Both the position numbers and the translations under genes were made by a program. Shown here piece after piece: positions 1 to 64,000 of a stretch of DNA of 64,000 nucleotides. Origin of the DNA: Bosea sp. 29B (GTDB lineage: Bacteria > Pseudomonadota > Alphaproteobacteria > Rhizobiales > Beijerinckiaceae); the NCBI RefSeq assembly GCF_902506165.1, contig NZ_LR733817.1:2773936-2837935 (forward strand), given 5' to 3'. Each line of letters begins with the position of its first letter. The stretch's first letter is position 1. The notes beneath the pieces are model-generated. The model saw nothing but the letters and a program-made list of their open reading frames with translations. It did not search any database and was not told the origin of the DNA.

Positions 1-175
1 CAAACAACGCCGCAAGACGCTCCGGCATAGCGAGTAGCTTTTGCGCAGCGGCGATCATCGCCTCGGCGACGGTCGGATAGGTTTCGGCGGAGCTCACCGA
101 AACACCACCGGGAAACGTCACTGTCGCCTGATAGCCGTTGCCTTTCGGCGTCGCAGAGAGCCTGATTTCCGACAT
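1..175 (-). CDS. Small hypothetical protein, HicB-like, 3' end outside window
   Basis: An open minus-strand frame starts at ATG 175 after an AGGGGA ribosome-binding site and runs off the left edge, so only the first 58 residues are visible. They begin MSEIRLSATPKGNGYQATV and read as a short beta-rich segment followed by an Ala-rich helix (TVAEAMIAAAQKLL). This resembles the HicB/UPF0150-type fold in outline, but the similarity is an impression and no catalytic or DNA-binding part is visible. It diverges from the pseudogene to its right. Function unknown. Confidence 0.55.
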   Translation of the reverse strand, partial: MSEIRLSATPKGNGYQATVTFPGGVSVSSAETYPTVAEAMIAAAQKLLAMPERLAALF

Positions 176-276
176 TGCAGTCCCCTGCAGGCAATTGGAA
201 CACAATCGAAAGCGTGGGCCCTCGCGCTGATCTATTCTACGCCATGTGATCGCGCAAAAATCTCAAGCCTGGCCAC

Positions 277-1248
277 TTGCTGTCGCTCGCCAATGAAATC
301 TCCGACATCGACTTCCAAAATCAGCCTGACTGGGCAATCGTCGAAGCTAGTTCAATGGCGCGCGAGATAACGATGCCCTTTAATGAGTTCGGGTTTCAAG
401 AGGTCGAATATCAGAAGCTGTATCGACAGTTTGCGGCTCCCTTCCTGGTCGAAGGAAATGCTGAGAATAACCTAGTTTTTATCCATGAGGCACAGCAGAA
501 CCACATTTACGGGGTCAATAACGCACTGCTCGAACTGACGGGAGACGCCCTCACCCTCCTGTCTCGGATTGCATTCACTGCGGAGGCCTCTCACTTTCTC
601 CGTTTCGGTGTGATGCGTCGTCTGCGGATGATTGATTCATCGTTCAAGAGCTTTCAGAGCATCGTTCCGCCAAATCGGACCGTCCCTCTGTCGCCGGATC
701 AATCCGATCGGGTCTGTCGCGACCTCAACGCGATTTACATCGATCTCCTCGGCCTTCTCGACAACTACGCCTGGGTGGCCGTTCATCAGCTCGGGTCAGC
801 AGCGATGAAGGCTGCGAACCCGTTCTCGATCGGTCTGTTCAAACAGGCCTTTGCCGTTGATCCCGCTCTAAAGCCTGCGGCTGATGCCCTGCAGCCGTTC
901 AGTGACTGGGAGAGAGATGTTAAGACCCGACGCAACCCGGCAGCTCACCGCATGCCGCTCTACGTGCCGCCGGCGGCGCTGACGCCGGAGGACGTGGTCG
1001 AGTTCGAGCGGTTCGAGGCCTTGATCTCGTAAGCGCTTCACGCCCAGGAGTTCGAGAAGATGGACGCTCTACGCGAGGGGCAGCGGCGTGTCGGAACGCT
1101 CATTCCGAAGTTCCTTCACGATCCTGGTGAGCCGGTGATCGATATCTATCCCACCGTCCCCGAGGATATCGGCCAAGCCGTAAAGATCGGCCGGACCATG
1201 CAGACGTTTCTTCTGAACGCGGGTCCGGCAGCGGCGCAACCCCAATAG
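277..1248 (+). pseudogene. Conserved hypothetical gene interrupted by an in-frame stop
   Basis: One continuous reading frame is cut by a TAA at 1030-1032. The upstream part (251 codons from a TTG at 277, or shorter from ATG 358 or 376) and the downstream part (from 1033, with an internal ATG at 1060) are in the same phase. The downstream residues (ALHAQEFEKMDALREGQRR, later IDIYPTVPEDIG) continue smoothly as protein-like sequence. The upstream part contains SDWERDVKTRRNPAAHRMPL, an R/H-rich helix somewhat reminiscent of HEPN-like proteins. I do not recognise a named family. I infer an intact protein of about 300-320 residues that has acquired a nonsense mutation. Programmed readthrough or a sequencing error are alternatives. 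Confidence 0.6.
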
Positions 1249-1288
1249 GCCAAGTGTGCGCGTCGCCTGGAGCCACGCCGGGTGCCGA

Positions 1289-1552
1289 TCAATGGCGTTC
1301 GATCGAGTTGGGATCGAGATAGCCTCGCCGCCTCTTGGCACGCTCGAGCCTGTTCAACGCGTCGTCAGCTTCCTCGACATCATCGAACGTTTCAATCATC
1401 GACTGCCCAATAGTGCCGATGCGCCCCCAATGTCGAACCAGCGAGACGCCACCGAACAGGGTCGGCTGGATGGAGAGCACGTAGAACCGCCGCATATTCC
1501 GCGTCGGATCGATGCGCCGAAGACAAAGAGAGTCCTGATCCTTCCTAGCCAT
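1289..1552 (-). CDS. WGR domain-containing protein (copy 1)
   Basis: Small protein of 87 residues from ATG 1552; a GTG at 1624 would add 24 residues. It is almost entirely a WGR domain: RFYVLSIQPTLFGG, then the diagnostic VRHWGRIGTIGQ, then a helix (EEADDALNRLERAKRRRGY). WGR domains bind nucleic acid in PARP and MolR-type proteins; stand-alone versions are common in Rhizobiales and their role is not defined. I prefer the internal ATG because the 24-nt dyad at 1599-1622 then lies in the 5' leader, at nearly the same distance as the matching dyad of the second WGR gene near 17.6 kb. It stands alone, convergent with the pseudogene. Confidence 0.8.
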   Translation of the reverse strand: MARKDQDSLCLRRIDPTRNMRRFYVLSIQPTLFGGVSLVRHWGRIGTIGQSMIETFDDVEEADDALNRLERAKRRRGYLDPNSIERH

Positions 1553-1598
1553 GCCAGGAGTCTCGCCTGCTCCGATGACGCGGTCCAATTGAATTCTT

Positions 1599-1622
1599 GA
1601 ATCGATCAGGAGCGAATGATTC
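1599..1622 (-). repeat. Dyad element upstream of WGR gene copy 1
   Basis: On the minus strand the element is TGAATCA, eight bases, then TGATCGATTCAAG. It contains two GANTC sites (GAATC and GATTC), the CcrM methylation target of alphaproteobacteria. The same element with identical spacing occurs at 17909-17932 upstream of the other WGR gene. It may be a shared operator or promoter element, or common ancestry of the two loci. Confidence 0.6.
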
Positions 1623-1624
1623 AC

Positions 1625-1953
1625 GGCATCGATAGGTGGGAACGCAAGAGCACGTGATCCGGCCGATCGGAAAAAGCGGTAGTGGTTGGGCGAGCCGCCT
1701 GTGGCGGCCTGGCTCTACTCGCGCCACTCCGTGTCACTCCCGGAGCCCGCTTCGCGGTCTCCGCCCAGCAGGGTGACGATCCATCTCGCGAGACAAGATC
1801 CGGCTGATTGATGGGGTACTTCGTTGGAACTAGCCTCGGCACGGCACCAAACAACAAATCACCTTTACGGGCTTTCGGGACGCGCCCCGTATATCCTCTC
1901 CATCGATATCTCTGTTGGGAAATGTGGCATTCAGATCATCGAGGTCGACGCCG
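1625..1953. other. Intergenic region without recognisable gene
   Basis: About 330 bp between the WGR leader and the end of the hypothetical gene at 1954. Short open frames exist on the minus strand, but their composition and lack of a ribosome-binding site argue against coding. The last 100 bp are less GC-rich. I see no clear terminator. Confidence 0.5.
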
Positions 1954-2856
1954 CTAAGCGTGGCTTAGATCGAACTCGCCCGGCGCATCTTTGATCGGCA
2001 CCGCGAACCATTCATCTTCATCGACGCCAAAGAGCCCGTGCGACACTGGCACTGTCGCCAGCGGGTTATGGACTACGTGCATGGCCAGAGGCTTTCCATG
2101 GCGCCGATCGGCGGCACAGCCGAATACAGCTGACACACCGGCGTAGGCCGGATCCAGGAACGGCGTCGTCGGAATTGCAGTGTTGTTGTGATTGATGATG
2201 GAGAAGCGCAGTGAAATAGAGGCGCCCTCGATTTTACTGGTCTCGCGATTAATCGCATACTGAAGTGGTCCCACTGGGAAAACGCTTTCAACGCCAAACG
2301 GCATTCGTGTGATTCCGCGCGCACCGGGAGTCCATCCCAACTGGCAACCGTTGATCGCAATGATGTAGCCGTCCGTCGGCAAGACGGTTCCCTTTTCGAG
2401 ATACTTTTTCAGCTTGCTGACTTTCGCGTCGAAGGCGGTCGTCCAGCGCAGCAAGATCTGTTCGTGGGGGAACGTACCGACCTTGCATTCGTTCGGCTTC
2501 GGACCCTCCAACCAATCGGCGGGGAGGTTTTTTGGCTCAGGACATACAGCCTCGATCCAAATCCTCACGCCATTATGTTCAAGGCACAGGTCCGGGCCAT
2601 CGCCGACGCAGGTCAGCTCGTGACCTTGATCATGCAGATGCTGCGCAAGCAGAAGCTCCCACGTGCGTTGCGCAAGGCTCGACGGTTTCCCGTTGGTGAA
2701 TTCAGCGACAAAATCTTCGTTGGGGAGACCAAGGCGCGCGTAGGTCTCCCAAAGCCCTGTGAGTTCGGCCAGCGACCAAGGGCTATTCTTAAATTGGTGC
2801 GCAAGGAAAGTACGGACGCGCGCATCAAATCGAGTGAGTTTTGTTCGTGCGATCAT
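1954..2856 (-). CDS. Hypothetical protein downstream of prlF-yhaV, possible PD-(D/E)XK-like fold
   Basis: Predicted 300 residues from ATG 2856, 20 nt after the yhaV stop with AAGGA upstream. A longer frame back to 2952 overlaps yhaV and is unlikely. No family is recognised with certainty. Residues about 70-115 read as a helix (QRTWELLLAQHLHDQG) followed by GDGPDLCLEHNGVRIWIEAV, resembling the helix-strand-Asp-strand-Glu core of PD-(D/E)XK nucleases. The usual lysine is not in its place, so this is inference only. Its position as third gene behind an antitoxin-toxin pair suggests co-transcription with it and a role in the same defence or maintenance module. Confidence 0.7.
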   Translation of the reverse strand: MIARTKLTRFDARVRTFLAHQFKNSPWSLAELTGLWETYARLGLPNEDFVAEFTNGKPSSLAQRTWELLLAQHLHDQGHELTCVGDGPDLCLEHNGVRIWIEAVCPEPKNLPADWLEGPKPNECKVGTFPHEQILLRWTTAFDAKVSKLKKYLEKGTVLPTDGYIIAINGCQLGWTPGARGITRMPFGVESVFPVGPLQYAINRETSKIEGASISLRFSIINHNNTAIPTTPFLDPAYAGVSAVFGCAADRRHGKPLAMHVVHNPLATVPVSHGLFGVDEDEWFAVPIKDAPGEFDLSHA

Positions 2857-2876
2857 CTCATGCCGCTTTCCTTGAA

Positions 2877-3380
2877 TTAACGCTTGCGGGCAACTCGCGT
2901 GAGCCGACTTGCTGCGCCGGTATCTGACGCGGCGGCGAGAAGCTCCTTCCACGTATCGGGCGGATTCCCGCGATCCAGCATCCTCCGAAATACGGCGTAG
3001 GCGTCGTTGGCACTCTCATAGGCCCGTAGCGTCGAGTCGTCGTTCACCCACGCCAGCACGATGATCATGGAACTCGCCGATTGCTGATAGCGAAAGAAGA
3101 GCCGGAATTGCTGCAGGAATTTCGCGCGGAACCAGTGCTTGTAGTCGTCGCCGAGCGTGCCGCCCTGCCGATAGGCGTCGCGAGTCGGGTCACTCGGGAT
3201 ATCCTCGAACGCCACCTTCAAGACCGCCGCGAGGAGCTTTGCGGCGCGCTTCTTTTTGTACCCCTTGGGATCCTTCTCGCGCGCCTTCTCGACCGCCGCG
3301 GTCATCGCCTCGAGCTGGTCGAGAAACAGCGGATGCGCATAGATCGTCCAACCGTTAACCTCGACGGTGTCGTCGTTCAC
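2877..3380 (-). CDS. yhaV: YhaV-family toxin of a type II toxin-antitoxin system
   Basis: A 167-residue protein with the YhaV pattern: N-terminal NGWTIYAHPLFLDQL, a Lys-rich helix (KGYKKKRAAKLLAAV), then YRQGGTLGDDYKHWFRAKF and a central RLFFRY strand. YhaV is a ribosome-associated endoribonuclease toxin neutralised by PrlF. The start is a GTG at 3380 overlapping the prlF stop by four bases (GTGA), so translation is coupled and the antitoxin comes first. Length matches the family. It probably stabilises the replicon or acts in abortive infection; the first is established for such pairs, the second is inferred from the neighbouring OLD/UvrD genes. Confidence 0.92.
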   Translation of the reverse strand: MNDDTVEVNGWTIYAHPLFLDQLEAMTAAVEKAREKDPKGYKKKRAAKLLAAVLKVAFEDIPSDPTRDAYRQGGTLGDDYKHWFRAKFLQQFRLFFRYQQSASSMIIVLAWVNDDSTLRAYESANDAYAVFRRMLDRGNPPDTWKELLAAASDTGAASRLTRVARKR

Positions 3381-3712
3381 GCCTCATCTTCCGGCAGAGC
3401 AGCGTCGAGATCGACCTGGACGCCCTTGACGAGGGATTTGCCGCGCGCGACCAGCGACTTCGGCACCGGCCGAATTCGCGATGGCTCGTTTGCCATGTCA
3501 CGCGCCAGGAATGCGAGGAACGTGCCGATCACCGGATCGCCGTCATCCGCCGACTTCTTCGCGATCACGACGGTGCCGTTCGCCAGCCCGCGAAACACCA
3601 CCTGGTCGCGCTTGCCAAGCGCGAGCATCTTGCGGATGGCTGCGGGCACTGTCGTCTGTCCGCGCTCCGTGATGGTCGCGGGGATTTCGAGGATTTCGGC
3701 GGTCTTGGCCAT
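3377..3712 (-). CDS. prlF: PrlF antitoxin, AbrB/SpoVT-type DNA-binding domain
   Basis: 111 residues. Residues 10-50 form a swapped-hairpin AbrB domain (PATITERGQTTVPAAIRKML, then QVVFRGLANGTVVI); the C-terminal half would wrap YhaV. The start ATG at 3712 is preceded by AAGGAG. PrlF antitoxins repress their own operon, and a fitting promoter with a dyad between -35 and -10 lies just upstream. The gene diverges from the gajA-like gene, so one operator region could influence both directions. Confidence 0.92.
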   Translation of the reverse strand: MAKTAEILEIPATITERGQTTVPAAIRKMLALGKRDQVVFRGLANGTVVIAKKSADDGDPVIGTFLAFLARDMANEPSRIRPVPKSLVARGKSLVKGVQVDLDAALPEDEA

Positions 3713-3741
3713 AGCCAGCTCCTTGCGTCGTCACGCCATCC

Positions 3742-3769
3742 CATGTAATGCATTTGCATTGTAAGTCAA
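3742..3769 (-). promoter_or_regulatory. Predicted prlF-yhaV promoter with operator dyad in the spacer
   Basis: Reading the minus strand: TTGACT (3769-3764), 16 bp, TACATG (3747-3742), followed within 30 bp by the prlF start. The spacer holds a perfect dyad, AATGCA-2 bp-TGCATT (3747-3760). A dyad between -35 and -10 suits autorepression by the AbrB-type antitoxin. Prediction from sequence only. Confidence 0.5.
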
Positions 3770-3873
3770 GCTCAGCCGAGTCGTCCGCAGTGACACGGGA
3801 GTTTGGACCGGGGCGGCTGGATCCACCGATTCCGTGGGCGCTCCCGGGCGGCGAACGACCTGGGGGAAGCGGT

Positions 3874-5592
3874 ATGGCGCTGGTCCGCGTGCTTGAGATC
3901 GAAAACTTTCGAGCGGTCAAAAGCCTTCGTTGGCTGCCGGGAGCGGGGATAAATTGCCTGATCGGGCCGGGCGACAGCGGTAAGTCCACCATCCTTGATG
4001 CCATCGATCTTTGTCTCGGCGCTCGGCGGTCGCTCTCTTTCACTGACGCAGACTTTCACGCTCTCGATTTCAGCCATCCCATCCGCATTGCCCTGACTCT
4101 CGGCGCTCTGGATGACCCCCTAAAGAACCTCGACGCATACGGTGACTTCCTCGTGGGCTTCGATGTGGCTACCGGGGCGGTGGAACCAGAGCCCGGCGCT
4201 GGCCTCGAAACCGCCCTGACGCTGCAACTCACCGTCCAGGACGACCTCGAGCCGGAATGGACGCTCGTCTCACCTCGCGCGCAGGCTGCTGGTCGGACCC
4301 GCAACCTCAACTGGGCCGATCGCACGCGCATCGCACCCGCTAGGCTTGGCGCTACCAGCGACGCGCATCTGACGTGGCGACGCGGATCGGTGCTGACAAA
4401 GCTCACCGATGGCAAGACCGACGCATCAAAGGAGCTGACGCGGGCGGCACGTGAGATGCGCGACACCTTCGACCAAAAGGAGCTCAAGGAGCTTGAGGAG
4501 CCGCTCAAGATCGTCAAGGCGGCTGCGGGGGACATGGGCGTGCCCGTCGGCGCCGCCGTACAGGCGTTGATCGATGCCGGCTCGGTCACCTTTACGGGCG
4601 GGACCATTTCACTCCATGACGAGGAAGGGGTGCCGCTACGCGCGCTCGGTCTTGGTTCGTCGCGCCTGCTCATCGCCGCCTTGCAACGGAAGGCGGCGGA
4701 GAACGTCACCACGTTTTTGATCGACGAGCTCGAATACGGCCTCGAACCACACCGCATCATACGCCTGCTCGGCGCTCTGGGCGCGAAGGAGGAGAATGCG
4801 CCGTTGCAGGTCTTTGCGACGAGCCACTCGCCGATTACCGTCGCCGAACTGTCCGCACACCAGCTTTACATCGTACGCGAGAACGGCGGGCGACATACCG
4901 TCACCCGCGCGAGCGATGCTGGGAATGTGCAGGGCACGATCCGCGCCCACGCCCACGCCCTGCTCGCATCGTCGATTGTGGTGTGCGAGGGCGGAAGCGA
5001 AGTCGGTCTGATGCGTGGTCTGGACCAATACTTCACCGCGAGCGGTGAGACGTCGCTGTCGGCCTGCGGCGCGACTTTGGTCAACGGCAACGGCGATGAA
5101 ACCTTCAGCCGCGCGATCGCATTGCAGTCCCTCGGATACCGGACCGCGATCCTGAGAGACAGCGACAAACCTGCTCCAGCAGCGGCCGAGGCAGCTTTTA
5201 TCGCTGGCGACGGCACCATCTTCGCATGGGGCGGCGGACGTGCGCTCGAACAGGAGCTGTTCGCCGCGCTGCCGGACGGTCCTGTGAGCGAGCTACTCGA
5301 GCTCGCTATCGAGACGAAGGATCGCGCGTTGATCGAAGCGCATATCAAGACGATCTCCAGGGGCGCGAAGGCGCTCGGCGATTTGGAGACGGAAGCACTG
5401 ATAGACGGCCTCTCTCCCGATAGTCGGGCTGTTTTGGGGAATGCAGCAGCGCGTTTTGGATGGCTGAAGACCATCAGCACGATGGAGACGGCGGGTCGGA
5501 CGATCGTTGGCCCCTGCTACAGCAAGGCCGACGCCAGCCTCACCAGCGTCATGGACGGCGTTCTGGACTGGGTCGAAGATGGCAGCCGCTGA
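3874..5592 (+). CDS. gajA: OLD-family ATPase/TOPRIM endonuclease, GajA-like
   Basis: 572 residues from ATG 3874 (GGGGGA upstream). Domain order: an ABC/SMC-type ATPase with Walker A GPGDSGKST (31-39), signature LGLGSSRLLIAAL (about 256-268), Walker B FLIDELEYGLEP (about 280) and H-loop ATSHSP (about 314). A TOPRIM nuclease follows, with VVCEGGSEVGLMRGL (about 368), LRDSDKP (about 426) and EQELFAALP (about 459). This is a class 2 OLD protein: the gene overlaps a UvrD-like helicase gene by 14 nt. Size and order match GajA of Gabija, a nucleotide-sensing DNA-nicking anti-phage complex. Orthology is inferred; other OLD-UvrD pairs exist. An upstream in-frame extension to 3748 is open but would run into the divergent prlF promoter. 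Confidence 0.8.
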   Translation: MALVRVLEIENFRAVKSLRWLPGAGINCLIGPGDSGKSTILDAIDLCLGARRSLSFTDADFHALDFSHPIRIALTLGALDDPLKNLDAYGDFLVGFDVATGAVEPEPGAGLETALTLQLTVQDDLEPEWTLVSPRAQAAGRTRNLNWADRTRIAPARLGATSDAHLTWRRGSVLTKLTDGKTDASKELTRAAREMRDTFDQKELKELEEPLKIVKAAAGDMGVPVGAAVQALIDAGSVTFTGGTISLHDEEGVPLRALGLGSSRLLIAALQRKAAENVTTFLIDELEYGLEPHRIIRLLGALGAKEENAPLQVFATSHSPITVAELSAHQLYIVRENGGRHTVTRASDAGNVQGTIRAHAHALLASSIVVCEGGSEVGLMRGLDQYFTASGETSLSACGATLVNGNGDETFSRAIALQSLGYRTAILRDSDKPAPAAAEAAFIAGDGTIFAWGGGRALEQELFAALPDGPVSELLELAIETKDRALIEAHIKTISRGAKALGDLETEALIDGLSPDSRAVLGNAAARFGWLKTISTMETAGRTIVGPCYSKADASLTSVMDGVLDWVEDGSR

Positions 5593-6997
5593 AATCGACC
5601 TGCGCTCGATAAACCGCGGGCTGGTGATAGCGCCTGCGGGCTGCGGCAAGACCCAGCTCATCACCGATGCTCTCGCGCGGCACGCCGGGTCAAAGCCGAT
5701 CTTGGTGCTGACGCACACCAACGCAGGGGTAGCGGCGCTCCGCGGCCGTCTCGAGAGGGCTGGCGTGAAGCCGAGCGCCTACCGCGCCACAACACTCGAC
5801 GGCTTTGCGATCAGGCTGATTTCGACGTTTCCGCAACGCGCGGGACACGATCCTCGTATCGTCAACGGCTCGCGGCCGAATTACGAAGCGATCCGCGATA
5901 CCGCAACGCGGCTCGTCGCTGCTGGACATCTGAATGACATCCTCGCTGCGAGCTTCGCACACCTGTTCGTCGACGAATACCAAGACTGTTCGATCCGCCA
6001 GCACTCCCTTGTTACCTGGCTGGCACAGAGCCTACCCACTGCCATCGTTGGAGATCCCTTTCAGTCGATATTTGGATTCGGTGGCGATCCGTTGGCCGAC
6101 TGGCAGGCGGACGTGGTGCCGTTTTTTCCGATTGTGGCAGAACTCGTGACCCCTTGGCGGTGGATCAACGCGGGGGCGCATGACTTGGGAAATTGGCTGC
6201 TGGCTATTCGGCCCGATCTAGCGACGGGCAAGCCGATCGACCTTCGGACCGCGGCGAGCGGCGTTGAGTGGGTTCAGCTCGATGGCCTACGGGACGATTC
6301 GCTGCGGCAAGCGGCGGCCGCTGTTCACGCACCTGGCGAGACGAAGGTCTTGATTATCGGCGACAGTACCGACCCGCGCGGACAGCGCCGCTTTGCCAGG
6401 CAGGTCGAGGGAGCGGTGACTGTGGAGGCCGTTGACCTGCGCGATCTCACTGATTTCGGCAGCGCGCTGGATCTCGCCAGACCTGACGCGCTCTCCGTCG
6501 TCGCCGATTTCGCGGAGAACTTGATGAGCGCCTTTTCCGCAGACGACCTCGTGCGGTCGGTGGCGGCGGCGAACGCCGGAAGACTCGGCCGTGCCCTTTC
6601 CGACATCGAGCAGGCGGGTGCGAGATTCGAAACGTCGCGGTCGCTCGCGGAGGTCGCCCATCTCCTCGCCGCCATCAATCGCGCGGGCGGCGTCCGATGC
6701 TACCGCCCCGCGGTGCTAGCGGCCGCGCAACGGGCTCTCCAACTTGCGGGCTCGGCCGGCGGGCCGTCGTTCCGAGACGCGACTGTCACGATACGGGAAC
6801 AGTCCAGGCTCATTGGCCGGCCTCTTGCCAGGCGTTCCGTCGGAAGCACCCTGTTGCTGAAAGGTCTCGAAGCCGACATCTCGGTTGTCCTCAATGCCGG
6901 TGCACTCAACGCGCGCAATCTCTACGTCGCGATGACACGCGGCTCACGCCGGGTGCTTGTCTGCACTCCGAAACCGATACTGAATCCGCCCTGGTGA
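5579..6997 (+). CDS. gajB: UvrD/Rep-like superfamily 1 helicase, GajB-like
   Basis: 472 residues from ATG 5579, inside the end of the gajA-like gene (14-nt overlap, translational coupling). Superfamily 1 motifs in order: Walker A APAGCGKT (18-25), an early THTNAGVAALR segment (motif Ia), Walker B VDEYQD (about 130), motif III GDPFQSIFGF (about 158), a KGLEAD segment and C-terminal motif VI LYVAMTRGSRR (about 448). The length fits GajB, which binds DNA ends and works with GajA. It ends two bases before the stop of the convergent AddA-like gene, so the two operons meet with no terminator space. Confidence 0.8.
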   Translation: MAAAEIDLRSINRGLVIAPAGCGKTQLITDALARHAGSKPILVLTHTNAGVAALRGRLERAGVKPSAYRATTLDGFAIRLISTFPQRAGHDPRIVNGSRPNYEAIRDTATRLVAAGHLNDILAASFAHLFVDEYQDCSIRQHSLVTWLAQSLPTAIVGDPFQSIFGFGGDPLADWQADVVPFFPIVAELVTPWRWINAGAHDLGNWLLAIRPDLATGKPIDLRTAASGVEWVQLDGLRDDSLRQAAAAVHAPGETKVLIIGDSTDPRGQRRFARQVEGAVTVEAVDLRDLTDFGSALDLARPDALSVVADFAENLMSAFSADDLVRSVAAANAGRLGRALSDIEQAGARFETSRSLAEVAHLLAAINRAGGVRCYRPAVLAAAQRALQLAGSAGGPSFRDATVTIREQSRLIGRPLARRSVGSTLLLKGLEADISVVLNAGALNARNLYVAMTRGSRRVLVCTPKPILNPPW

Positions 6998-6999
6998 CG

Positions 7000-9900
7000 C
7001 TACATGGGTTCGATCCAGGATACTTGGCCTGCGGTCATGTAAACGATGGCGCCCCGTTGCGCATTCGTGACGCGAAGGTAGTCGCGCAGCTGCGCTGCGT
7101 GCGCGCCATGCGCCGCCGCGGTCGGATTCACGTCCGACTTCCAGTCGATGACGAGCGCAATCCGTTCCCCCTCGATCGCGGCCGCGTCTGCGCGCCCGGC
7201 GAGGTAGTGCGGCGGATTTGCCGCCCAAAGCGGAATCTCAGGAACGAGTTGCCCGAGAAAGGGCGCGAGTTCGGGGAGAGCCAAAGTTCGCAGGGCCGTC
7301 TCCGCCAATTCGAGCGCCTCGGGTCCTCCTGCGTCCCTTTCGTTGCGGACGTTCGATTTCAGTTGGACGAGCAGCTCGGCCGCGCGCGCTGCTACCTGGT
7401 CTCGGAACGACCCGAGCTCGCCGGTGAGGAGTTCTTCCATAAGCTTGTGCAGGATCGTGCCGCGCAGCGCGCCCGCCCCAGCTATTTCCGGTAGCGCATG
7501 AGACGCGTCGTCGACAACGAACGCGTCCACGATCTCAGCGCTGCGATCCGCGTCGCGTTCGCTTGGGCGGTCCCATATGATCGGCGGTGAAGCATCTGCC
7601 AACCTCACCCCTTCAGCCACGAATACGGTCTCGGTCTGATCATTAGCGACGGACTGCACAACGCTCGGGACGGGCTCAGACAGCATGTCAGCCCGGATCT
7701 CGGGAAGTTCCTTTTGCCCGAGATTCATCACCCTTGACCATGAGCGTGAGGGTGCGCCCGGCAGCTCGGGGATCACCAGCAAATCGCGGGCGCGCGTCGT
7801 CGCGACATACCAAAGCCGCTCGCGCTGCCGTGCCTCGCGAAACTCCTCCTCTTCGCGGGCTGCCGCAAGTGCGGGCGGTTCGATGCCTCCGACGATCCAG
7901 TGGATCGTGTCGTCGGATTGCCGATAGACAAACTGGTCCTGGGGCTTGAAGCGGGTCGATGAGTTCACCGTGATGACGACGGGCCATTCGAGACCCTTGG
8001 CGCTGTGCATAGTGACGATCTCTACCGAGTCCTCGGACGCATCGACCCTTCCTTCCGGATGCCGGCGCTTACGCTGCCATCCGCGTTGGAGATCGAGCGC
8101 GAAGGCGCGGAGACCAGCGACGTTGTAGGGCCTGGCGAGTTCAACGATAGCGTCAAGGTTCGCGAGCGCGCGCGCGTTTCGCTGACCGTGCCGGGCTGCC
8201 ATGATCACTCTTAGGTTAAGGCGCTCGATCGCGAAGGCGACGAGCTGCATCGGCGTGAGTTCGGCGGCGAGGCGATGAAGAGCCTGAAGCTTTACCAGCG
8301 TATCCTTCGCGACGGGATGGGTCACCTCGTCTGGCTGTGTCCGCAGTTGGAAACGCCGACGGCCGTCCTGATCGGGAGAGAGCGCCGCCGTGATATCAAG
8401 AAGGTCCTCGTCACGCAGACCGACGACCGGGCCTCGCATGAACGCACCGAAGGCCAGCGTATCCAGTGGATCGGCAATTGCGCGAATGAGAACCAGGACG
8501 TCCTGAAGCTCCTGCCGCCGGAATAGCGCATGGCCTGCTTGCGAGGCCACCGCGATGCGCCGCCCTTCAAGGGCGCGCTCGTAGCGCCAAAGATCCGTAT
8601 GCGTCGGCGCAAGCAATGCGATGTCGCCTGCGCGCAAGTACCGCTCCGTCCCGTCCGGTCGGCTGATCTTCAGGGCGCCGATCAGGCGCGTGCACAGCTC
8701 GGCGACGGCGTGCGCTTCTGCTTCTCGCTGTTCCTCGGCGTTCGCGTCACGTTGAACGTTGATTGTCAGCTTCGCGGCCGCCGCGAAAGGCAATGGCGGC
8801 AGTTCGAGGGTCGGCGCGAGCGGTACGAAGCCCGGCTGGCCTGCTTTCTCGAGAACGTCCTGGAAAACGCGGTTCACGTGGGCGATAATTTCTTGGCGCG
8901 ACCTGAAATTCGCGGTGACCGCAAGCAGGCAGCCATTTTTTGCCTTCGCAATGACGGACTTGGCGAGCGCGTAGGACTCTACGTCAGCGCCACGAAAGCG
9001 ATAAATCGCCTGTTTTGGGTCGCCAACCAGGAACAGCGCCCCCGGCCGCAAGACGGCGCTGCTCCAAGTCTCGGACTGCGAGTGCGCGGCTATACAAAAA
9101 ACGATTTCCGCCTGCACAGGGTCAGTGTCCTGGAATTCATCGACCAGTAGGTACGCGTAGCGGTCGGCGAGCCAGGCGCGAATATCAGCATTCTCGCAGA
9201 TCAGCGCTCGTGCCTGTCGCAGCAGGTCATCGAAGTCGAGGACCGCCGCCTCGCGCTTGCGTCGATCGTAGGCGTCGATCACCCCGCTCAGATGCGCAGC
9301 CAGTTCATGCACGAGGCTTTGCGCAATGGCGCCAATCAGTGTCTGGTAAGCCGATCGAACCGTTTCGAAGTGTTCGGCTGCTTCCTGTCCGCGTCGCCGC
9401 CCGTCTGCTTCGCCGAGCGCCTGCCTCCAGACGCGCATCCTGTCGTAGGCCAGCAGGTCGATGCTTTTTTGCCGCATCATGCTGATGCGCGGCGGCTGGG
9501 TCAGGCGCCACAGCGCAGAAAATCCGGCATGCGTGTGATCGCCCTCGAAGAACGCAGCAAGGCGCTCGAGATCTCTGATGAGATCGGCTGTCCAGGTCTC
9601 TCCGGGTCCCGCGGCGTGCCAGCGAGAAAATGCCGTGACGGCGTCCGCGAAAATGCGGTCCGGCCGAGTTGAGAAATCCGGGGCTGGCACGGTGGCGTTG
9701 CGATGCTTTCGCCGGAGGTCGGCAAGCTCGCGGATCCGTTCAACCACGCCCAGTGGATCGTCCTTTGCAAGAACTGCAACCGGGCCGGCCTGTTCGTCGC
9801 CGCGCGCCAGCATTTCCTTCAGCCAAGCCGCAAGCACCTCATCAAAGACGGCATCGGCGATTGTCTCGTCGACCACGCGGGAACCTGGGTCTAGGGCGGC

Positions 9901-10299
9901 GTCGATCCCGTGCGAACGAAGGATGCTTTGACAAAAGCCGTGGATAGTCGTTGCCGTGATCTCTCCGATGCGCGGGGCGGCCGAATCGAGCTGCGCACGC
10001 ATCGCTTCGCCTAAGGGAAGCGAGAGGATCCCCGAGAGTGCGGGGGGCAGCCGGCCATTGCGGAGCTCGTCGATGGTCCAGCGTATACGCGCCTCAAGCT
10101 CGCTCGCCGCGGGCTCGGTGAAGGTGATCGCCGCGATCTTTGCAGGATCAATTCCGCTCGCGATCATCATCGCGACGCGGGCGGCCATCAGCGACGTCTT
10201 GCCGGTGCCAGCCGCTGCCTCGACCAGCATGTTAGATTCGAAATCGGTGAGCGCCCGCCTGCGGGCGTCGAAGTCGGGCACACTCAAGGGCTGCTCCAA
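7000..10299 (-). CDS. AddA/RecB-like helicase-nuclease subunit
   Basis: 1099 residues. UvrD-type helicase with Walker A AAAGTGKTS (28-36), motif II LLVDEFQDTDP (about 386), motif III GDPKQAIYRFRGAD, motif V HSAKGLEWPV (about 765) and motif VI YVATTRARDLL (about 835). The C-terminal end carries a RecB-type nuclease: GRADAAAI, VIDWKSD (about 1053) and LRDYL. AddA with AddB processes double-strand ends and degrades linear DNA. The start overlaps the AddB-like gene by 16 nt. Housekeeping addAB is usually one chromosomal locus; a copy beside an OLD/UvrD pair and a toxin-antitoxin operon looks like an accessory, defence-linked version. That reading is inference, and this could be a plasmid-borne recombination pair. 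Confidence 0.82.
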   Translation of the reverse strand: MEQPLSVPDFDARRRALTDFESNMLVEAAAGTGKTSLMAARVAMMIASGIDPAKIAAITFTEPAASELEARIRWTIDELRNGRLPPALSGILSLPLGEAMRAQLDSAAPRIGEITATTIHGFCQSILRSHGIDAALDPGSRVVDETIADAVFDEVLAAWLKEMLARGDEQAGPVAVLAKDDPLGVVERIRELADLRRKHRNATVPAPDFSTRPDRIFADAVTAFSRWHAAGPGETWTADLIRDLERLAAFFEGDHTHAGFSALWRLTQPPRISMMRQKSIDLLAYDRMRVWRQALGEADGRRRGQEAAEHFETVRSAYQTLIGAIAQSLVHELAAHLSGVIDAYDRRKREAAVLDFDDLLRQARALICENADIRAWLADRYAYLLVDEFQDTDPVQAEIVFCIAAHSQSETWSSAVLRPGALFLVGDPKQAIYRFRGADVESYALAKSVIAKAKNGCLLAVTANFRSRQEIIAHVNRVFQDVLEKAGQPGFVPLAPTLELPPLPFAAAAKLTINVQRDANAEEQREAEAHAVAELCTRLIGALKISRPDGTERYLRAGDIALLAPTHTDLWRYERALEGRRIAVASQAGHALFRRQELQDVLVLIRAIADPLDTLAFGAFMRGPVVGLRDEDLLDITAALSPDQDGRRRFQLRTQPDEVTHPVAKDTLVKLQALHRLAAELTPMQLVAFAIERLNLRVIMAARHGQRNARALANLDAIVELARPYNVAGLRAFALDLQRGWQRKRRHPEGRVDASEDSVEIVTMHSAKGLEWPVVITVNSSTRFKPQDQFVYRQSDDTIHWIVGGIEPPALAAAREEEEFREARQRERLWYVATTRARDLLVIPELPGAPSRSWSRVMNLGQKELPEIRADMLSEPVPSVVQSVANDQTETVFVAEGVRLADASPPIIWDRPSERDADRSAEIVDAFVVDDASHALPEIAGAGALRGTILHKLMEELLTGELGSFRDQVAARAAELLVQLKSNVRNERDAGGPEALELAETALRTLALPELAPFLGQLVPEIPLWAANPPHYLAGRADAAAIEGERIALVIDWKSDVNPTAAAHGAHAAQLRDYLRVTNAQRGAIVYMTAGQVSWIEPM

Positions 10300-12896
10300 A
10301 GCTTGTCGAGAGCGCCGTTCGCCTGCGCAAACGAACGACGCTTCACACGACGGTACGAGTCCAAGTCCGCCGGGAGGGCAATGGAGAGCGGGTCGAAGAA
10401 CAGTGGTGTCAGTCCGGGCGCGATCTCGCCACTGCGTTGCAGGTGAGCGCCCGCCGCCGTGAACGCGACGGCCTGGTCAATGGCCTTCCTGAGCTCCTCG
10501 TTTGTCAGACTTAGCGTGCGCGCAGGATCGTGTTTGAGGTATGTTAGCTGTGAGCTCACGCTGCGAAACTCTGGAAGCAGGGAGCGCACCGCAAGGGCGT
10601 AGAAGACGCGCTGAAGTTCAGCACCGCGATCGAACACGACCGGCTTTTTTCGCTCAGGCGCTGTTCCGACCTTATAGTCGGTGATTATCGCCGCGCCGCG
10701 CGCCGCATCTTCGTCGAGTCGATCAATCCTCCCCCGGAAGCAAACGCCGGTCTGCCCGATCGGGACGGGTGCGAGTGTGGTCCACGGGTGAGGCACGTCG
10801 CCTGGCTCGCCGAAAGCAAGCTCCGTCCAGGTCAGGCCGCGCTGTTCGCCCAGAGCTTCTGCGAGGCCTCGCAGCGCGCGCTCGCGAGCTATCGCTATTG
10901 TATGACCCCAGAGCAGACCGGGCGGAACGGCCCTGGTGATCGGCCAGGTGTCCGCAAGGCGCGCCGCCTCTCGATCCAGAGCGATCCCGATCTCGTCGGC
11001 GTTTCGAGGGACGCCGTCGCGCAGCACCCCTCCGATGAGGGAGTGAACGAGTTCGCCGAATGCACGATGGTCGAGCGCGAGCGGCTGAGGGTCCAGGTTA
11101 GGCTCTCGCCAGTGAAGCGCGTATTCCCAGACGAACCCCAGGGGATCGCAGAGAAGCCGGTGGAGAGACGTCGTGGATTGAACTTCCGCGAGCGCATCAA
11201 CGATAAGCGGGTGGTCGGGCCGGACCCGACCGTCGTGCGCTGTGTGCTGCTCGCTGTCCCACCATGCCCGCCAGCAGGCACGACTTGCGCGCACCTGCGG
11301 ATCCTTCCCGGCGTCGGTCGGTCGGGCATAGAGACGATCGCTCTCGCTGAACGCGTGTGCGGGTATCGCGCTACGCCCCACGACGCGCTCGCGGTCCTTC
11401 GGCCACATTGTACTGGCAGCCTGCAGGGAGCCCGTCGCACTCCTGTAGGCGCGTGAAAGTGTATGACTCCTCGATTGGCCGACGATGATGTCATGCATCG
11501 CCTGGTCACTTTCGGCGGCTGCTGCAGACGGCAGTCGGACGTGTCCGAGCAGGTGTTGCGGTATCAGCGGGTTTTCGCTTGATCGTCTTGGCCATGCGTT
11601 CGCATCTAATCCGATAAGGCGAACGTGCGCGCGGGGAGCCGCGGCGACGTGTCGGGCAGGTCCCCATACGATCGCGTTTCCTGGGTCGCGTCCGTCGGCC
11701 ACGCGCAGTGCCTGCAAGGAAAGCTCGATGGCTTGTGCGGGCGCCATACGCAAAGCATCGAGCCATAAGGTGAGCGCCGGCCCCTTCAAGAGACGGCGTC
11801 CGACCACCTCGGCCGCCGCAATGCCGCCGGCCAAGTCATCCACAATCGGTAATAATACCCGTTCCGCGAGATCGCCGTTTGCCCGTTCGCCTCGCGCTTG
11901 CTCGAGAGCGTGCCGCCAAAGCCGTGGGGTTGTCAGCGCAGCGCTTCGCCGCAAGCCTTTGGCCCAGTCGCCGGGCAGGCTCTCCTTGGCGGGGCTACGC
12001 GGGAGACGGGCAAACAGGAACCTCACGCGCTCTTGCGACAGTCCACGCAACAGGATGTCCGCGAGGGAAGCACAGGCTTGCCCTTCCCGGGTCGCCAGCG
12101 CCGGAATTCCGTGTGTGAAGTGCACGGGAAGCCCGGCCTCACGCGCGAGAACCAAAAACGCGTCGTCCCATGCCGCTGGCGAAGCGGCCGAGATGGCGAT
12201 CTCATCGGGAGAGGCTTTTCCGGCCGTCACAAGCGCACGTGCCCAACGCAAGGCCTCCCTCACTTCACTTCGCGGATCGGCGCAGAGATCGGCGGAGAGA
12301 AGCGAAGCTGCACCGGAGGAGCGTGTCTCAATCACCCCGGCGAACCAGGTGCGCCCGCTGTGTTGTGATGCAATCCATCGCACGGGCACGACATCGCAGA
12401 GCGCCTGAATGAGCGGGCGCCAAACAGCTTTGATATCGGGAACGTCTTGAACAGTGAGGGCGCCGACTAACTTCGCGGCAAACGGAAGTCGCTCCAGGGC
12501 TGCTTTAACCAGATCGGGAGGTGCTAGCATTCCGGGCGGCAGCGCACTTCGCACGCGGCGCTCGAGCAACGTGAAGTCTCTGAGGCGAGCATTGTCGGGC
12601 AACGAGGCCGGGACCTCCATGTCCCACCATTCTCGAAGCGCAGACAGCACTGCCACCGGCATCCCAGGGAGCTGGGAGACCTTGTCGATGTCCTCGTATC
12701 CGCCGGCGTCGAGCGCCTGCCTTATGGCCGGATACAGGATTTCTTGCGTTGCCGGCGTGATAAAACCGCCCGCGAGCCGTGCGGCGAGAAGGGGGAGCGT
12801 CACAATCTGCCGACCGGTAGCCCGTTCGCGCGCGGCGTTGAGGCGCCGCATTCGCAACGCCAAGGGCCCATCGACAACCTCGGTATGTATCTGCAT
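10284..12896 (-). CDS. AddB-like PD-(D/E)XK nuclease subunit
   Basis: 870 residues, first gene of a two-gene unit with the AddA-like gene. The N-terminal two thirds resemble an inactivated helicase as in AddB (no Walker A seen), with IVWGPARHVAAAPRAHVRLIG and NPLIPQHLLG in the middle. The C-terminal third is a RecB-like nuclease: HRLLCDPLGFVWEYALHW, AFGELVHSLIGG, GRIDRLDED (about 720), IITDYKVG (about 738) and ELQRVFYAL (about 760), giving the D...DYK...Q signature. Only one of the Fe-S cysteines of AddB is obvious. Both subunits thus appear to keep a nuclease centre, as in true AddAB. The start at 12896 is chosen as the longest plausible ATG. Confidence 0.78.
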   Translation of the reverse strand: MQIHTEVVDGPLALRMRRLNAARERATGRQIVTLPLLAARLAGGFITPATQEILYPAIRQALDAGGYEDIDKVSQLPGMPVAVLSALREWWDMEVPASLPDNARLRDFTLLERRVRSALPPGMLAPPDLVKAALERLPFAAKLVGALTVQDVPDIKAVWRPLIQALCDVVPVRWIASQHSGRTWFAGVIETRSSGAASLLSADLCADPRSEVREALRWARALVTAGKASPDEIAISAASPAAWDDAFLVLAREAGLPVHFTHGIPALATREGQACASLADILLRGLSQERVRFLFARLPRSPAKESLPGDWAKGLRRSAALTTPRLWRHALEQARGERANGDLAERVLLPIVDDLAGGIAAAEVVGRRLLKGPALTLWLDALRMAPAQAIELSLQALRVADGRDPGNAIVWGPARHVAAAPRAHVRLIGLDANAWPRRSSENPLIPQHLLGHVRLPSAAAAESDQAMHDIIVGQSRSHTLSRAYRSATGSLQAASTMWPKDRERVVGRSAIPAHAFSESDRLYARPTDAGKDPQVRASRACWRAWWDSEQHTAHDGRVRPDHPLIVDALAEVQSTTSLHRLLCDPLGFVWEYALHWREPNLDPQPLALDHRAFGELVHSLIGGVLRDGVPRNADEIGIALDREAARLADTWPITRAVPPGLLWGHTIAIARERALRGLAEALGEQRGLTWTELAFGEPGDVPHPWTTLAPVPIGQTGVCFRGRIDRLDEDAARGAAIITDYKVGTAPERKKPVVFDRGAELQRVFYALAVRSLLPEFRSVSSQLTYLKHDPARTLSLTNEELRKAIDQAVAFTAAGAHLQRSGEIAPGLTPLFFDPLSIALPADLDSYRRVKRRSFAQANGALDKLWSSP

Positions 12897-13060
12897 CCAG
12901 CGCCCCCTTTGCCGCGCACTTCGCCGCTTATTGCTCTTCCCTGCCCCGTGCTCTGTTCGAATAGCTACAGTATCGGACTCGCCGACACGACGGCATCCCG
13001 TAGTGGCAATAGGTAACCGTAAGCTCTCCTTCTATGGCGACCTGTCCGCTCTATGAGGAG

Positions 13061-13936
13061 CTAGAGTGTGGTGGTCGATCGCGCTCGCACGGCTCTCTCT
13101 ATACCCTCTACAAAACCTTTGATCAGATCGGCTGTGTCCTGAACGAACGTCTTGGTGAAGACGACTAGTTCGTTTCCGTCCTTGTCGAAGCCGTTCCGGT
13201 GAACACAGTCGTGACGCAGCATGACCGCCTTGAAGAGGCGCGCTCTGTCATTAGCCAAACTCAAGATACGAATACCGAGCGCGATATTGTAGAGAACGTC
13301 CACCTTGGCAAGATTGTGATACTGGATCGAGCGAAGGTGCTCGCGAACATTTCTTTCGACCAAAGCGAGGTCCTTCGAAATTTCGGCGAGCGTGAACTTC
13401 TCCTTCGCAAGGTCTTCATCCTTGCTGAGCAGGCGCTGAAAGGCGCCTGCGTCAGCCGCGATTTCGTTTATCAATCTGTCGGCGAGATAGGCTTCCATCG
13501 CAGTGATCTGATGCGAGAAGATCATGCGATTGACCAAGTGACGGCCGCTATGACTCCCGTGGTCCGCGAGCAGGTCGCCGGTATGGTGATAGGAGCTCAT
13601 GAAAATCGTAAACGGATCATCTGGGACAGAGTAATCGACCCACTCATCCGGCTCCGGCTTACCATGCTCGAGCCCGTAGTCGAAATCTTCGATCACCTTA
13701 TTGCGCCCGGCATTTGTCACGCGGTGGTTCTCGATACCAATCGGATATTCCCAAAGACCCCAGGATATCTCGCCTAGTTCGGCGTGTTCGATGGTTGCTT
13801 CATAGTGGATTTCTGATCCCATCTGGCGCTCGTCGCCGCCGACAGCATCCCAGTCCAGCGCTTCGCTCTCGATCTCGTGGATTTCGCCCGTCGCATGGTG
13901 CTGGATGCGGGCTGTTCCCTTGCAATAGACTTGCAT
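13061..13936 (-). CDS. Hypothetical protein with C-terminal HEPN-like helical domain
   Basis: 291 residues from ATG 13936, preceded by a strong AGGGGGAGG. Two parts are visible. Residues 1-100 are beta-rich, with MQVYCKGTARIQHHATGEI and YEATIEHAELGEISWGLWEY. The C-terminal part is helical and contains RHDCVHRNG (about 240), an R-x4-H motif of HEPN type, followed by a long helix. HEPN domains are often RNases or structural partners in toxin and defence systems; here the assignment rests on this motif and helicity alone. It is co-directional with the AddB-like gene, 164 bp upstream of it, and may form part of the same module. A longer frame to 14014 overlaps the next gene and is less likely. 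Confidence 0.7.
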   Translation of the reverse strand: MQVYCKGTARIQHHATGEIHEIESEALDWDAVGGDERQMGSEIHYEATIEHAELGEISWGLWEYPIGIENHRVTNAGRNKVIEDFDYGLEHGKPEPDEWVDYSVPDDPFTIFMSSYHHTGDLLADHGSHSGRHLVNRMIFSHQITAMEAYLADRLINEIAADAGAFQRLLSKDEDLAKEKFTLAEISKDLALVERNVREHLRSIQYHNLAKVDVLYNIALGIRILSLANDRARLFKAVMLRHDCVHRNGFDKDGNELVVFTKTFVQDTADLIKGFVEGIERAVRARSTTTL

Positions 13937-13958
13937 GCCTCCCCCTTGAACATATTCT

Positions 13959-15140
13959 CTATAGAATTCCCCAGGCACGGTAGCTCCCCCGCCCGGTCGC
14001 CTCGCGCAAGCCAAGCTCGGCCACGAGGCCCTGGGCGGCCCGAGGCGTGACCTTCAATTCGTCGGCGATCATACCGGCCGAGACGACGGGCCGACTCAAC
14101 ACAAGGTCGAGCAGCGCCGGCAGCCGGGAAGTGGAGCGGCGGCCGTCGAGCTTGCGCGCAAGAATGTTGCGGACCGCGAGCCAGCGATCGTGGCTCTTCA
14201 ACCCCGCTTCCGCCGTCGCCGCAATCGCCTCGAGCTCGACTCGCAGCCGGCCGGCTGCGTCGCGCGGCTGCCGGCGCTCGCGCGGGATCGTCTTCAGCCC
14301 CTCCGACAGGCACGGCAGATGGGCACGGGCTTTGCTGCGCTCGCGCAGCAGCGCCGCCGCGAGCAGATGTCCGAGCCAGGGCGTATGCTGGAGCGGTGCG
14401 ATATCGGACCAGGCTTGTGCGGCGATTGCAGCCGCCAGCGTCGGCGGGACTGTTCGGGTGCAGTCGAGGACCGCTCGCCATTCAGCGAGACGTGCGTCCT
14501 CATCCCAATCGAGATCATAGACCAGCGGATCGCGTTCAGGTGGGCGGGCCGTGTCGCCGGCGAGCGTGCGATCCGCACTAGCGATCGCGGCGTCGACCGC
14601 CGCGAACAGCTCATTAAGGGGATCGTCGGCCGCGATTTGGTTTTTGACCGGCTCGTCTTCCTCGCCGTTATCCTCGTCGGGAAGAGCCTCCCCTCCCCTC
14701 CCCCGCGCGGGATCGTTCGCCGCGCGGCCGCCGCGCAGGACCGCGAGACCAGCCGGCGACAGTGCCCAATCCGGGTCGGCGCCGGCGATCCGACGCCGCA
14801 TGCGCAGGACGGCATGGGCGCGCGTGAGCTCATGGGTCGGCGCCCGGACGTCCATGCGCGCGTCGTGGAGAACCAGGTCATCGATATGGACGAGCTCGCC
14901 TTCGAGCCACAGAGTGGCGCAGGCATCGGAAAAGTGAGTCCGCGCAATCCAGCCGTCGCGGATGGGGCTCTTCGCGAGCCGCTCGTCGAGACGCGCGAGC
15001 GCATCCTCCGCAGCAGCCAGAGGGCCGGCGATGTCGCTCCAGTGCAGCGGATTGGGGATCTGGTATCCGAATCGCAACGTATTGATAACCTTAATAGGAA
15101 TCGTCGATACGGAAGCTATCACGCGGTTAGCTTCCGTCAT
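13959..15140 (-). CDS. DUF1612 / RHE_PE00001-type protein with C-terminal helix-turn-helix
   Basis: 393 residues as drawn from ATG 15140. It has the hallmark of this Rhizobiales plasmid family: LHWSDIAGPLAAAEDALARL, ARTHFSDACATLWLEGELV, LVLHDARMDVRAPTHEL and RAHAVLRMRRRI. The C-terminus holds a winged-helix segment (SAGMIADELKVTPRAAQGLV). Function is not established; such genes commonly sit next to repABC or phage-type integrases. The true start may be TTG 15077: the first 21 residues look non-conserved and a perfect inverted repeat (15109-15137) covers the upstream ATG. It lies divergent to the tyrosine recombinase gene. Confidence 0.85.
   Translation of the reverse strand: MTEANRVIASVSTIPIKVINTLRFGYQIPNPLHWSDIAGPLAAAEDALARLDERLAKSPIRDGWIARTHFSDACATLWLEGELVHIDDLVLHDARMDVRAPTHELTRAHAVLRMRRRIAGADPDWALSPAGLAVLRGGRAANDPARGRGGEALPDEDNGEEDEPVKNQIAADDPLNELFAAVDAAIASADRTLAGDTARPPERDPLVYDLDWDEDARLAEWRAVLDCTRTVPPTLAAAIAAQAWSDIAPLQHTPWLGHLLAAALLRERSKARAHLPCLSEGLKTIPRERRQPRDAAGRLRVELEAIAATAEAGLKSHDRWLAVRNILARKLDGRRSTSRLPALLDLVLSRPVVSAGMIADELKVTPRAAQGLVAELGLREATGRGSYRAWGIL
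15109..15137. repeat. Perfect inverted repeat, 10-bp arms
   Basis: Arms ACGGAAGCTA (15109-15118) and TAGCTTCCGT (15128-15137) with a 9-bp spacer, at the 5' end of the DUF1612 gene and 30 bp from a second, unrelated inverted repeat. Likely a protein-binding site, either an operator or an accessory recombination site. Confidence 0.6.
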
Positions 15141-15167
15141 AGAGGCATCGATTTCCGCCCAGGTCTG

Positions 15168-15196
15168 ACTATCGATAAGAACCTATTATCGATAGT
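15168..15196. repeat. Perfect inverted repeat, 11-bp arms with 7-bp spacer; candidate recombinase core site
   Basis: Arms ACTATCGATAA (15168-15178) and TTATCGATAGT (15186-15196) around a 7-bp asymmetric spacer. The geometry (11-7-11) is that of tyrosine-recombinase core sites such as lox, dif or res-like sites. It sits 113 bp upstream of a tyrosine recombinase gene. Each arm also contains the palindrome TATCGATA, so a repressor operator is an alternative. Confidence 0.55.
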
Positions 15197-15309
15197 GATG
15201 GACAGGCGCGCAAAAATCGGCGATTCTGGCGCTCCAGAACGCCGCCAGCGACGCTAGCCGGGCTTCCGGTCGACGAAATCGGCTTTCGCGAGCTGCACCA
15301 GGAGCGCCC

Positions 15310-16476
15310 GTGACATCGATATCCCTGCTCTCGGCCGAGACCGAAACGCGACGGGCCCTGCAGCTCGACGCCCTTGCCGGCATTCTGCCGATGGAGCGCC
15401 GCGACAAGCTCGCCACCCTCCTAACCGACGACGACGTCGCGACGCTTCGACACCTGGCCAAAGAAGGCATGGGTGAGAACTCGTTGCGCGCGCTCGCTTC
15501 GGATCTGGCCTATCTCGAGGCCTGGTCGATCGCAGGGACAGGCTCACCCCTGCCCTGGCCAGCGCCGGAAGCTCTGGCACTGAAGTTCGTCGCCCATCAC
15601 CTCTGGGATCCGGCGCGGCGCGCCGAGGATTCTTCGCATGGCATGCCGGCCGACGTGGATGAAGCTCTCCGCGCCGGTGACCATCTACGTTCTGACGGAC
15701 CCCATGCGAGCTCGACCGTCAAACGGCGCCTGGCTCACTGGGCGACGCTGCATCGCTGGAAGGGGCTTGAGAGCCCGCTCGGGACGCCGGCGATCCGCAC
15801 CAGCGTGCGTCTGGCGGTCCGGGCCAGTGCTCGGCCCCGCCGCCGCAAGAGCAAGCGCGCTGTGACGCGCGACATTCTGGACCGGCTAATCGCGACCTGC
15901 CAGACCGACCGCCTCGCCGATACGCGCGATCTTGCCATCCTGCTCGTCGCCTTCGCCTCGGGCGGACGCCGGCGCAGCGAAGTCGCGCGACTGCGGCTCG
16001 AGCAGCTCACCATTGAGGCCGATGCGCCGCTCGATCCCGATGATCCAAACTCGCCTCGCCTGCCCTGTATGGCGATCGCGCTCGGTCGAACCAAGACGAC
16101 ACAGTCCGACGAAGATGCGCGCGTGCTGCTGATCGGCGCACCGGTCGCGGCCCTGCGCGAGTGGATCGAGCGGGCTGACATCAAGAAGGGGGCAGTGTTT
16201 CGGGCAATCGACCGCTGGGAGGCCATAGATGACCGCGCGCTGACGCCACAGGCCGTCAATCTCATCCTGAAGCGCCGCTGCGCGATGGCAGGGCTCGATC
16301 CGGTCGAGTTTTCGGCTCACGGCCTGAGATCAGGCTATCTGACCGAGGCAGCCCGCAACGGCGTCGCCCTGCCCGCGGCGATGCGCCAATCGCAGCACCG
16401 GTCGGTTCAGCAGGCATCGCGGTACTATAACGATGCGGATCAGGCGCTCGGAAAGGCTGCAAGGCTGGCCATCTGA
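15310..16476 (+). CDS. Tyrosine-type site-specific recombinase/integrase
   Basis: 388 residues. The N-terminal half (about 40-170) is a SAM-like core-binding domain; the C-terminal catalytic domain has the conserved pattern: Arg in SGGRRRSEVARL (about 220), HGLRSGY (about 336, His and second Arg), QHRS (about 362) and the nucleophile Tyr in SRYYND (about 371). The full set implies an active enzyme. On repABC plasmids such enzymes can resolve multimers or mediate cointegration. The two inverted repeats in the upstream intergenic region are natural candidate substrates. The gene diverges from the DUF1612 gene. Confidence 0.92.
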   Translation: MTSISLLSAETETRRALQLDALAGILPMERRDKLATLLTDDDVATLRHLAKEGMGENSLRALASDLAYLEAWSIAGTGSPLPWPAPEALALKFVAHHLWDPARRAEDSSHGMPADVDEALRAGDHLRSDGPHASSTVKRRLAHWATLHRWKGLESPLGTPAIRTSVRLAVRASARPRRRKSKRAVTRDILDRLIATCQTDRLADTRDLAILLVAFASGGRRRSEVARLRLEQLTIEADAPLDPDDPNSPRLPCMAIALGRTKTTQSDEDARVLLIGAPVAALREWIERADIKKGAVFRAIDRWEAIDDRALTPQAVNLILKRRCAMAGLDPVEFSAHGLRSGYLTEAARNGVALPAAMRQSQHRSVQQASRYYNDADQALGKAARLAI

Positions 16477-16562
16477 GGCGCCAATCTTTCGCAAGCGGCG
16501 GCGACCAGCTGACAGATGAGTGCCAGAGCCCTCTCTCGTGCCCGCCGGGCCGGCGGAGAGGA

Positions 16563-17030
16563 TCACGCCGATGCTTTGGCGCGGGTCGTTTTTGGGCGAG
16601 GTGCCGGCTTCGGCGCGGAGACGGCCGCCGCCTTGCGACCCAGACCCATCGACTTGGCGAGCGCGGAGCGCGCTTCGGCATAGGCGGGAGCAACCATCGG
16701 GTAGTCCGCAGGCAGGCCCCACTTTACGCGATACTGTTCAGGCGTCAGGCCATAGAAGGTGTTGAGGTGACGCTTCAGGGATTTGAACTTCTTGCCGTCT
16801 TCCAGGCAGGTGATCGCATCCGGCGTCACTGACTTTCGGATCGGGACGGCTGGGATCAGAGCGGCAGGAGGAGCAGGGACCGCCTCCGAGCCAAGCCCCG
16901 CAAGCGCCGAATAGGTGCTCGCGATCAAGCCGACGAGGTCGGCCGGCTGAACGTTATTGTTCGAAACATAAGCCGAAACAATCGAGGTCGTCAGCTCAAG
17001 AAGCTCGGCATTGTCTGTGATTTCGGACAT
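16563..17030 (-). CDS. mucR: MucR/Ros-family transcriptional regulator
   Basis: 155 residues with the MucR layout: N-terminal oligomerisation region ([16 protein letters not shown]), Pro/Ala linker, then [20 protein letters not shown] and [20 protein letters not shown]. This is the zinc-finger-derived DNA-binding domain of Ros/MucR. The second cysteine and the terminal histidine are replaced (LEDG; TFY), as in several Rhizobiales homologues that fold without zinc. MucR proteins bind AT-rich promoters and silence horizontally acquired DNA, so a copy here may damp the element's own genes (inference). It converges on the integrase. Confidence 0.92.
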
Positions 17031-17199
17031 TCTGCTCTCCAGGCTGACGGAGTATTATCAGTTTTTCCTAGGCCGCCAAATTATCTCTGACACTGGCAGG
17101 GTCTACCTCATTTCGACCTGTGATAAGTAATGGTAGTGCAGAAGCGGAGCGATGATGATCTCCGGATCTACACCTTCACCAAACCAAACGAAATCCAGA

Positions 17200-17472
17200 T
17201 CAGGCGACCGTTTCGGCCAGATCCTTGGCGACCTTGAACTTGACGACCGTCTTCGCGGGTACGTCGATCATTGCGCCGGTCGAGGGATTGCGGGCCTGGC
17301 GCGCATCGCGCTTGGCGACCGTAAGCTTGCCGATACCGCCAAGTGTGACGTCGCCGCCATCTTTCAAGGCCTTCGCGGCGACCTCGGCGAGGGACGCCAT
17401 GACGGCGCCGATATCAGCCTTGGTATGGCCGGTGCCTTCGGCGACCGCTGCGATGAGTTCGTTCTTGGTCAT
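17200..17472 (-). CDS. HU-family DNA-binding protein
   Basis: 90 residues from ATG 17472. Typical HU/IHF fold: MTKNELIAAVAEGTGHTKAD, then VTLGGIGKLTVAKRDARQAR, the beta-arm tip RNPSTGAMIDVPA and VKFKVAKDL. It bends and compacts DNA and may assist the adjacent recombinase or replication origin. An upstream extension to 17562 lacks similarity and is omitted. The ~170 bp between this gene and mucR (17031-17199) holds no gene that I can see. Confidence 0.93.
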   Translation of the reverse strand: MTKNELIAAVAEGTGHTKADIGAVMASLAEVAAKALKDGGDVTLGGIGKLTVAKRDARQARNPSTGAMIDVPAKTVVKFKVAKDLAETVA

Positions 17473-17597
17473 TGGAAATCTCGCTGATTGAGGAGAAAGC
17501 GTGCTCCGAATACCTGAAACTGGCGCGAGAGCAAGCATCCGGGCGGCTGGGTCGGATCGCAATTGACGGTTCCCCTCCCCGTCCGCACAGGCCGCGG

Positions 17598-17870
17598 TCA
17601 GCGAACCCGGTAGCCGCGCGCCACCTTACGCCTCAGCCAGACGTCGAGGGATTCAGCGGCGGCAGCATGATCGGCGTGAAGATCGAGACGGCGCCGGCCG
17701 TCGGCCCCGATGCGTCCCCATTCGCGGATCAAGGCGGTGTCACCAAACAGCGTCGGTTCGATTGCCAGCACATAGGAGCGGGCCAGATTGCAGCCCTCGT
17801 CCCGGCGCTCCAGCACCAGCACCTGCAGTTTGCCCGGGGTGGTCTCGCGCACGACATCCATGCACGACAT
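17598..17870 (-). CDS. WGR domain-containing protein (copy 2)
   Basis: About 90 residues from ATG 17870 (ATG 17861 is an equal alternative; a TTG at 17903 also exists). The WGR core is clear: RSYVLAIEPTLFGDTALIREWGR read in two stretches, then helix AAAESLDVWLRRKVARGYRVR. It is paralogous to the WGR protein at 1289-1552: the cores align without gaps, and the upstream DNA also matches, including the 24-nt dyad at 17909-17932. The role is unknown; location between HU and repC suggests an element-encoded DNA-associated protein. Confidence 0.82.
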   Translation of the reverse strand: MSCMDVVRETTPGKLQVLVLERRDEGCNLARSYVLAIEPTLFGDTALIREWGRIGADGRRRLDLHADHAAAAESLDVWLRRKVARGYRVR

Positions 17871-17908
17871 CTCGCGCGCCGCGACAGGATGGGTCCAACG
17901 CAAAGCTT

Positions 17909-17932
17909 GAATCGATCAGCCCGCATTGATTC
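17909..17932 (-). repeat. Dyad element upstream of WGR gene copy 2
   Basis: Minus strand: TGAATCA, eight bases, TGATCGATTCAAG. Length and half-site spacing are identical to the element at 1599-1622; only the spacer differs. Two GANTC sites are included. Confidence 0.6.
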
Positions 17933-18168
17933 AGACCGGTGATACGTCACCCAGATCGGCACCTAGCCTGTGACTCTCCTAGAGGGCAAGCGGTGTCGGC
18001 GATATCCCCGAAGGTGCTCGTGTGAGATGCCCGAGCTACCTCTCGCATCCAGGTCCACGCCATTCTAACCAAACCAGCGGGACGGCAGGCTGTGAAACGG
18101 TCTATCGTCGTCGCGCTGTCGCCTCATCCCGACGCGCGCGCTCGCTGCAATAGCTCGAAGGCTCCCGC

Positions 18169-18402
18169 ATGAACGAAAAGTCGAAGCAGCGTATCGATGC
18201 CGATAACGCGTTTCTGAGGACGCAGACGCGATCGATGGTGCGCGATCGCATCTTGTCCGAAAGCGACACAATCGCCCAGACCCGAGACGCCAACACGGCC
18301 CGGTTGCGAGACCTGCGCCTGCAGAAGGAGACGCAAGCGCGCGAGGCTGCAGCATCAACACCGCCCAAGCCTGTTTCTCAAAAACGCCCAAAGCACGATT
18401 GA
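18169..18402 (+). CDS. Small charged hypothetical protein
   Basis: 77 residues, highly polar and probably helical (MNEKSKQRIDADNAFLRTQT, then RDRILSESDTIAQTRDANTARL read in pieces), with a Lys/Pro-rich tail. Amphipathic heptad-like spacing and the absence of hydrophobic segments suggest a small cytosolic coiled coil. It sits convergent with repC. No family is recognised; the composition looks coding rather than accidental. Confidence 0.5.
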   Translation: MNEKSKQRIDADNAFLRTQTRSMVRDRILSESDTIAQTRDANTARLRDLRLQKETQAREAAASTPPKPVSQKRPKHD

Positions 18403-18493
18403 AACGATACTATCGACCTCCTCGCCGAGCGAACCGCTCTCCAAACGACGCAGGCCCGCCAGCACGCAAGCCTGTACAGCCTGATCCATGCCG

Positions 18494-19723
18494 TCACGCT
18501 CGCTTCTTGTCGCGCTTGCGGCTGCCGATCAGCGCCATCAGCATCGGGCCGAGCGAGAATTCGCCGGCCTCGGCCCTTCGCGTCAGCCCCCGCAGATAGC
18601 CGCCAGCGCTGCTGATCGCCTCACCGCGCTGCAGGATAGCCGCCACGACGATCGAAGCCTGAACTTCGCCCATAATGCCCATCGCCTCCTCCCAGGCGCT
18701 CGGGCTGATACCCAACATCGGTCTGACCACCGCCACCGACGCCAGGAAGTCGCGCCAGTTCGCGATCCCGCCCTTGGAATAGTCGATCAGGTCGGGACAG
18801 GCGTCCAAAACCATCCCCAGTGGGAACGTCCCCTCGGGCATCCGCTTCGGTTCCGGTGTGATCTCCAATCCGCCGCCCCCGCTTTTTGGAAAGCGTGGTT
18901 CAAGATCAGCAAGGGAGTCTGGTTTTGAATTCTGTATGTGACGCTCATTCTGAGACTCATTGCCGCTCATATTTTGGGTTTTAATATGAGTTTCCAGCAG
19001 GTTGAGGATCTCGTCGGCAAGCAGCGAGAGTTCCTCAGCAATCGGCTCCAGTGCCAGACGCGTTGGACTGCGCGGAATCCGCGCCATGATGCCTCGATAA
19101 AGGCCGTGGATCTCAGCCCAGTCGGCCGGGCCGCGCCCGGCTTGCTGTGTGGGGACGCTCTCTTCGAGGCCGGTCGCGATCATCTTGGCGATGTCGCGCC
19201 GGCAGATCGTGATGCGCTCTTTGACCAGGCGCAAAGCCCGTGCTTCCGCCTCGACCTCGTCCGCCAGCGCTTCGAATTCTTCCGCCCGCACCACGAGCGG
19301 GGCTAGGTCGAAGCCGAACGCGAACTCGATCTCACCTCCCCTGCCCTTGCGGGCGTAGCGCTTGCCATTGGGGCTGTCGCGCCTGACGATCAGCCCTGCG
19401 TCGACCAGAGCCGCCAGATGACGCCTGAGCGTCGCCATTGGCATACCGTGCGCCCGCAGCCCTAGCTGGTGGTTAGAGGGGAAGACGATCAACCCCTCGC
19501 CCGTGAGGACGGTTTCCGGATGGAACGACAGCAGAGCGTCTAGAACGGCCAGCGCGCGCTCGGGCACCCCGAGCGCGTTTTTTGCCGTGCAAATCGCACG
19601 GAAGATATTCCATTTGTGGACCGCTTTCTCCGGCGGTCGCGTTTTCGCGCTCGCCTGGCTTGCTACATGGGCAAGCGTGAGCGATCGCCGCCCAAAAGGC
19701 GTCGTCGAGAGTCGTGGTTCCAT
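18494..19723 (-). CDS. repC: Plasmid replication initiator RepC
   Basis: 409 residues with the RepC architecture of alphaproteobacterial repABC replicons: N-terminal winged-helix domain (KWNIFRAICTAKNALGVPER, then LIVFPSNHQLGLRAHGM and TLRRHLAALVDAGLIVRRDS), a variable middle, and the C-terminal domain (WRDFLASVAVVRPMLGISPS, YLRGLTRRAEAGEFSLGPML). RepC is the limiting initiator and acts in cis on an origin inside its own gene. It is third in the minus-strand order repA-repB-repC, separated from repB by the antisense-RNA region. Confidence 0.95.
   Translation of the reverse strand: MEPRLSTTPFGRRSLTLAHVASQASAKTRPPEKAVHKWNIFRAICTAKNALGVPERALAVLDALLSFHPETVLTGEGLIVFPSNHQLGLRAHGMPMATLRRHLAALVDAGLIVRRDSPNGKRYARKGRGGEIEFAFGFDLAPLVVRAEEFEALADEVEAEARALRLVKERITICRRDIAKMIATGLEESVPTQQAGRGPADWAEIHGLYRGIMARIPRSPTRLALEPIAEELSLLADEILNLLETHIKTQNMSGNESQNERHIQNSKPDSLADLEPRFPKSGGGGLEITPEPKRMPEGTFPLGMVLDACPDLIDYSKGGIANWRDFLASVAVVRPMLGISPSAWEEAMGIMGEVQASIVVAAILQRGEAISSAGGYLRGLTRRAEAGEFSLGPMLMALIGSRKRDKKRA
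18890..18995. other. Candidate origin of replication (oriV) within repC
   Basis: This stretch is clearly more AT-rich than the rest of repC. It contains three spaced CTCAT repeats (around 18950-18970) and an inverted repeat CTCATATT-9 bp-AATATGAG (18966-18990). In characterised repABC plasmids oriV lies in an AT-rich part of repC, so the position fits. Exact borders are not visible. Confidence 0.5.
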
Positions 19724-19826
19724 GATCCTTGCCTCGTTTAGGGCAAAGGAAATCGGCTCGCCGAAACGGCGCTGAATCTCACAAGAGACTCTTGACGGTG
19801 ATTCGTGGAAGTGCGATTCTGTGTTT

Positions 19827-19876
19827 GCTTAGGACACAGAGAAGGGCTTCCGGAACATCGTTTCGGGGGCCTTTTT
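19827..19876 (+). ncRNA. Predicted antisense incompatibility RNA (ctRNA, incA-type)
   Basis: The 163-bp repB-repC gap carries, on the strand opposite to repABC, a promoter-like TTGACG (19792-19797), 17 bp, GATTCT (19815-19820). About 25 bp after the expected start comes a 12-bp stem (19845-19856 with 19860-19871) and a T-run. repABC plasmids encode a small counter-transcribed RNA here that represses repC and sets incompatibility. The start and end given are estimates. Confidence 0.65.
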
Positions 19877-19880
19877 CTTT
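19845..19880 (+). terminator. Rho-independent terminator of the ctRNA
   Basis: A 12-bp stem including G-T pairs (GGCTTCCGGAAC pairing with GTTTCGGGGGCC), a 3-nt loop and a T-rich tail. Because it lies in the repB-repC leader it may also take part in ctRNA-mRNA pairing. Confidence 0.75.
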
Positions 19881-19886
19881 TGCGGG

Positions 19887-20876
19887 CTAATCTCCGTTTG
19901 TGGTTGCACCCGCCCGACGCCTGAAATCATCGTACAGACGATCCAGATTATCGGACAAATAACGGCCGAACGCTTTGGCATCCGGTCCTTTGGCCTTGAT
20001 GGCCAAAGTGAATTTCCGCCCCTCCGCCAGCATCTCCGCCGCGACGGCTCCGTCGTGCGGTACCCAACTTTGCCTGTCGGGCTCGCTGCGACTGCGGCTC
20101 TGTTTCGTCTTCAGGCGGCGTTCGACCGCAGCGAAGCGCTCTTCGGTGGGCAGTTCAGCAAAGCCTTCGCCTTCGATCACGGCGATAGCCGCGTCGTAAT
20201 GCGATGGGCGTTCGAGCAGGAGCTTCAACTCATACCAGCGATCGCGGCCGATGCCCTTCGCTGGTCCGATTGCCCGCAGCACCTTCTCTGGAAGGCCCGC
20301 GACGGCGAGCATCTTCGAAAGGGTCGACCGGTCCAGAGCAAGAGCGGTCATGACGATGGCGTTGTCATCGTCATAACGCAGCTTCGCCAATTCGGAGGCA
20401 TACAACGCCTTCTCGATGAAGGAGAGATTCGCGCGGGCCGAATTCTCCTGGCCCTGGGCAACGACATGTTCCCGGTCCTTCATCTCCTTGATGACGGCCC
20501 GGACCTTGCGGCCCAGCAGCTTGGCTACTTTCAGGCGACGATGGCCGAAGACCACCATATAGCGCTCGCCCGAGGCCGGGTGAGGGCGCACCAGAATCGG
20601 GCTGTCTTGTCCGCGCGCGCGGATAGCTTCTAGGAGCTCATTGAACTCCTGCTCGTTCTCTTCGAGACGATCTTTGATGAAGGAGGGATCGACGCTATCG
20701 GGATCGAGTTCGACTATGGGCTCGCCTTCCATGAGCCTGTCGGCGCGTGCCGTGATTTCGTTGAGAGAATTCAGGAAGGATTTCGACGCACCCTTGACCG
20801 CATAGTCGAGCACGGGCTGCTCCTCGGAAGAAGAATCCTTGGCCAGCAAATTTGCGAAAGGATTTTTACGAGCCAC
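19887..20876 (-). CDS. repB: Plasmid partitioning protein RepB (ParB family)
   Basis: 329 residues. N-terminal arm, then the ParB/Sulfiredoxin domain: ILVRPHPASGERYMVVFGHR with RRLKVAKLLG and MKDREHVVAQGQENSARANL. A helix-turn-helix region follows (IVMTALALDRSTLSKMLAV) and a RepB-type C-terminus (LERPSHYDAAIAVIEGEGFA). It binds centromere-like parS sites and works with RepA in segregation and in autoregulation of the operon. It starts 72 bp after repA. I could not find a convincing consensus parS (GTT-N2-C-N-GC-N-G-N2-AAC) nearby. Confidence 0.95.
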   Translation of the reverse strand: MARKNPFANLLAKDSSSEEQPVLDYAVKGASKSFLNSLNEITARADRLMEGEPIVELDPDSVDPSFIKDRLEENEQEFNELLEAIRARGQDSPILVRPHPASGERYMVVFGHRRLKVAKLLGRKVRAVIKEMKDREHVVAQGQENSARANLSFIEKALYASELAKLRYDDDNAIVMTALALDRSTLSKMLAVAGLPEKVLRAIGPAKGIGRDRWYELKLLLERPSHYDAAIAVIEGEGFAELPTEERFAAVERRLKTKQSRSRSEPDRQSWVPHDGAVAAEMLAEGRKFTLAIKAKGPDAKAFGRYLSDNLDRLYDDFRRRAGATTNGD

Positions 20877-20904
20877 TCCGCCGCCTCCTCATCGGGCGCA
20901 TGCC

Positions 20905-20928
20905 GTTGAAATAGAAGCCGTTTTCAAC
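20905..20928. repeat. Inverted repeat in the repA-repB gap
   Basis: Arms GTTGAAA (20905-20911) and TTTCAAC (20922-20928) with a 10-bp spacer, between the repA stop and the repB start. It does not match the usual repABC parS consensus but is a possible RepB-binding site or a regulatory hairpin in the operon mRNA. Confidence 0.4.
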
Positions 20929-20948
20929 CGTTTTTACGGCGGTCAACA

Positions 20949-22136
20949 TTACAGCCGCCCCCATGCCTGATGAATGAGCCCTTGCACTTCGAAATTGACC
21001 GCATCCATGCACTCGATCGCGCGGTCATATGTCTCACGCGTGAAGTTCGCGCGCTCCACTTCATAGAGCGTCTGCTTCGTCAAACCCGCATCCGAGATCG
21101 CGGTAGACTTCACCATCTGGGCCTTCAGCATTTCCGCTGCGAGCATGCTCTGCATGAGGCCGAGCATCTCAACCTGCGGCACATCCGTCGGCTCGAAGCG
21201 GGTAATGAGATAGCGCAGCCAGTCCATGCGAACCTCGGCACCGGCGTCCTTGATGGTCTTGGCGATATTCCCGAGCATCAGCAGGAATTGGCTCATGGAC
21301 ATGAGGTCCAGCATCTGCGGATGAACGGTGATGAGCACAGATGTCGCGGCGATTAGCGCTGTCAGCGTCAGGTAGCCGAGCTGGGGCGGGCAATCGACGA
21401 CGACGACATCATAGGAAGAATCGACCTCCTTGAGCGCATTGCCGAAGCGCGTGAAGAAGCGCTTGCCCTCCGCAGAATTCTGCATCGCCAAGGGCGTGTC
21501 GTATTCGTATTCCTGTAGCTCAAGGTTTGCAGGAATAACATCCAGTGACGGAAAATTCGTCGGCACGATAACGTCCCGAATGGACTTGCGCTGATCGTCG
21601 TAGCGGATCGCGTCATAAAGCGACGGGTTCTTGTCGAGCTCCGGCTGAAATCCATACAACGCCGACAATGAAGCCTGCGGATCCAGATCGACGGCGAGGA
21701 CCCTATGCCCAGTCAGGGCGAGGTGCTGCGCCAGATGCGCCGCCGTAGTGGTCTTGCCTGAGCCGCCCTTGAAGTTGACGACAGCAATGACCTGCAACTT
21801 CTCACCCGGCTTACGGTGAGGGACGTATTTTTTGACTTCAGACCGGCCGTTCTTGTCGAGATAATGCCGCAGCTCGAGCATTTGTTCAGCGGTATAGAAG
21901 CGACGCCCCCCAGCCCCAGTTGAAGGCTCCGGCCCCTTGCCTTCGAGGTGAAGGCGCTTGAGATTGTTGGGACTGACGCCGAGATAGTGGGCGACCTCCG
22001 CCATGGGGAAACGCCTCAGCGTCTTCTGGGCGTTGGGCGGAAATTTCTCCAGACGAAGTTGATTCAGCTTGCGCGATATCTCTGCGCCCTGCTGGAGAAT
22101 TTTATCGTCAAACTCGAACGGAGCGAGAGCGTTCAT
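20949..22136 (-). CDS. repA: Plasmid partitioning protein RepA (ParA family)
   Basis: 395 residues from ATG 22136. An N-terminal DNA-binding segment (MAEVAHYLGVSPNNLKRLHL) precedes a ParA ATPase with deviant Walker A (NFKGGSGKTTTAAHLAQHL), the switch DLDPQASLSALYG and Walker B VVVVDCPPQLGYLTL. RepA with RepB partitions the plasmid and represses the repABC promoter. An upstream open stretch to 22277 crosses an operator-like dyad (22159-22191) and is not counted. It is the first gene of the repABC operon. Confidence 0.95.
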   Translation of the reverse strand: MNALAPFEFDDKILQQGAEISRKLNQLRLEKFPPNAQKTLRRFPMAEVAHYLGVSPNNLKRLHLEGKGPEPSTGAGGRRFYTAEQMLELRHYLDKNGRSEVKKYVPHRKPGEKLQVIAVVNFKGGSGKTTTAAHLAQHLALTGHRVLAVDLDPQASLSALYGFQPELDKNPSLYDAIRYDDQRKSIRDVIVPTNFPSLDVIPANLELQEYEYDTPLAMQNSAEGKRFFTRFGNALKEVDSSYDVVVVDCPPQLGYLTLTALIAATSVLITVHPQMLDLMSMSQFLLMLGNIAKTIKDAGAEVRMDWLRYLITRFEPTDVPQVEMLGLMQSMLAAEMLKAQMVKSTAISDAGLTKQTLYEVERANFTRETYDRAIECMDAVNFEVQGLIHQAWGRL

Positions 22137-22158
22137 ATTTCGGATGCCAGACCAAATA

Positions 22159-22191
22159 GCGCCAATTCGGCATCTTTTGCCGATTTGGCGC
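22159..22191 (-). promoter_or_regulatory. Operator-like 13-bp inverted repeat upstream of repA
   Basis: Arms GCGCCAATTCGGC (22159-22171) and GCCGATTTGGCGC (22179-22191), 12 of 13 positions pairing, 7-bp spacer, 22 bp before the repA start. RepA of repABC plasmids binds a dyad near its own start, so this is the best operator candidate; a parS-like role is the alternative. A second small dyad, GTTAA-7 bp-TTAAC, lies at 22231-22247. Confidence 0.55.
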
Positions 22192-22460
22192 CAGTATGTC
22201 CGATTCTCTCGCTCGCACAACAAAAATGAGGTTAACAGAATCTTAACGCACCAGCCTGCGCGGCAGCGCGAACGCAAACTATCTTTTGAGTTCCTTTAGC
22301 AGAATCAGCATACTAGGAGCAGGCTGATGCGCCTTTGTGCTCCGGCAGCCCGCTATCAAAAGCCGTTGATCCCCAAGCCGCAGACGTGAGCTTTTCCGAA
22401 AACATTTCCGACTCAGTCGCTGATAGCCACCAGATCCGCAGCCCAGCGGCATAGCGCGTC

Positions 22461-23186
22461 TCATGATATCGTCTTTCCGCGAAGAGCAATCGCGACGGCT
22501 TGCGGCAGCGTATCAGCGCCGAGGCTCGCCCGCGCATTATCGAGATGAAACTTCACCGCCCGCGGCGTGATCCCCATGATCATGGCGGTCGCCTCCATCG
22601 ATTTTCCGCGAGCAGCCCATGTCAGGCATTCCCGCTCGCGCTGGGTCAGGGGCGCCGCGTCATTGGGCGGAGACCGCAGCCCCAATTTCGCATCGGCGTG
22701 AGCATGGAATGTCAGCCCGATCAGTTGGACGATGTCGTTCGCTTCGGTGACCATCCTTCCATGGGCTGAACTCAGCTCGTCGACTGCGAAGGTGAAGGCG
22801 GCGAACCGATTGAAGCCGCCGGCGATCGCGACAGAGACGCCATGGCGGATGCCAAACTCGTCGGCGTCGTCGAAGAGCCGCTTCTGGGCGCGCAGCGGAA
22901 ACTGACGCGCAGCTTCGCGGGTCCACCGCAGTGTGGAGCGCCCGCTTCGAGCGAAGGCGACGACGGGATCGACGTCCTGATAGCCTTCCGTGAAATAATG
23001 CTCGCTCCAGCGCTTGGGATAAGACGAGATCAAAACCGGATCGGTTTCGCCGAAGCCGAGATAGGCAAAGTACCGGAACCCCATGCTCTCGGCGACGCGC
23101 TGGCCGACACGCCCGAACTCCGATTCCGCCGCTGACGAATGCAGACCGTCGACGAGTTCCTGATAGGCCAATTCCACTGATTTCAT
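22461..23186 (-). CDS. LuxR-family quorum-sensing regulator (TraR-like)
   Basis: 241 residues from ATG 23186. The N-terminal autoinducer-binding domain keeps the acyl-homoserine-lactone pocket residues: W and Y in YPKRWSEHYFTEGYQ, D-P in DVDPVV, W in STLRW and G in RHGVSVAI. The C-terminal LuxR helix-turn-helix (LTQRERECLTWAARGKSMEA, then PRAVKFHLDNARASL) is intact. It diverges from the luxI-type gene across a perfect palindromic box. In Ti plasmids TraR with its signal activates transfer genes; the same role is inferred here. The 22278-22460 stretch downstream holds no gene I can recognise. Confidence 0.93.
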   Translation of the reverse strand: MKSVELAYQELVDGLHSSAAESEFGRVGQRVAESMGFRYFAYLGFGETDPVLISSYPKRWSEHYFTEGYQDVDPVVAFARSGRSTLRWTREAARQFPLRAQKRLFDDADEFGIRHGVSVAIAGGFNRFAAFTFAVDELSSAHGRMVTEANDIVQLIGLTFHAHADAKLGLRSPPNDAAPLTQRERECLTWAARGKSMEATAMIMGITPRAVKFHLDNARASLGADTLPQAVAIALRGKTIS

Positions 23187-23308
23187 CTGGGTACCCTTGG
23201 CAACGACGCCTTGCTTCACGCGCCTGATGATCCTCTTGCGATCGATGCGAACGGCCTTTGCCGCGAAGATGTGGCGATAGAGGGGCCACAACTTTGGAGC
23301 GAATCCAC

Positions 23309-23326
23309 CCTGTCAGATCTGACAGG
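23309..23326. promoter_or_regulatory. lux/tra-box palindrome
   Basis: CCTGTCAGATCTGACAGG, a perfect 18-bp palindrome in the luxR-luxI intergenic region, 57 bp upstream of the luxI start. Its length and AGATCT centre match tra boxes of Ti plasmids and its outer CCTG/CAGG matches lux/las boxes. It is the expected binding site of the adjacent LuxR-type protein and could control both luxI-virB and luxR. Confidence 0.85.
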
Positions 23327-23383
23327 TTCGATCGGAGCCCGTGTCTGATTGATTGGTGCCAGATCAACGATTCGGAGGTGGCC

Positions 23384-24019
23384 ATGGAGGTCGTCGAACT
23401 GACCCGTGCCGGATATGGCGACAACATTTCGCTGCTGATGGGCATGCACCGTGTGCGGCGAAAAGTGTTCAAGGACCGCCTCGACTGGTCGGTGGCGACC
23501 ACGGGCGATCTCGAGATGGACCGCTATGACACGCTGAATGCGACCTACCTGACCGTAGTTGATCGGGGCGCAGTGCTGGGGTGTGTGCGGCTGCTTCCGA
23601 CGACAGGCCCCAACATGCTGGCCGACACGTTTCCGGAGCTTCTGGACAGCGCTGCTGCGCCGCGCTCTGACCTCATCGCCGAAAGTTCACGCTTCTGCGT
23701 CGACACCGAGCTGACCGACGCCATGACCGATGGCGGACTGCGGCAGGCGACGTTCATGCTGTTTGCCGCCATGCTCGAATGGGGCGAGGCGAGGGGACTG
23801 GCGTCGATAGCGACTGTGACTGATCTGCGCATGGAGCGCATTCTCCGGCGGGCAGGGTGGACGCTTGAGCGTCTCGGCGCGCCGCGGCGCATCGAATCCA
23901 CCGTCGCCGTGGCAGGATTGCTGCCGATAGCGGATGGCGTGCTCGCTGCGATCCGGCACCATGGCGGCCTCGGTTCACCGGTTCTGCCGATCGACATGCC
24001 GCTGCCGCTGGCCGCGTGA
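23384..24019 (+). CDS. LuxI-family acyl-homoserine-lactone synthase
   Basis: 211 residues from ATG 23384 (GGAGGTGGCC upstream). Conserved LuxI residues are present: MHRVRRKVFKDRLDW, EMDRYDTLNATYL, VLGCVRLLPTTGPNML and ESSRFCVD, covering the invariant Arg, Phe, Trp, Asp and Glu positions. It makes a diffusible acyl-homoserine lactone from SAM and acyl-ACP; the acyl chain cannot be read from sequence. The gene overlaps or abuts the trbM-like gene and heads the transfer run, just as traI heads the trb operon of Ti plasmids. An upstream in-frame extension to 23258 crosses the lux box and is rejected. Confidence 0.93.
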   Translation: MEVVELTRAGYGDNISLLMGMHRVRRKVFKDRLDWSVATTGDLEMDRYDTLNATYLTVVDRGAVLGCVRLLPTTGPNMLADTFPELLDSAAAPRSDLIAESSRFCVDTELTDAMTDGGLRQATFMLFAAMLEWGEARGLASIATVTDLRMERILRRAGWTLERLGAPRRIESTVAVAGLLPIADGVLAAIRHHGGLGSPVLPIDMPLPLAA

Positions 24020-24030
24020 CGGCACCGCAC

Positions 24031-24477
24031 ATGATCAGGACCACGCTTCTTGCCGCCGGACTTATTGGCTTCTCGGCCGGCGCTGCCCGCGCCGACCATT
24101 GGGGCTGCACCGTCCTGCTGTGCCTCGCCAATCCGGGCGGGCCGACCCAATACGCGGCCTGCGTTCCGCCGGTGACCCGGCTCTGGTCGCATCTAAAGCG
24201 GGGAGGGGCCTTTCCGACCTGTTCGGCCGCAGGCCAGAGCACCTCGCCGGTCGGGTACGACCCTTACGAGCCATGCCAGGATGGATACGTCCTGCGCGAG
24301 CTTGGGCGCGATGGCGCGACGCAGCCGGCTTGCGTCTCGAGCAAGCCAGTTCGCGACTGCGACCTCGCGGACGAAGCCTGCCAGCCGCATGACATCCAGG
24401 CGGTCCGCCATCGCGCTCAACCCAATTTCATCGATGTCACCGGAGCCGACGGCATCAGCACGCGGGTGCGATTCTGA
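24031..24477 (+). CDS. trbM: TrbM/KikA-like conjugal transfer protein
   Basis: 148 residues from ATG 24031 (a GTG at 24016 overlapping the luxI stop is an alternative). A signal peptide (MIRTTLLAAGLIGFSAGAAR) precedes a Cys-rich mature protein with WGCTVLLCLANPGGPTQYAA and then C-PPVTRLW; the cysteine and Pro spacing is that of TrbM. TrbM is a periplasmic accessory protein of conjugative type IV systems whose exact role is unclear. The last base is shared with the start of the VirB1-like gene (TGATGG), so the genes are coupled. Confidence 0.75.
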   Translation: MIRTTLLAAGLIGFSAGAARADHWGCTVLLCLANPGGPTQYAACVPPVTRLWSHLKRGGAFPTCSAAGQSTSPVGYDPYEPCQDGYVLRELGRDGATQPACVSSKPVRDCDLADEACQPHDIQAVRHRAQPNFIDVTGADGISTRVRF

Positions 24478-25040
24478 TGGAGGCCGCAGACATCAAGACA
24501 TTGATCGAGCGATGCACGTCGCCGGCGCTGGCGAAGCCGGTCGCCGCGATCATGCGCCAGGCGAGCGAGTTCGAGCCCTTGCTGGTTACGATCGCGGGCA
24601 AGCGGCCGATTAGAATTCTAGCCGGCTCGAAACCTGAGGCGATCGCTCTTGCAAGCGAGGCATCGGTCGCAGCACAGCCTGTCCGGATCGGCCTGGCGCA
24701 GCTTGACGCGCGCGACCTCGATGACGCCGGCCTCACGGTGGCGACGGCGTTCGACCCATGCGCCCACATCGCCGGCGTCGGGCGCGTGTTTGTGGAGCGT
24801 CAGACGCGGCTCGTCTCACGCGGATTAAACGAAGACCTCGCAAGCGAACAGGCGATGGCTTCGTTCAAATCTGTCCGGGTCGACCGGCCAACTGCTGCGA
24901 TGCCCAAACCGGACACCGCCGCAGATCCGGGGAAGGAGCCCGTAGCTCCCAACGAGGAAATCGCATCCGCCAAGGACCCGCCATCCTGGAGCGTCTATGG
25001 CGCGCGGCGCGGCTCATCGCTGCTGATCTACAGCCGCTAA
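24477..25040 (+). CDS. virB1: VirB1-like protein with altered lytic transglycosylase site
   Basis: 187 residues. Residues 20-110 follow the VirB1 transglycosylase pattern: VAAIMRQASEFEPLLVTI, a Gly/Pro loop, IGLAQLDARDLDDAGLTV and AFDPCAHIAGVGRVFVER. In active enzymes the first helix ends in a catalytic Glu (V-E-S-x-F-x-P); here the aligned position is Ala29 (Q-A-S-E-F-E-P). No signal peptide is evident. Its position before virB2 supports the VirB1 assignment. It may be a non-catalytic scaffold, or Glu31 may substitute; the 70-residue tail is rich in Pro, Ala and Glu. Confidence 0.7.
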   Translation: MEAADIKTLIERCTSPALAKPVAAIMRQASEFEPLLVTIAGKRPIRILAGSKPEAIALASEASVAAQPVRIGLAQLDARDLDDAGLTVATAFDPCAHIAGVGRVFVERQTRLVSRGLNEDLASEQAMASFKSVRVDRPTAAMPKPDTAADPGKEPVAPNEEIASAKDPPSWSVYGARRGSSLLIYSR

Positions 25041-25115
25041 ACCAGCCCAATTTCATTGCCCCCGACCGCACGTGACGTGCGGCATCGATTCCGTTTGCCT
25101 TGGAGACTTTTTGCT

Positions 25116-25412
25116 ATGTCCGTCCCGCTTCGTCCATTTGCCGCGCCTGCAGCCATGGCGGCTGTGCTTGTTCTCGTTGCGGTGGAACCCGCGCTGGCCC
25201 AGACCGCCAATATCGAGGGCGTGCTGCAGAACATCGTCACGATGCTGACGGGCAATGTCGCGCGATTGCTGGCGACGCTCGCAGTCATCATCGTCGGCAT
25301 CGCCTGGATGTTCGGCTATCTCGATTTGCGCAAGGCGGCTTATGTCGTGCTCGGTGTCGCCATCGTGTTTGGCGCGTCCGAGATCGTCTCGACCCTGACG
25401 GGCGGCACCTGA
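25116..25412 (+). CDS. virB2: VirB2/TrbC-type pilin
   Basis: 98 residues from ATG 25116. A long signal peptide ending in EPALAQ is followed by a small mature protein with two hydrophobic segments (VARLLATLAVIIVGIAWMFG and AAYVVLGVAIVFGASEIV), typical of VirB2/TrbC pilins that build the conjugative pilus. It stands 75 bp behind the VirB1-like gene, the widest gap in this part of the run, so a secondary promoter is possible. The next gene starts 12 bp downstream. Confidence 0.9.
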   Translation: MSVPLRPFAAPAAMAAVLVLVAVEPALAQTANIEGVLQNIVTMLTGNVARLLATLAVIIVGIAWMFGYLDLRKAAYVVLGVAIVFGASEIVSTLTGGT

Positions 25413-25424
25413 GGCGCGGCCGCA

Positions 25425-25766
25425 ATGACGAGCGCACCCGAGCGCCTGACCGAGGACACGCTGTTTCTCGCATGCACGCGGCCTGCGATGATCGCGGGCG
25501 TAACCATGGAGGCGATGGCCATCAATGTCATGGCATCCTGCATCCTGTTCCTGATGGCCGGATCGATCGTCTACGGGCTGATCGCCTTGCCGATCCACCT
25601 GATCTGCCGCGCGATCTGCCGACACGATCCCAACCAGTTTCGCCTGCTCGTCGCCTGGCTCGAAACACGCGGCCGCGCGCGCAACGGCGCCTCCTGGGGC
25701 GGATCGTCGCCGACGCCCTTGCGCCTCGTGCGACGCTTCAACATTCGCGAGATCGCTCATGGCTGA
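25425..25766 (+). CDS. virB3: VirB3 inner-membrane protein
   Basis: 113 residues. The N-terminus (LTEDTLFLACTRPAMIAGVT) is the VirB3 signature, followed by a hydrophobic segment (CILFLMAGSIVYGLIALPIH) and a soluble tail ending RLVRRFNIREIAHG. VirB3 sits in the inner membrane with VirB4. It overlaps virB4 by 8 nt. Confidence 0.92.
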   Translation: MTSAPERLTEDTLFLACTRPAMIAGVTMEAMAINVMASCILFLMAGSIVYGLIALPIHLICRAICRHDPNQFRLLVAWLETRGRARNGASWGGSSPTPLRLVRRFNIREIAHG

Positions 25767-28128
25767 CGCGGCCCGCCTGATGGCTCGCGAGATCGAGCCC
25801 GACGTTCATCTGCCCTATGTCCGGCACGTCACCGAGACCGTGATTAGTCTTTCGACGCGGGCGCTGATGACGACGATCCGTCTCGACGGCATTGCCTTCG
25901 AGACCGCTGACATCGGCGATCTCAATGATCTGCACGCAAAACTCAATCTGACCCTGCGCAATCTCGCCGATGATCGCCTGGCGCTCTGGACGCATCTGAT
26001 CCGGCGCAGCGACAGCTCATATCCGGAGGGTGAGTTCTCGTCCGCCTTCGCCCGCGATCTCGACCAAGGGTATCGAGGGACGATTAAGGGCACGAAGCTG
26101 TTCCGAAACGAGCTCTATCTCACCATTGTCGCTCATCCCGGCCGGGATCGTGCGGAAGCTGCGGTTGGGTTCGTCTCCCGGCTGGGCCAGGCGCGCCGCG
26201 GGGGAGGGGAGGTCGATGCCGCCGCCCTGAAGCGGCTGAACGAGGCGGCTCGCGACCTCACGGCCGCGCTCGGCCGCTACGATGCAAGACAACTTTGCCT
26301 CGTCGAGCAAGACGGCATTCTGTTCTCTGAGCCGATGCGGCTCCTGCACCTGCTGGCATCCAGCGAGGATTTGCCGACAGCCCTGCCACAAGGCCGCATC
26401 GGATCGGCGGTCTACACCAACCGCGTCATCTTCGGCCGCGAGGCGATCGAGGTTCGCGCGGCGGGCGGTTCGCTGTTCGCCGGCATGTTCGGCCTGAAGG
26501 AATATCCGGCCTCGACCAAGCCCGGCATGCTGAACGGCCTGCTGTCAGCACCGTTCGAGTTCGTGCTCTCGCAGAGCTTTGCCTTCCTGTCGAAGGCCGA
26601 CGCCAAGACCGTGCTGACTCGCAAGCAAAACCAGCTCGTCTCGACCCAGGATGTCGCCGCCTCCCAGATCGACGATCTCAACGACGCCCTGGATGATCTG
26701 GAATCCAATCGCTTCGTCATGGGCGATCACCATCTCTCGATGCTGGTGCGCGCCGAGAACCCGAAAGCGCTTCTGGAGACAATGGCCCAAGCTCGCCGCG
26801 TACTGGCCGAGGCTGGCGCTGTCGTCGCGCGCGAAGATCTCGGGCTGGAGGCCGCCTACTGGGCGCAGATGCCGGGCCTGTTCAAGCACCGAGCTCGCTC
26901 GGGCGCGATCACCTCGCGCAATCTCGCGGCCCTGTCGCCGTTTCACAGCTATCCGGCCGGCAAGTCCGAGGGCAATCACTGGGGACCGTCCGTCGCGATG
27001 CTGAAGACGGCATCGGGCTCGCCCTATCACTTTTCGTTCCACGCAGGCGATCTCGGCAATACCTTCATTTGCGGCCCGTCGGGATCCGGCAAAACCGTGC
27101 TGCAGAACTTCCTGCTCGCACAGGCGGAGAAGTTCGGTTGCCAACGCGTCATGTTCGACAAGGACCGCGGCGCCGAAATCTTCGTGCGCGCTTCGGGAGG
27201 CACCTATCTCACGCTGAAGAACGGCGTGCCCACCGGCTGCGCGCCGCTGAAGGCGCTTGAGCTGACGCCGACCAATCTTTCGTTCTTGGGCGAGCTTGTC
27301 CGAAAACTCGTCACCGTCGAGGGCAAGCCACTCTCCGTCGTCGATGAGGAGCGGATCGATTCCGGCCTCGAGGCAATGCGGGCCTTGCCCCAAGAGGAAC
27401 GCTCGCTGTCGGCGCTGCGCGCTTTTCTCGGCCAGCAGGATCGCGAGGGCATCGGCGCCCGGCTTGATCGCTGGTGCCAGGGTGGGCCGCTCGGCTGGGT
27501 CCTCGATGCCGAGGAAGACGCGATCGCGCTCGATGCCAATTTCATCGGCTTCGACATGACGGATGTGCTCGATCACTCGGTCGTGCGCACACCGCTGATG
27601 ATGGTGCTGTTCCACCGCGTTGAGCAACTCATCGACGGCCGCCGCATCATCATCGACATCGACGAATTCTGGAAGGCGCTGGGCGATGACGCCTTCCGAG
27701 CCCTCGCCAACGACAAGCTCAAAACCATCCGCAAGCAGAACGGCGTCATGGTGTTTGGGACGCAGTCGCCGCGCGATGCGCTCGCGTCCCCGATCGCCCA
27801 CACCATCGTCGAGCAGTGCCCGACGCAAATCTTCATGCCGAACCCGCGCGGCACACGCTCCGACTATGTCGATGGTTTCCACCTGACCGAGACCGAGTTT
27901 CGGTTGATCAAGGAGGAGCTCTCAGTCGAGAGCCGGCGCTTCTTGATCAAGCAGAACGGCCAGTCCGTCGTCACGGAACTCGACCTTGGCGGGATGGATG
28001 AGGCGCTCGCCGTGCTGTCGGGCCGCACCGAAACCGTCGAACTGCTCGACCACCTCCGTGCGGAGGTTGGCGACGATCCCGCAGCATTCCTGCCCCGCTT
28101 CCATGCCGAGAGAAGGATCGAACGATGA
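25759..28128 (+). CDS. virB4: VirB4 ATPase of the type IV secretion system
   Basis: 789 residues. The N-terminal CagE/VirB4 domain is followed by a P-loop ATPase with Walker A GPSGSGKTVLQNFLL (about residue 437), Walker B GRRIIIDIDEFWKAL and the arginine-containing QNGVMVFGTQSPRDAL. VirB4 powers pilus assembly and substrate transfer at the inner membrane. Length is normal for the family. It overlaps virB3 by 8 nt and virB5 by 4 nt (ATGA). Confidence 0.96.
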   Translation: MADAARLMAREIEPDVHLPYVRHVTETVISLSTRALMTTIRLDGIAFETADIGDLNDLHAKLNLTLRNLADDRLALWTHLIRRSDSSYPEGEFSSAFARDLDQGYRGTIKGTKLFRNELYLTIVAHPGRDRAEAAVGFVSRLGQARRGGGEVDAAALKRLNEAARDLTAALGRYDARQLCLVEQDGILFSEPMRLLHLLASSEDLPTALPQGRIGSAVYTNRVIFGREAIEVRAAGGSLFAGMFGLKEYPASTKPGMLNGLLSAPFEFVLSQSFAFLSKADAKTVLTRKQNQLVSTQDVAASQIDDLNDALDDLESNRFVMGDHHLSMLVRAENPKALLETMAQARRVLAEAGAVVAREDLGLEAAYWAQMPGLFKHRARSGAITSRNLAALSPFHSYPAGKSEGNHWGPSVAMLKTASGSPYHFSFHAGDLGNTFICGPSGSGKTVLQNFLLAQAEKFGCQRVMFDKDRGAEIFVRASGGTYLTLKNGVPTGCAPLKALELTPTNLSFLGELVRKLVTVEGKPLSVVDEERIDSGLEAMRALPQEERSLSALRAFLGQQDREGIGARLDRWCQGGPLGWVLDAEEDAIALDANFIGFDMTDVLDHSVVRTPLMMVLFHRVEQLIDGRRIIIDIDEFWKALGDDAFRALANDKLKTIRKQNGVMVFGTQSPRDALASPIAHTIVEQCPTQIFMPNPRGTRSDYVDGFHLTETEFRLIKEELSVESRRFLIKQNGQSVVTELDLGGMDEALAVLSGRTETVELLDHLRAEVGDDPAAFLPRFHAERRIER

Positions 28129-28817
28129 GAGTGTCTCGCCTCCTGATTGCAGCAGCATTGGCTGGACTGCCCGCACATGGCTTCGCCCAGCAGGGTGTAC
28201 CGGTGTTCGACGCCGGCGCGATCGCCAAACATGTCGAGCAGATCGGCAAGCTGACCGAGCAGATCAAGACGATGCAGGCGCAGCTCACGCAGGCGAAGCA
28301 GCTTTACGAATCCTTCAACAAGCTGACCGACGTCAACGACGTCGCCTCGCTCCTGGGCAGCGACGAATTCCGGAAACACCTGCCGAAGGAGTTCGGCGAG
28401 ATCGAGAAGCTCGTCTCCGGCGGCGGTGGTTCGCTCGCCAGCGTCGTCGATCGCTATCTCGATCAGAATCGCGCCTACCAGGGCGGCGACGCGAACTCCT
28501 TCTATCGCAGCGAGCTCGACCGCATTGCCCGCCAGACCGGGGCCAAGCACTCGATCGGGCAGAGCGTCTACGACACGGCCTCAAAGCGCATCGATGGGCT
28601 GGAGGAACTTCGCCAGAAGATCACCGCGTCCAAGGACGCCAAGGACGTGCTCGACCTCTCCGCCCGCATTCAGGCCGAACAGGCGCTCCTGCAGAACGAG
28701 GTCTTGCGCATGCAGGGCCTCGCCATGGTCCAGCAGGCGCGCGGCGAGATGGACGGTCAGCGCGCGGAGGAACGGCGCCGACAGTTGGTCGACGAAATGA
28801 AGGCTGCTCTCCGATGA
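28125..28817 (+). CDS. virB5: VirB5 minor pilin/adhesin
   Basis: 230 residues with a signal peptide (AALAGLPAHGFAQ) and long helices characteristic of VirB5: AKHVEQIGKLTEQIKTMQAQ, LTQAKQLYESFNKLTDVND, and a C-terminal coiled coil (EQALLQNEVLRMQGLAMVQQ). VirB5 caps the pilus. It starts within the virB4 stop and its own stop overlaps the eexN start. Confidence 0.92.
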   Translation: MRVSRLLIAAALAGLPAHGFAQQGVPVFDAGAIAKHVEQIGKLTEQIKTMQAQLTQAKQLYESFNKLTDVNDVASLLGSDEFRKHLPKEFGEIEKLVSGGGGSLASVVDRYLDQNRAYQGGDANSFYRSELDRIARQTGAKHSIGQSVYDTASKRIDGLEELRQKITASKDAKDVLDLSARIQAEQALLQNEVLRMQGLAMVQQARGEMDGQRAEERRRQLVDEMKAALR

Positions 28818-29077
28818 GCCGGCCTCTGATCGCCGCCTTCTTGACGATGGCTCTCTCCGGCTGTGGCGACGAGCAAGCCGAGCACGCGAAGCCGGCGCCG
28901 ATCCGTGACGTGCCCTTCTTCCTCGCGAACGCACCCGATCACGAAGCTGCGCTGGCGCGCTGCCGAGCCAATCCTGGCGACCTGAGGTCAGATGCCACCT
29001 GCCGCAATGCGGAGGAAGCCAATCGCAAAGTGATGATCTGGGGTCGAGACACTGCCCTGAAGCGCGCGAGCAATTGA
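28814..29077 (+). CDS. eexN: EexN-family lipoprotein (entry exclusion type)
   Basis: 87 residues, ATG 28814 overlapping the virB5 stop. The lipobox FLTMALSGC is followed by a short acidic segment and the family core VPFFLANAPDHEAALARCRA, then CRNAEEANRKVM. EexN-like lipoproteins in this position are linked to entry exclusion of identical plasmids; the function here is inferred from family and place between virB5 and virB6. Confidence 0.88.
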   Translation: MSRPLIAAFLTMALSGCGDEQAEHAKPAPIRDVPFFLANAPDHEAALARCRANPGDLRSDATCRNAEEANRKVMIWGRDTALKRASN

Positions 29078-29078
29078 G

Positions 29079-30041
29079 ATGGCGATTAACGTCTTCGACG
29101 AGTTCCTGAAGGAGTTCGAGCAGCCAATCACGACTTTCGTGTCGACGTCTGTCTCGAACCTCGCGACCTTCGTCGATGGACCGCTACGGGTCGCTGTCCT
29201 CCTCTACGTCGTACTGTACGGTTTTGCGGTCATGCGCGGCGCGATCGCCGAGCCGATCCAGGAGTTTGCCTGGCGAGCGATGAGGCTCGTCCTGATCGTG
29301 CTTCTCGCGTCGAATGCGAGTTCTTTCCAGCAATATGTCACCGACCTCTTCTTCACGTCGTTGCCCAAGGAGATTGGAAACGCTCTTGCGGGTTCGGCCC
29401 TTGATGCGAACTCGGGTGCGCCCTTCGACAAGCTATTGAACAAGGGGATCGAGGTCGCCCAAAAGATCTACGATCGAGCAGGCCTCACGGACATTGCACC
29501 AGCTTTGATCGCCGCGATCCTTCTCGTCTTCACGGCCGTTTCAGGCTTTCTGCAGTTCGCAATCCTGCTCTACGCGAAAGTTGGCTTGGCGATCGTCATC
29601 GCGCTCGGGCCGATCTTCATCGCTCTGGCGCTGTTCGACGCGACGCGGCCCTTTGCTGAGGCTTGGACACGACAGGTTGCAAATTTCCTGATCCTGCATG
29701 TGCTCGTTGTCGCCCTTGTCGGCTTGATGCTCACGTCGGTTCAAGGCTTCGTCGAGAAATATGGTGCTGATGCTGCGTCCGGCGGCGCCATCATCGTCGG
29801 TGCCGTCGCGATCAGCGCGGTACTTGGTCTTGCCGCCTATATCGCCCTCCAGCTCCCCGCCATCGCTGGCGGCCTTGCCGGTGGTGGCGCTTCGCTCGCG
29901 GCCCGTGTCGTCACCAGCGCCATCACCGCGAACGCAGTTTCGGCCGCCGTCGGTGCGTACGCTGGCACCCGGGCCGCCGCCAGCCGCACCGCGGCAAGGA
30001 TTCGCGAGCGACGACAGGGCGGCGAGATCAGACGCGTCTGA
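29079..30041 (+). CDS. virB6: VirB6/TrbL polytopic membrane protein
   Basis: 320 residues, starting one base after eexN. At least five hydrophobic segments are visible, including VAVLLYVVLYGFAVMRGAI, LVLIVLLASNASSF, ALIAAILLVFTAVSGFL, KVGLAIVIALGPIFIALALF and FLILHVLVVALVGLML. The conserved VirB6 Trp-containing loop (EAWTRQVANFLI) is present. The C-terminus is an Ala/Arg-rich tail. It forms the inner-membrane channel of the transfer apparatus. Confidence 0.93.
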   Translation: MAINVFDEFLKEFEQPITTFVSTSVSNLATFVDGPLRVAVLLYVVLYGFAVMRGAIAEPIQEFAWRAMRLVLIVLLASNASSFQQYVTDLFFTSLPKEIGNALAGSALDANSGAPFDKLLNKGIEVAQKIYDRAGLTDIAPALIAAILLVFTAVSGFLQFAILLYAKVGLAIVIALGPIFIALALFDATRPFAEAWTRQVANFLILHVLVVALVGLMLTSVQGFVEKYGADAASGGAIIVGAVAISAVLGLAAYIALQLPAIAGGLAGGGASLAARVVTSAITANAVSAAVGAYAGTRAAASRTAARIRERRQGGEIRRV

Positions 30042-30104
30042 AGCCAACCATCCACACCAGGAACAACCGCATCCGCGCAAGGATGCCGAGAAGGATTTTC
30101 TTCG

Positions 30105-30404
30105 ATGAACTGTCGCGTGATTTTGAGCGTGATGTTGGCTCTGGCGGCAACGGGCTGTGCCGGCTGGAACAAGGGCGCGCCGTCCTGTGACGGCTCGGCC
30201 AAGCGCCCGCTTAACAAGTCGCTGTGGGACTGGGAGACAAACCCACCCGTCGCACCGCAGCCTGATGCACCGCCGGTCAAACGGCTTGGCCAAGCGAAGC
30301 CGACCGCCTCCGCCAACGGCGGCAAACAGCCAAGCGCGACCTGGTCGTCCTTCAATATCGCGCGATCGTTCCTGCCTTGCGGGGAGGCGACCCGCCATGG
30401 TTAG
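30105..30404 (+). CDS. Small lipoprotein in the VirB7 position
   Basis: 99 residues from ATG 30105 with AAGGAT upstream. A lipoprotein signal (ILSVMLALAATGC) is followed by CAGWNKGAPSCDGSAKRPLN and a Pro-rich tail. The location between virB6 and virB8 and the lipobox suggest the VirB7 role, stabilising VirB9 in the outer-membrane core. Sequence similarity to VirB7 itself is weak. It overlaps virB8 by 8 nt. Confidence 0.75.
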   Translation: MNCRVILSVMLALAATGCAGWNKGAPSCDGSAKRPLNKSLWDWETNPPVAPQPDAPPVKRLGQAKPTASANGGKQPSATWSSFNIARSFLPCGEATRHG

Positions 30405-31068
30405 GCCCGACAATCTCAAGGACTATTTCGACAATGCGCGCCGCTGGGAGCAGGATTTGCTGCTGACGGCGCAGCGCTCGAAGCGGCTGGCCTGGTTCGT
30501 TGCGACCGCAGCCTGCGTTCTCGCGACGGCCGCCGTCGGCGCAATTGCAGCCCTCGCGCCGCTGAAGACCGTCGAGCCCTTCGTCATCCGCGTCGACAAC
30601 GCGACAGGCATCGTCGAGACGGTCTCGGCGCTCGGGACATCGCCGCGCAGCTACGACGAGGCGGTCACCAAGTATTTTCTCGGTCGCTACGTCCGCTCGC
30701 GCGAAGGCTACAGCCAGGCCGAGGCCGCCAGCAATTTCCAGACGGTGGCGCTCCTGTCCTCGCAGGCCGAGCAGGCGCGCTTTGCCGCCGTCTATCGCGG
30801 CTCGAACCCGGAAAGTCCGCAGGTGCTGCATGGGCGCTTCGGCGTCGCAGAAGTCCGCATAAAGGCGATCTCGCTCCTGGCCGACAACCTCGCCTCCGTC
30901 CGCTTCCTCAAGGAAAGCCGCAAGGGTGAGGAGATCAAGGTGACCCATTGGATCGCGACGCTGACCTTTGCCTATGTCAACGCGCCGGTCTCTTCGACCG
31001 ATCGCCTGATCAACCCGCTCGGCTTCCTCGTCTCGGAATACCGCGCCGATCCGGAGGTCGCGCCGTGA
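30397..31068 (+). CDS. virB8: VirB8 inner-membrane assembly factor
   Basis: 223 residues from ATG 30397. Short cytoplasmic N-terminus (YFDNARRWEQDLL), one membrane segment (WFVATAACVLATAAVGAIAA) and an NTF2-like periplasmic domain (VEPFVIRVDNATGIVETV, VTKYFLGRYVRSREGY, THWIATLTFAYVNAP). It nucleates assembly of the secretion channel. It overlaps both neighbours. Confidence 0.95.
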   Translation: MVRPDNLKDYFDNARRWEQDLLLTAQRSKRLAWFVATAACVLATAAVGAIAALAPLKTVEPFVIRVDNATGIVETVSALGTSPRSYDEAVTKYFLGRYVRSREGYSQAEAASNFQTVALLSSQAEQARFAAVYRGSNPESPQVLHGRFGVAEVRIKAISLLADNLASVRFLKESRKGEEIKVTHWIATLTFAYVNAPVSSTDRLINPLGFLVSEYRADPEVAP

Positions 31069-31925
31069 TCCACCGCGTCATCGCAATTGGATGCGGGCTG
31101 CTCCTGGCGCTCGGCCTCGGACTGCCTTCGATTGCCCTGCAACTCCCGACCGCAGGAGCCCGTGACGAGCGCGTGCGCTTCGTCGCCTATGACCCAGCCA
31201 ATGTCGTCAAAGTCCACGGCGTTATCCGGGCCTCGACCCAAGTGATCTTCGCCGAGGATGAGGAAATCGCCCATGTCGCGATCGGCGACTCGATCGCCTG
31301 GGAGGTCGCGCCGGCCGGCTCGATCCTGTTCCTCAAACCCCGCGAAAAGCATCCGCCGACCAATCTGCAGGTCGTCACCACGCGTCGCGACGGACGCAAG
31401 CGCTCCTACCAGTTCGAGCTTTCGATCGCGGAAGCCTCGCTGAAGGAGAGCTTTTTTGTCGTGAAGTACTCCTATCCGGTCGACGAAGCCGATCGGCGTC
31501 GCGCCGAGCACGAGGCGCGAGGCCAGCAGCGCGAAGGCGCGGTCATCGACCAGACCTTTGATCTCCACCAGCAGTATGGCGCGCGCAACTGGCGGTTCTC
31601 GGCGCAGGGGCCGGCCGATCTCGAACCCGATGGCGTCTTCGACGACGGAAAAGTCACGAGCTTCCGCTTCGCGGGCAATCGCGAGGTGCCGGCAATCTAC
31701 ATGGTCGGCTCGGACGGCGCGGAAAGCCTCGTGCCGAAGGATGTGCGCGGGGAGGTCGTCGTGGTGCATGCCACCGCGCGCGAATTCCGGCTGCGTCGCG
31801 GCAGCGAGGTCCTCTGCATCTTCAACGAGGCGTTTGACGCCGTAGGCGTGAACCCGGGGACCGGCACAACGAGTCCCAGCATCGCGCGGACCCAGAAGCA
31901 GCCAGCCCCTGTTCGGCGTCGTTGA
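31065..31925 (+). CDS. virB9: VirB9/TrbG outer-membrane core protein
   Basis: 286 residues from a GTG at 31065 that overlaps the virB8 stop (GTGA). Signal peptide, then the VirB9/CagX domain: RFVAYDPANVVKVHGVI, IAHVAIGDSIAWEVAPAGSI, LFLKPREKHPPTNLQVVTTR and the C-terminal beta-sandwich (VPAIYMVGSDGAESLV). It builds the outer-membrane ring with VirB7 and VirB10. Confidence 0.95.
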   Translation: MIHRVIAIGCGLLLALGLGLPSIALQLPTAGARDERVRFVAYDPANVVKVHGVIRASTQVIFAEDEEIAHVAIGDSIAWEVAPAGSILFLKPREKHPPTNLQVVTTRRDGRKRSYQFELSIAEASLKESFFVVKYSYPVDEADRRRAEHEARGQQREGAVIDQTFDLHQQYGARNWRFSAQGPADLEPDGVFDDGKVTSFRFAGNREVPAIYMVGSDGAESLVPKDVRGEVVVVHATAREFRLRRGSEVLCIFNEAFDAVGVNPGTGTTSPSIARTQKQPAPVRRR

Positions 31926-31935
31926 GGAGCGTGTC

Positions 31936-33099
31936 ATGACTGATCAGACTTCGTCATCAGGCGTCGAGGGCGAACGCGGCATCACGCCGGTTTCGGGACC
32001 GGTCGAAGGCAGCGGCCGGGCCTTGGCCAGGCGCGGCATCGGCGCGGCCGCGCTGATCGCGTTTTCGGTCCTTGTGATCTGGAGTACCTGGAAATCGGAA
32101 AAACCCGTCGAGCAGGACGGCGCCAAGCCAATCATCCGCCAGACGACAACCTTCGAGCCGGCGCGCGAGCCGCCGGCGCCGGCTCCTGTCCAGGAGGCGG
32201 CCCTGCCGGTCCTGCCGCCTCAACTCGCACCTGCCGCTGCTCCGCAGACAGACAAGCTGATGGAGAGCGCTCGGCGTGCGCCAGTACTCGCCTTCAATCG
32301 GCCAAGTCGCGGATCGTCCAGCGACGGGGCAGGGCAGGGGGCCGCTCTCCCGGGTTCGGCTCTTCTCGCAAGCTCTGCCGAGCCGCGCAACGAGTTGGCC
32401 GACAAGCTGAAAGCGACCACCATTGAGGGCGTGCGCGCCGCGCGCCTGCCAAACCGCAATCTCCTGGTGACGCAAGGGACTGCGATTCCTTGCGTGCTCG
32501 AGACGGCGATGTCGTCGGATGTGCCGGGCTTCGTCTCGTGTGTCGTGCTGCGCGATGTCCTGTCGGATTCAGGCCATGTCGTGCTGATGGAGAAAGGCAC
32601 GCAGATCGTTGGGGAATATCGCGGCCAGGTCCGAAAAGGCTCCAAGCGCATGTTCGTGCTCTGGACGCGGGCAAAAACCCCGACCGGCGTCATCGTCGCG
32701 CTGGCCTCGCCAGCGACCGACGCGCTCGGCCGCGCAGGTTTTGACGGCAAGATCGACACGCATTTCTGGGAGAGGTTCGGTGCGGCTCTGCTGCTCTCGA
32801 TCGTCAGCGACGCCGCTGCGATCGGCCGCCAGCAGCTCGACGATGCCGATATCGAGATCCGCAACACGTCGGGCGCGGCCAACACGGCTGCGGGCATCGC
32901 CGTCGAGCGCTCGATAGACATTCCGCCGACGCTCAACAAGAACCAGGGCGAGCGGGTCAACATCTTTGTCGCCCGTGATCTGGATTTCTCCTCGGTCTAC
33001 GATCTCAAGCGGATCGAAAGCCGCGCGCGGATTCTGGATCGCACGGTGCACGGTATCGATGCCGGTGTGGCCGCCGGCTCGCGGGTCACGAAGCCATGA
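31936..33099 (+). CDS. virB10: VirB10/TrbI energy-transducing core protein
   Basis: 387 residues, GAGGAG upstream. Cytoplasmic N-terminus, one membrane helix (AALIAFSVLVIWSTW), a Pro/Ala-rich periplasmic linker (about 75-110) and the TrbI beta-barrel (PNRNLLVTQGTAIPCVLETA, FVSCVVLRDVLSDSGHVVLM, EKGTQIVGEYRG, NKNQGERVNIFVARDLDFS). It spans both membranes and senses ATP use by VirB4/VirB11/VirD4. It overlaps virB11 by 4 nt. Confidence 0.96.
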   Translation: MTDQTSSSGVEGERGITPVSGPVEGSGRALARRGIGAAALIAFSVLVIWSTWKSEKPVEQDGAKPIIRQTTTFEPAREPPAPAPVQEAALPVLPPQLAPAAAPQTDKLMESARRAPVLAFNRPSRGSSSDGAGQGAALPGSALLASSAEPRNELADKLKATTIEGVRAARLPNRNLLVTQGTAIPCVLETAMSSDVPGFVSCVVLRDVLSDSGHVVLMEKGTQIVGEYRGQVRKGSKRMFVLWTRAKTPTGVIVALASPATDALGRAGFDGKIDTHFWERFGAALLLSIVSDAAAIGRQQLDDADIEIRNTSGAANTAAGIAVERSIDIPPTLNKNQGERVNIFVARDLDFSSVYDLKRIESRARILDRTVHGIDAGVAAGSRVTKP

Positions 33100-34190
33100 C
33101 CGTGCTCGCGCCTGAGCCCACGGAGGCCGAATGCGTCGTCGTCGTCGCGCCGGTCGCGCCAAGCGCCGCGACCGCTTCCGAGCGGCGCGCCAGCCGCGTC
33201 GTGCTCGAGCGGTATCTGACGCCGCTCGCGCGCTTCCTGGCGCAACCGGACCTTACCGAGATCGTTGTCAACCGTCCGGGCGAGGTGTTCACGGAAGGTC
33301 CGGGCGGCTGGCATCGGCATGAGCTTCACGATCTGAGCCACGCGCATCTGATGCATCTGGCGACGGCGGCAGCCGCCTACACCCGACAGGACATCGGTCC
33401 AGATCATCCGATCGTCTCGACGACGCTGCCCGGCGAGGAGCGCTGCCAGATCGTCGTGCCGCCAGCGGTACCGGCAGGAACCGTCAGCCTGACCATCCGG
33501 AAGCCCTCGACGGTCACGATGACGCTTGAGGATTTCGAGGAGCGCGACCTGTTCTCCGACATTCGTGTGACCAGCGATGATCTCTCGGATGACGAAAACG
33601 AGTTGGTTCGCCTGCGAGACGCCGGCCAGTGGCGTGAATTCCTGTCGCTCGCTGTGCGCAGCCGCCGCAACATCATCATCTCCGGCGCGACTGGCTCCGG
33701 CAAAACCACGCTGTCGAAGGGTCTGATTGCTCAGATTCCGGCGGCCGAGCGCCTCCTCACGATCGAGGACACGGCCGAACTGGTCGTGCCGCAGCCCAAT
33801 CATGTCCGTCTGCTCTATGCCAAAGACGGGCAGGGCCTCGCCAAAGTAGGTCCGCGCGAACTTCTCGAATCCTGCCTACGCATGCGGCCCGACCGCATCC
33901 TTTTGCAGGAGCTGCGCGATGGCACGGCTTTTTTCTATCTGCGCAATGTGAACTCCGGGCATCCGGGCTCGATCACCACGGTCCATGCCGATTCCGCACG
34001 CCTGGCCTTCGAGCAGTTGACGCTGCTGGTGAAGGAAAGTGCCGAGGGGAGGGACCTTGCCCGCGACGACATTCGCAACCTGCTGCGCCAGACCGTCGAC
34101 GTCGTCATCCAGATGAAACGCGAGCACGGCCGCTTCCGCATCACGGAGATCGACTATGACCCTGTTCGAAAGCGGCTCGCCAGCGCGTAG
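33096..34190 (+). CDS. virB11: VirB11 hexameric secretion ATPase
   Basis: 364 residues. N-terminal domain, then the RecA-like ATPase with Walker A ISGATGSGKTTLSKGL (about 199), Asp box LLTIEDTAELV, Walker B region RMRPDRILLQELRDG and His box GHPGSITTVHADS. All catalytic parts are present. It drives assembly and substrate handover. The virD4 gene starts 35 nt before its stop. Confidence 0.96.
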   Translation: MTVLAPEPTEAECVVVVAPVAPSAATASERRASRVVLERYLTPLARFLAQPDLTEIVVNRPGEVFTEGPGGWHRHELHDLSHAHLMHLATAAAAYTRQDIGPDHPIVSTTLPGEERCQIVVPPAVPAGTVSLTIRKPSTVTMTLEDFEERDLFSDIRVTSDDLSDDENELVRLRDAGQWREFLSLAVRSRRNIIISGATGSGKTTLSKGLIAQIPAAERLLTIEDTAELVVPQPNHVRLLYAKDGQGLAKVGPRELLESCLRMRPDRILLQELRDGTAFFYLRNVNSGHPGSITTVHADSARLAFEQLTLLVKESAEGRDLARDDIRNLLRQTVDVVIQMKREHGRFRITEIDYDPVRKRLASA

Positions 34191-36093
34191 CGCAGCGCTG
34201 CGACTTGGCCTTGCCGTCGCTGGCATCGCCGTCTTCCTGCTCGTCGGCTCGAACGTCCTGCTGCTGGGCCTGCGCACTCATGACGGTGGCTTCCACTGGA
34301 ACGAGCTTGCGATCGCCTGGCCGCATTACGGCACGAACGAGCGCCTCGACCGCTGGATCAGCTTTGGTACGCTGGCCGGCACGATAGCAACCTTCGGGTT
34401 GATGGGATTTATTCTGCGGACCAAACCACGTCCGCTGCATGGCGAAGCGCGGTTCGCCACCGAGCGCGACATCCGCAAAGCGGGCTTACGCGCGAAACAG
34501 GGAATCATGCTCGGGCGGAAAGACGGCAAGTTCCTGTGCTTCGGCGGCCCCGAGCACGTTATGGTCTATGCCCCGACGCGGTCGGGCAAGGGCGTTGGCT
34601 ATGTCATCCCGAACCTACTGAACTGGCCCGATTCCGTGGTCGCGCTCGACGTCAAGAAGGAGAACTTTGATCGCACGGCCGGTTTCCGCGAGGCCAGCGG
34701 GCAGGCGGTCTTCCTGTTCGATCCGCTCGACGAGCAGGGCCGCACCGCACGCTACAATCCGCTCGCCTACGTTCGCCGCGATCCGGTCGATCTTTACGAC
34801 GACCTGCAGCGTATCGCGGTCATGCTGTTCCCGGCCGAGAACAGGGTCGATCCGTTCTGGTTCGAGACCGCGCGATCGGCGTTTGTCGCGATCGGCGGCT
34901 ATGTCGCCGAGACGCCGGGCCTGCCGCTGACCATCGGCGAAATCCTGCGGCAGCTTTCGGCCTCCAGCGACCTTAAGGCTCATTTCCTCGCCGCGATGAA
35001 GCAGCGTGCCAAGAGCACGGCGCCCCTCTCGGCGCATTGCATCGGGGCGCTGAACGACTTTCTGTCGGCCTCCGAGAACACCATGAACTCGGTGCGCAAA
35101 ACCACGACAGCGCGGCTTGGCCTTTGGCTCAATCCGCGCATCGACGCTGCGACCTCCGCGAATGATTTTGATCTGCGCGAGCTGCGCTCCCGGCCAATGT
35201 CGATCTATCTCGGCGTCACGCCCGACAATCTCGACCGGATGGCGCCGCTGCTCAACCTGTTCTTCCAGCAGGTCATCGACCTGAACAGCCGCGAGCTGCC
35301 CGAGCAGAACCCAAAGCTCAATCGCCGTGTCCTGCTGCTACTCGACGAGTTCCCGGCGCTTGGGCATGTCGGCGTGCTCGCGAAATCCGTCGCCTTCGTC
35401 GCCGGCTACGGCATCCGCCTGCTCACCATCATTCAGAGCCCATCACAGCTCCGGGCGATCTACGGCCCCGATCTCGCCAAGACCATCATGACCAACCACG
35501 CGATCGAGGTCGTGTTCGCGCCAAAGGAGCAGGACGTTGCGAACGAGTTGTCCGAGCGGATCGGCTACGACACGGTCCAGGCAAAAAGTCGCTCGCGACC
35601 GTGGGGTCTATCGTCGGGAAAACGAAGCGAGTCAGTCTCGGACCAGCGCCGCGCATTGATGCTGCCTCAGGAGCTCAAGCTGATCCCGTCGTCGAAGGCG
35701 TTCATCCTGGCTGCCAGCGCGCCGCCGATCATCTGCGACAAGATCATCTATTACGAGGACGCCGCCTTCACCGCGCGACTGAAACCAGCGCCGGTGATCG
35801 CTCTCAACCGCGGTCCTTCGAACATGCTGCTGGCGAGCGAGATCATCGAGCTGAAATCTGCCGTCGCCGAGTTGCAGGCGACGTTCCGGACCCGGCCGAT
35901 GACGGATGAAGAAATAGCCGACCCGTCGCTGATCCCTGACGATGCGACGTTCGACTTCGGCAACGTGCCCGTCGATCTCGAAGGGCTTTCGGAGGATGAA
36001 TTGAAAGACTGGTGCTCGCAGGTGATCGATGCCGCCATCATCCCCGCGAAGGGAGCGGGTCAGCCAGTGAAGGAGATGCGTCGTGGCCGATGA
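34156..36093 (+). CDS. virD4: VirD4/TraG-type coupling protein
   Basis: 645 residues. Two N-terminal membrane helices (RLGLAVAGIAVFLLVGSNV; LAGTIATFGLMGFIL), then a TraG/VirD4 ATPase: Walker A APTRSGKGVGYVIPNLL (about 136), Walker B RVLLLLDEFPALGHVG, and the motif QSPSQLRAIYG. It links the relaxosome to the VirB channel. In-frame with virB11 direction and overlapping it by 35 nt, it is part of the same transfer run. Confidence 0.95.
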   Translation: MTLFESGSPARSAALRLGLAVAGIAVFLLVGSNVLLLGLRTHDGGFHWNELAIAWPHYGTNERLDRWISFGTLAGTIATFGLMGFILRTKPRPLHGEARFATERDIRKAGLRAKQGIMLGRKDGKFLCFGGPEHVMVYAPTRSGKGVGYVIPNLLNWPDSVVALDVKKENFDRTAGFREASGQAVFLFDPLDEQGRTARYNPLAYVRRDPVDLYDDLQRIAVMLFPAENRVDPFWFETARSAFVAIGGYVAETPGLPLTIGEILRQLSASSDLKAHFLAAMKQRAKSTAPLSAHCIGALNDFLSASENTMNSVRKTTTARLGLWLNPRIDAATSANDFDLRELRSRPMSIYLGVTPDNLDRMAPLLNLFFQQVIDLNSRELPEQNPKLNRRVLLLLDEFPALGHVGVLAKSVAFVAGYGIRLLTIIQSPSQLRAIYGPDLAKTIMTNHAIEVVFAPKEQDVANELSERIGYDTVQAKSRSRPWGLSSGKRSESVSDQRRALMLPQELKLIPSSKAFILAASAPPIICDKIIYYEDAAFTARLKPAPVIALNRGPSNMLLASEIIELKSAVAELQATFRTRPMTDEEIADPSLIPDDATFDFGNVPVDLEGLSEDELKDWCSQVIDAAIIPAKGAGQPVKEMRRGR

Positions 36094-37201
36094 CAAGAGC
36101 GATCCCGGCGAGTTTTCGATCGGGCGAGGTCGTAACAAAGGTGCAAATGCCGATAGTTTCGAAAAGCATGGACCATCTCGCACCCCGCCAGGCCGAGGAG
36201 AGACTGCTCAAGCCGAGATCGACCTAGGTGGTGCCAGCCAGCGCCACTCCGAAAGCGGAATGCCAGAGCGGCTACGGCGCAAATACTATGTCGCCGAAGC
36301 GGGTACGCGTGACGAGGCGAACGCCTACGCCGATCCGAGAGGTGAGTATCTTGCGTTCAAAGTCTCAGCCGAACGATTGGCGACGCGGCTCGAGGACGTT
36401 GGCGTCATCCGCGACATGGTGTCGATCGCACAGCATAGAGGCTGGGGGGAAGTGCAGGTTCGCGGGTCGGTCGAGTTCCGACGGACGGCCTGGCTCGAAT
36501 CTTCAGTGCGCGGATTGGCGGTTCGTGGTTATGAGCCCGATCCCATTGACCGGGCCGCGCTGTCGTTCCGGACGAAGTCGGATGTCGATCCAGCGCGGAG
36601 CCGATCACAATCCCAACAACGCGGACCTGAAGCGTCCGAAACAGTCTTTGTGGCGGGCGTTTCAGCCAAGAGACCCATCGACGTGACGGTTATGCCGCCT
36701 GAGCGCGGCGTAGAGCCGACCCATCCGAAGCACGCGGCCGAGGGCTCCTTCCGGAGCAGCAGAGATCAGCATGCATGGTTGAAGGCCGGACGTCATCGAG
36801 CCGACCCTCCAATTGACAGATCCGCAATCACAATTGACGTGCTGCCATTTCGAGCGGCGACATCCGATCGACCCTCGCGCACTGCTGGCGAGCGGCGTGC
36901 CGATGTATTCCGGTCGGCCCATCGTCAGCAGAACGGAGTTGATGACGTCGTCAAAGCTGCGCGATCGCAAATGACGGCGATCGAACAGGCTCTTGCCAAA
37001 GCGGTTCTCGATCCGGCTTTACGACAATCGGTTTTGGCGCATGCAGAGGCTCGGATCGCTGAACAACTTGAGCGGGGCGGGGAGTTCAAGCATGCCGAAG
37101 TGAGAACGCGCACGAAACCGGAGAGGCCGTCGAAGGTGTCGAGCGTCAGTTCACCGCGCAAAAATCGGCCGGACACTCCGGAGGCCCATTGGGATCGATG
37201 A
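36083..37201 (+). CDS. LPD7 domain-containing protein, relaxase-associated type
   Basis: 372 residues from a GTG at 36083 with AAGGAG upstream, overlapping virD4 by 11 nt. Residues about 65-155 form a large polyvalent protein-associated domain 7: KYYVAEAGTRDEANAYADPR, EYLAFKVSAERLATRLEDVG, GWGEVQVRGSVEFRRTAWLE and VRGYEPD. LPD7 usually sits at the C-terminus of TraA/TraI-like relaxases. Here no relaxase motifs precede it, so the protein is a free-standing version or the tail of a lost relaxase. The C-terminal third is basic and probably disordered. Confidence 0.8.
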   Translation: MADDKSDPGEFSIGRGRNKGANADSFEKHGPSRTPPGRGETAQAEIDLGGASQRHSESGMPERLRRKYYVAEAGTRDEANAYADPRGEYLAFKVSAERLATRLEDVGVIRDMVSIAQHRGWGEVQVRGSVEFRRTAWLESSVRGLAVRGYEPDPIDRAALSFRTKSDVDPARSRSQSQQRGPEASETVFVAGVSAKRPIDVTVMPPERGVEPTHPKHAAEGSFRSSRDQHAWLKAGRHRADPPIDRSAITIDVLPFRAATSDRPSRTAGERRADVFRSAHRQQNGVDDVVKAARSQMTAIEQALAKAVLDPALRQSVLAHAEARIAEQLERGGEFKHAEVRTRTKPERPSKVSSVSSPRKNRPDTPEAHWDR

Positions 37202-37354
37202 TACCGTCTCGCTGTCGCTTGCAAGTCAGCATGCGCGGTGGTTGCTGCTTATACGGCTGTCGATTATCGGCACCTTAGAACTCCTTATAGAAGTAGCATT
37301 GCCCGCTGAGTCCCGCGACAACAGCGCACATCGCAACCTGACACGATTTCTCTA

Positions 37355-37374
37355 TTTTCAGGAATGTCTGAAAA
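37355..37374. promoter_or_regulatory. Operator-like palindrome before the GbsR-type regulator
   Basis: TTTTCAG-6 bp-CTGAAAA, a perfect 7-bp inverted repeat that ends 12 bp before the regulator's ATG. MarR/GbsR proteins commonly bind such dyads in their own promoter, so autoregulation of the regulator-cydAB operon is likely. The rest of the 37202-37386 gap shows no gene. Confidence 0.65.
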
Positions 37375-37386
37375 CTGAGCAACGCC

Positions 37387-37977
37387 ATGAACCTGCCACC
37401 GCTCTGCGAAGCCTTCGTCCTGCATTTCGGCGAGATGGGTAGCCGCTGGGGCGTCAACCGCACCGTCGGGCAGATCTACGCCGTGCTGTTCATCGCCGAG
37501 ACGGCGCTCTGCGCCGATGATCTGGTCGACCGGCTCGGCATCTCCCGCTCCAACGTCTCGATGGGGCTGAAGGAACTGCAGAGCTGGAACCTGGTGCGAC
37601 AGCGGCCCGTGGCCGGCGACCGGCGTGACTTCTTCACGACGCCCGACGACATCTACTCGATCGTCCGCACGCTCGTGAACGAGCGCAAGAAACGCGAGAT
37701 CGACCCGACGCTGTCGATGCTGCGCGAACTGCTGATGCAGACTCCCGCCAACGCGCAGGAGCAGCACGCCCAGTCGCGCCTGAAGGACATGCACGAGCTG
37801 ATCGAGCTCCTGACGGCCTGGTATGCCGACATCGAGAAGCTCGAGACCGACCGGCTGATCCAGCTGCTCAGTCTCGGCTCGAAGGTCGCCAAGATCCTCG
37901 AGGTCAAGGACCGCATCTTCGCGCTGCCCGGCGGCAAGGCCCGCCAGCCCCTCTCCAGCACACCCAACCGAGGCTGA
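37387..37977 (+). CDS. GbsR/MarR-family transcriptional regulator
   Basis: 196 residues. Winged-helix domain with VNRTVGQIYAVLFIAETAL, CADDLVDRLGISRSNVSMGL and KELQSWNLVRQRPVAGDRRD, followed by a helical dimerisation part (ERKKREIDPTLSMLRELL). This is the GbsR subgroup of MarR-like repressors. It lies 5 bp before cydA and thus probably controls the oxidase genes; the ligand is unknown. Codon use from here to 40.4 kb is strongly GC-biased and more uniform than in the virB region, suggesting a different origin for this cassette. Confidence 0.9.
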   Translation: MNLPPLCEAFVLHFGEMGSRWGVNRTVGQIYAVLFIAETALCADDLVDRLGISRSNVSMGLKELQSWNLVRQRPVAGDRRDFFTTPDDIYSIVRTLVNERKKREIDPTLSMLRELLMQTPANAQEQHAQSRLKDMHELIELLTAWYADIEKLETDRLIQLLSLGSKVAKILEVKDRIFALPGGKARQPLSSTPNRG

Positions 37978-37982
37978 TTTCG

Positions 37983-39404
37983 ATGGACCCGATCGTCCTG
38001 GCGCGCATCCAGTTCGGCGCCAACATTTCCTTCCACATCCTGTTCCCGACCATCACCATCGCACTCGGCTGGGTGTTGCTGTTCTTCAAGCTCGCCTTCA
38101 ACCGCAGCGGCGACGAGAAGTGGATGAACGCCTACCGCTTCTTCGTGAAGGTCTTCGCCCTGACCTTCGCGCTCGGCGTCGTCTCCGGCATCACCATGAG
38201 CTTCCAGTTTGGCACCAACTGGCCGGGCTTCATGAACACGGTCGGCGCCGTCGCTGGGCCGCTACTGGCCTATGAGGTGCTGACCGCCTTCTTCCTGGAG
38301 GCGACCTTCCTCGGCATCATGCTGTTCGGCTTCCGCAAGGTCCCCAACTGGGTGCACACGCTGGCGACCTTCCTCGTCGCCTTCGGCACGACCATGTCGG
38401 CCTTCTGGATCATTGTGCTGAACTCCTGGATGCACACGCCCGCCGGCTACGAGCTGCGAGAGGGCGTCGTGCACGCCACCAACTGGGCGGCGATCATCTT
38501 CAACCCGTCCATGCCCTACCGGCTGGGCCACATGCTGCTGGCCTCGGGCCTGACCTGCGCCTTCCTTCTGGCGGGCCTCTCGGCCTGGCGCTGGCTGCGC
38601 CAGGACCGCGGGCCCGACGTGATGGCGGTGCTGCGCACCGGCGTGACGCTCGGCGCCCTTCTGATCCCGGCGCAGATCCTGGTCGGCGACCTGCACGGGC
38701 TCAACACACTGGAGCACCAGCCGGCCAAGGTCGCCGCGATGGAGGGCAACTGGGAGACGCGCGGGCATGTGCCGCTGCTGCTCTTCGCGCTGCCCAACGA
38801 AACGGAGCGCCGCAACGATCTCGAGATCGGCGTGCCCTCGGGCGCCAGCCTGATCCTGAAGCACGAGGCCGCCGGCGTGATCCCGGGCCTGAACCAGTTC
38901 GTCGCGCCCGACGGCACGAAGCTGCATCCGCCGGTGGCGCCGGTGTTCTTCGGCTTCCGCGTCATGGTCGGCACCGGCATGCTGATGCTGGCGGTCTCCT
39001 GGTACGGCGCCTGGCGGCTGTGGCGCCGGCGCGAGCCCGGCACCGTCCTCGCCTGGGTGCTGGTCGGCATGACCTTCTCGGGCTGGGTCGCGACGCTGGC
39101 CGGCTGGTACGTTACCGAGATCGGTCGCCAGCCCTGGCTGGTGACCGGCGTTCTGACCACGGCGCAGGCGGCCTCGCAGGTGCCCGCCGGCATGATCGCC
39201 AGCACGCTGATGGCCTATCTCGCGATCTATGCCCTGCTGATCGCGGCCTATGTCTCGGTGCTGTTCCACCTCGCCGGCAAGGGCCTCAAGGCGGTCGCCT
39301 CGCCCAGCGGGGCCGGCGTCAGCAAGAGCGGCAGCGGCAAGAGCGTTGGCGACAGGGGCGGAGGCTACGCCCAGCCTGCCGGCGCCACCGCGCAGACGAC
39401 GTGA
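37983..39404 (+). CDS. cydA: Cytochrome bd-type ubiquinol oxidase subunit I (CIO-like)
   Basis: 473 residues. Haem ligands and quinol-site residues are in place: FHILFP near the N-terminus (haem b595 His), EVLTAFFLEATFLG (two Glu of the proton path), YRLGHMLLASGL (haem b558 His), and the short Q-loop HGLNTLEHQPAKVAAMEGNW with the conserved Lys and Glu, plus TEIGRQPWLVTG. The short Q-loop is typical of cyanide-insensitive oxidases (CIO). The product oxidises quinol and reduces O2 without pumping protons. It could help respiration under copper, cyanide or low-oxygen stress. Confidence 0.95.
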   Translation: MDPIVLARIQFGANISFHILFPTITIALGWVLLFFKLAFNRSGDEKWMNAYRFFVKVFALTFALGVVSGITMSFQFGTNWPGFMNTVGAVAGPLLAYEVLTAFFLEATFLGIMLFGFRKVPNWVHTLATFLVAFGTTMSAFWIIVLNSWMHTPAGYELREGVVHATNWAAIIFNPSMPYRLGHMLLASGLTCAFLLAGLSAWRWLRQDRGPDVMAVLRTGVTLGALLIPAQILVGDLHGLNTLEHQPAKVAAMEGNWETRGHVPLLLFALPNETERRNDLEIGVPSGASLILKHEAAGVIPGLNQFVAPDGTKLHPPVAPVFFGFRVMVGTGMLMLAVSWYGAWRLWRRREPGTVLAWVLVGMTFSGWVATLAGWYVTEIGRQPWLVTGVLTTAQAASQVPAGMIASTLMAYLAIYALLIAAYVSVLFHLAGKGLKAVASPSGAGVSKSGSGKSVGDRGGGYAQPAGATAQTT

Positions 39405-39415
39405 CGGAGGCTGCG

Positions 39416-40420
39416 ATGAGCTGGCTCGACGGGCACACCCTGCCCCTGATCTTCGCGGCGCTGATGGGCGTCTCGATCCTCGCCTATGTCATCCTCGATG
39501 GCTACGATCTCGGCGTCGGCATGCTGATGGCAGGCGTCGAGCGGCCCGAGCGCGACGCGATGATCGCGACCATCGGTCCGTTCTGGGACGCCAACGAGAC
39601 CTGGCTCGTGCTTGGCATCGGCCTGCTGCTGGTCGCCTTCCCGCAGGCGCACGGGCTCGTGCTGCAGGCGCTCTACCTGCCTGTGGCGCTGATGCTGCTC
39701 GGCCTCACCCTGCGCGGCGTGGCCTTCGAGTTCCGGGTCAAGGCGCAGCAGACGCACCAGCGCTGGTGGGACGGCGCCTTCATCTGCGGCTCGCTGCTGA
39801 CCGCGCTGACGCAGGGATACATGCTGGGCCTCTACATCATGGGCTTCGCGCCCGGCCTGCTGACGCAATTCTTCGCTATCGGCGCCGGGCTCGGCCTGAC
39901 GGCGGCCTACTGCTTCGTTGGGGCGACCTGGCTGCTCGGCAAGACCTCGGGTGCGCTGCAGGCCCGCGCCGTGGTCTGGACCCGCACAACGCTGGTGGCG
40001 ACCGCGCTCGCCATGGCGGCGGTCTCGATCGCGACGCCGCTGGTCAGCCCGCGCATCTTCGAGCGCTGGTTCTCCTTCCCCAACATCATCGGGCTGGCGC
40101 CGATCCCGCTGATGACGGGCGCGCTGTTCCTGGCGCTGTGGGGGTTCCTGAAGCGCATGCCGCGCAGCGACCACTCGCTCGACTTCGTGCCGTTTGCGGG
40201 CGCGACCGCGCTGTTTGCGCTCGGCTTCCTGGGCCTGGCCTATTCCTTCTACCCCTATGTCGTGCCCGAGCGGCTGACGATCTGGGAGGCGGCGAGCGCA
40301 CCCGAGAGCCTGCTGATCATCCTGATCGGCGCGGCCTGCGTGCTGCCATTGATCGCCGCCTATACGGCGTTTAGCTACTACGTGTTCCGCGGCAAGGCGA
40401 CGGAGCTGCGCTACGACTGA
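39416..40420 (+). CDS. cydB: Cytochrome bd-type ubiquinol oxidase subunit II
   Basis: 334 residues from ATG 39416, GGAGG upstream, 11 bp after cydA. Subunit II markers are LDGYDLGVGML near the N-terminus, IGPFWDANETWLVLGIGLLL, GVAFEFRVKAQQ and about eight membrane segments; the end AYTAFSYYVFRGKATELRYD is typical. It pairs with CydA. No cydX-like small ORF follows, as is common for CIO operons. Confidence 0.95.
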   Translation: MSWLDGHTLPLIFAALMGVSILAYVILDGYDLGVGMLMAGVERPERDAMIATIGPFWDANETWLVLGIGLLLVAFPQAHGLVLQALYLPVALMLLGLTLRGVAFEFRVKAQQTHQRWWDGAFICGSLLTALTQGYMLGLYIMGFAPGLLTQFFAIGAGLGLTAAYCFVGATWLLGKTSGALQARAVVWTRTTLVATALAMAAVSIATPLVSPRIFERWFSFPNIIGLAPIPLMTGALFLALWGFLKRMPRSDHSLDFVPFAGATALFALGFLGLAYSFYPYVVPERLTIWEAASAPESLLIILIGAACVLPLIAAYTAFSYYVFRGKATELRYD

Positions 40421-40885
40421 CGCCGTCCTTGGCTCGCGACAGGGTCTTGTCGTGCCTCTTGGGATTCGATGCGTCCGGCAGCGAGCCCATGGCGATGCTG
40501 ACGCTGGTCCTCGCGATGCTCAATGCGGTTGAGATTCAAGGCCTCGCAGTTGCGCCTGTCGAGGCCGGGTTCGGAGCCGAGACCTGCGGCGGCGCGGGCG
40601 GCGGGGCGGTCCCCTCGCGCTGGCGCGCCCGTTCGACCGGCTTGCGCTCGACCACGCGCGGTTTTGGCGGCGGTCTGGCGCGGGGGGCGATGACCTAGAG
40701 TTGGACAAGCGCGATTAGCGTGCCGATCGCCGGGTGCCCGCCGCCGATGCCTGCGAGCATCGGCCGGCGCGAGCGTCGGTTCGATATCGCGACCAATGGT
40801 CGGAAAGAACCAACCGACACGGTGAACCGCCTCGGTTCAGATTATTGTCAATCTGAGCCGCGAGCGGTTTCAGTCAAACGGTCGA
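40421..40885. other. Intergenic region between cydB and the copper island
   Basis: 465 bp. A frame at 40429-40698 is open, but its product is Gly/Ala/Arg-rich from high-GC repetition and has no ribosome-binding site, so I do not call it. The right part holds a long imperfect hairpin at 40824-40870. No transposase or tRNA remnant is recognised. This is a boundary between two differently composed cassettes. Confidence 0.5.
40824..40870. repeat. Long imperfect inverted repeat downstream of the DUF411 gene
   Basis: Inner arms TCAGATT and AATCTGA around ATTGTC, extended outward by CGG/CCG and by AACCGC/GCGGTT with small bulges, so nearly the whole segment can fold. It begins 16 bp after the stop of the minus-strand DUF411 gene. 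It may be a transcription terminator without a T-run, or a remnant of an element end. Confidence 0.45.
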
Positions 40886-41320
40886 TCAATGCTTGCCATA
40901 CACGCGGGTCTGACCGTCAGCGCCGATGAGCAAAGTCTCGAATTTGTCTGGCGTGACGCCTGGAACCTCCATTCCGGGCGATCCAACAGGCATGTCGGGA
41001 ACGGCTAGGCCAAGAGCCGCCGGCCTGCCTTTCAATAACTTGCGAATGTCTGAGGCCGGTACATGACCCTCGACGAAGTAGCCTTCGACAACGGCGGTGT
41101 GGCAGGACTGGACTTTATCCGGGACACCCGTAACACGCTTGATTGCAGCCATGTCGCTGCTTTCGACGACGCGCGGCGTGAAGCCGGCCTGCTCGAGATG
41201 TCGGACCCACGCCTTGCAGCAGCCGCAGGTTGGGCTGAGATGGACCTTGATCTCCTGGGCGCTCGCCGGGAGAGCCGGTAGCAGGAAGGCGAGAAGAAGG
41301 GCCGACGTAGGCTTCATCAT
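40886..41320 (-). CDS. DUF411 (CopG-like) periplasmic metal-binding protein
   Basis: 144 residues. Signal peptide (SALLLAFLLPALPASA), then the DUF411 core: HLSPTCGCCKAWVRHLEQAG with a C-x-C-C motif, VPDKVQSCHTAVVEGYFVEG and HVPASDIRKLLKGRPAALGL, and Met-rich DMPVGSPGMEVPG. The protein is found in copper and silver resistance operons; the thiols and methionines suggest Cu(I) handling. It is 23 bp downstream of the sensor kinase gene and co-directional with it. Confidence 0.9.
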   Translation of the reverse strand: MMKPTSALLLAFLLPALPASAQEIKVHLSPTCGCCKAWVRHLEQAGFTPRVVESSDMAAIKRVTGVPDKVQSCHTAVVEGYFVEGHVPASDIRKLLKGRPAALGLAVPDMPVGSPGMEVPGVTPDKFETLLIGADGQTRVYGKH

Positions 41321-41343
41321 AATCTCCAGATCAACGAGAATTC

Positions 41344-42798
41344 TTATGTCGAGGCAGAGTGGGATGCCGTATGCACGGTCGGTCCATGCGGCAAAACCGG
41401 ATCGCCGGCGATGACCTGCGCCAGTTGCTGCTCTGGCTGGGCGAGGCGAGGCAGGGCGATAGTCACCCGAAGACCGCCTTCTGGACGGTTAGCTAGCGCG
41501 ATCTCGCCGCCATGTGCGAGGACAACGGCGCGCGCAATGGTCAAACCGAGGCCGGAGCCGCCGGTGTCGCGTCCCCGCGATTCCTCGAGGCGGACGAAGG
41601 GTTGGAAGACGCGCTCGAAATCACGCTCCAGGATCCCTGGCCCGTCGTCCTCGATCGTGATCGCGAGACCATCCGGCGTCTCGGTGACGACGACCATGGC
41701 GCGGGTGCCGTATTTAACCGCATTGCCGATGACGTTCCAAAAAGCGCGCTTGAGCGCGAGCAGCCGGCCGAGCACGCGGCCATGACTGGTTCCACTTAGG
41801 CTGACCGCATGCCCCTGGTCGGCGTGGTCATCGACAATCGTCTCGATCACCGAGACGATGTCGATCGGCCTGATCGCCTCGCTCGAGGCGCCGCCGCGCA
41901 GGAACTCCAGCGTTGAATCGATCATGCCCTCCATTTCGGCAAGGTCGGCGTCGACGAGGTCGCGGGTCGCCTCGTCCTCCATCAGTTCGGAGCGCAGCCG
42001 CAGCCGCGTGATCGGCGTGCGCAGATCGTGCGAGACGGCCGCTAAGGCCTGCATTCTCTCGGAAACGAGGCGCTGGATGCGTTCGCGCATGGTGTTGAAG
42101 GCGCGCGCCGCGCGCCGGACTTCGGCCGGGCCGGTTTCGTCTAGCGGCTTCGGAATCTGATCCAGGCTGAACCGCTCGGCCGCAACGGCGAGATCGCGAA
42201 GCGGCCGCGTTGCCCAGCGCAATAGCAAGACCGCCACGACAATGATCGCCACACCGAAGCAGATTGTGACGGCAAGCAAACTCCAGTCTGCGTGCTGAGT
42301 TGCGCCGAGCGTGGTCGAGGAGAAGTTGACCCAGGAGCCGTCATCGAGTCTGACCGAGACTAGCATCATGTGCCGGTAGGCATCGGCGTCGCCCGAATTG
42401 AGCGCGCCGTCGTCGGCAAAACCGAGGCGGAAGGATTCTGACGCCAGATCGGGGACGAGTTCCTTGAGCTTGGCTTCCATCGCCGCTGTCCGCTCGGTGG
42501 TGGGCGCAGTGCCGAGAACCAGGCTGACCTTGCTCCAATGGACCTCAAGACTAGCGCTCGTCAGATCATGCGCCGCGCGGTCGCGCTCCGGCTCCTGGGG
42601 GATGCCTGCGATGGCGCGTTTGATCGAAACGATGCGCTCTGCCAGCCCGCGATCACGCTGCGCGCTCGCCAGGCTCTCAACCCCGACGCGATAGGCCCAG
42701 TAGCCGACAAGATGGAATGCCAGCAGCGCGGCGACTAGGATGAGAATGGCGCGGCCGGCCACGGTGTCAGGGAAACCCTTCTGGAACATGCGAGTCAT
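41344..42798 (-). CDS. Sensor histidine kinase of a two-component system
   Basis: 484 residues. Two membrane segments (AILILVAALLAFHLVGYWAY near the N-terminus; LLAVTICFGVAIIVVAVLLL about 175-195) enclose a periplasmic sensor domain. HAMP is next, then the DHp His box AVSHDLRTPITRLRLR, N box NVIGNAVKYG, and DDGPGI and GGSGLGLTIARAV of the ATPase. The start overlaps the response regulator stop by 4 nt. Copper sensing is inferred from the surrounding genes; the signal itself is not visible. Confidence 0.93.
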   Translation of the reverse strand: MTRMFQKGFPDTVAGRAILILVAALLAFHLVGYWAYRVGVESLASAQRDRGLAERIVSIKRAIAGIPQEPERDRAAHDLTSASLEVHWSKVSLVLGTAPTTERTAAMEAKLKELVPDLASESFRLGFADDGALNSGDADAYRHMMLVSVRLDDGSWVNFSSTTLGATQHADWSLLAVTICFGVAIIVVAVLLLRWATRPLRDLAVAAERFSLDQIPKPLDETGPAEVRRAARAFNTMRERIQRLVSERMQALAAVSHDLRTPITRLRLRSELMEDEATRDLVDADLAEMEGMIDSTLEFLRGGASSEAIRPIDIVSVIETIVDDHADQGHAVSLSGTSHGRVLGRLLALKRAFWNVIGNAVKYGTRAMVVVTETPDGLAITIEDDGPGILERDFERVFQPFVRLEESRGRDTGGSGLGLTIARAVVLAHGGEIALANRPEGGLRVTIALPRLAQPEQQLAQVIAGDPVLPHGPTVHTASHSAST

Positions 42799-43562
42799 GC
42801 CGGCTGACCCTCCCGCGTCTGAACAGCGGGGGTGAACATGTACCCGGCACCGCGAATTGTCTTGATCAGCTGACCGCCATTGGCGTCGGCCTCCAGCTTG
42901 CGGCGCAGGCGGCTGATCTGAACATCGATCGCCCGGTCGAAAGGATCGCTGTTTCTGGTCTTGGCGAACTGCATCAAGGCTTCGCGCGACAAAACCCGGT
43001 TGGCGTGTTCGATGAAGGCGACCATCAGGTCGAACTCGCCAGTCGATAGATCGACGAGCGTGCCGGAGGGCGAAACCAGCTCGCGCCGCCGCAAATCCAT
43101 CCTCCAGCCGTCGAAGACGACGAACTCGCTCGCGCGGCCGTCTCCTGCTCTGCGCATGTTGCGCGAACGTCTGAGCACCGCGCGAACTCGCGCCAAAAGC
43201 TCTCGAGGGCTGAATGGCTTGGTGACGTAGTCGTCGGCGCCAGCCTCCAGTCCGATGACGCGGTCGCTCTCCTCGCTGCGCGCCGTCAGCATCACGATCG
43301 GAACCTGCGAGGTGGCGCGAACATCCCCGCAGAGATCGAAGCCCGAACGTCCAGGCAGCATCAGGTCGAGAATAATGAGATCGATGTCTGCCTGTCTCAG
43401 GACATCAAGCATGACGCGTCCGTCGGGCGCGCCCGTCACTTTGTAGCCGTGGCGCTGCAGGAAGCGGGCAACCAGTACGCGTATCTGCGGGTCGTCATCG
43501 ACCACAAGCACATGGCCGTGGTCGTCGGCTGCGGAGGCGGTCGGGGTATTTGTCACGAGCAT
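42795..43562 (-). CDS. OmpR-family response regulator
   Basis: 255 residues from ATG 43562. Receiver domain with VLVVDDDPQIRVLV, phosphorylation Asp in IILDLMLPGRSGF, and Lys in DDYVTKPFSPRELL; C-terminal winged helix (LSTGEFDLMVAFIEHANRVL, AIDVQISRLRRKLEAD, IRGAGYMF). First gene of the operon regulator-kinase-DUF411. It diverges from the lipoprotein-tolC-multicopper oxidase operon, so the 43563-43733 gap probably contains both promoters and the regulator's sites. Confidence 0.93.
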   Translation of the reverse strand: MLVTNTPTASAADDHGHVLVVDDDPQIRVLVARFLQRHGYKVTGAPDGRVMLDVLRQADIDLIILDLMLPGRSGFDLCGDVRATSQVPIVMLTARSEESDRVIGLEAGADDYVTKPFSPRELLARVRAVLRRSRNMRRAGDGRASEFVVFDGWRMDLRRRELVSPSGTLVDLSTGEFDLMVAFIEHANRVLSREALMQFAKTRNSDPFDRAIDVQISRLRRKLEADANGGQLIKTIRGAGYMFTPAVQTREGQPA

Positions 43563-43733
43563 CTTTCGAGCGGCGCCAGCGGGCCTGCCCAACCGTATGG
43601 CCGGCGAGCAGATCGACAATATAGCTGCGTTGTGCCGGCTAGGCGCGATCGGCATTGCAACAATTTGTAACGGACAGTCATCGTCGCCGTTGCTACCAAA
43701 CTGTATCGAGGCTTTGGGGTCGAACGAATCGCG

Positions 43734-43949
43734 ATGGCCGTAAAATTTGCTTTCACCGCTTTCTTAGCGCTCGCTCTGGGGGCCTGCTCAGTCGCTCCAG
43801 TGCCGGTCCATCTGGCTCGACCGGCCGATCCGAGCGCTCGCGTCCCGGCCGTCCGCTATCAGAGCGTCACCGCCGGCGTCACCGCGATGCGTCCGGCCGA
43901 GCCGAAGAACTGGCGGGAATTGAATCGTAGAGTAGGGCCTCAGCAGTGA
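43734..43949 (+). CDS. Small lipoprotein heading the copper efflux/oxidase operon
   Basis: 71 residues. Lipobox LALALGAC, then a short polar chain (RPADPSARVPAVRYQSVTAG, PKNWRELNRRVGPQQ). Its stop overlaps the GTG start of the TolC-like gene. It is a likely periplasmic accessory of the efflux channel. No catalytic motif is visible. Confidence 0.75.
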   Translation: MAVKFAFTAFLALALGACSVAPVPVHLARPADPSARVPAVRYQSVTAGVTAMRPAEPKNWRELNRRVGPQQ

Positions 43950-45439
43950 CTGCAATGACTCGCGCCTTCCATACCTCTCAGCCGATCTTGCAGAGTTCTA
44001 TTCGCCGCTTTTCGCTGCTTGCCGGCGTCGGCTTGCTTCTTGGCGGCTGCGCCTCCTTCTCTGCCGATGGCGGCGTCGGCACAGTCCAGACCATCGCTTA
44101 CACGGAGCTGAACAAGGACGTCGTCAAGATCACGGACGATGGAGTCGCCGGCAGCGCCAAAGCGCGGGTCGATCAGCTTCTCAAGAAGCCGCTCACGGCC
44201 GACAGCGCGGTCCAGATTGCGCTCCTGAACAATCGCGGACTGCAAGCCGCCTTTAACGAACTCGGCATCGCCGAGGCGCAGATGGTAATCGCCAGCCTGC
44301 CGCCAAATCCACGGTTCGCGCTCTCGTCGCGCACGGGCACACTGTCGCTCGAAATCGAACGGCAGGTCGTCGGCAGCATTTTCGCGCTGGCGACTTTGCC
44401 GGCGCGCGCGGACGCGGCGCGGGATCGCTTTCAATCGGCCCAACTGCGCGCGGCTGAGGCCGTGTTGAAGCTCGCGGCTGATACGCGGCGGCAATATTTC
44501 CGCGCAGTCGCCGCTAACGCTCAGGCCGCCTTCTATCTGGAGGCCAAGGCCTCGACAGACGCTGCGACACAACTGTTCAAGCGTCTGGGCGAATCAGGAG
44601 GCATCAACAAACTCGACCAGGCCCGCGAGTTCGCCTTCGACGCCGAACTCGGCGCCCAGCTTGCGCAGGCCCGTCTGCAACAGCGCCAAGAACGTGAGCG
44701 ACTGGTGCGCCTGCTCGGCATTTGGGGCGACGACCTGAAATTCAGGTTGCCGGGTTCGCTGCCGCCACTTCCGGGCCTGCCGAGCATCAAAGCTGTAGAG
44801 GCTGAGGCGCTGCGCAAGCGAATTGATATCCAGATCGCGCGCGGCGATCTGGACCTTCTCGCGAAGACGCTGGGGCTGACGCAGGCGACCCGCTTCATCA
44901 ACGACATCGACCTTCTCGGCCGGCGCACCTATGATCGGAAGCTGACCGTTCTGCCCGATGGCGACGTCGAGCGTGAGGCCACGCGCACCCGGACTGTCGA
45001 GCTTGAGATCGAGATTCCGATCTATGACTTCGGGCAGTCCAAGGTCGCTCTGGCAGAGCAGACTTATATGCAGGCGGCGAATCGCCTGGCGGAGAAGGCG
45101 GTCAATGTCCGCTCAGAGGCCCGCGAGGCCTATGTCAGCTATCGCGGCGCGCATGACATCGCCCGACAGTACCTCAACAACGTGCTGCCGCTTCGCAAGA
45201 TCATTCAGGACGAGGCTCAACTGCAGTATAACGGCATGCTGATCGACGTGACCCAGCTCATCGTCGATGCGCGCGGCCGCATTCTTTCCAACCTCGCCGC
45301 GATCAACGCGCGCCGCGACGTCTGGATCGCTCATACCGACTTCAAGCACGCGCTCATCGGCGGCGGCTCGGGCGGGGGCGGCGGAGGCGCCGTCGTCGCA
45401 GCGGCCGGCGGCGGCGGCGGCGATGCGCCAGCCCATTGA
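43946..45439 (+). CDS. TolC-family outer-membrane channel, lipoprotein type
   Basis: 497 residues from GTG 43946 (ATG 43955 is an alternative). A lipobox (LLLGGCASF) and two outer-membrane-efflux repeats: VQIALLNNRGLQAAFNELGI, with SLPPNPRFAL, and IDIQIARGDLDLLAKTLGLT, with VELEIEIPIYDFGQSKVAL. Long helices form the tunnel. The C-terminus is a Gly/Ala-rich tail. In this family, often called CusC/CopB-like, the channel exports copper with a multicopper oxidase in the same operon. The partner could be the CusBA pump encoded further right. Confidence 0.88.
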   Translation: MTAMTRAFHTSQPILQSSIRRFSLLAGVGLLLGGCASFSADGGVGTVQTIAYTELNKDVVKITDDGVAGSAKARVDQLLKKPLTADSAVQIALLNNRGLQAAFNELGIAEAQMVIASLPPNPRFALSSRTGTLSLEIERQVVGSIFALATLPARADAARDRFQSAQLRAAEAVLKLAADTRRQYFRAVAANAQAAFYLEAKASTDAATQLFKRLGESGGINKLDQAREFAFDAELGAQLAQARLQQRQERERLVRLLGIWGDDLKFRLPGSLPPLPGLPSIKAVEAEALRKRIDIQIARGDLDLLAKTLGLTQATRFINDIDLLGRRTYDRKLTVLPDGDVEREATRTRTVELEIEIPIYDFGQSKVALAEQTYMQAANRLAEKAVNVRSEAREAYVSYRGAHDIARQYLNNVLPLRKIIQDEAQLQYNGMLIDVTQLIVDARGRILSNLAAINARRDVWIAHTDFKHALIGGGSGGGGGGAVVAAAGGGGGDAPAH

Positions 45440-45460
45440 ACCCATCAGGAGCAAGACGCC

Positions 45461-46903
45461 ATGACGGATCTTTCACGCAGGGGTTTCATCGGAACCTCAG
45501 GGCTTGTGATCGCAGGCGCGGCCGCCGTGTCGGGCCGCACCGCCTTCGCCTCGGTGCCCGAGGCGCCGACTATGGCAAGCGCCGCCACGCAGGCCCCGCT
45601 CGTGCCGACCTCTGGCCCGGATTACCAGCCGGTGGCGACGCTGAACGGCTGGACTCTGCCCGGGCGCATGAATGGCGACTGGAAGGAGTTTCACCTCGTC
45701 GCCGAGCCGGTCGAGCGCGAGATCGCGCCGGGCATGATTGCCTATCTCTGGGGCTACAACGGCCAATCGCCGGGCCCAACAATCGAAGCGGTCGAAGGCG
45801 ACAAGGTCCGCATCTTCGTTACCAACAAGCTGCCCGAGAATACGACGATCCATTGGCACGGGCAGCGCTTGCCCAATGGGATGGACGGCGTCGGCGGCCT
45901 GAACCAGCCGCACATCCCGTCCGGCAAGACCTTCGTCTATGAGTTCCTGCTCAGGCGCTCGGGCACCTACATGTACCATCCCCATTCCGACGAGATGGTG
46001 CAGATGGCGATGGGCATGATGGGAATGTTCATCGTCCATCCAAAGGATCCGGCCTTCCGCCGCGTTGATCGCGACTTCGTCTTCCTACTCAACGCCTTCG
46101 ATATCGTGCCCGGCTCCTACGTGCCTAAGGTCAACACCATGCTCGACTTCAACTTGTGGTGCTGGAACAGCCGCGCCTTTCCGGGCATCGACCCGTTCGT
46201 TGTGGCCAAGAACGACAAGGTCCGGATCCGCTTCGGCAACCTGACCATGACCAATCATCCGGTCCACATGCATGGCTACGAGTTCAAGGTCTCCTGCACG
46301 GACGGCGGTTGGGTCGATCCCGCCGCCGCCTGGGACGAGGTCTCGATCGATTGCGCCGTCGGCCAGATGCGCGCCTTCGACTTCGTCGCCGACGAGCCAG
46401 GCGACTGGGCAATCCACTGCCACAAGTCGCACCATACGATGAACGCCATGGGCCACTCGGTGAAGACCTATATCGGCGTCACCAAGAAGGATCTTGTCAG
46501 CCGCATCCGCAAGGCTGCGCCCGGCTACATGCCGATGGGCTCGAACGGGATGGGCGAAATGGGCTCTATGGAGATGGAACTGCCCAAAAATACCCTGCCG
46601 ATGATGACGGGGTATTCGCAGTTCGGTCCCGTCGAGATGGGCGGCATGTTCTCGGTGGTGAAGGTGCGCGAGGGCCTGGCAAAAACCGATTACGCCGACC
46701 CCGGACATTACAAGCACCCGGAGGGCACGGTCGCTTACGAGTACAAGGGACAGAAGCTCGCCGAGGCGCCGCGCGTCGAGGGGCCGAAGACTAATCCTGA
46801 ACTAGCCACATGGCAGGTGAAAGACCCGCGCAAGCCGCGCCTCGGTCCCGATGGCAAGCCGTTACCCGGCGCCAAGGCGGGCGGGGCGCATTCCAACCAC
46901 TAA
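45461..46903 (+). CDS. Periplasmic multicopper oxidase
   Basis: 480 residues with a Tat signal (SRRGFIGTSGLVIAGAAAV). The copper-binding motifs occur in order: HWHGQRLPNGMDG, YMYHPHSDEMVQ, HPVHMHGYEF and HCHKSHHTMNAMGH, giving type 1, 2 and 3 copper sites. A Met-rich stretch (PMGSNGMGEMGSMEMEL) is suited to Cu(I) oxidation as in CueO/CopA oxidases. It detoxifies periplasmic Cu(I). It lies 21 bp after the TolC-like gene. Confidence 0.93.
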   Translation: MTDLSRRGFIGTSGLVIAGAAAVSGRTAFASVPEAPTMASAATQAPLVPTSGPDYQPVATLNGWTLPGRMNGDWKEFHLVAEPVEREIAPGMIAYLWGYNGQSPGPTIEAVEGDKVRIFVTNKLPENTTIHWHGQRLPNGMDGVGGLNQPHIPSGKTFVYEFLLRRSGTYMYHPHSDEMVQMAMGMMGMFIVHPKDPAFRRVDRDFVFLLNAFDIVPGSYVPKVNTMLDFNLWCWNSRAFPGIDPFVVAKNDKVRIRFGNLTMTNHPVHMHGYEFKVSCTDGGWVDPAAAWDEVSIDCAVGQMRAFDFVADEPGDWAIHCHKSHHTMNAMGHSVKTYIGVTKKDLVSRIRKAAPGYMPMGSNGMGEMGSMEMELPKNTLPMMTGYSQFGPVEMGGMFSVVKVREGLAKTDYADPGHYKHPEGTVAYEYKGQKLAEAPRVEGPKTNPELATWQVKDPRKPRLGPDGKPLPGAKAGGAHSNH

Positions 46904-46930
46904 ACGATCCATCGAACTCCGGAGAAACCG

Positions 46931-47413
46931 ATGATAAAATTGGCGTCATTGAAACTCGCAGGCTTAGCGCTCGCATTGTCGGCCGGTGCTGCGCTTGCTG
47001 GACCAGGAGCGGCCGGCCATCACGACGGCGAGGTCGCCTATGGCAAGCCTGGTGACCCCAAGAAGCCGGCCCGCCTTGTCCAGATCTCGATGGGCGAACG
47101 TGACGGGAAGATGCAGTTCATCCCCGACAGGATCGAGATCCGACGCGGTGAGCAGGTCAAGTTCCAGCTTCGCAACAATGGCGAGCTCGATCACGAACTC
47201 GTCCTCGCGACGCTGGAGGAGAACCTCAAGCACGCCATCGAGATGCAGAAGAACCCCGACATGGAGCATGACGATCCGAACGCCAAGCGCCTGGCGCCGA
47301 AAAAGACCGGCGAGATCGTCTGGGCGTTCACCAAGGCGGGCGAGTTTGATTTCTCCTGCTTGATCCCCGGCCATCGTGAAGCCGGAATGACCGGCAAGGT
47401 TATCGTCAAATAG
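46931..47413 (+). CDS. Cupredoxin-family protein
   Basis: 160 residues. Signal peptide (ALALSAGAALAG), then a plastocyanin-like fold with type 1 copper ligands: His in LDHELVLATL, and Cys, His and Met in CLIPGHREAGMTG. It probably carries electrons or copper for the oxidase upstream (27 bp away). The His/Lys/Asp-rich middle (KHAIEMQKNPDMEHDDPNA) is typical of the subgroup in copper islands. Confidence 0.92.
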   Translation: MIKLASLKLAGLALALSAGAALAGPGAAGHHDGEVAYGKPGDPKKPARLVQISMGERDGKMQFIPDRIEIRRGEQVKFQLRNNGELDHELVLATLEENLKHAIEMQKNPDMEHDDPNAKRLAPKKTGEIVWAFTKAGEFDFSCLIPGHREAGMTGKVIVK

Positions 47414-47442
47414 GCGCCAGCCTACTCAACAAGGAGCACACC

Positions 47443-47721
47443 ATGCTGAAAATCATCTCCACGCTCGCCTTTGTGGCGTTCGCACTGCCGGCCCTCGCTC
47501 AGCAGGTCAATGGCACCGTCAAGAAGGTTGACGAGGCTGCAGGCAAGCTGACCATCGATCATGGGGCGATCAAGAACCTCGACATGGACGCCATGTCGAT
47601 GGTCTTCAAAGCCGGCGATCCTGCCATGCTGAAAGGACTGAAAGCCGGCGACAAGATCAAGTTCGACGCCGACCGCGTCAACGGTCAGATCACCGTCACG
47701 AAGCTGCAGAAGACGAAGTAG
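47443..47721 (+). CDS. cusF: CusF-like periplasmic copper-binding protein
   Basis: 92 residues, AAGGAG upstream. Signal peptide ending PALAQ, then a small OB-fold: VNGTVKKVDEAAGKLTIDHG, IKNLDMDAMSMVFKAGDPAM, LKAGDKIKFDADRVNG. The DMDAMSMVF segment holds the Met ligands of CusF-type Cu(I) chaperones. It would pass copper to CusB. A strong hairpin follows the stop, closing the operon. Confidence 0.9.
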   Translation: MLKIISTLAFVAFALPALAQQVNGTVKKVDEAAGKLTIDHGAIKNLDMDAMSMVFKAGDPAMLKGLKAGDKIKFDADRVNGQITVTKLQKTK

Positions 47722-47732
47722 TCGTCGATGGC

Positions 47733-47765
47733 GCATGGCTCCAGGGCAGCGTCCTGGAGCCATGC
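47733..47765 (+). terminator. Hairpin after cusF-like gene
   Basis: Perfect 13-bp stem (GCATGGCTCCAGG with CCTGGAGCCATGC), 7-nt loop, 11 bp after the stop, followed by a T-rich CTTTCTT. Likely terminator of the lipoprotein-tolC-oxidase-cupredoxin-cusF operon. Confidence 0.75.
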
Positions 47766-47993
47766 GGCAGGGAACCTTTCTTAGCCGCATCTGACAACGA
47801 GTTGATAATGGTCTTGCGGCCTTGGGCCATACACGGCGCTAGCTTCTGGGTTGCAGAATCTGCCGGTAGCCTTGGCGCAGCAATATACTGGGGTGCCGGG
47901 ACCGTCGCCTTCATTGGGCTCGTAATTATGGTCTTGCGTGTGTCGCGCACGAGGTAGCGCGATCCTTTTGGGCGCAAAAGCGCGGTTCAAATC

Positions 47994-48263
47994 ATGAGAA
48001 CAATAACATATTTGTCACTTACTATGGCAGCGGTCACATCGATCGCAGCCCGAGCCGACGATGGCGATCTGCAGCGCGCTCTGATTGAGGCGTCTTGCGT
48101 CAATGCCAAGATCACTTCGCTTGCGCCTGTGGGCAAGACGCAGGTGTACGAAGCGAATTGCTTTGACAGCTCCCATAAGCGGATCCGTATCGTCTGTTTG
48201 ACAGGACGTTGTGTCGCCGACAATCCGTATGCCGGTCGCGACGATTCCGATAATGAGCGCTGA
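47994..48263 (+). CDS. Small secreted hypothetical protein
   Basis: 89 residues. Signal-like N-terminus (TYLSLTMAAVTSIAARA) and a small mature domain with four cysteines (LIEASCVNAKI, VYEANCFDSSHKRIRIVCLT, GRCVADNPY), probably disulfide-bonded in the periplasm. No family recognised. The preceding 230 bp contain a possible 49-residue membrane peptide on the plus strand (47808-47957) and a Cys-rich minus-strand frame (47781-47990, TTG start); neither is convincing. Confidence 0.55.
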   Translation: MRTITYLSLTMAAVTSIAARADDGDLQRALIEASCVNAKITSLAPVGKTQVYEANCFDSSHKRIRIVCLTGRCVADNPYAGRDDSDNER

Positions 48264-48569
48264 CCCTGTTCCTGACAGCCGCCGTTGTCGTGGCCTAGGG
48301 CATGCCGACTGGCTGACGCTGAGTTTCTGCTTCGCCACTCTCCGCGCGGGAGAGCTGACTTGCTTAACATTTTGCCGCGGCATGTTCCAACTTTTCCAGA
48401 GGGACGCAAGCGTGGCGACAACGTCATCACATGCCCCATTGGGCGGCCTGCTTTGGCATCACGTCATGTCGTCTGCACACCCTTGCGCTGCACATGATGT
48501 GTCCACAACCGGATGGTCTGTAATGAGGCCGTAGCCGACAAATTGACAGCGCCAGCGAGAGGGTTTTGC
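48264..48569. other. Intergenic region
   Basis: About 300 bp without a convincing gene. It contains a small hairpin CTCTCC-GCGC-GGAGAG type repeat near 48340 and is less GC-rich near 48540. It probably holds the promoter for the secreted protein at 48570. Confidence 0.45.
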
Positions 48570-48953
48570 ATGATCAGGAACAATCCAGCATCGTTGCGAA
48601 TATTCGCACTCGCGGCTGTTTTATCTGTAGGAATGCTGTTCATCGACCAAGCGGAAGCACAATCGGTCAAGATTGTTGGCATCGGGGCCTCCAGTTGCGG
48701 GTTTTTTTTGAGGGTGACAAGCGGCAACCCGGAAGTCGAAAAGAACTTTTTCGCCTGGGCGCAAGGATACATGAGTGGCTTGCTGCTGCGAGCGCCTGCG
48801 GGCAAGGATGAGGATCTCGACCTGGCGCCGGACGCCTATCCGCTGCTAAAGCAGGCCGAGTTTTTGCGGAATTTTTGCACGCGCAACTCCGGCGCCGACT
48901 TCAGCGACGGAGTGAACGACCTTTACCGCACGCTTCGAGCTCCATCAAGCTGA
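48570..48953 (+). CDS. Secreted hypothetical protein, Rap1a/Tai-like layout
   Basis: 127 residues from ATG 48570 with GAGAGGG upstream. Signal peptide (IFALAAVLSVGMLFIDQAEA), mature part with WAQGYMSGLLLRAP, EFLRNFCTRNSGADFSDGVN and two cysteines. The W-x-x-GY...FC...F..GV order recalls the Rap1a/Tai immunity-protein fold, but this is a weak visual match. Similar small proteins are common in alphaproteobacteria. Function unknown. Confidence 0.65.
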   Translation: MIRNNPASLRIFALAAVLSVGMLFIDQAEAQSVKIVGIGASSCGFFLRVTSGNPEVEKNFFAWAQGYMSGLLLRAPAGKDEDLDLAPDAYPLLKQAEFLRNFCTRNSGADFSDGVNDLYRTLRAPSS

Positions 48954-49075
48954 ATAATTCATTGCATCCCGAAGATAATGCGACCGGTGCCGGCATAGGC
49001 GGCCCCGCTAACAGATCGAGTTCAGCAGACGTGACCGCGACGTTCCAGTTTATCCATGATCTTGGTCATCGGATC

Positions 49076-50335
49076 ATGGGTCTCGATTATCCGCATGGCC
49101 ACTGGATAATAAGCGCTGCAATGATCATCGTTTTCGTCGTAGCTCCGGCATGGACGATAGGACTTTTGGCAAGAGCGCTGTTTCGCGGGGCATCCGTAGC
49201 TCGAAGGCGCCGAGCCCGGGTCGCAGCCGTGATTGGCAGGCCGATCACCCCGTCGAATGACGTACGCGTTGGATCGCAGCCAAGTTTGGAGACAGCCCGT
49301 TCATCCATCACGAGCAGCGCGGCCATGCCTGTCGCCCATGACCCATGGAAATTGGCCCTCTTTGTCGCGAGGGCGACGTCTCGTTACCAAGTCATGCTGG
49401 TTCTTTTGTCCCTGCTGACGCTGCCCGCAGCCTGGTTCCTCCTCGATATCCCCAAGCACATCATCAATCACGCACTCGCAAGCCCCGAGGCGCACGATGG
49501 AATGACGTTCCTTGGCTTCCATCTGCCCCGCTTGGAATTATTGATAGCGCTCTGCATGAGTTACCTCGCAATTTTGACAGCGAGCGGCCTCGTAAAATTT
49601 GCGGCGACCCGCATCAGAGGACGCGCGAGCGAGCGGCTTGTACGGCGATTGCGCCTGAAGATTGTACGCAGATCGAGGAAGAGCCTGGCGGGTGAAGCAA
49701 GAGCCTCGCTTGCGGCCGTCGCCGTCCAGGAGGTCGAGCCCATTGGCTACTTCGGGGCCAGCTTATTCGTCGTTCCACTCATTTACGGCGGGACGCTTCT
49801 CACCAGCCTCGTTTTTTTGTTCGTTCAGAACCCCGCGCTCGCGTTGTCGGCCTTAATCATGTTGCCCGTTCAACTGACTTTGCTGCCTCGCCTTCAGAAT
49901 GCATTGAACGCAAAAGTACGCAAAAGGGTCTATGCGACGCGAGAGCTGACTCAGCTCCTCACCTCCGGTGACGCGGATGCGAAATCTGCATCTAGAAAGA
50001 GTTCCATTTGTCCATCGCTTCAACAACAAACCCGCCAGATTGCTGCGCTGGAGCGTGTACGAATTGAGATTAGCGATTTGAAGGGTCGACTGCGAGGTCT
50101 TTATAATTATACGTCGAACCTGACCCCATTTTTTTTCTTCGCAATTGGTGGGTATCTCGTAGTGCGAGAGCGGCTTTCGCTAGGAGCCCTGGTCGCGGCA
50201 ATAGCCGCCTACAGGGAAATCGCGCCTGCGATGAGAGAATTGTTCGACTTCGTGCAGAACTGGTCGGACGCGGAAGCTCGATTTGAAGAGGTCACACGCG
50301 TCCTGGAAAATATCGAAACTAAAATTTACGTGTAA
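49076..50335 (+). CDS. ABC exporter-type transmembrane domain lacking an ATPase domain
   Basis: About 419 residues from ATG 49076; GTG 49031 or an earlier start are possible, so the N-terminus is uncertain. One isolated N-terminal membrane helix is followed by a six-helix ABC type-1 membrane domain: [79 protein letters not shown] and [20 protein letters not shown]. The protein stops at [18 protein letters not shown], where an ABC exporter would enter its nucleotide-binding domain. No Walker A, signature or ATPase gene is nearby. It may be a truncated exporter or a specialised TMD-only protein needing a partner in trans. Confidence 0.7.
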
Positions 50336-50424
50336 AGGCCGGCGCCAACCGACGTGGAATTGGTCTTTCTATTCTGATTTTCGCTCAAGGATCTATCCGG
50401 ACGAAGTTGAGGGAGTTCGAAGGT

Positions 50425-51432
50425 ATGGCATCGACAGGGTCGGGACAGGATCGGCTTGGATCGAAATTCGCAGTGACGTTTGCTTCTGAAGCTGACCGCG
50501 AGCCGCTCATTGGCAACGGGTCGCGTCCGTTCGACTGCCTTGTGATCGGCGGCGGCCCGGCCGGTCAGACAGCTGCGATTTATCTGGCCAGGTTTCATCT
50601 GTCTGTTTTGGTCGTGGACGGCGGAGAAAGCCGTGCGGGTTGGATCCGCGTCAGCCACAACCATGCCGGTTTCCCGGACGGCATAGGGGGATTGGAGCTT
50701 TTGGCGCGCATGAAGGCTCAGGCCACGCGATATGGCTCCCGTCATATAGCCGCCGAAGTGACCTCGTTGACGAGAGACGGCGATCTGTTCGTGGCGGTAG
50801 CCGGGGACTTGATCCTGCGCGCCCGCACGGTTCTGCTGGCGACCGGCGTTGTGAACCGCCGTCCCGCCATGCCAGATGATATGCACGCCCAGGCACTGTC
50901 GCGCGGCTTGCTACGCTATTGTCCGATCTGCGATGGGTTCGAGGTGACGGATCGCCGCGTCGGCGTCATCGGCACCGCTGCGAACGGGCTCAATGAGGCC
51001 GAGTTCCTGCGCAGCTTCACGGCGGATGTAACACTGATTTCGCCTTACGGCTTGCACGATCTCGATGCATCTCAGCGACGACGCATCCACAATGCTGGCA
51101 TCAAGCTGCCTGCGGGGCCCTGTGTTGCCTTTGATCTCCGGGAGAGGACGATCGCGGTGGCCTTGCCCAACAAAAATATGGAATTCGACGCTGTCTACCC
51201 GGCCTTGGGTAGCGAGGTCCGATGCAATCTTGCGGTTGGACTGGGGTCGATAGTTTCCAGTCGAGGATGCGTAACCGTCGATGCCAAGCAAAGGACCAAT
51301 GTGCCAGGCCTGTATGCCGCAGGCGACATGGTCGAGGGGCTCGACCAGATCAGCTACGCCATGGGGCAGGCTGCCGTGGCCGCCACAGCTATTCGCAACG
51401 ATCTAAACAACCGCCAACCTCTGCATCGATAG
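50425..51432 (+). CDS. Thioredoxin-reductase-like NAD(P)/FAD-dependent oxidoreductase
   Basis: 335 residues from ATG 50425. FAD-binding [16 protein letters not shown] (about 45), redox pair in [10 protein letters not shown] (C-P-I-C-D, as in thioredoxin reductase), a second nucleotide-binding segment [18 protein letters not shown] with degenerate glycines, and the C-terminal [20 protein letters not shown]. The damaged second GxGxxG suggests altered NAD(P)H binding. It could repair thiols oxidised by copper; no thioredoxin gene is adjacent. It lies 89 bp after the ABC-type gene. Confidence 0.88.
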
Positions 51433-51509
51433 CTTTGGTCGGCACCGGCTTCGAGGTATTCGGACGGATCGACGGCGCCTCGGTCCACGTAAGCATCTTT
51501 AGGATGGCA

Positions 51510-51531
51510 ACGTTAAGAAATCTATTAACGT
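51510..51531. promoter_or_regulatory. Palindrome upstream of the cusB/cusA operon
   Basis: ACGTTAA-8 bp-TTAACGT, perfect 7-bp arms, 175 bp upstream of the first gene of the right-hand copper efflux operon. Directly after it comes CCTCC-7 bp-GGAGG. It is a plausible regulator-binding site, for example for the OmpR-type regulator. The remainder of 51433-51705 shows no gene. Confidence 0.45.
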
Positions 51532-51705
51532 GACCCTCCGCCAGCAGGAGGCCTTGCGGCATGCGGCAGCGATCTGATGTACTCGAGAAATTCGACCCGC
51601 AGCCGTTAAGTTTGTACTGGCCGTTCAGTTGCGATAACGACTGATTGACGCAATCTTGATGCCGCCGGCCTTTTGCCGGCGACACTGACATGGCATTCTG
51701 CACTC

Positions 51706-52056
51706 ATGAAGCTCCGGCTAGTCACGCATGCACTGATCCTGGCCCTGTTCCTGACGGCCGGCGTTCTTGCGGCCTATGTCAGCCCGGCGACCGCCGGCAT
51801 GGCGCGTGACTCCGCTGGCGTCGAGCAGAGAATGGAAGCGGGCATGCCGTGCTGCCCGTCGGATCAGGATGGTCCAAAAGATTGCACGACAAACTGCCCG
51901 GCGCTGACCTTCTGCCTCGCCAAGTGTTTCGCGGGCGGAACGACCAAATCTGTCGCAATTGCTGGCCCGGTCATGGCTGTCGTCGCTCCTCTCGGCGACG
52001 ACGCCAAGCGCACGTCGCAGAGCTTCGCGCCGCCCGCGAGACCCCCCCGAAGCTGA
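51706..52056 (+). CDS. Small Cys-rich membrane/secreted hypothetical protein
   Basis: 116 residues from ATG 51706. N-terminal hydrophobic helix (ALILALFLTAGVLAAYV), then a Cys-rich segment GMPCCPSDQDGPKDCTTNCP and LTFCLAKCFAGG, and a second weak hydrophobic part. The pattern resembles DUF2946-like small proteins found in copper operons. Metal binding by the CC and CxxxC clusters is inferred. It is followed by the FixH-family gene after 129 bp. Confidence 0.65.
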   Translation: MKLRLVTHALILALFLTAGVLAAYVSPATAGMARDSAGVEQRMEAGMPCCPSDQDGPKDCTTNCPALTFCLAKCFAGGTTKSVAIAGPVMAVVAPLGDDAKRTSQSFAPPARPPRS

Positions 52057-52185
52057 GACATCGCCGGCGCGCCAGCGCCTGCTCCGCCCGCACGGCGCTG
52101 TCCGGGCGGTCGGTGAGCTGTGGCCCCGCGCCACGCAACGAGCCGTGCTCAAGCGCGGCAGCCTTATCCATTCGGGATATCCGTC

Positions 52186-52584
52186 ATGTTTTCCATCAAG
52201 TCCTTGCGCGCGCTCGCCGCCGCGCTTCCGCTCGTCCTCTCCACGTTTCCGGCCTTCGCCGACATCAAGGACTACGAATTCCAGCTCATCCAAAAGGAGT
52301 TGAAGCAGGGCAATGGCGTCATCGTCACCGTCCGGCTCATCGACAAGCGCACCGGCAAGCCGGTGCCCGACGCGGTGATCTTCGCCAGCCGCATCGACAT
52401 GGAGCCGGACGGCATGGCGACGATGACCTCGAAGCTTGAGCCTATACCGTCGCCCGAGCCTGGCAGCTACAGCTTCAGGACCAACCTGATCATGGAGGGC
52501 GGCTGGCGGCTTTCGCTGGGAGCCAAGGTGCAGGGCGAGGACGGCACGATCGAGAGCCGTCTGGTCCTGAAGGCCACCCCATGA
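52186..52584 (+). CDS. FixH-family protein
   Basis: 132 residues from ATG 52186. Signal peptide (ALAAALPLVLSTFPAFA), then a single beta-sandwich domain: YEFQLIQKELKQGNGVIVTV, RLIDKRTGKPVPDAVIFASR, DGMATMTSKL, PEPGSYSFRTNLIMEGGWRL. This YtkA/FixH-like domain often precedes cusB and may act as a periplasmic copper-binding helper. It overlaps cusB by 4 nt (ATGA). Confidence 0.85.
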   Translation: MFSIKSLRALAAALPLVLSTFPAFADIKDYEFQLIQKELKQGNGVIVTVRLIDKRTGKPVPDAVIFASRIDMEPDGMATMTSKLEPIPSPEPGSYSFRTNLIMEGGWRLSLGAKVQGEDGTIESRLVLKATP

Positions 52585-54065
52585 CGCGAGTCCTGCTGTC
52601 GACTCTCGCTCTCGCCGCTGTCATCGCGGCGGGCGCGGGAGGCTATGCCGCCGGCACGCGCGGCCTCGTCCTGCCCGGCCTCGATCGGCTCCACCATGTC
52701 CTCATGGCCAGATCGTCGGTCGCGCCCAAGGCGGAGCCGGCTGCAGCGACGGGTCCGATCGCCTATTATCGTCATCCGGATGGAATGCCGGTCTATGCGC
52801 CGGAACCGCGCAAGACCGAAGACGGTCGCGACTTCCTGCCCGTGCGCGCTAGCGAGGACATCACCTTCGACCCGCCTGCGGCCAGACCGGCGCAGGCCGC
52901 CGACGCGCCAGCCACCGGCGCCGAAGCGGAGCGAAAACTGCTCTACTACCGCAACCCGATGGGCCTGCCCGACACCTCGCCGGTTCCCAAGAAGGACTGG
53001 ATGGGGATGGATTATTTGCCGGTCTATGCCGGCGAGAACGCCGACGACAAGGTGATCAAGCTCTCGCCCGGCCGCGTCCAGCGCAGCGGCGTGCGTTCGG
53101 AGCCCGTCGTGCGGCAAGCGATCAGCCGGCCGATCCGGGTGCCCGGTACGGTGCAGCTCGACGAGCGCCGCGTCTCCGTGGTCGCGACGCGCTCGGACGC
53201 TTTCATCCAGGAGGTTGCGCCGATCACGACTGGCGACCGCGTCGCCAAGGGCGACCGGCTGGTCCGGATCTATTCGCCCGAGATCACGGCGGCGAGCGCG
53301 CAGTTCGTCACCGAGCTGAACGCGGTCGCGCGGGGAGCTCCGGAGGGAGGCGCGCGCCAGCGCCTTGAGAATCTCGGCGTGCAGCCCGAGATCGTCGCCG
53401 AGATCGAGCGCACCCGAAAAGTGCCGCTGACGATCGTCTGGGCGGCTCCACGCGATGGCATCGTGCTGGAACGCAACGTCGTCGATGGCATGAGGATGGC
53501 GTCGGGCGACAGCCTGTTCCGGCTCGCCGACATCTCGACCATTTGGGTCCTGGCCGATGTTCCGGAGGGCGATCTCGCCGCGATCCGCATCGGCGCGCCG
53601 GCCACGATCCGCCTTCGCGGCCGACCGGGAACGGTCTTCGAGGGCAAGGTCGGGCTGATCTATCCGCAGGTGGCGGAGGCGACGCGCAGCACCAAGGTCC
53701 GCATCGAGATCGACAACCGTGCCGGCATGCTGCTGCCCAACATGTATGCCGATGTCGAGATCGGCTCCGGCGAGGCCGCGCCCGCGCTGACTGTTCCCGA
53801 AAGCGCCGTGATCGACACCGGCACGCGCCGCGTCGTCATCCTCGATCGTGGCGAGGGCCGTTTCGAGCCGCGCGAGGTCCAGCTTGGCCAGCGCGGCGAG
53901 GGCATGGTCGCGATCAGCGAGGGTGTCTCAGAGGGCGACCGCGTCGTCGTCTCGGCGAATTTCCTGATCGACGCCGAGAGCAACCTCAAGGCGGCGCTGA
54001 GCGGCCTCGCGACGCCGGCCGAAACCAAGTCTACTGAGAGCAAGCCTGCGGAGGCAAAACCATGA
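52581..54065 (+). CDS. cusB: CusB-type periplasmic adaptor of an RND copper pump
   Basis: 494 residues. N-terminal membrane anchor, then two heavy-metal-binding repeats, YYRHPDGMPVYAPEPRKTED and YYRNPMGLPDTSPVPKKDWM, each with a Y-x-x-P-M/D-G core. The lipoyl/hairpin and beta-barrel parts follow (VPGTVQLDERRVSVVATRSD, TGDRVAKGDRLVRIYSPEIT, RIEIDNRAGMLLPNMYADVE). CusB accepts Cu(I)/Ag(I) from CusF and opens CusA. The doubled metal-binding region is longer than in Escherichia coli CusB. It overlaps both neighbours by 4 nt. Confidence 0.93.
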   Translation: MTRVLLSTLALAAVIAAGAGGYAAGTRGLVLPGLDRLHHVLMARSSVAPKAEPAAATGPIAYYRHPDGMPVYAPEPRKTEDGRDFLPVRASEDITFDPPAARPAQAADAPATGAEAERKLLYYRNPMGLPDTSPVPKKDWMGMDYLPVYAGENADDKVIKLSPGRVQRSGVRSEPVVRQAISRPIRVPGTVQLDERRVSVVATRSDAFIQEVAPITTGDRVAKGDRLVRIYSPEITAASAQFVTELNAVARGAPEGGARQRLENLGVQPEIVAEIERTRKVPLTIVWAAPRDGIVLERNVVDGMRMASGDSLFRLADISTIWVLADVPEGDLAAIRIGAPATIRLRGRPGTVFEGKVGLIYPQVAEATRSTKVRIEIDNRAGMLLPNMYADVEIGSGEAAPALTVPESAVIDTGTRRVVILDRGEGRFEPREVQLGQRGEGMVAISEGVSEGDRVVVSANFLIDAESNLKAALSGLATPAETKSTESKPAEAKP

Positions 54066-57000
54066 TCGCCCGCCTGATTGCCTGGTCGGCCCGCAATCTC
54101 GTCCTCGTCTTCGTCGGGACGGCTTTCGCCGTCGCGGCCGGGGTCTACGCGGTGCGAACGCTGCCGCTCGACGCTATCCCCGATCTCTCCGACGTGCAGG
54201 TCATCGTCTACACGGAGTATCCCGGCCAGGCGCCGCAGGTGATCGAGGACCAGGTCACCTATCCGCTGACGACCTCGATGCTGACGGTGCCGAAGGCGCG
54301 CGTCGTGCGCGGCTTCTCCTTCTTCGGCGTCTCCTTCGTCTATGTGATCTTCGAGGACGGCACCGACCCATACTGGGCTCGTTCTCGCGTGCTGGAATAC
54401 CTCAATTCAGCCGCGCGCCGGCTCCCCACCGGCGTCTCGCCGACATTGGGGCCGGACGCCACCGGCGTCGGCTGGGTCTACCAATACGCCGTCATGGCCA
54501 AGGAGATGACGCTAGCCGAGTTGCGCTCGGTCCAGGACTGGTCGGTGCGTTTCGCCGCCTCGCGCGCCGAGGGTGTGGCCGAGGTCGCCAGCGTCGGCGG
54601 CTTCGTCAAGCAGTACGCCATCGTCGTCGATCCAGTGCGGCTCCGTGCGCAAGGCGTATCGCTGGCGACCCTGCGCGAGGCCGTGCGCAACAGCAACATG
54701 GATGTCGGCGGACGCACCGTCGAACTCGCCGAATTCGAGTTCGTGGTGCGCGGGCGCGGCTATCTGAAGTCGGTCGCCGATATCGAAAACATCGTGCTCC
54801 GGACCGAGCGCGGCGCGCCCTTGCGGCTCGCCGACGTCGCCCGCGTCGAGCTCGGGCCCGACGAGCGGCGCGGCATCACCGAACTCAATGGCGAGGGCGA
54901 GGTCGCCAGCGGCATCGTGCTGCAGCGCTTCGGGGCTAATGCGCTCGGCGTTATCGAGCGCGCCAAGGCGAGGCTCGCCGAGATTGCCGCGACCTTGCCG
55001 GGCGGAGCCGAGATCGTGCCGGTCTACGACCGGTCGCAGCTGATCGAGCGGGCGATCCAGACCTTGAAGGTGACGCTGATCGAGGAGAGCGTCATCGTCG
55101 CGCTGGTCTGCATCGTCTTCCTTTTGCATCTGCGCAGCGCGCTGGTGGCGATCCTGATGCTCCCCGTGGGCATCCTGATCGCCTTCGCCGCGATGAAGGC
55201 ACTGGGGCTCGGCTCAAACATCATGAGCCTGGGCGGCATCGCGATCGCGGTCGGCGCCATGATCGACGCCGCCATCGTGATGATCGAGAACGCTCACAAG
55301 CATCTCGAGCGCGCCCCGCCGGGCAAGCCGCGCATCGAGATCATCATCGAGGCGGCGAGCGAGGTCGGGCCGGCGCTGTTCTTCAGCCTGCTCGTGATCA
55401 CCGTCTCCTTCCTGCCGATCTTCACGCTGGAGGGCGAGGAGGGCCGGCTGTTCGGCCCGCTCGCCTACACCAAGACCTTCGCCATGGCGGCTGCAGCCTT
55501 CCTCTCCGTGACGCTGGTGCCGGCGCTGATGGTCGTGTTCGTCCGCGGCCGGATTATCCCGGAAAGCAAGAACCCCATCAACCGGGCGCTGATCTCGCTT
55601 TACCGTCCGCTAATCAAGGGTGTGCTTCGGGCGAAGACACTGACGATCCTGCTGGCGCTCACCCTGCTCGGCGTCAGCGTCTGGCCGGCGCGGCAACTCG
55701 GCTCGGAGTTCATGCCGACGCTGAACGAGGGCACGCTGATGTACATGCCCACGACACTGCCTGGCATCTCCGTCACCAAGGCGGCCGAACTGCTCCAGAC
55801 GCAGAACCAGATCATCCGCTCCTTCCCGGAAGTCGCGTCCGTCTATGGCAAGGCAGGCCGGGCCCAGACCGCGACAGATCCTGCCCCGACCGAGATGTTC
55901 GAGACCATCATCAACCTGAAGCCGCAGGACCAATGGCGGGCCGGCGTCACCTCCGACACGCTCAAGGCCGAGATGGACAAGGCGCTGCAGTTCCCCGGCG
56001 TCTCTAACGCCTGGACGCAGCCCATCCGCGCCCGCATCGACATGTTGGCGACCGGCATACGCACCCCGATCGGCGTCAAGATCTTCGGCACTGATCTTAC
56101 GCAAATGGAAGCGATCTCGCGGCAGGTAGAGACCACGCTGAAGACCGTGCCTGGCACGAGCAGCGCCTATGCCGAGCGCGTCATCGGCGGGTACTTCCTC
56201 GACATCGTGCCCGACCGGATTGCGCTCGGGCGCTATGGGCTTTCCGTCGGCGACGTCCAGGGCGCGGTCACGATGGCGTTGGGCGGCGAAACGGTGACGA
56301 CCACAGTCGAGGGCCGCGAGCGCTACGGCGTCACGATCCGCTATCCGCGCGATCTGCGCTCCGACCCGCAGGCAATCGCCCGCGAGGTCCAGGTCTCGAT
56401 GCCGTCGGGCGGTTCGGTGCCGCTCGGCGAGGTCGCTAAAATCGAGCGTAAGCGCGGCGCGACCTCGATCCGGACCGAGAATGGCGAACTCGCAGTCTAT
56501 ATCTTCGTGGACACCACGGGACGCGACCTCGGCGGCTATGTCCGCGAGGCGCAGAACGCGATCGCGCAAAGCGTACAGCTGCCGGCGGGCTACCGCATCG
56601 CCTGGAGTGGCCAGTTCGAATATCTCGAACGGGCCGAGGCTCGCCTCAAGCTGGTCGTGCCGGTAACGCTCGCGATCATCTTCTTGCTGCTTTACCTGAA
56701 TTTCCGCCGACTGACCGAGACCTTCATCGTCATGCTGTCGCTGCCATTCGCGCTGGTCGGCGGCGTATGGCTGCTCTGGTGGGAGGGTTTCAACATGTCG
56801 GTGGCTGTCGCGGTTGGCTTTATCGCGCTCGCCGGCGTCGCGGCCGAGACCGGAGTGATCATGCTGATCTATCTCGACCATGCCTTGAAGGAGGTGCAGG
56901 CGCGCTGTGCGGCGGAAGGGAGGGCGTTCACCCGCTCCGACTTGCAAGAAGCGATCATGCTCGGTGCTGTTGAACGTGTGCGGCCCAAGATCATGACCGT

Positions 57001-57184
57001 GATCGCAATCATGGCAGGCCTCCTGCCGATCCTCTGGAACACCGGCACGGGCTCGGAGGTGATGCAGCGCATCGCCACCCCGATGATCGGCGGCATGGTC
57101 TCCTCGACTGTGCTGACGCTTCTGGTGATCCCGGCGATCTACGGGCTGGTCAAGGGTTGGGGGTTGTCCAACGCAGTGAAGTAG
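54062..57184 (+). CDS. cusA: CusA-type heavy-metal RND efflux pump
   Basis: 1040 residues. HME-RND features: IPDLSDVQVIVYTEYPGQAP, the periplasmic Met-containing RIDMLATGIRTPIGVKIFG, SLGGIAIAVGAMIDAAIVMI with transmembrane acidic residues, LLPILWNTGTGSEVMQRIAT and GGMVSSTVLTLLVIPAIYG. About twelve membrane segments in two blocks. It exports Cu(I)/Ag(I) from periplasm and cytoplasm through the TolC-type channel. A 535-codon open frame on the opposite strand (55610-57217) is a codon-bias artefact. Confidence 0.95.
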   Translation: MIARLIAWSARNLVLVFVGTAFAVAAGVYAVRTLPLDAIPDLSDVQVIVYTEYPGQAPQVIEDQVTYPLTTSMLTVPKARVVRGFSFFGVSFVYVIFEDGTDPYWARSRVLEYLNSAARRLPTGVSPTLGPDATGVGWVYQYAVMAKEMTLAELRSVQDWSVRFAASRAEGVAEVASVGGFVKQYAIVVDPVRLRAQGVSLATLREAVRNSNMDVGGRTVELAEFEFVVRGRGYLKSVADIENIVLRTERGAPLRLADVARVELGPDERRGITELNGEGEVASGIVLQRFGANALGVIERAKARLAEIAATLPGGAEIVPVYDRSQLIERAIQTLKVTLIEESVIVALVCIVFLLHLRSALVAILMLPVGILIAFAAMKALGLGSNIMSLGGIAIAVGAMIDAAIVMIENAHKHLERAPPGKPRIEIIIEAASEVGPALFFSLLVITVSFLPIFTLEGEEGRLFGPLAYTKTFAMAAAAFLSVTLVPALMVVFVRGRIIPESKNPINRALISLYRPLIKGVLRAKTLTILLALTLLGVSVWPARQLGSEFMPTLNEGTLMYMPTTLPGISVTKAAELLQTQNQIIRSFPEVASVYGKAGRAQTATDPAPTEMFETIINLKPQDQWRAGVTSDTLKAEMDKALQFPGVSNAWTQPIRARIDMLATGIRTPIGVKIFGTDLTQMEAISRQVETTLKTVPGTSSAYAERVIGGYFLDIVPDRIALGRYGLSVGDVQGAVTMALGGETVTTTVEGRERYGVTIRYPRDLRSDPQAIAREVQVSMPSGGSVPLGEVAKIERKRGATSIRTENGELAVYIFVDTTGRDLGGYVREAQNAIAQSVQLPAGYRIAWSGQFEYLERAEARLKLVVPVTLAIIFLLLYLNFRRLTETFIVMLSLPFALVGGVWLLWWEGFNMSVAVAVGFIALAGVAAETGVIMLIYLDHALKEVQARCAAEGRAFTRSDLQEAIMLGAVERVRPKIMTVIAIMAGLLPILWNTGTGSEVMQRIATPMIGGMVSSTVLTLLVIPAIYGLVKGWGLSNAVK

Positions 57185-57223
57185 CTGAACTGGCTCCCGA
57201 CGCAATTTTGCGATCACGGATGG

Positions 57224-57607
57224 ATGCCCATGGCGACGATATGGCTAGAGAAAGCGAAAATATGGGCGCGCAGACTCAAGCGCGACGTCATCGCGCTTTG
57301 GATTGCCGCGCGTGACGTGCGGACCCCCATACTCGCCAAGATCGTGGCCGCCAGCATCGCGGCTTACGCGCTGTCGCCGCTCGATCTCATTCCAGACTTC
57401 ATACCGGTTCTAGGCTTCCTCGACGATCTGCTGATTGTCCCGCTCGGCATCCTGCTGGCAATCAGGCTGATTCCTGGCCCTTTGATGTTTGAATTTCGAG
57501 CCACGGCATCGCAGCGTGATCAGCGTCCGGTCAGCCGCGCTGGGTTCGTGTTCGTCGTGGCTATGTGGCTGGCCTTCGCGGCCCTCGCCGTTTGGTGGCT
57601 CGTTTGA
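57224..57607 (+). CDS. DUF1232 (YkvA-like) small membrane protein
   Basis: 127 residues. Core motif ILAKIVAASIAAYALSPLDL with IPDFIPVLGFLDDLLIVPLG, diagnostic of DUF1232, and a C-terminal membrane helix (FVFVVAMWLAFAALAVWWLV). Function unknown; often found behind metal-efflux genes. It starts 40 bp after cusA. The 57608-57710 stretch beyond it has no gene. Confidence 0.88.
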   Translation: MPMATIWLEKAKIWARRLKRDVIALWIAARDVRTPILAKIVAASIAAYALSPLDLIPDFIPVLGFLDDLLIVPLGILLAIRLIPGPLMFEFRATASQRDQRPVSRAGFVFVVAMWLAFAALAVWWLV

Positions 57608-57710
57608 GCTACCTCTCGTGGCATGCGCTTCTTCCCCTGCGGAGCTCGCCTTACGTCGGCAGCGGGGACCGGAAGGCCTTGCGGTTGGGGTTAGGCTTGG
57701 ACCCTCCCCG

Positions 57711-58127
57711 CTATTGCTCATGGGGCGGCTGATCGTCTCCGGGGAGCGCCATATCGGCTAGGATCGGGCATTCTGGGCGGTCGTCGCCGTGGCAGGTCCG
57801 AGCGAGATGCCGGAGTGTGAGCGACATGGCTTGAAGTTCTTCGATCTTATTTTCGAGATCGCGCACGTGCTTCATCGCGAAGCGCTTTACGTCGGCGCTC
57901 GCCCGGCTCTTGTCGCGCCAGAGCGCCAGAAGTTGGCGGGCCTCCTCGATAGAGAATCCGAGCGTGCGAGCTCGCTTGATGAAGCGAAGCTCGTGGATCT
58001 CTTCGGTCGCGTAGATCCGGTACCCGGCCTCCGTCCGGATTGGCGGCTCGATGAGGCCGATGCTCTCGTAGTAGCGGATCATCTTCGCCGTCACGCCGGA
58101 TGCCGTCGCCGCCTGTCCGATGTTCAT
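57711..58127 (-). CDS. cueR: CueR-type copper-responsive MerR regulator
   Basis: 138 residues. MerR helix-turn-helix (MNIGQAATASGVTAKMIRYY, IGLIEPPIRTEAGYRIY), dimerisation helix, and the CueR metal loop CHGDDRPEC: two cysteines seven residues apart, as in Cu(I)/Ag(I)/Au(I) sensors. It is 28 bp downstream of copA and co-directional. Its likely targets are the two MerR-type promoters at 60732-60755 and 60816-60839. Confidence 0.93.
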   Translation of the reverse strand: MNIGQAATASGVTAKMIRYYESIGLIEPPIRTEAGYRIYATEEIHELRFIKRARTLGFSIEEARQLLALWRDKSRASADVKRFAMKHVRDLENKIEELQAMSLTLRHLARTCHGDDRPECPILADMALPGDDQPPHEQ

Positions 58128-58155
58128 GTCGATGTCTCCTATGACTGTGGCGAGT

Positions 58156-60696
<2,541 letters not shown>

Positions 60697-60731
60697 AACG
60701 TATCTCCGAGCTGTGATGGCAGGCGGTATGC

Positions 60732-60755
60732 AGCTTCCTATCATGGTAAGGTCAA
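60732..60755 (-). promoter_or_regulatory. CueR-type promoter of copA
   Basis: Minus strand: TTGACC (-35, 60755-60750), a 19-bp spacer with dyad ACCTTACC-ATGA/TAGGAAGCT (60752-60732), then CATACC as a weak -10 (60730-60725). The long spacer and the ACCTT...AAG dyad are hallmarks of MerR/CueR promoters. Confidence 0.85.
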
Positions 60756-60815
60756 GCGCTATCGACGACATCGGCTCAAGATTTTTGGGGCTCCGGAAAG
60801 AGGTCAAGATGCCAC

Positions 60816-60839
60816 TTGACCTTACCACTGTGGAAAGCT
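60816..60839 (+). promoter_or_regulatory. CueR-type promoter of the copZ-like gene
   Basis: Plus strand: TTGACC (60816-60821) overlapping dyad ACCTTACC-ACTG-TGGAAAGCT (60819-60839), 43 bp before the copZ start. The left half is identical to the copA site. GGTCAAG lies 6 bp upstream (60802-60808), forming a further inverted repeat with CTTGACC. The -10 match is weak. Confidence 0.8.
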
Positions 60840-60881
60840 GCAACCTCCCTTTGACCCGCACACCAACAGGAAGCTTCAGCC

Positions 60882-61154
60882 ATGTGCTCTTGCCAGAAAC
60901 CTTCGAACGCAACTTCAGAGACCGTGCCAACCCCGTCGCAGTCTGGATTACATTTTCGGGTCGACGACATGACCTGCGGGCACTGCGCCGACACGATCAA
61001 GAAGGCGATCGAGACGACCGTGCCCGGCACCACAGTCAACGCGGATCCCGCCTCTAAGCTTGTGAGCGTGACAGGCCCCGCAGACTTCGCTGCGCTCAGA
61101 GCGATCGTGACCGCGGCAGGCTATACGCCCAGCGCGTCTCCCGTCGCTGCCTGA
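60882..61154 (+). CDS. copZ: CopZ-like copper chaperone (HMA domain)
   Basis: 90 residues. A short Cys-containing N-terminus ([13 protein letters not shown]) precedes one heavy-metal-associated domain: [20 protein letters not shown] with the CxxC copper site, then [20 protein letters not shown]. It delivers Cu(I) to CopA. It diverges from copA and has its own CueR-type promoter. The extra CSC motif at the start could be a second thiol site. The 61155-61275 gap behind it holds GGCCA-type short repeats but no gene. Confidence 0.9.
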
Positions 61155-61275
61155 CCGAGCGCCAAGGGCAAAGCGGCAGGGAAGATCAATATTCTGGCCA
61201 TGCTCGTGCTAACGGGCGTGGCCAGTAACCCGACGGAGGAACTGGCCACGCGGAGCGGGATGCGCCACGGCAGGT

Positions 61276-63678
61276 CTACAGGCGAATTGTCCGCAGCCTG
61301 ATCGCGTTGGCGATGACGCTGACGGACGAGAGTGCCATGGCCGCTGCGGCGATGATCGGCGAGAGCAGGACGCCGAAGATCGGATAGAGAACGCCAGCGG
61401 CGATCGGGATACCCGCGGCGTTGTAGACGAAGGCGAAGAACAGGTTCTGGCGGATATTGCTCATCGTCGCCTGCGACAGATGCCTGGCCCGCACGATCCC
61501 GTTCAAGTCGCCCTTCAGCAGCGTCAGTCCCGCACTCTCGATGGCCACGTCGGTCCCCGATCCCATGGCGATCCCGATATCGGCTGCCGCCAGCGCAGGC
61601 GCGTCGTTGACGCCATCGCCGGCCATCGCGACGACCCGTCCCTCGCGCTTGAACTTTTCCACGACGGCGCTCTTCTGCTCCGGCAAGACATCCGCTTCGA
61701 TCTCGGTGATGCCGAGCCGCCGCGCCACGGCTTCCGCCGTGGTCCTGTTGTCACCGGTGAGCATGACGACCCGGATGCCTTCTTCCTTTAGTGCCGCCAA
61801 GGCCGAGGGGGTCGATTCCTTGACCGGATCGGCGATGGCCATCGTGCCTGCGACTTGTCCGTCGATGCCGATGAAGATGGCGGTCGCACCTTCGCGCCGC
61901 AGGTCGTCGGCGGCTGCCGCGAGGGGCGCGACATCGACGCCGTGCTCGGCCATGAACGCCGCGTTGCCGATGACCACTTTGCGGCCGTCGACCGTGCCAA
62001 GCGCACCTTTACCAGTCGGAGAATCGAAGTCCGTTACCACCGACGTCTTGATGTTTCGCGTGACGGCAGCCGCCACGATGGCAACCGCCAGAGGATGTTC
62101 GCTGGCCTTCTCGACGCTGGCAGCCAGCCTGAGGACCTCGGCCTCTTCAAAGCTCTCGTAAGCTACGATCGCGGTAACCGCCGGTTTGCCCTCGGTGAGC
62201 GTGCCCGTCTTGTCGACCACGAGCGTATCGACCTTCTCCATGCGCTCCAGTGCTTCGGCGTTCTTGATCAGGACGCCGACCTCGGCGCCGCGCCCCACGC
62301 CGACCATGATCGACATCGGCGTTGCCAGCCCCAGTGCGCAGGGGCAGGCGATGATGAGGACCGAGACGGCCGCCACGAGCCCGAAGGCCAGGCGTGGCTC
62401 GGGCCCCCAGATCGCCCAGGCTCCAAAGGCGAGTAATGCCATCGCGATGACGACGGGTACGAAATAGCCCGCGACCTGATCGGCGAGTCGCTGGATTGGT
62501 GCGCGGCTCCGCTGCGCCTTGGCGACGAGCTGGACGATTTGCGCGAGCATGCTGTCATGACCGACACGCTTGGCCTCGATGAGCAGACTGCCCGACTGGT
62601 TCATTGTGCCGCCGATGACGTGATCGCCGACTGTTTTCGTAGTCGGCATCGACTCGCCGGTGACCATCGATTCATCGATGGAGCTTCGTCCTTCCATGAC
62701 GTCGCCATCGACCGGAACTTTCTCGCCGGGCCGGACACGCAGGCGGTGCCCGACTGCGACAGCATCGAGCGTGACTTCCTCCTCGCGGCCATCGTCCAAG
62801 ATGCGGCGAGCTGTCTTAGGCGCTAGATCGAGCAGCGCCCGGATCGCGCCACTGGTGCTTTCGCGTGCACGCAGTTCCAGGACCTGTCCGAGGAGGACGA
62901 GGACGGTAATCACGGCAGCGGCCTCGAAATAGACCGCGACCGAGCCGTCCTGGCTGCGGAACGCCTGCGGGAAAATGCCGGGTGCGAGCGTTGCAACCAC
63001 GCTGTAGATCCAAGCCACGCCCGTGCCCATGGCAATCAACGTGAACATGTTGAGGTTGCGGGTCAGGATCGACTGCCAGCCGCGCTCGAAGAACGGCCAC
63101 CCGGCCCAGAGTACGACAGGCGTCGCCAGAGCAAACTGGATCCAGTTGGACAGGTTGCGGGGTATCAGGTGATCAAGCCCGGTCATGTGCCCTCCCATCT
63201 CGATTGCGAAGACAGGTGCCGCCAGAACCAGCCCGATCCAGAACCGGCGCGTCATATCGATGAGCTCGGCGTTGGGCTTGGCTTCGGCGCTGACGACGAC
63301 CGGCTCGAGCGCCATGCCGCAGATCGGGCATTGACCGGGGCCCACCTGCCGGATCTGGGGATGCATCGGACAGGTATAGATCTCTCCCTCCGAAGCCGCT
63401 GTCGTCTTGGCTGGTGCTGTCGCGAGGTATTTCAGGGGTTCCGCGACGAATTTCGTCCGGCAGCCCGAAGAGCAGAAGTGATATGGCTTGCCCTCGAACT
63501 CGGCATGATGAGCCGTCGTCGCGGAATCGACCGTCATGCCGCAGACTGGGTCCTTCTCATCAGGTACCGGCTGCGGGCGTGAGGTGCCGTGGCCTTGGTT
63601 TGTCGCCAACGCGCTTGGCGCAGGCCCCGACGAAGATGCGGTGTTCGGCTCCGTGGCAGCAACGTGGTCGGCATTCAT
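61276..63678 (-). CDS. Heavy-metal P-type ATPase with YHS and heavy-metal-binding domains (CopA2-like)
   Basis: 800 residues from ATG 63678 (GAGG upstream; a TTG at 63690 is also in frame). The N-terminus lacks a CxxC HMA domain and instead has a YHS domain ([31 protein letters not shown]) and a heavy-metal-binding domain ([20 protein letters not shown]). Transport core: [57 protein letters not shown], with FVYNAAG and MALSSVSV. It is a Cu/Ag exporter of the CopB/SilP-like domain type, probably serving periplasmic cuproproteins or silver resistance. An IS66 end lies 98 bp upstream. Confidence 0.93.
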
Positions 63679-63775
63679 GGCGGGCCTCAATTCGGTTGTC
63701 CGGTTGGGCGGCCGGAAGTTCGGCCCATTTCGAAGACGGTCTCACGCACCTTGGATCGTCAGGCGGCGCGTGATC

Positions 63776-64000
63776 GTAAGCGCCGCGCCAGCACCCTATG
63801 GATTAGGGATTGAGGATTTCCGGAAGCGCCACGGCATGAGATCTTCGACGCCGCTTTGCGGGTGGCCGTTGATGATGGCGTCGAGGGTTTCAGCGATATA
63901 GGCGACGGGATTGACGTCGTTGAGCTTGCATGTGGCGACGAGGGACGATAGCAGCGCCCAGTTTTCCGCCCCGACCTCGTGGCCCGCGAACAGGGCGTTT
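63776..64000 (-). mobile_element. IS66-family insertion sequence, one end in window
   Basis: The end begins with GTAAGCG at 63776, the characteristic IS66 terminal sequence, and the transposase C-terminus reads inward from 64000. The other end, and the flanking 8-bp duplication, are outside the window; the eight bases before the end are GCGTGATC. Confidence 0.75.
63796..64000 (-). CDS. IS66-family transposase, C-terminal fragment (5' end outside window)
   Basis: The last 67 codons are visible, reading NALFAGHEVGAENWALLSSL, VATCKLNDVNPVAYIAETLD and NGHPQSGVEDLMPWRF before a TAG at 63796-63798. This is the conserved C-terminal IS66 segment (NALFAG...C...N...PHAY/W). The catalytic DDE part lies beyond the right edge. 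Frame is intact as far as seen. Confidence 0.9.
   Translation of the reverse strand, partial: NALFAGHEVGAENWALLSSLVATCKLNDVNPVAYIAETLDAIINGHPQSGVEDLMPWRFRKSSIPNP

Follow-up and report, generated by a model that had tools for sequence, protein, structure and literature searches.

Gabija, which pairs a class 2 OLD protein with a UvrD-type helicase, is characterized by a 4:4 complex of GajA and GajB, by DNA nicking and by phage restriction. In a study in Pseudomonas aeruginosa, high-level Gabija was not viable in a recB− background, RecB and RecD activities shielded self DNA from Gabija, and Gabija action was tied to antagonism of RecBCD (PMC12407980). P2 Old kills recBC− cells (PMC10568477), and the activities of both P2 Old and retron Ec48 are keyed to the state of the host's RecBCD (PMC10568477, PMC12904381). 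These systems watch an enzyme of the host, whereas the cassette described here, from Bosea sp. 29B, itself encodes a RecBCD-type enzyme. Within the window, the whole stretch of 64,000 nucleotides that was analysed, four genes form its core: an OLD/UvrD pair of Gabija type (3874–6997, plus strand) that converges on an AddAB-like pair (7000–12896, minus strand). The open-access literature searched, mostly at the level of titles and the openings of abstracts, showed no account of a Gabija linked with such a pair.

The gajA gene (3874–5592, plus strand) encodes an OLD-type ABC ATPase with a TOPRIM nuclease domain, of 572 aa, and overlaps by 14 nt with gajB (5579–6997, plus strand), which encodes a UvrD-like helicase of 472 aa. 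Gene order, protein sizes and the ABC-ATPase plus TOPRIM and UvrD motifs are those of Gabija, and the PADLOC models for GajA and GajB span both proteins end to end (PDLC04168, 734.5 bits over residues 1–568; PDLC04173, 582.2 bits over the full length). GajA also matched Pfam AAA_21 at 90.4 bits, and its Walker A/B and TOPRIM E/DxD motifs are conserved in the aligned rows shown. Bacillus cereus GajA was not found when the PDB was searched with the single GajA sequence; the GajA family profile matched it with an E value of 4e-10, and the top PDB matches of the GajB family profile were GajB itself (E 3e-11). On these features the pair is predicted to be a Gabija system, with an OLD ABC ATPase plus TOPRIM protein of intact motifs and a UvrD/PcrA/Rep-like helicase directly downstream. 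It differs from known Gabija in that its GajA forms a separate subfamily, 24–38% identical over parts of the sequence to the GajA proteins of three other Gabija systems, and in having the AddAB-like pair attached. A viral origin was considered and rejected, since neither GajA nor AddB had a relative in IMG/VR by peptide patterns and GajA had no match in phage records.

On the opposite strand, the AddA-like protein (7000–10299, minus strand; 1099 aa from a TTG at 10299) combines a UvrD-type helicase (Pfam UvrD-helicase, 177.2 bits; UvrD_C, 72.7 bits) with a C-terminal PD-(D/E)XK nuclease (PDDEXK_1, 20.8 bits, just below the cut-off of 22). The AddB-like gene (10284–12896, minus strand) encodes a large protein of 870 aa that ends in a PD-(D/E)XK nuclease (PDDEXK_1, 67.1 bits) with nuclease motifs conserved in the aligned rows shown. 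In the sequence TTGA its stop codon shares bases with a TTG at which the AddA-like gene can start, so that the latter is more likely to start at 10287 than at 10299 and its product is probably 1095 aa long. The order addB–addA, with an overlap, is also that of the host's own addAB. Judged by the SF1 helicase and PD-(D/E)XK motifs of one protein and the nuclease motifs of the other, the pair appears to be AddAB-like in the wider sense. It does not score as a housekeeping AddAB: the AddA-like protein gave 236.9 bits against the NCBIfam model addA_alphas, below the cut-off of 860.75, and the AddB-like protein had no match to TIGR02786 (addB_alphas) and only 34 bits, below the cut-off of 299.6, against TIGR03623, a probable DNA repair protein. 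As to whether the first ~550 residues of the AddB-like protein have the fold of AddB, in which this part is an inactivated helicase, the PDB gave no match by sequence or profile, and alignment with the host AddB by hhalign gave a probability of 35.5 and an E value of 0.0004. No PADLOC model matched the AddB-like protein. That the pair is simply the host's own addAB is ruled out by a separate addAB at ~2.339–2.345 Mb of contig C1 of the host genome, which scores 1165.6 and 963.6 bits, over the addA_alphas and addB_alphas cut-offs. Unlike AddAB and RecBCD proper, the pair is additional to the host enzyme, and many of its relatives lie on plasmids beside defence genes.

The catalytic motifs are intact in all four core proteins, and all ten open reading frames of the block are open at their annotated positions and translate without stops. 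The reading frames of gajB and the AddA-like gene end at 6997 and 7000, with only 2 bp (6998–6999) between their stop codons; here, and in the gene placement supported by Pfam and PADLOC matches, the initial annotation was accurate. A scan for promoters and terminators gave no excess over chance.

The convergent arrangement recurs among relatives, as that annotation had supposed for these two pairs. We compared 24 loci that carry a closely related AddAB-like pair. An AddB scan supplied 16 of them, and those on plasmids came from searches with AddB or GajA, so that the set was chosen for AddB. Left out were L021, where the pair runs off the contig, and L063, an AddB fragment without AddA; L064, L124 and L125 repeat L016, L013 and L020, the near-identical L017, L018, L019 and L060 are not independent, and four more plasmid records in the 60–80% identity band and NZ_CP013572 lie outside the loci examined. 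The same Gabija pair is present and convergent in 20 of the 24 loci, window included, with all four core genes intact in 15 of these 20; two of the remaining four have a different Gabija nearby. The gap between stop codons is 0–9 bp wherever AddB is at least 70% identical to that of the window, and in L053, the most distant convergent locus (AddB ~55%), gajB and addA overlap by 17 bp. The four core proteins also co-diverge (r 0.968–0.993 over 13 loci, with none of 5000 permutations as high, in a comparison made without an unlinked control gene). The recurrence of the convergent core exceeds chance. In samples of 397, 297 and 298 genomes, close GajA and close AddB were confined to the same four genomes, four of four both ways, whereas distant relatives of the two pairs mostly occurred apart. 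The initial annotation had held that its proposal would fall if the pairs mostly occurred independently or if the AddAB-like pair were the only addAB of the host; as close pairs co-occur and the host has a separate addAB, neither applies to close relatives.

The flanking genes had been counted as parts of the same composite. We reject a composite of nine to ten genes that takes in the toxin-antitoxin operon, gene X and the HEPN-like gene, as these are variable neighbours. PrlF (3377–3712, minus strand; PF15937, 141.9 bits) and YhaV (2877–3380, minus strand; PF11663, 196.2 bits) both score far over their Pfam cut-offs, and their order, antitoxin then toxin, is that expected of a PrlF-YhaV pair by sequence; they adjoin the module in only five of 24 loci, window included. 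Gene X, which lies behind yhaV (1954–2856, minus strand; 300 aa), matched phrog_8571 at 67.7 bits and, weakly, PADLOC models PD-T7-5 (7.5e-10) and PD-T7-1 (2.4e-9), and it adjoins the module only in the window and L022. Upstream of the AddB-like gene lies a gene for a HEPN-like protein of 291 aa (13061–13936, minus strand). The HEPN RNase motif is Rx4-6H, and R241 and H246 of this protein (Rx4H) are invariant in 37 of 37 aligned sequences, window included. Relatives number 453 at E ≤ 0.001; the protein has no Pfam match over cut-off, HEPN_RiboL-PSP (PF18735) matched eight of the 37 aligned sequences weakly (best E 0.026) and was not listed for the window protein, and comparison with solved structures gave nothing usable. 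A close relative of this gene adjoins the module only in the window; a distant relative (29–33% identity) is upstream of addB in eight other loci, and different genes occupy the slot elsewhere.

The AddAB-like family is also found with other, distantly related Gabija subfamilies. A second (PDLC00062/00114) is convergent behind addA in L012; a third (PDLC00070/00117 in L133) is divergent beside addB, at a spacing of 97–104 bp in the four loci measured, in five rhizobial loci among the nine with AddB at 46–48% identity; and L010 has a fourth (PDLC00090/00103), at 2 kb behind addA. Three of those nine loci had no Gabija that we could find, and another, L139, has full-length AddAB and only a remnant of gajA. 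Pairing of several Gabija types with one AddAB-like family hints that the enzyme helps Gabija to discriminate self from virus DNA. AddAB-like pairs without Gabija sit among other defence genes on plasmids, and on the L134 plasmid SngB and SngC of Shango (SngABC) precede an AddBA-like pair in one gene run. The window module lacks Shango genes and the Shango link is seen in this one locus; even so, the presence of the family beside Shango and other defence genes suggests that its role may not be Gabija-specific.

Patterns of decay were scored over 25 loci, including L055, which lacks AddB and so is not among the 24. Both pairs were intact in 15, only AddAB in five, only GajAB in none and neither in five. 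The asymmetry is small. Three of the five AddAB-only loci have no GajA, so that only a search with AddB could have detected them; without these three, two of two remain (P 0.12). Three loci (L006, L010 and L058) retain the 3′ end of gajB. Apparent damage to AddA in five Bradyrhizobium-type loci was dismissed, because the in-frame stop at residue 3 is upstream of the likely start, and in these counts it is treated accordingly. In L012 the type-2 Gabija is intact and the AddA next to it is frameshifted over its final ~110 residues; in L011, from the same strain, the module is intact. Nine GajA clusters (P0195, P0196, P0198–P0202, P0204 and P0205; 63–67% identity) branch as a clade among AddB-linked sequences, P0190 being counted as linked only by inference from a contig equal in size to that of AddB P0303. 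For three of the nine, the longest contigs (3175112, 490596 and 537697 bases) match no AddB among the 120 matches listed, so that GajAB may exist there without AddAB; plasmids and three genomes of the genus of G573 yielded no relative closer than the linked ones. More distant GajAB pairs do occur without AddAB. A strict dependence of Gabija on the AddAB-like pair may therefore not hold, given this clade and L012.

Conserved convergent linkage, joint divergence, intact motifs and repeated co-location with different Gabija subfamilies are what comparison of these sequences shows. We consider it an even call whether Gabija and a dedicated AddAB-like enzyme form a single mobile cassette here, in which the enzyme would act for Gabija as RecBCD does in P. 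aeruginosa; under this licensing model the cassette would be a portable, self-licensed Gabija. The AddAB-like enzyme would load on DNA ends; ends that it processes, as at breaks in self DNA, would become unattractive to GajAB, and GajAB would attack ends to which a phage denies the enzyme access. With its own partner, the cassette would be safe and functional in hosts with divergent AddAB. The fuller proposal, that self DNA is marked by the cassette's own RecBCD-type enzyme, making discrimination host-independent, and that distinct Gabija subfamilies joined the AddAB-like family at least three times and in different orientations, is put forward tentatively, as something short of even.

The initial annotation had instead cast the AddAB-like pair as an anti-phage exonuclease effector, degrading from the ends phage DNA that GajAB had nicked or opened. 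The intact helicase and nuclease motifs of both proteins and the plasmid-borne pairs without Gabija would fit this, but a dedicated effector might be expected to share an operon with gajAB, whereas the two pairs of this cassette lie on opposite strands. Moreover, introducing gajA-gajB into P. aeruginosa PAO1 gave phage restriction without any added AddAB-like gene, and RecBCD protected DNA from Gabija instead of completing its work (PMC12407980); nick-then-degrade is not the mechanism best anchored in published work, and we regard it as unlikely. The same dependence on RecBCD antagonism (PMC12407980) would suit a layered defence in which the AddAB-like pair itself degrades phage DNA and serves as bait, phages that block AddAB-type enzymes being caught by Gabija. 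This would also account for the persistence of AddAB-like genes after loss of Gabija (L006, L010, L058 and L139). No anti-phage test of a pair from this family was found in the literature searched, mostly titles and abstracts, and the idea, which we find rather doubtful, overlaps the licensing model to the point that sequence cannot separate them. Two separate defence cassettes might also have shared plasmids and islands and become fixed next to each other within a single lineage: both kinds of pair occur in defence-rich islands, and distant relatives of each are usually apart. Against such hitch-hiking, a junction of 0–9 bp is held where AddB differs from that of the window by up to 30%, and several distinct Gabija subfamilies lie within a few kilobases of the same AddAB-like family, which makes it quite improbable.

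The AddAB-like family is a likely defence component, and its AddB-like member lies outside the PADLOC models. A natural cassette of this kind, together with the similar pairings in other subfamilies, would lend independent support from evolution to the link between Gabija and RecBCD, and it offers an experiment with separable parts.

In the Bosea sp. 29B window (G000:C1:2773936-2837935 of a 6.33 Mb genome), the genes run from left to right as gene X, yhaV and prlF (minus strand), gajA-gajB (3874-6997, plus strand), the addA-like and addB-like genes (7000-12896, minus strand) and a HEPN-like gene, beyond which lie an RHE_PE00001-family gene (minus strand) and a tyrosine recombinase gene (plus strand). 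gajA and gajB overlap by 14 nt, addB-like and addA-like overlap at TTGA, and the two pairs are convergent, with stop codons 2 bp apart. We regard this four-gene module as an apparently undescribed variant of Gabija to which an AddAB-like pair is attached, and the two pairs as likely functional partners. To its right, at 18494-36093 within the 6.3-Mb contig, are repABC-type replication genes, a LuxI/LuxR quorum-sensing pair and VirB/VirD4-type conjugation genes; the module is perhaps carried on an integrated plasmid-like or conjugative element.

GajA and GajB gave full-length matches to the PADLOC models PDLC04168 (734.5 bits) and PDLC04173 (582.2 bits), respectively. A single-sequence search of solved structures with the window GajA did not retrieve B. 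cereus GajA, which was retrieved by a GajA family profile (E 4e-10), ranking third behind 6p74 and PtuA; the top matches of the GajB profile were solved GajB proteins (E 3e-11). The Walker A, Walker B, TOPRIM (E and DxD) and helicase motifs are kept in the linked and unlinked rows compared, and a class 2 OLD protein adjoining a UvrD-like helicase is classed as Gabija in PMC10568477. The initial annotation's composite module would have failed had the AddAB-like pair been the only addAB of the host, which it is not: its identity with the host's addAB was ruled out by a separate high-scoring copy elsewhere in the genome (AddA 1165.6 bits and AddB 963.6 bits, model cut-offs 860.75 and 486.5 bits). 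The window AddA-like protein scored 236.9 bits against the AddA cut-off of 860.75, and the AddB-like protein had no match to the AddB model that host AddB passes. Because the latter protein also had no PDB match, by sequence or by profile, and its profile match to host AddB was modest, the name 'AddB-like' rests on its nuclease domain, gene order, size and pairing. The nuclease and helicase motifs of the AddAB-like proteins are intact in the window and the linked rows compared (AddA of loci L005-L008 and L010 being left out), except in AddA of locus L012, the end of which is out of frame.

A scan by sequence pattern, which detects close relatives only, yielded 17 loci from one genome per species; together with plasmid records and the window there were 24 distinct loci with close AddA and AddB (about 55% identity or more) and sequence beyond AddA. 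The same Gabija pair was present and convergent in 20 of these. The proposed association of an OLD/UvrD pair with an AddAB-like pair was confirmed and, for the four-gene core, is stronger than had been claimed. gajA and/or gajB is broken in five of the 20 (L005, L022, L053, L059 and L061), and the gajB and addA stop codons are 0-9 bp apart where measured, with a 17-bp overlap in L053. L006, L010 and L058 lack this Gabija pair yet keep the 3' end of gajB at the junction, and the fourth exception, L012, has another Gabija in that place. Among the matches listed, close GajA (at least 67%) occurred in eight plasmid records, seven of which are also AddB records; of the eight, the seven whose sequence was read all have the AddA-like gene, and AddB is absent from L055 (NZ_CP080528), where gajA is broken too.

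Three genome samples, evenly drawn and partly overlapping, covered the order (397 genomes), the family of G396 (297) and the host's own family (298). Close GajA (at least 80%) and close AddB (at least 70%) co-occurred in the same four sampled genomes only: the host G000, G396, G573 and G582. Independent occurrence of the pairs in most genomes, which would have told against a module, was therefore not seen among close relatives and was seen among distant ones: at the thresholds used, distant AddB was found in 11, 14 and 15 genomes of the respective samples and distant window-type GajA in 10, 5 and 7 besides the four, the two coinciding solely in G426, on different contigs. Where both pairs are intact (13 loci), the four proteins have pairwise distances that correlate at 0.968-0.993, values reached by none of 5000 permutations. 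Joint vertical descent would also yield such correlations, which speak against frequent reshuffling of the pairs.

The larger composite of the initial annotation, in which PrlF-YhaV, gene X and the HEPN-like gene belonged to the same unit, did not hold. PrlF-YhaV flanks the module in five of the 24 loci (the window, L007, L008, L009 and L022) and gene X in two (the window and L022). In the window the slot upstream of addB contains the HEPN-like gene, in eight loci a distant HEPN-like relative that has cysteine pairs, and in L006, L007, L008 and L010 a 384-430-aa protein, of which L005 has a shorter relative. L009 has a TPR-GreAB-C-PIN protein there, which has a relative in L063, and L017, L019 and L060 have a 211-aa gene. 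Since neighbours and slot occupants vary between loci, the toxin-like genes are not core. Unrelated genes occupy the slot from locus to locus (e.g. L009:1412-5389, L011:9061-9990 and L007:7077-8318); HEPN or PIN genes occur there more than once, and the two distant kinds of HEPN-like gene and the TPR-GreAB-C-PIN protein have RNase-type folds. Gene X (1954-2856, behind yhaV), with weak PADLOC matches to PD-T7-5 and PD-T7-1 and also a match to phrog_8571, is possibly a separate small defence gene.

We rank first, giving it about an even chance, the account in which the AddAB-like pair does for Gabija what RecBCD does in P. aeruginosa, namely spare self DNA. PMC12407980 reports that P. aeruginosa Gabija attacks linear DNA free of RecBCD, that phage end-binding proteins excluding RecBCD make phages sensitive to it, that a recB mutant with high-level Gabija is not viable and that self DNA owes its protection to the RecB nuclease and RecD helicase functions. 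Mutants in recBC are killed by P2 Old, a GajA relative (PMC10568477). Such dependence would favour a mobile cassette with its own AddAB-like enzyme. The pattern of gene decay fits this account: among 25 loci, in which near-identical loci are counted separately and frameshifts in draft sequences may be sequencing errors, both pairs are intact in 15, only AddAB in five, only GajAB in none and neither in five (Fisher p 0.0047, an association that joint decay of both pairs also produces; five of five the same way, p 0.031, falling to 0.005 when breaks are taken to follow gene length, three of these five loci being without GajA and so findable solely through AddB). GajA clusters P0195, P0196, P0198-P0202, P0204 and P0205, in which GajAB may occur without AddAB, count against it, as does L012, where intact Gabija lies beside a damaged AddA in a strain with an intact module at L011. 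Other window-type Gabija also have no AddAB-like pair next to them in the sequence that was read. Given Gabija without a working AddAB-like neighbour, sparing of self DNA by such a pair can hold for no more than some Gabija lineages.

The AddAB-like family recurs beside other types of Gabija. A sister group (AddB 46-48% identical; three loci placed by tree, the others by identity) has a different Gabija from that of the window: in five of nine loci (L127, L133, L136, L137 and L140) a classical Gabija is divergent beside addB, with start codons 97-104 bp apart in the four measured, L139 has a gajA remnant in the same place, and in L023, L126 and L138 no Gabija was found. The L133 pair matches PDLC00070 (GajA, 771.8 bits) and PDLC00117 (GajB, 802.7 bits); all five plasmid records with L133-type GajA (at least 83%) are also AddB records, and some relatives at 76% or below are absent from the AddB records among the matches listed. 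A further subfamily lies convergent behind addA in L012 (PDLC00062, 902 bits; PDLC00114, 836 bits), as if swapped in for the window-type pair; in this Mesorhizobium erdmanii locus (L012:15977-19803) it fills the convergent place that window-type Gabija has in relatives. Yet another lies 2 kb behind addA in L010 (PDLC00090, 799 bits; PDLC00103, 739 bits). The four GajA types share 23-38% identity across alignable parts, short chance matches aside. In L143, chosen because its plasmid stood in both hit lists, an AddAB-like pair at 42% is followed after 3.1 kb by a Gabija pair. DNA ligase D genes occur up to about 12 kb from Gabija pairs in plasmids L056, L057 and L143, and in L062 a Ku gene lies about 7 kb away from the module.

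In 13 loci of more distant AddAB-like classes (L024, L025, L073-L079, L132, L134, L141 and L142), neither tblastn nor annotation showed a Gabija of these types. The AddAB-like pair there neighbours a Snf2-type helicase and a type III methyltransferase (L074), DrmD and a methyltransferase (L075) or AbiE (L025 and L132). On a Sulfitobacter faviae plasmid (L134:2522-12061), Shango SngB and SngC lie directly upstream of the AddBA-like pair in one gene run, followed by a DEAD/DEAH helicase, which suggests that the pair also joins Shango. Multiubiquitin-domain gene sets lie near AddAB-like pairs in plasmid loci L025, L142 and L053, with a ThiF-family gene named in the first two. By raw tally, Gabija is the most repeated partner of the AddAB-like family among the loci looked at, and the various defence genes, with the repeated Gabija neighbours, mark this family as a companion of several defence systems.
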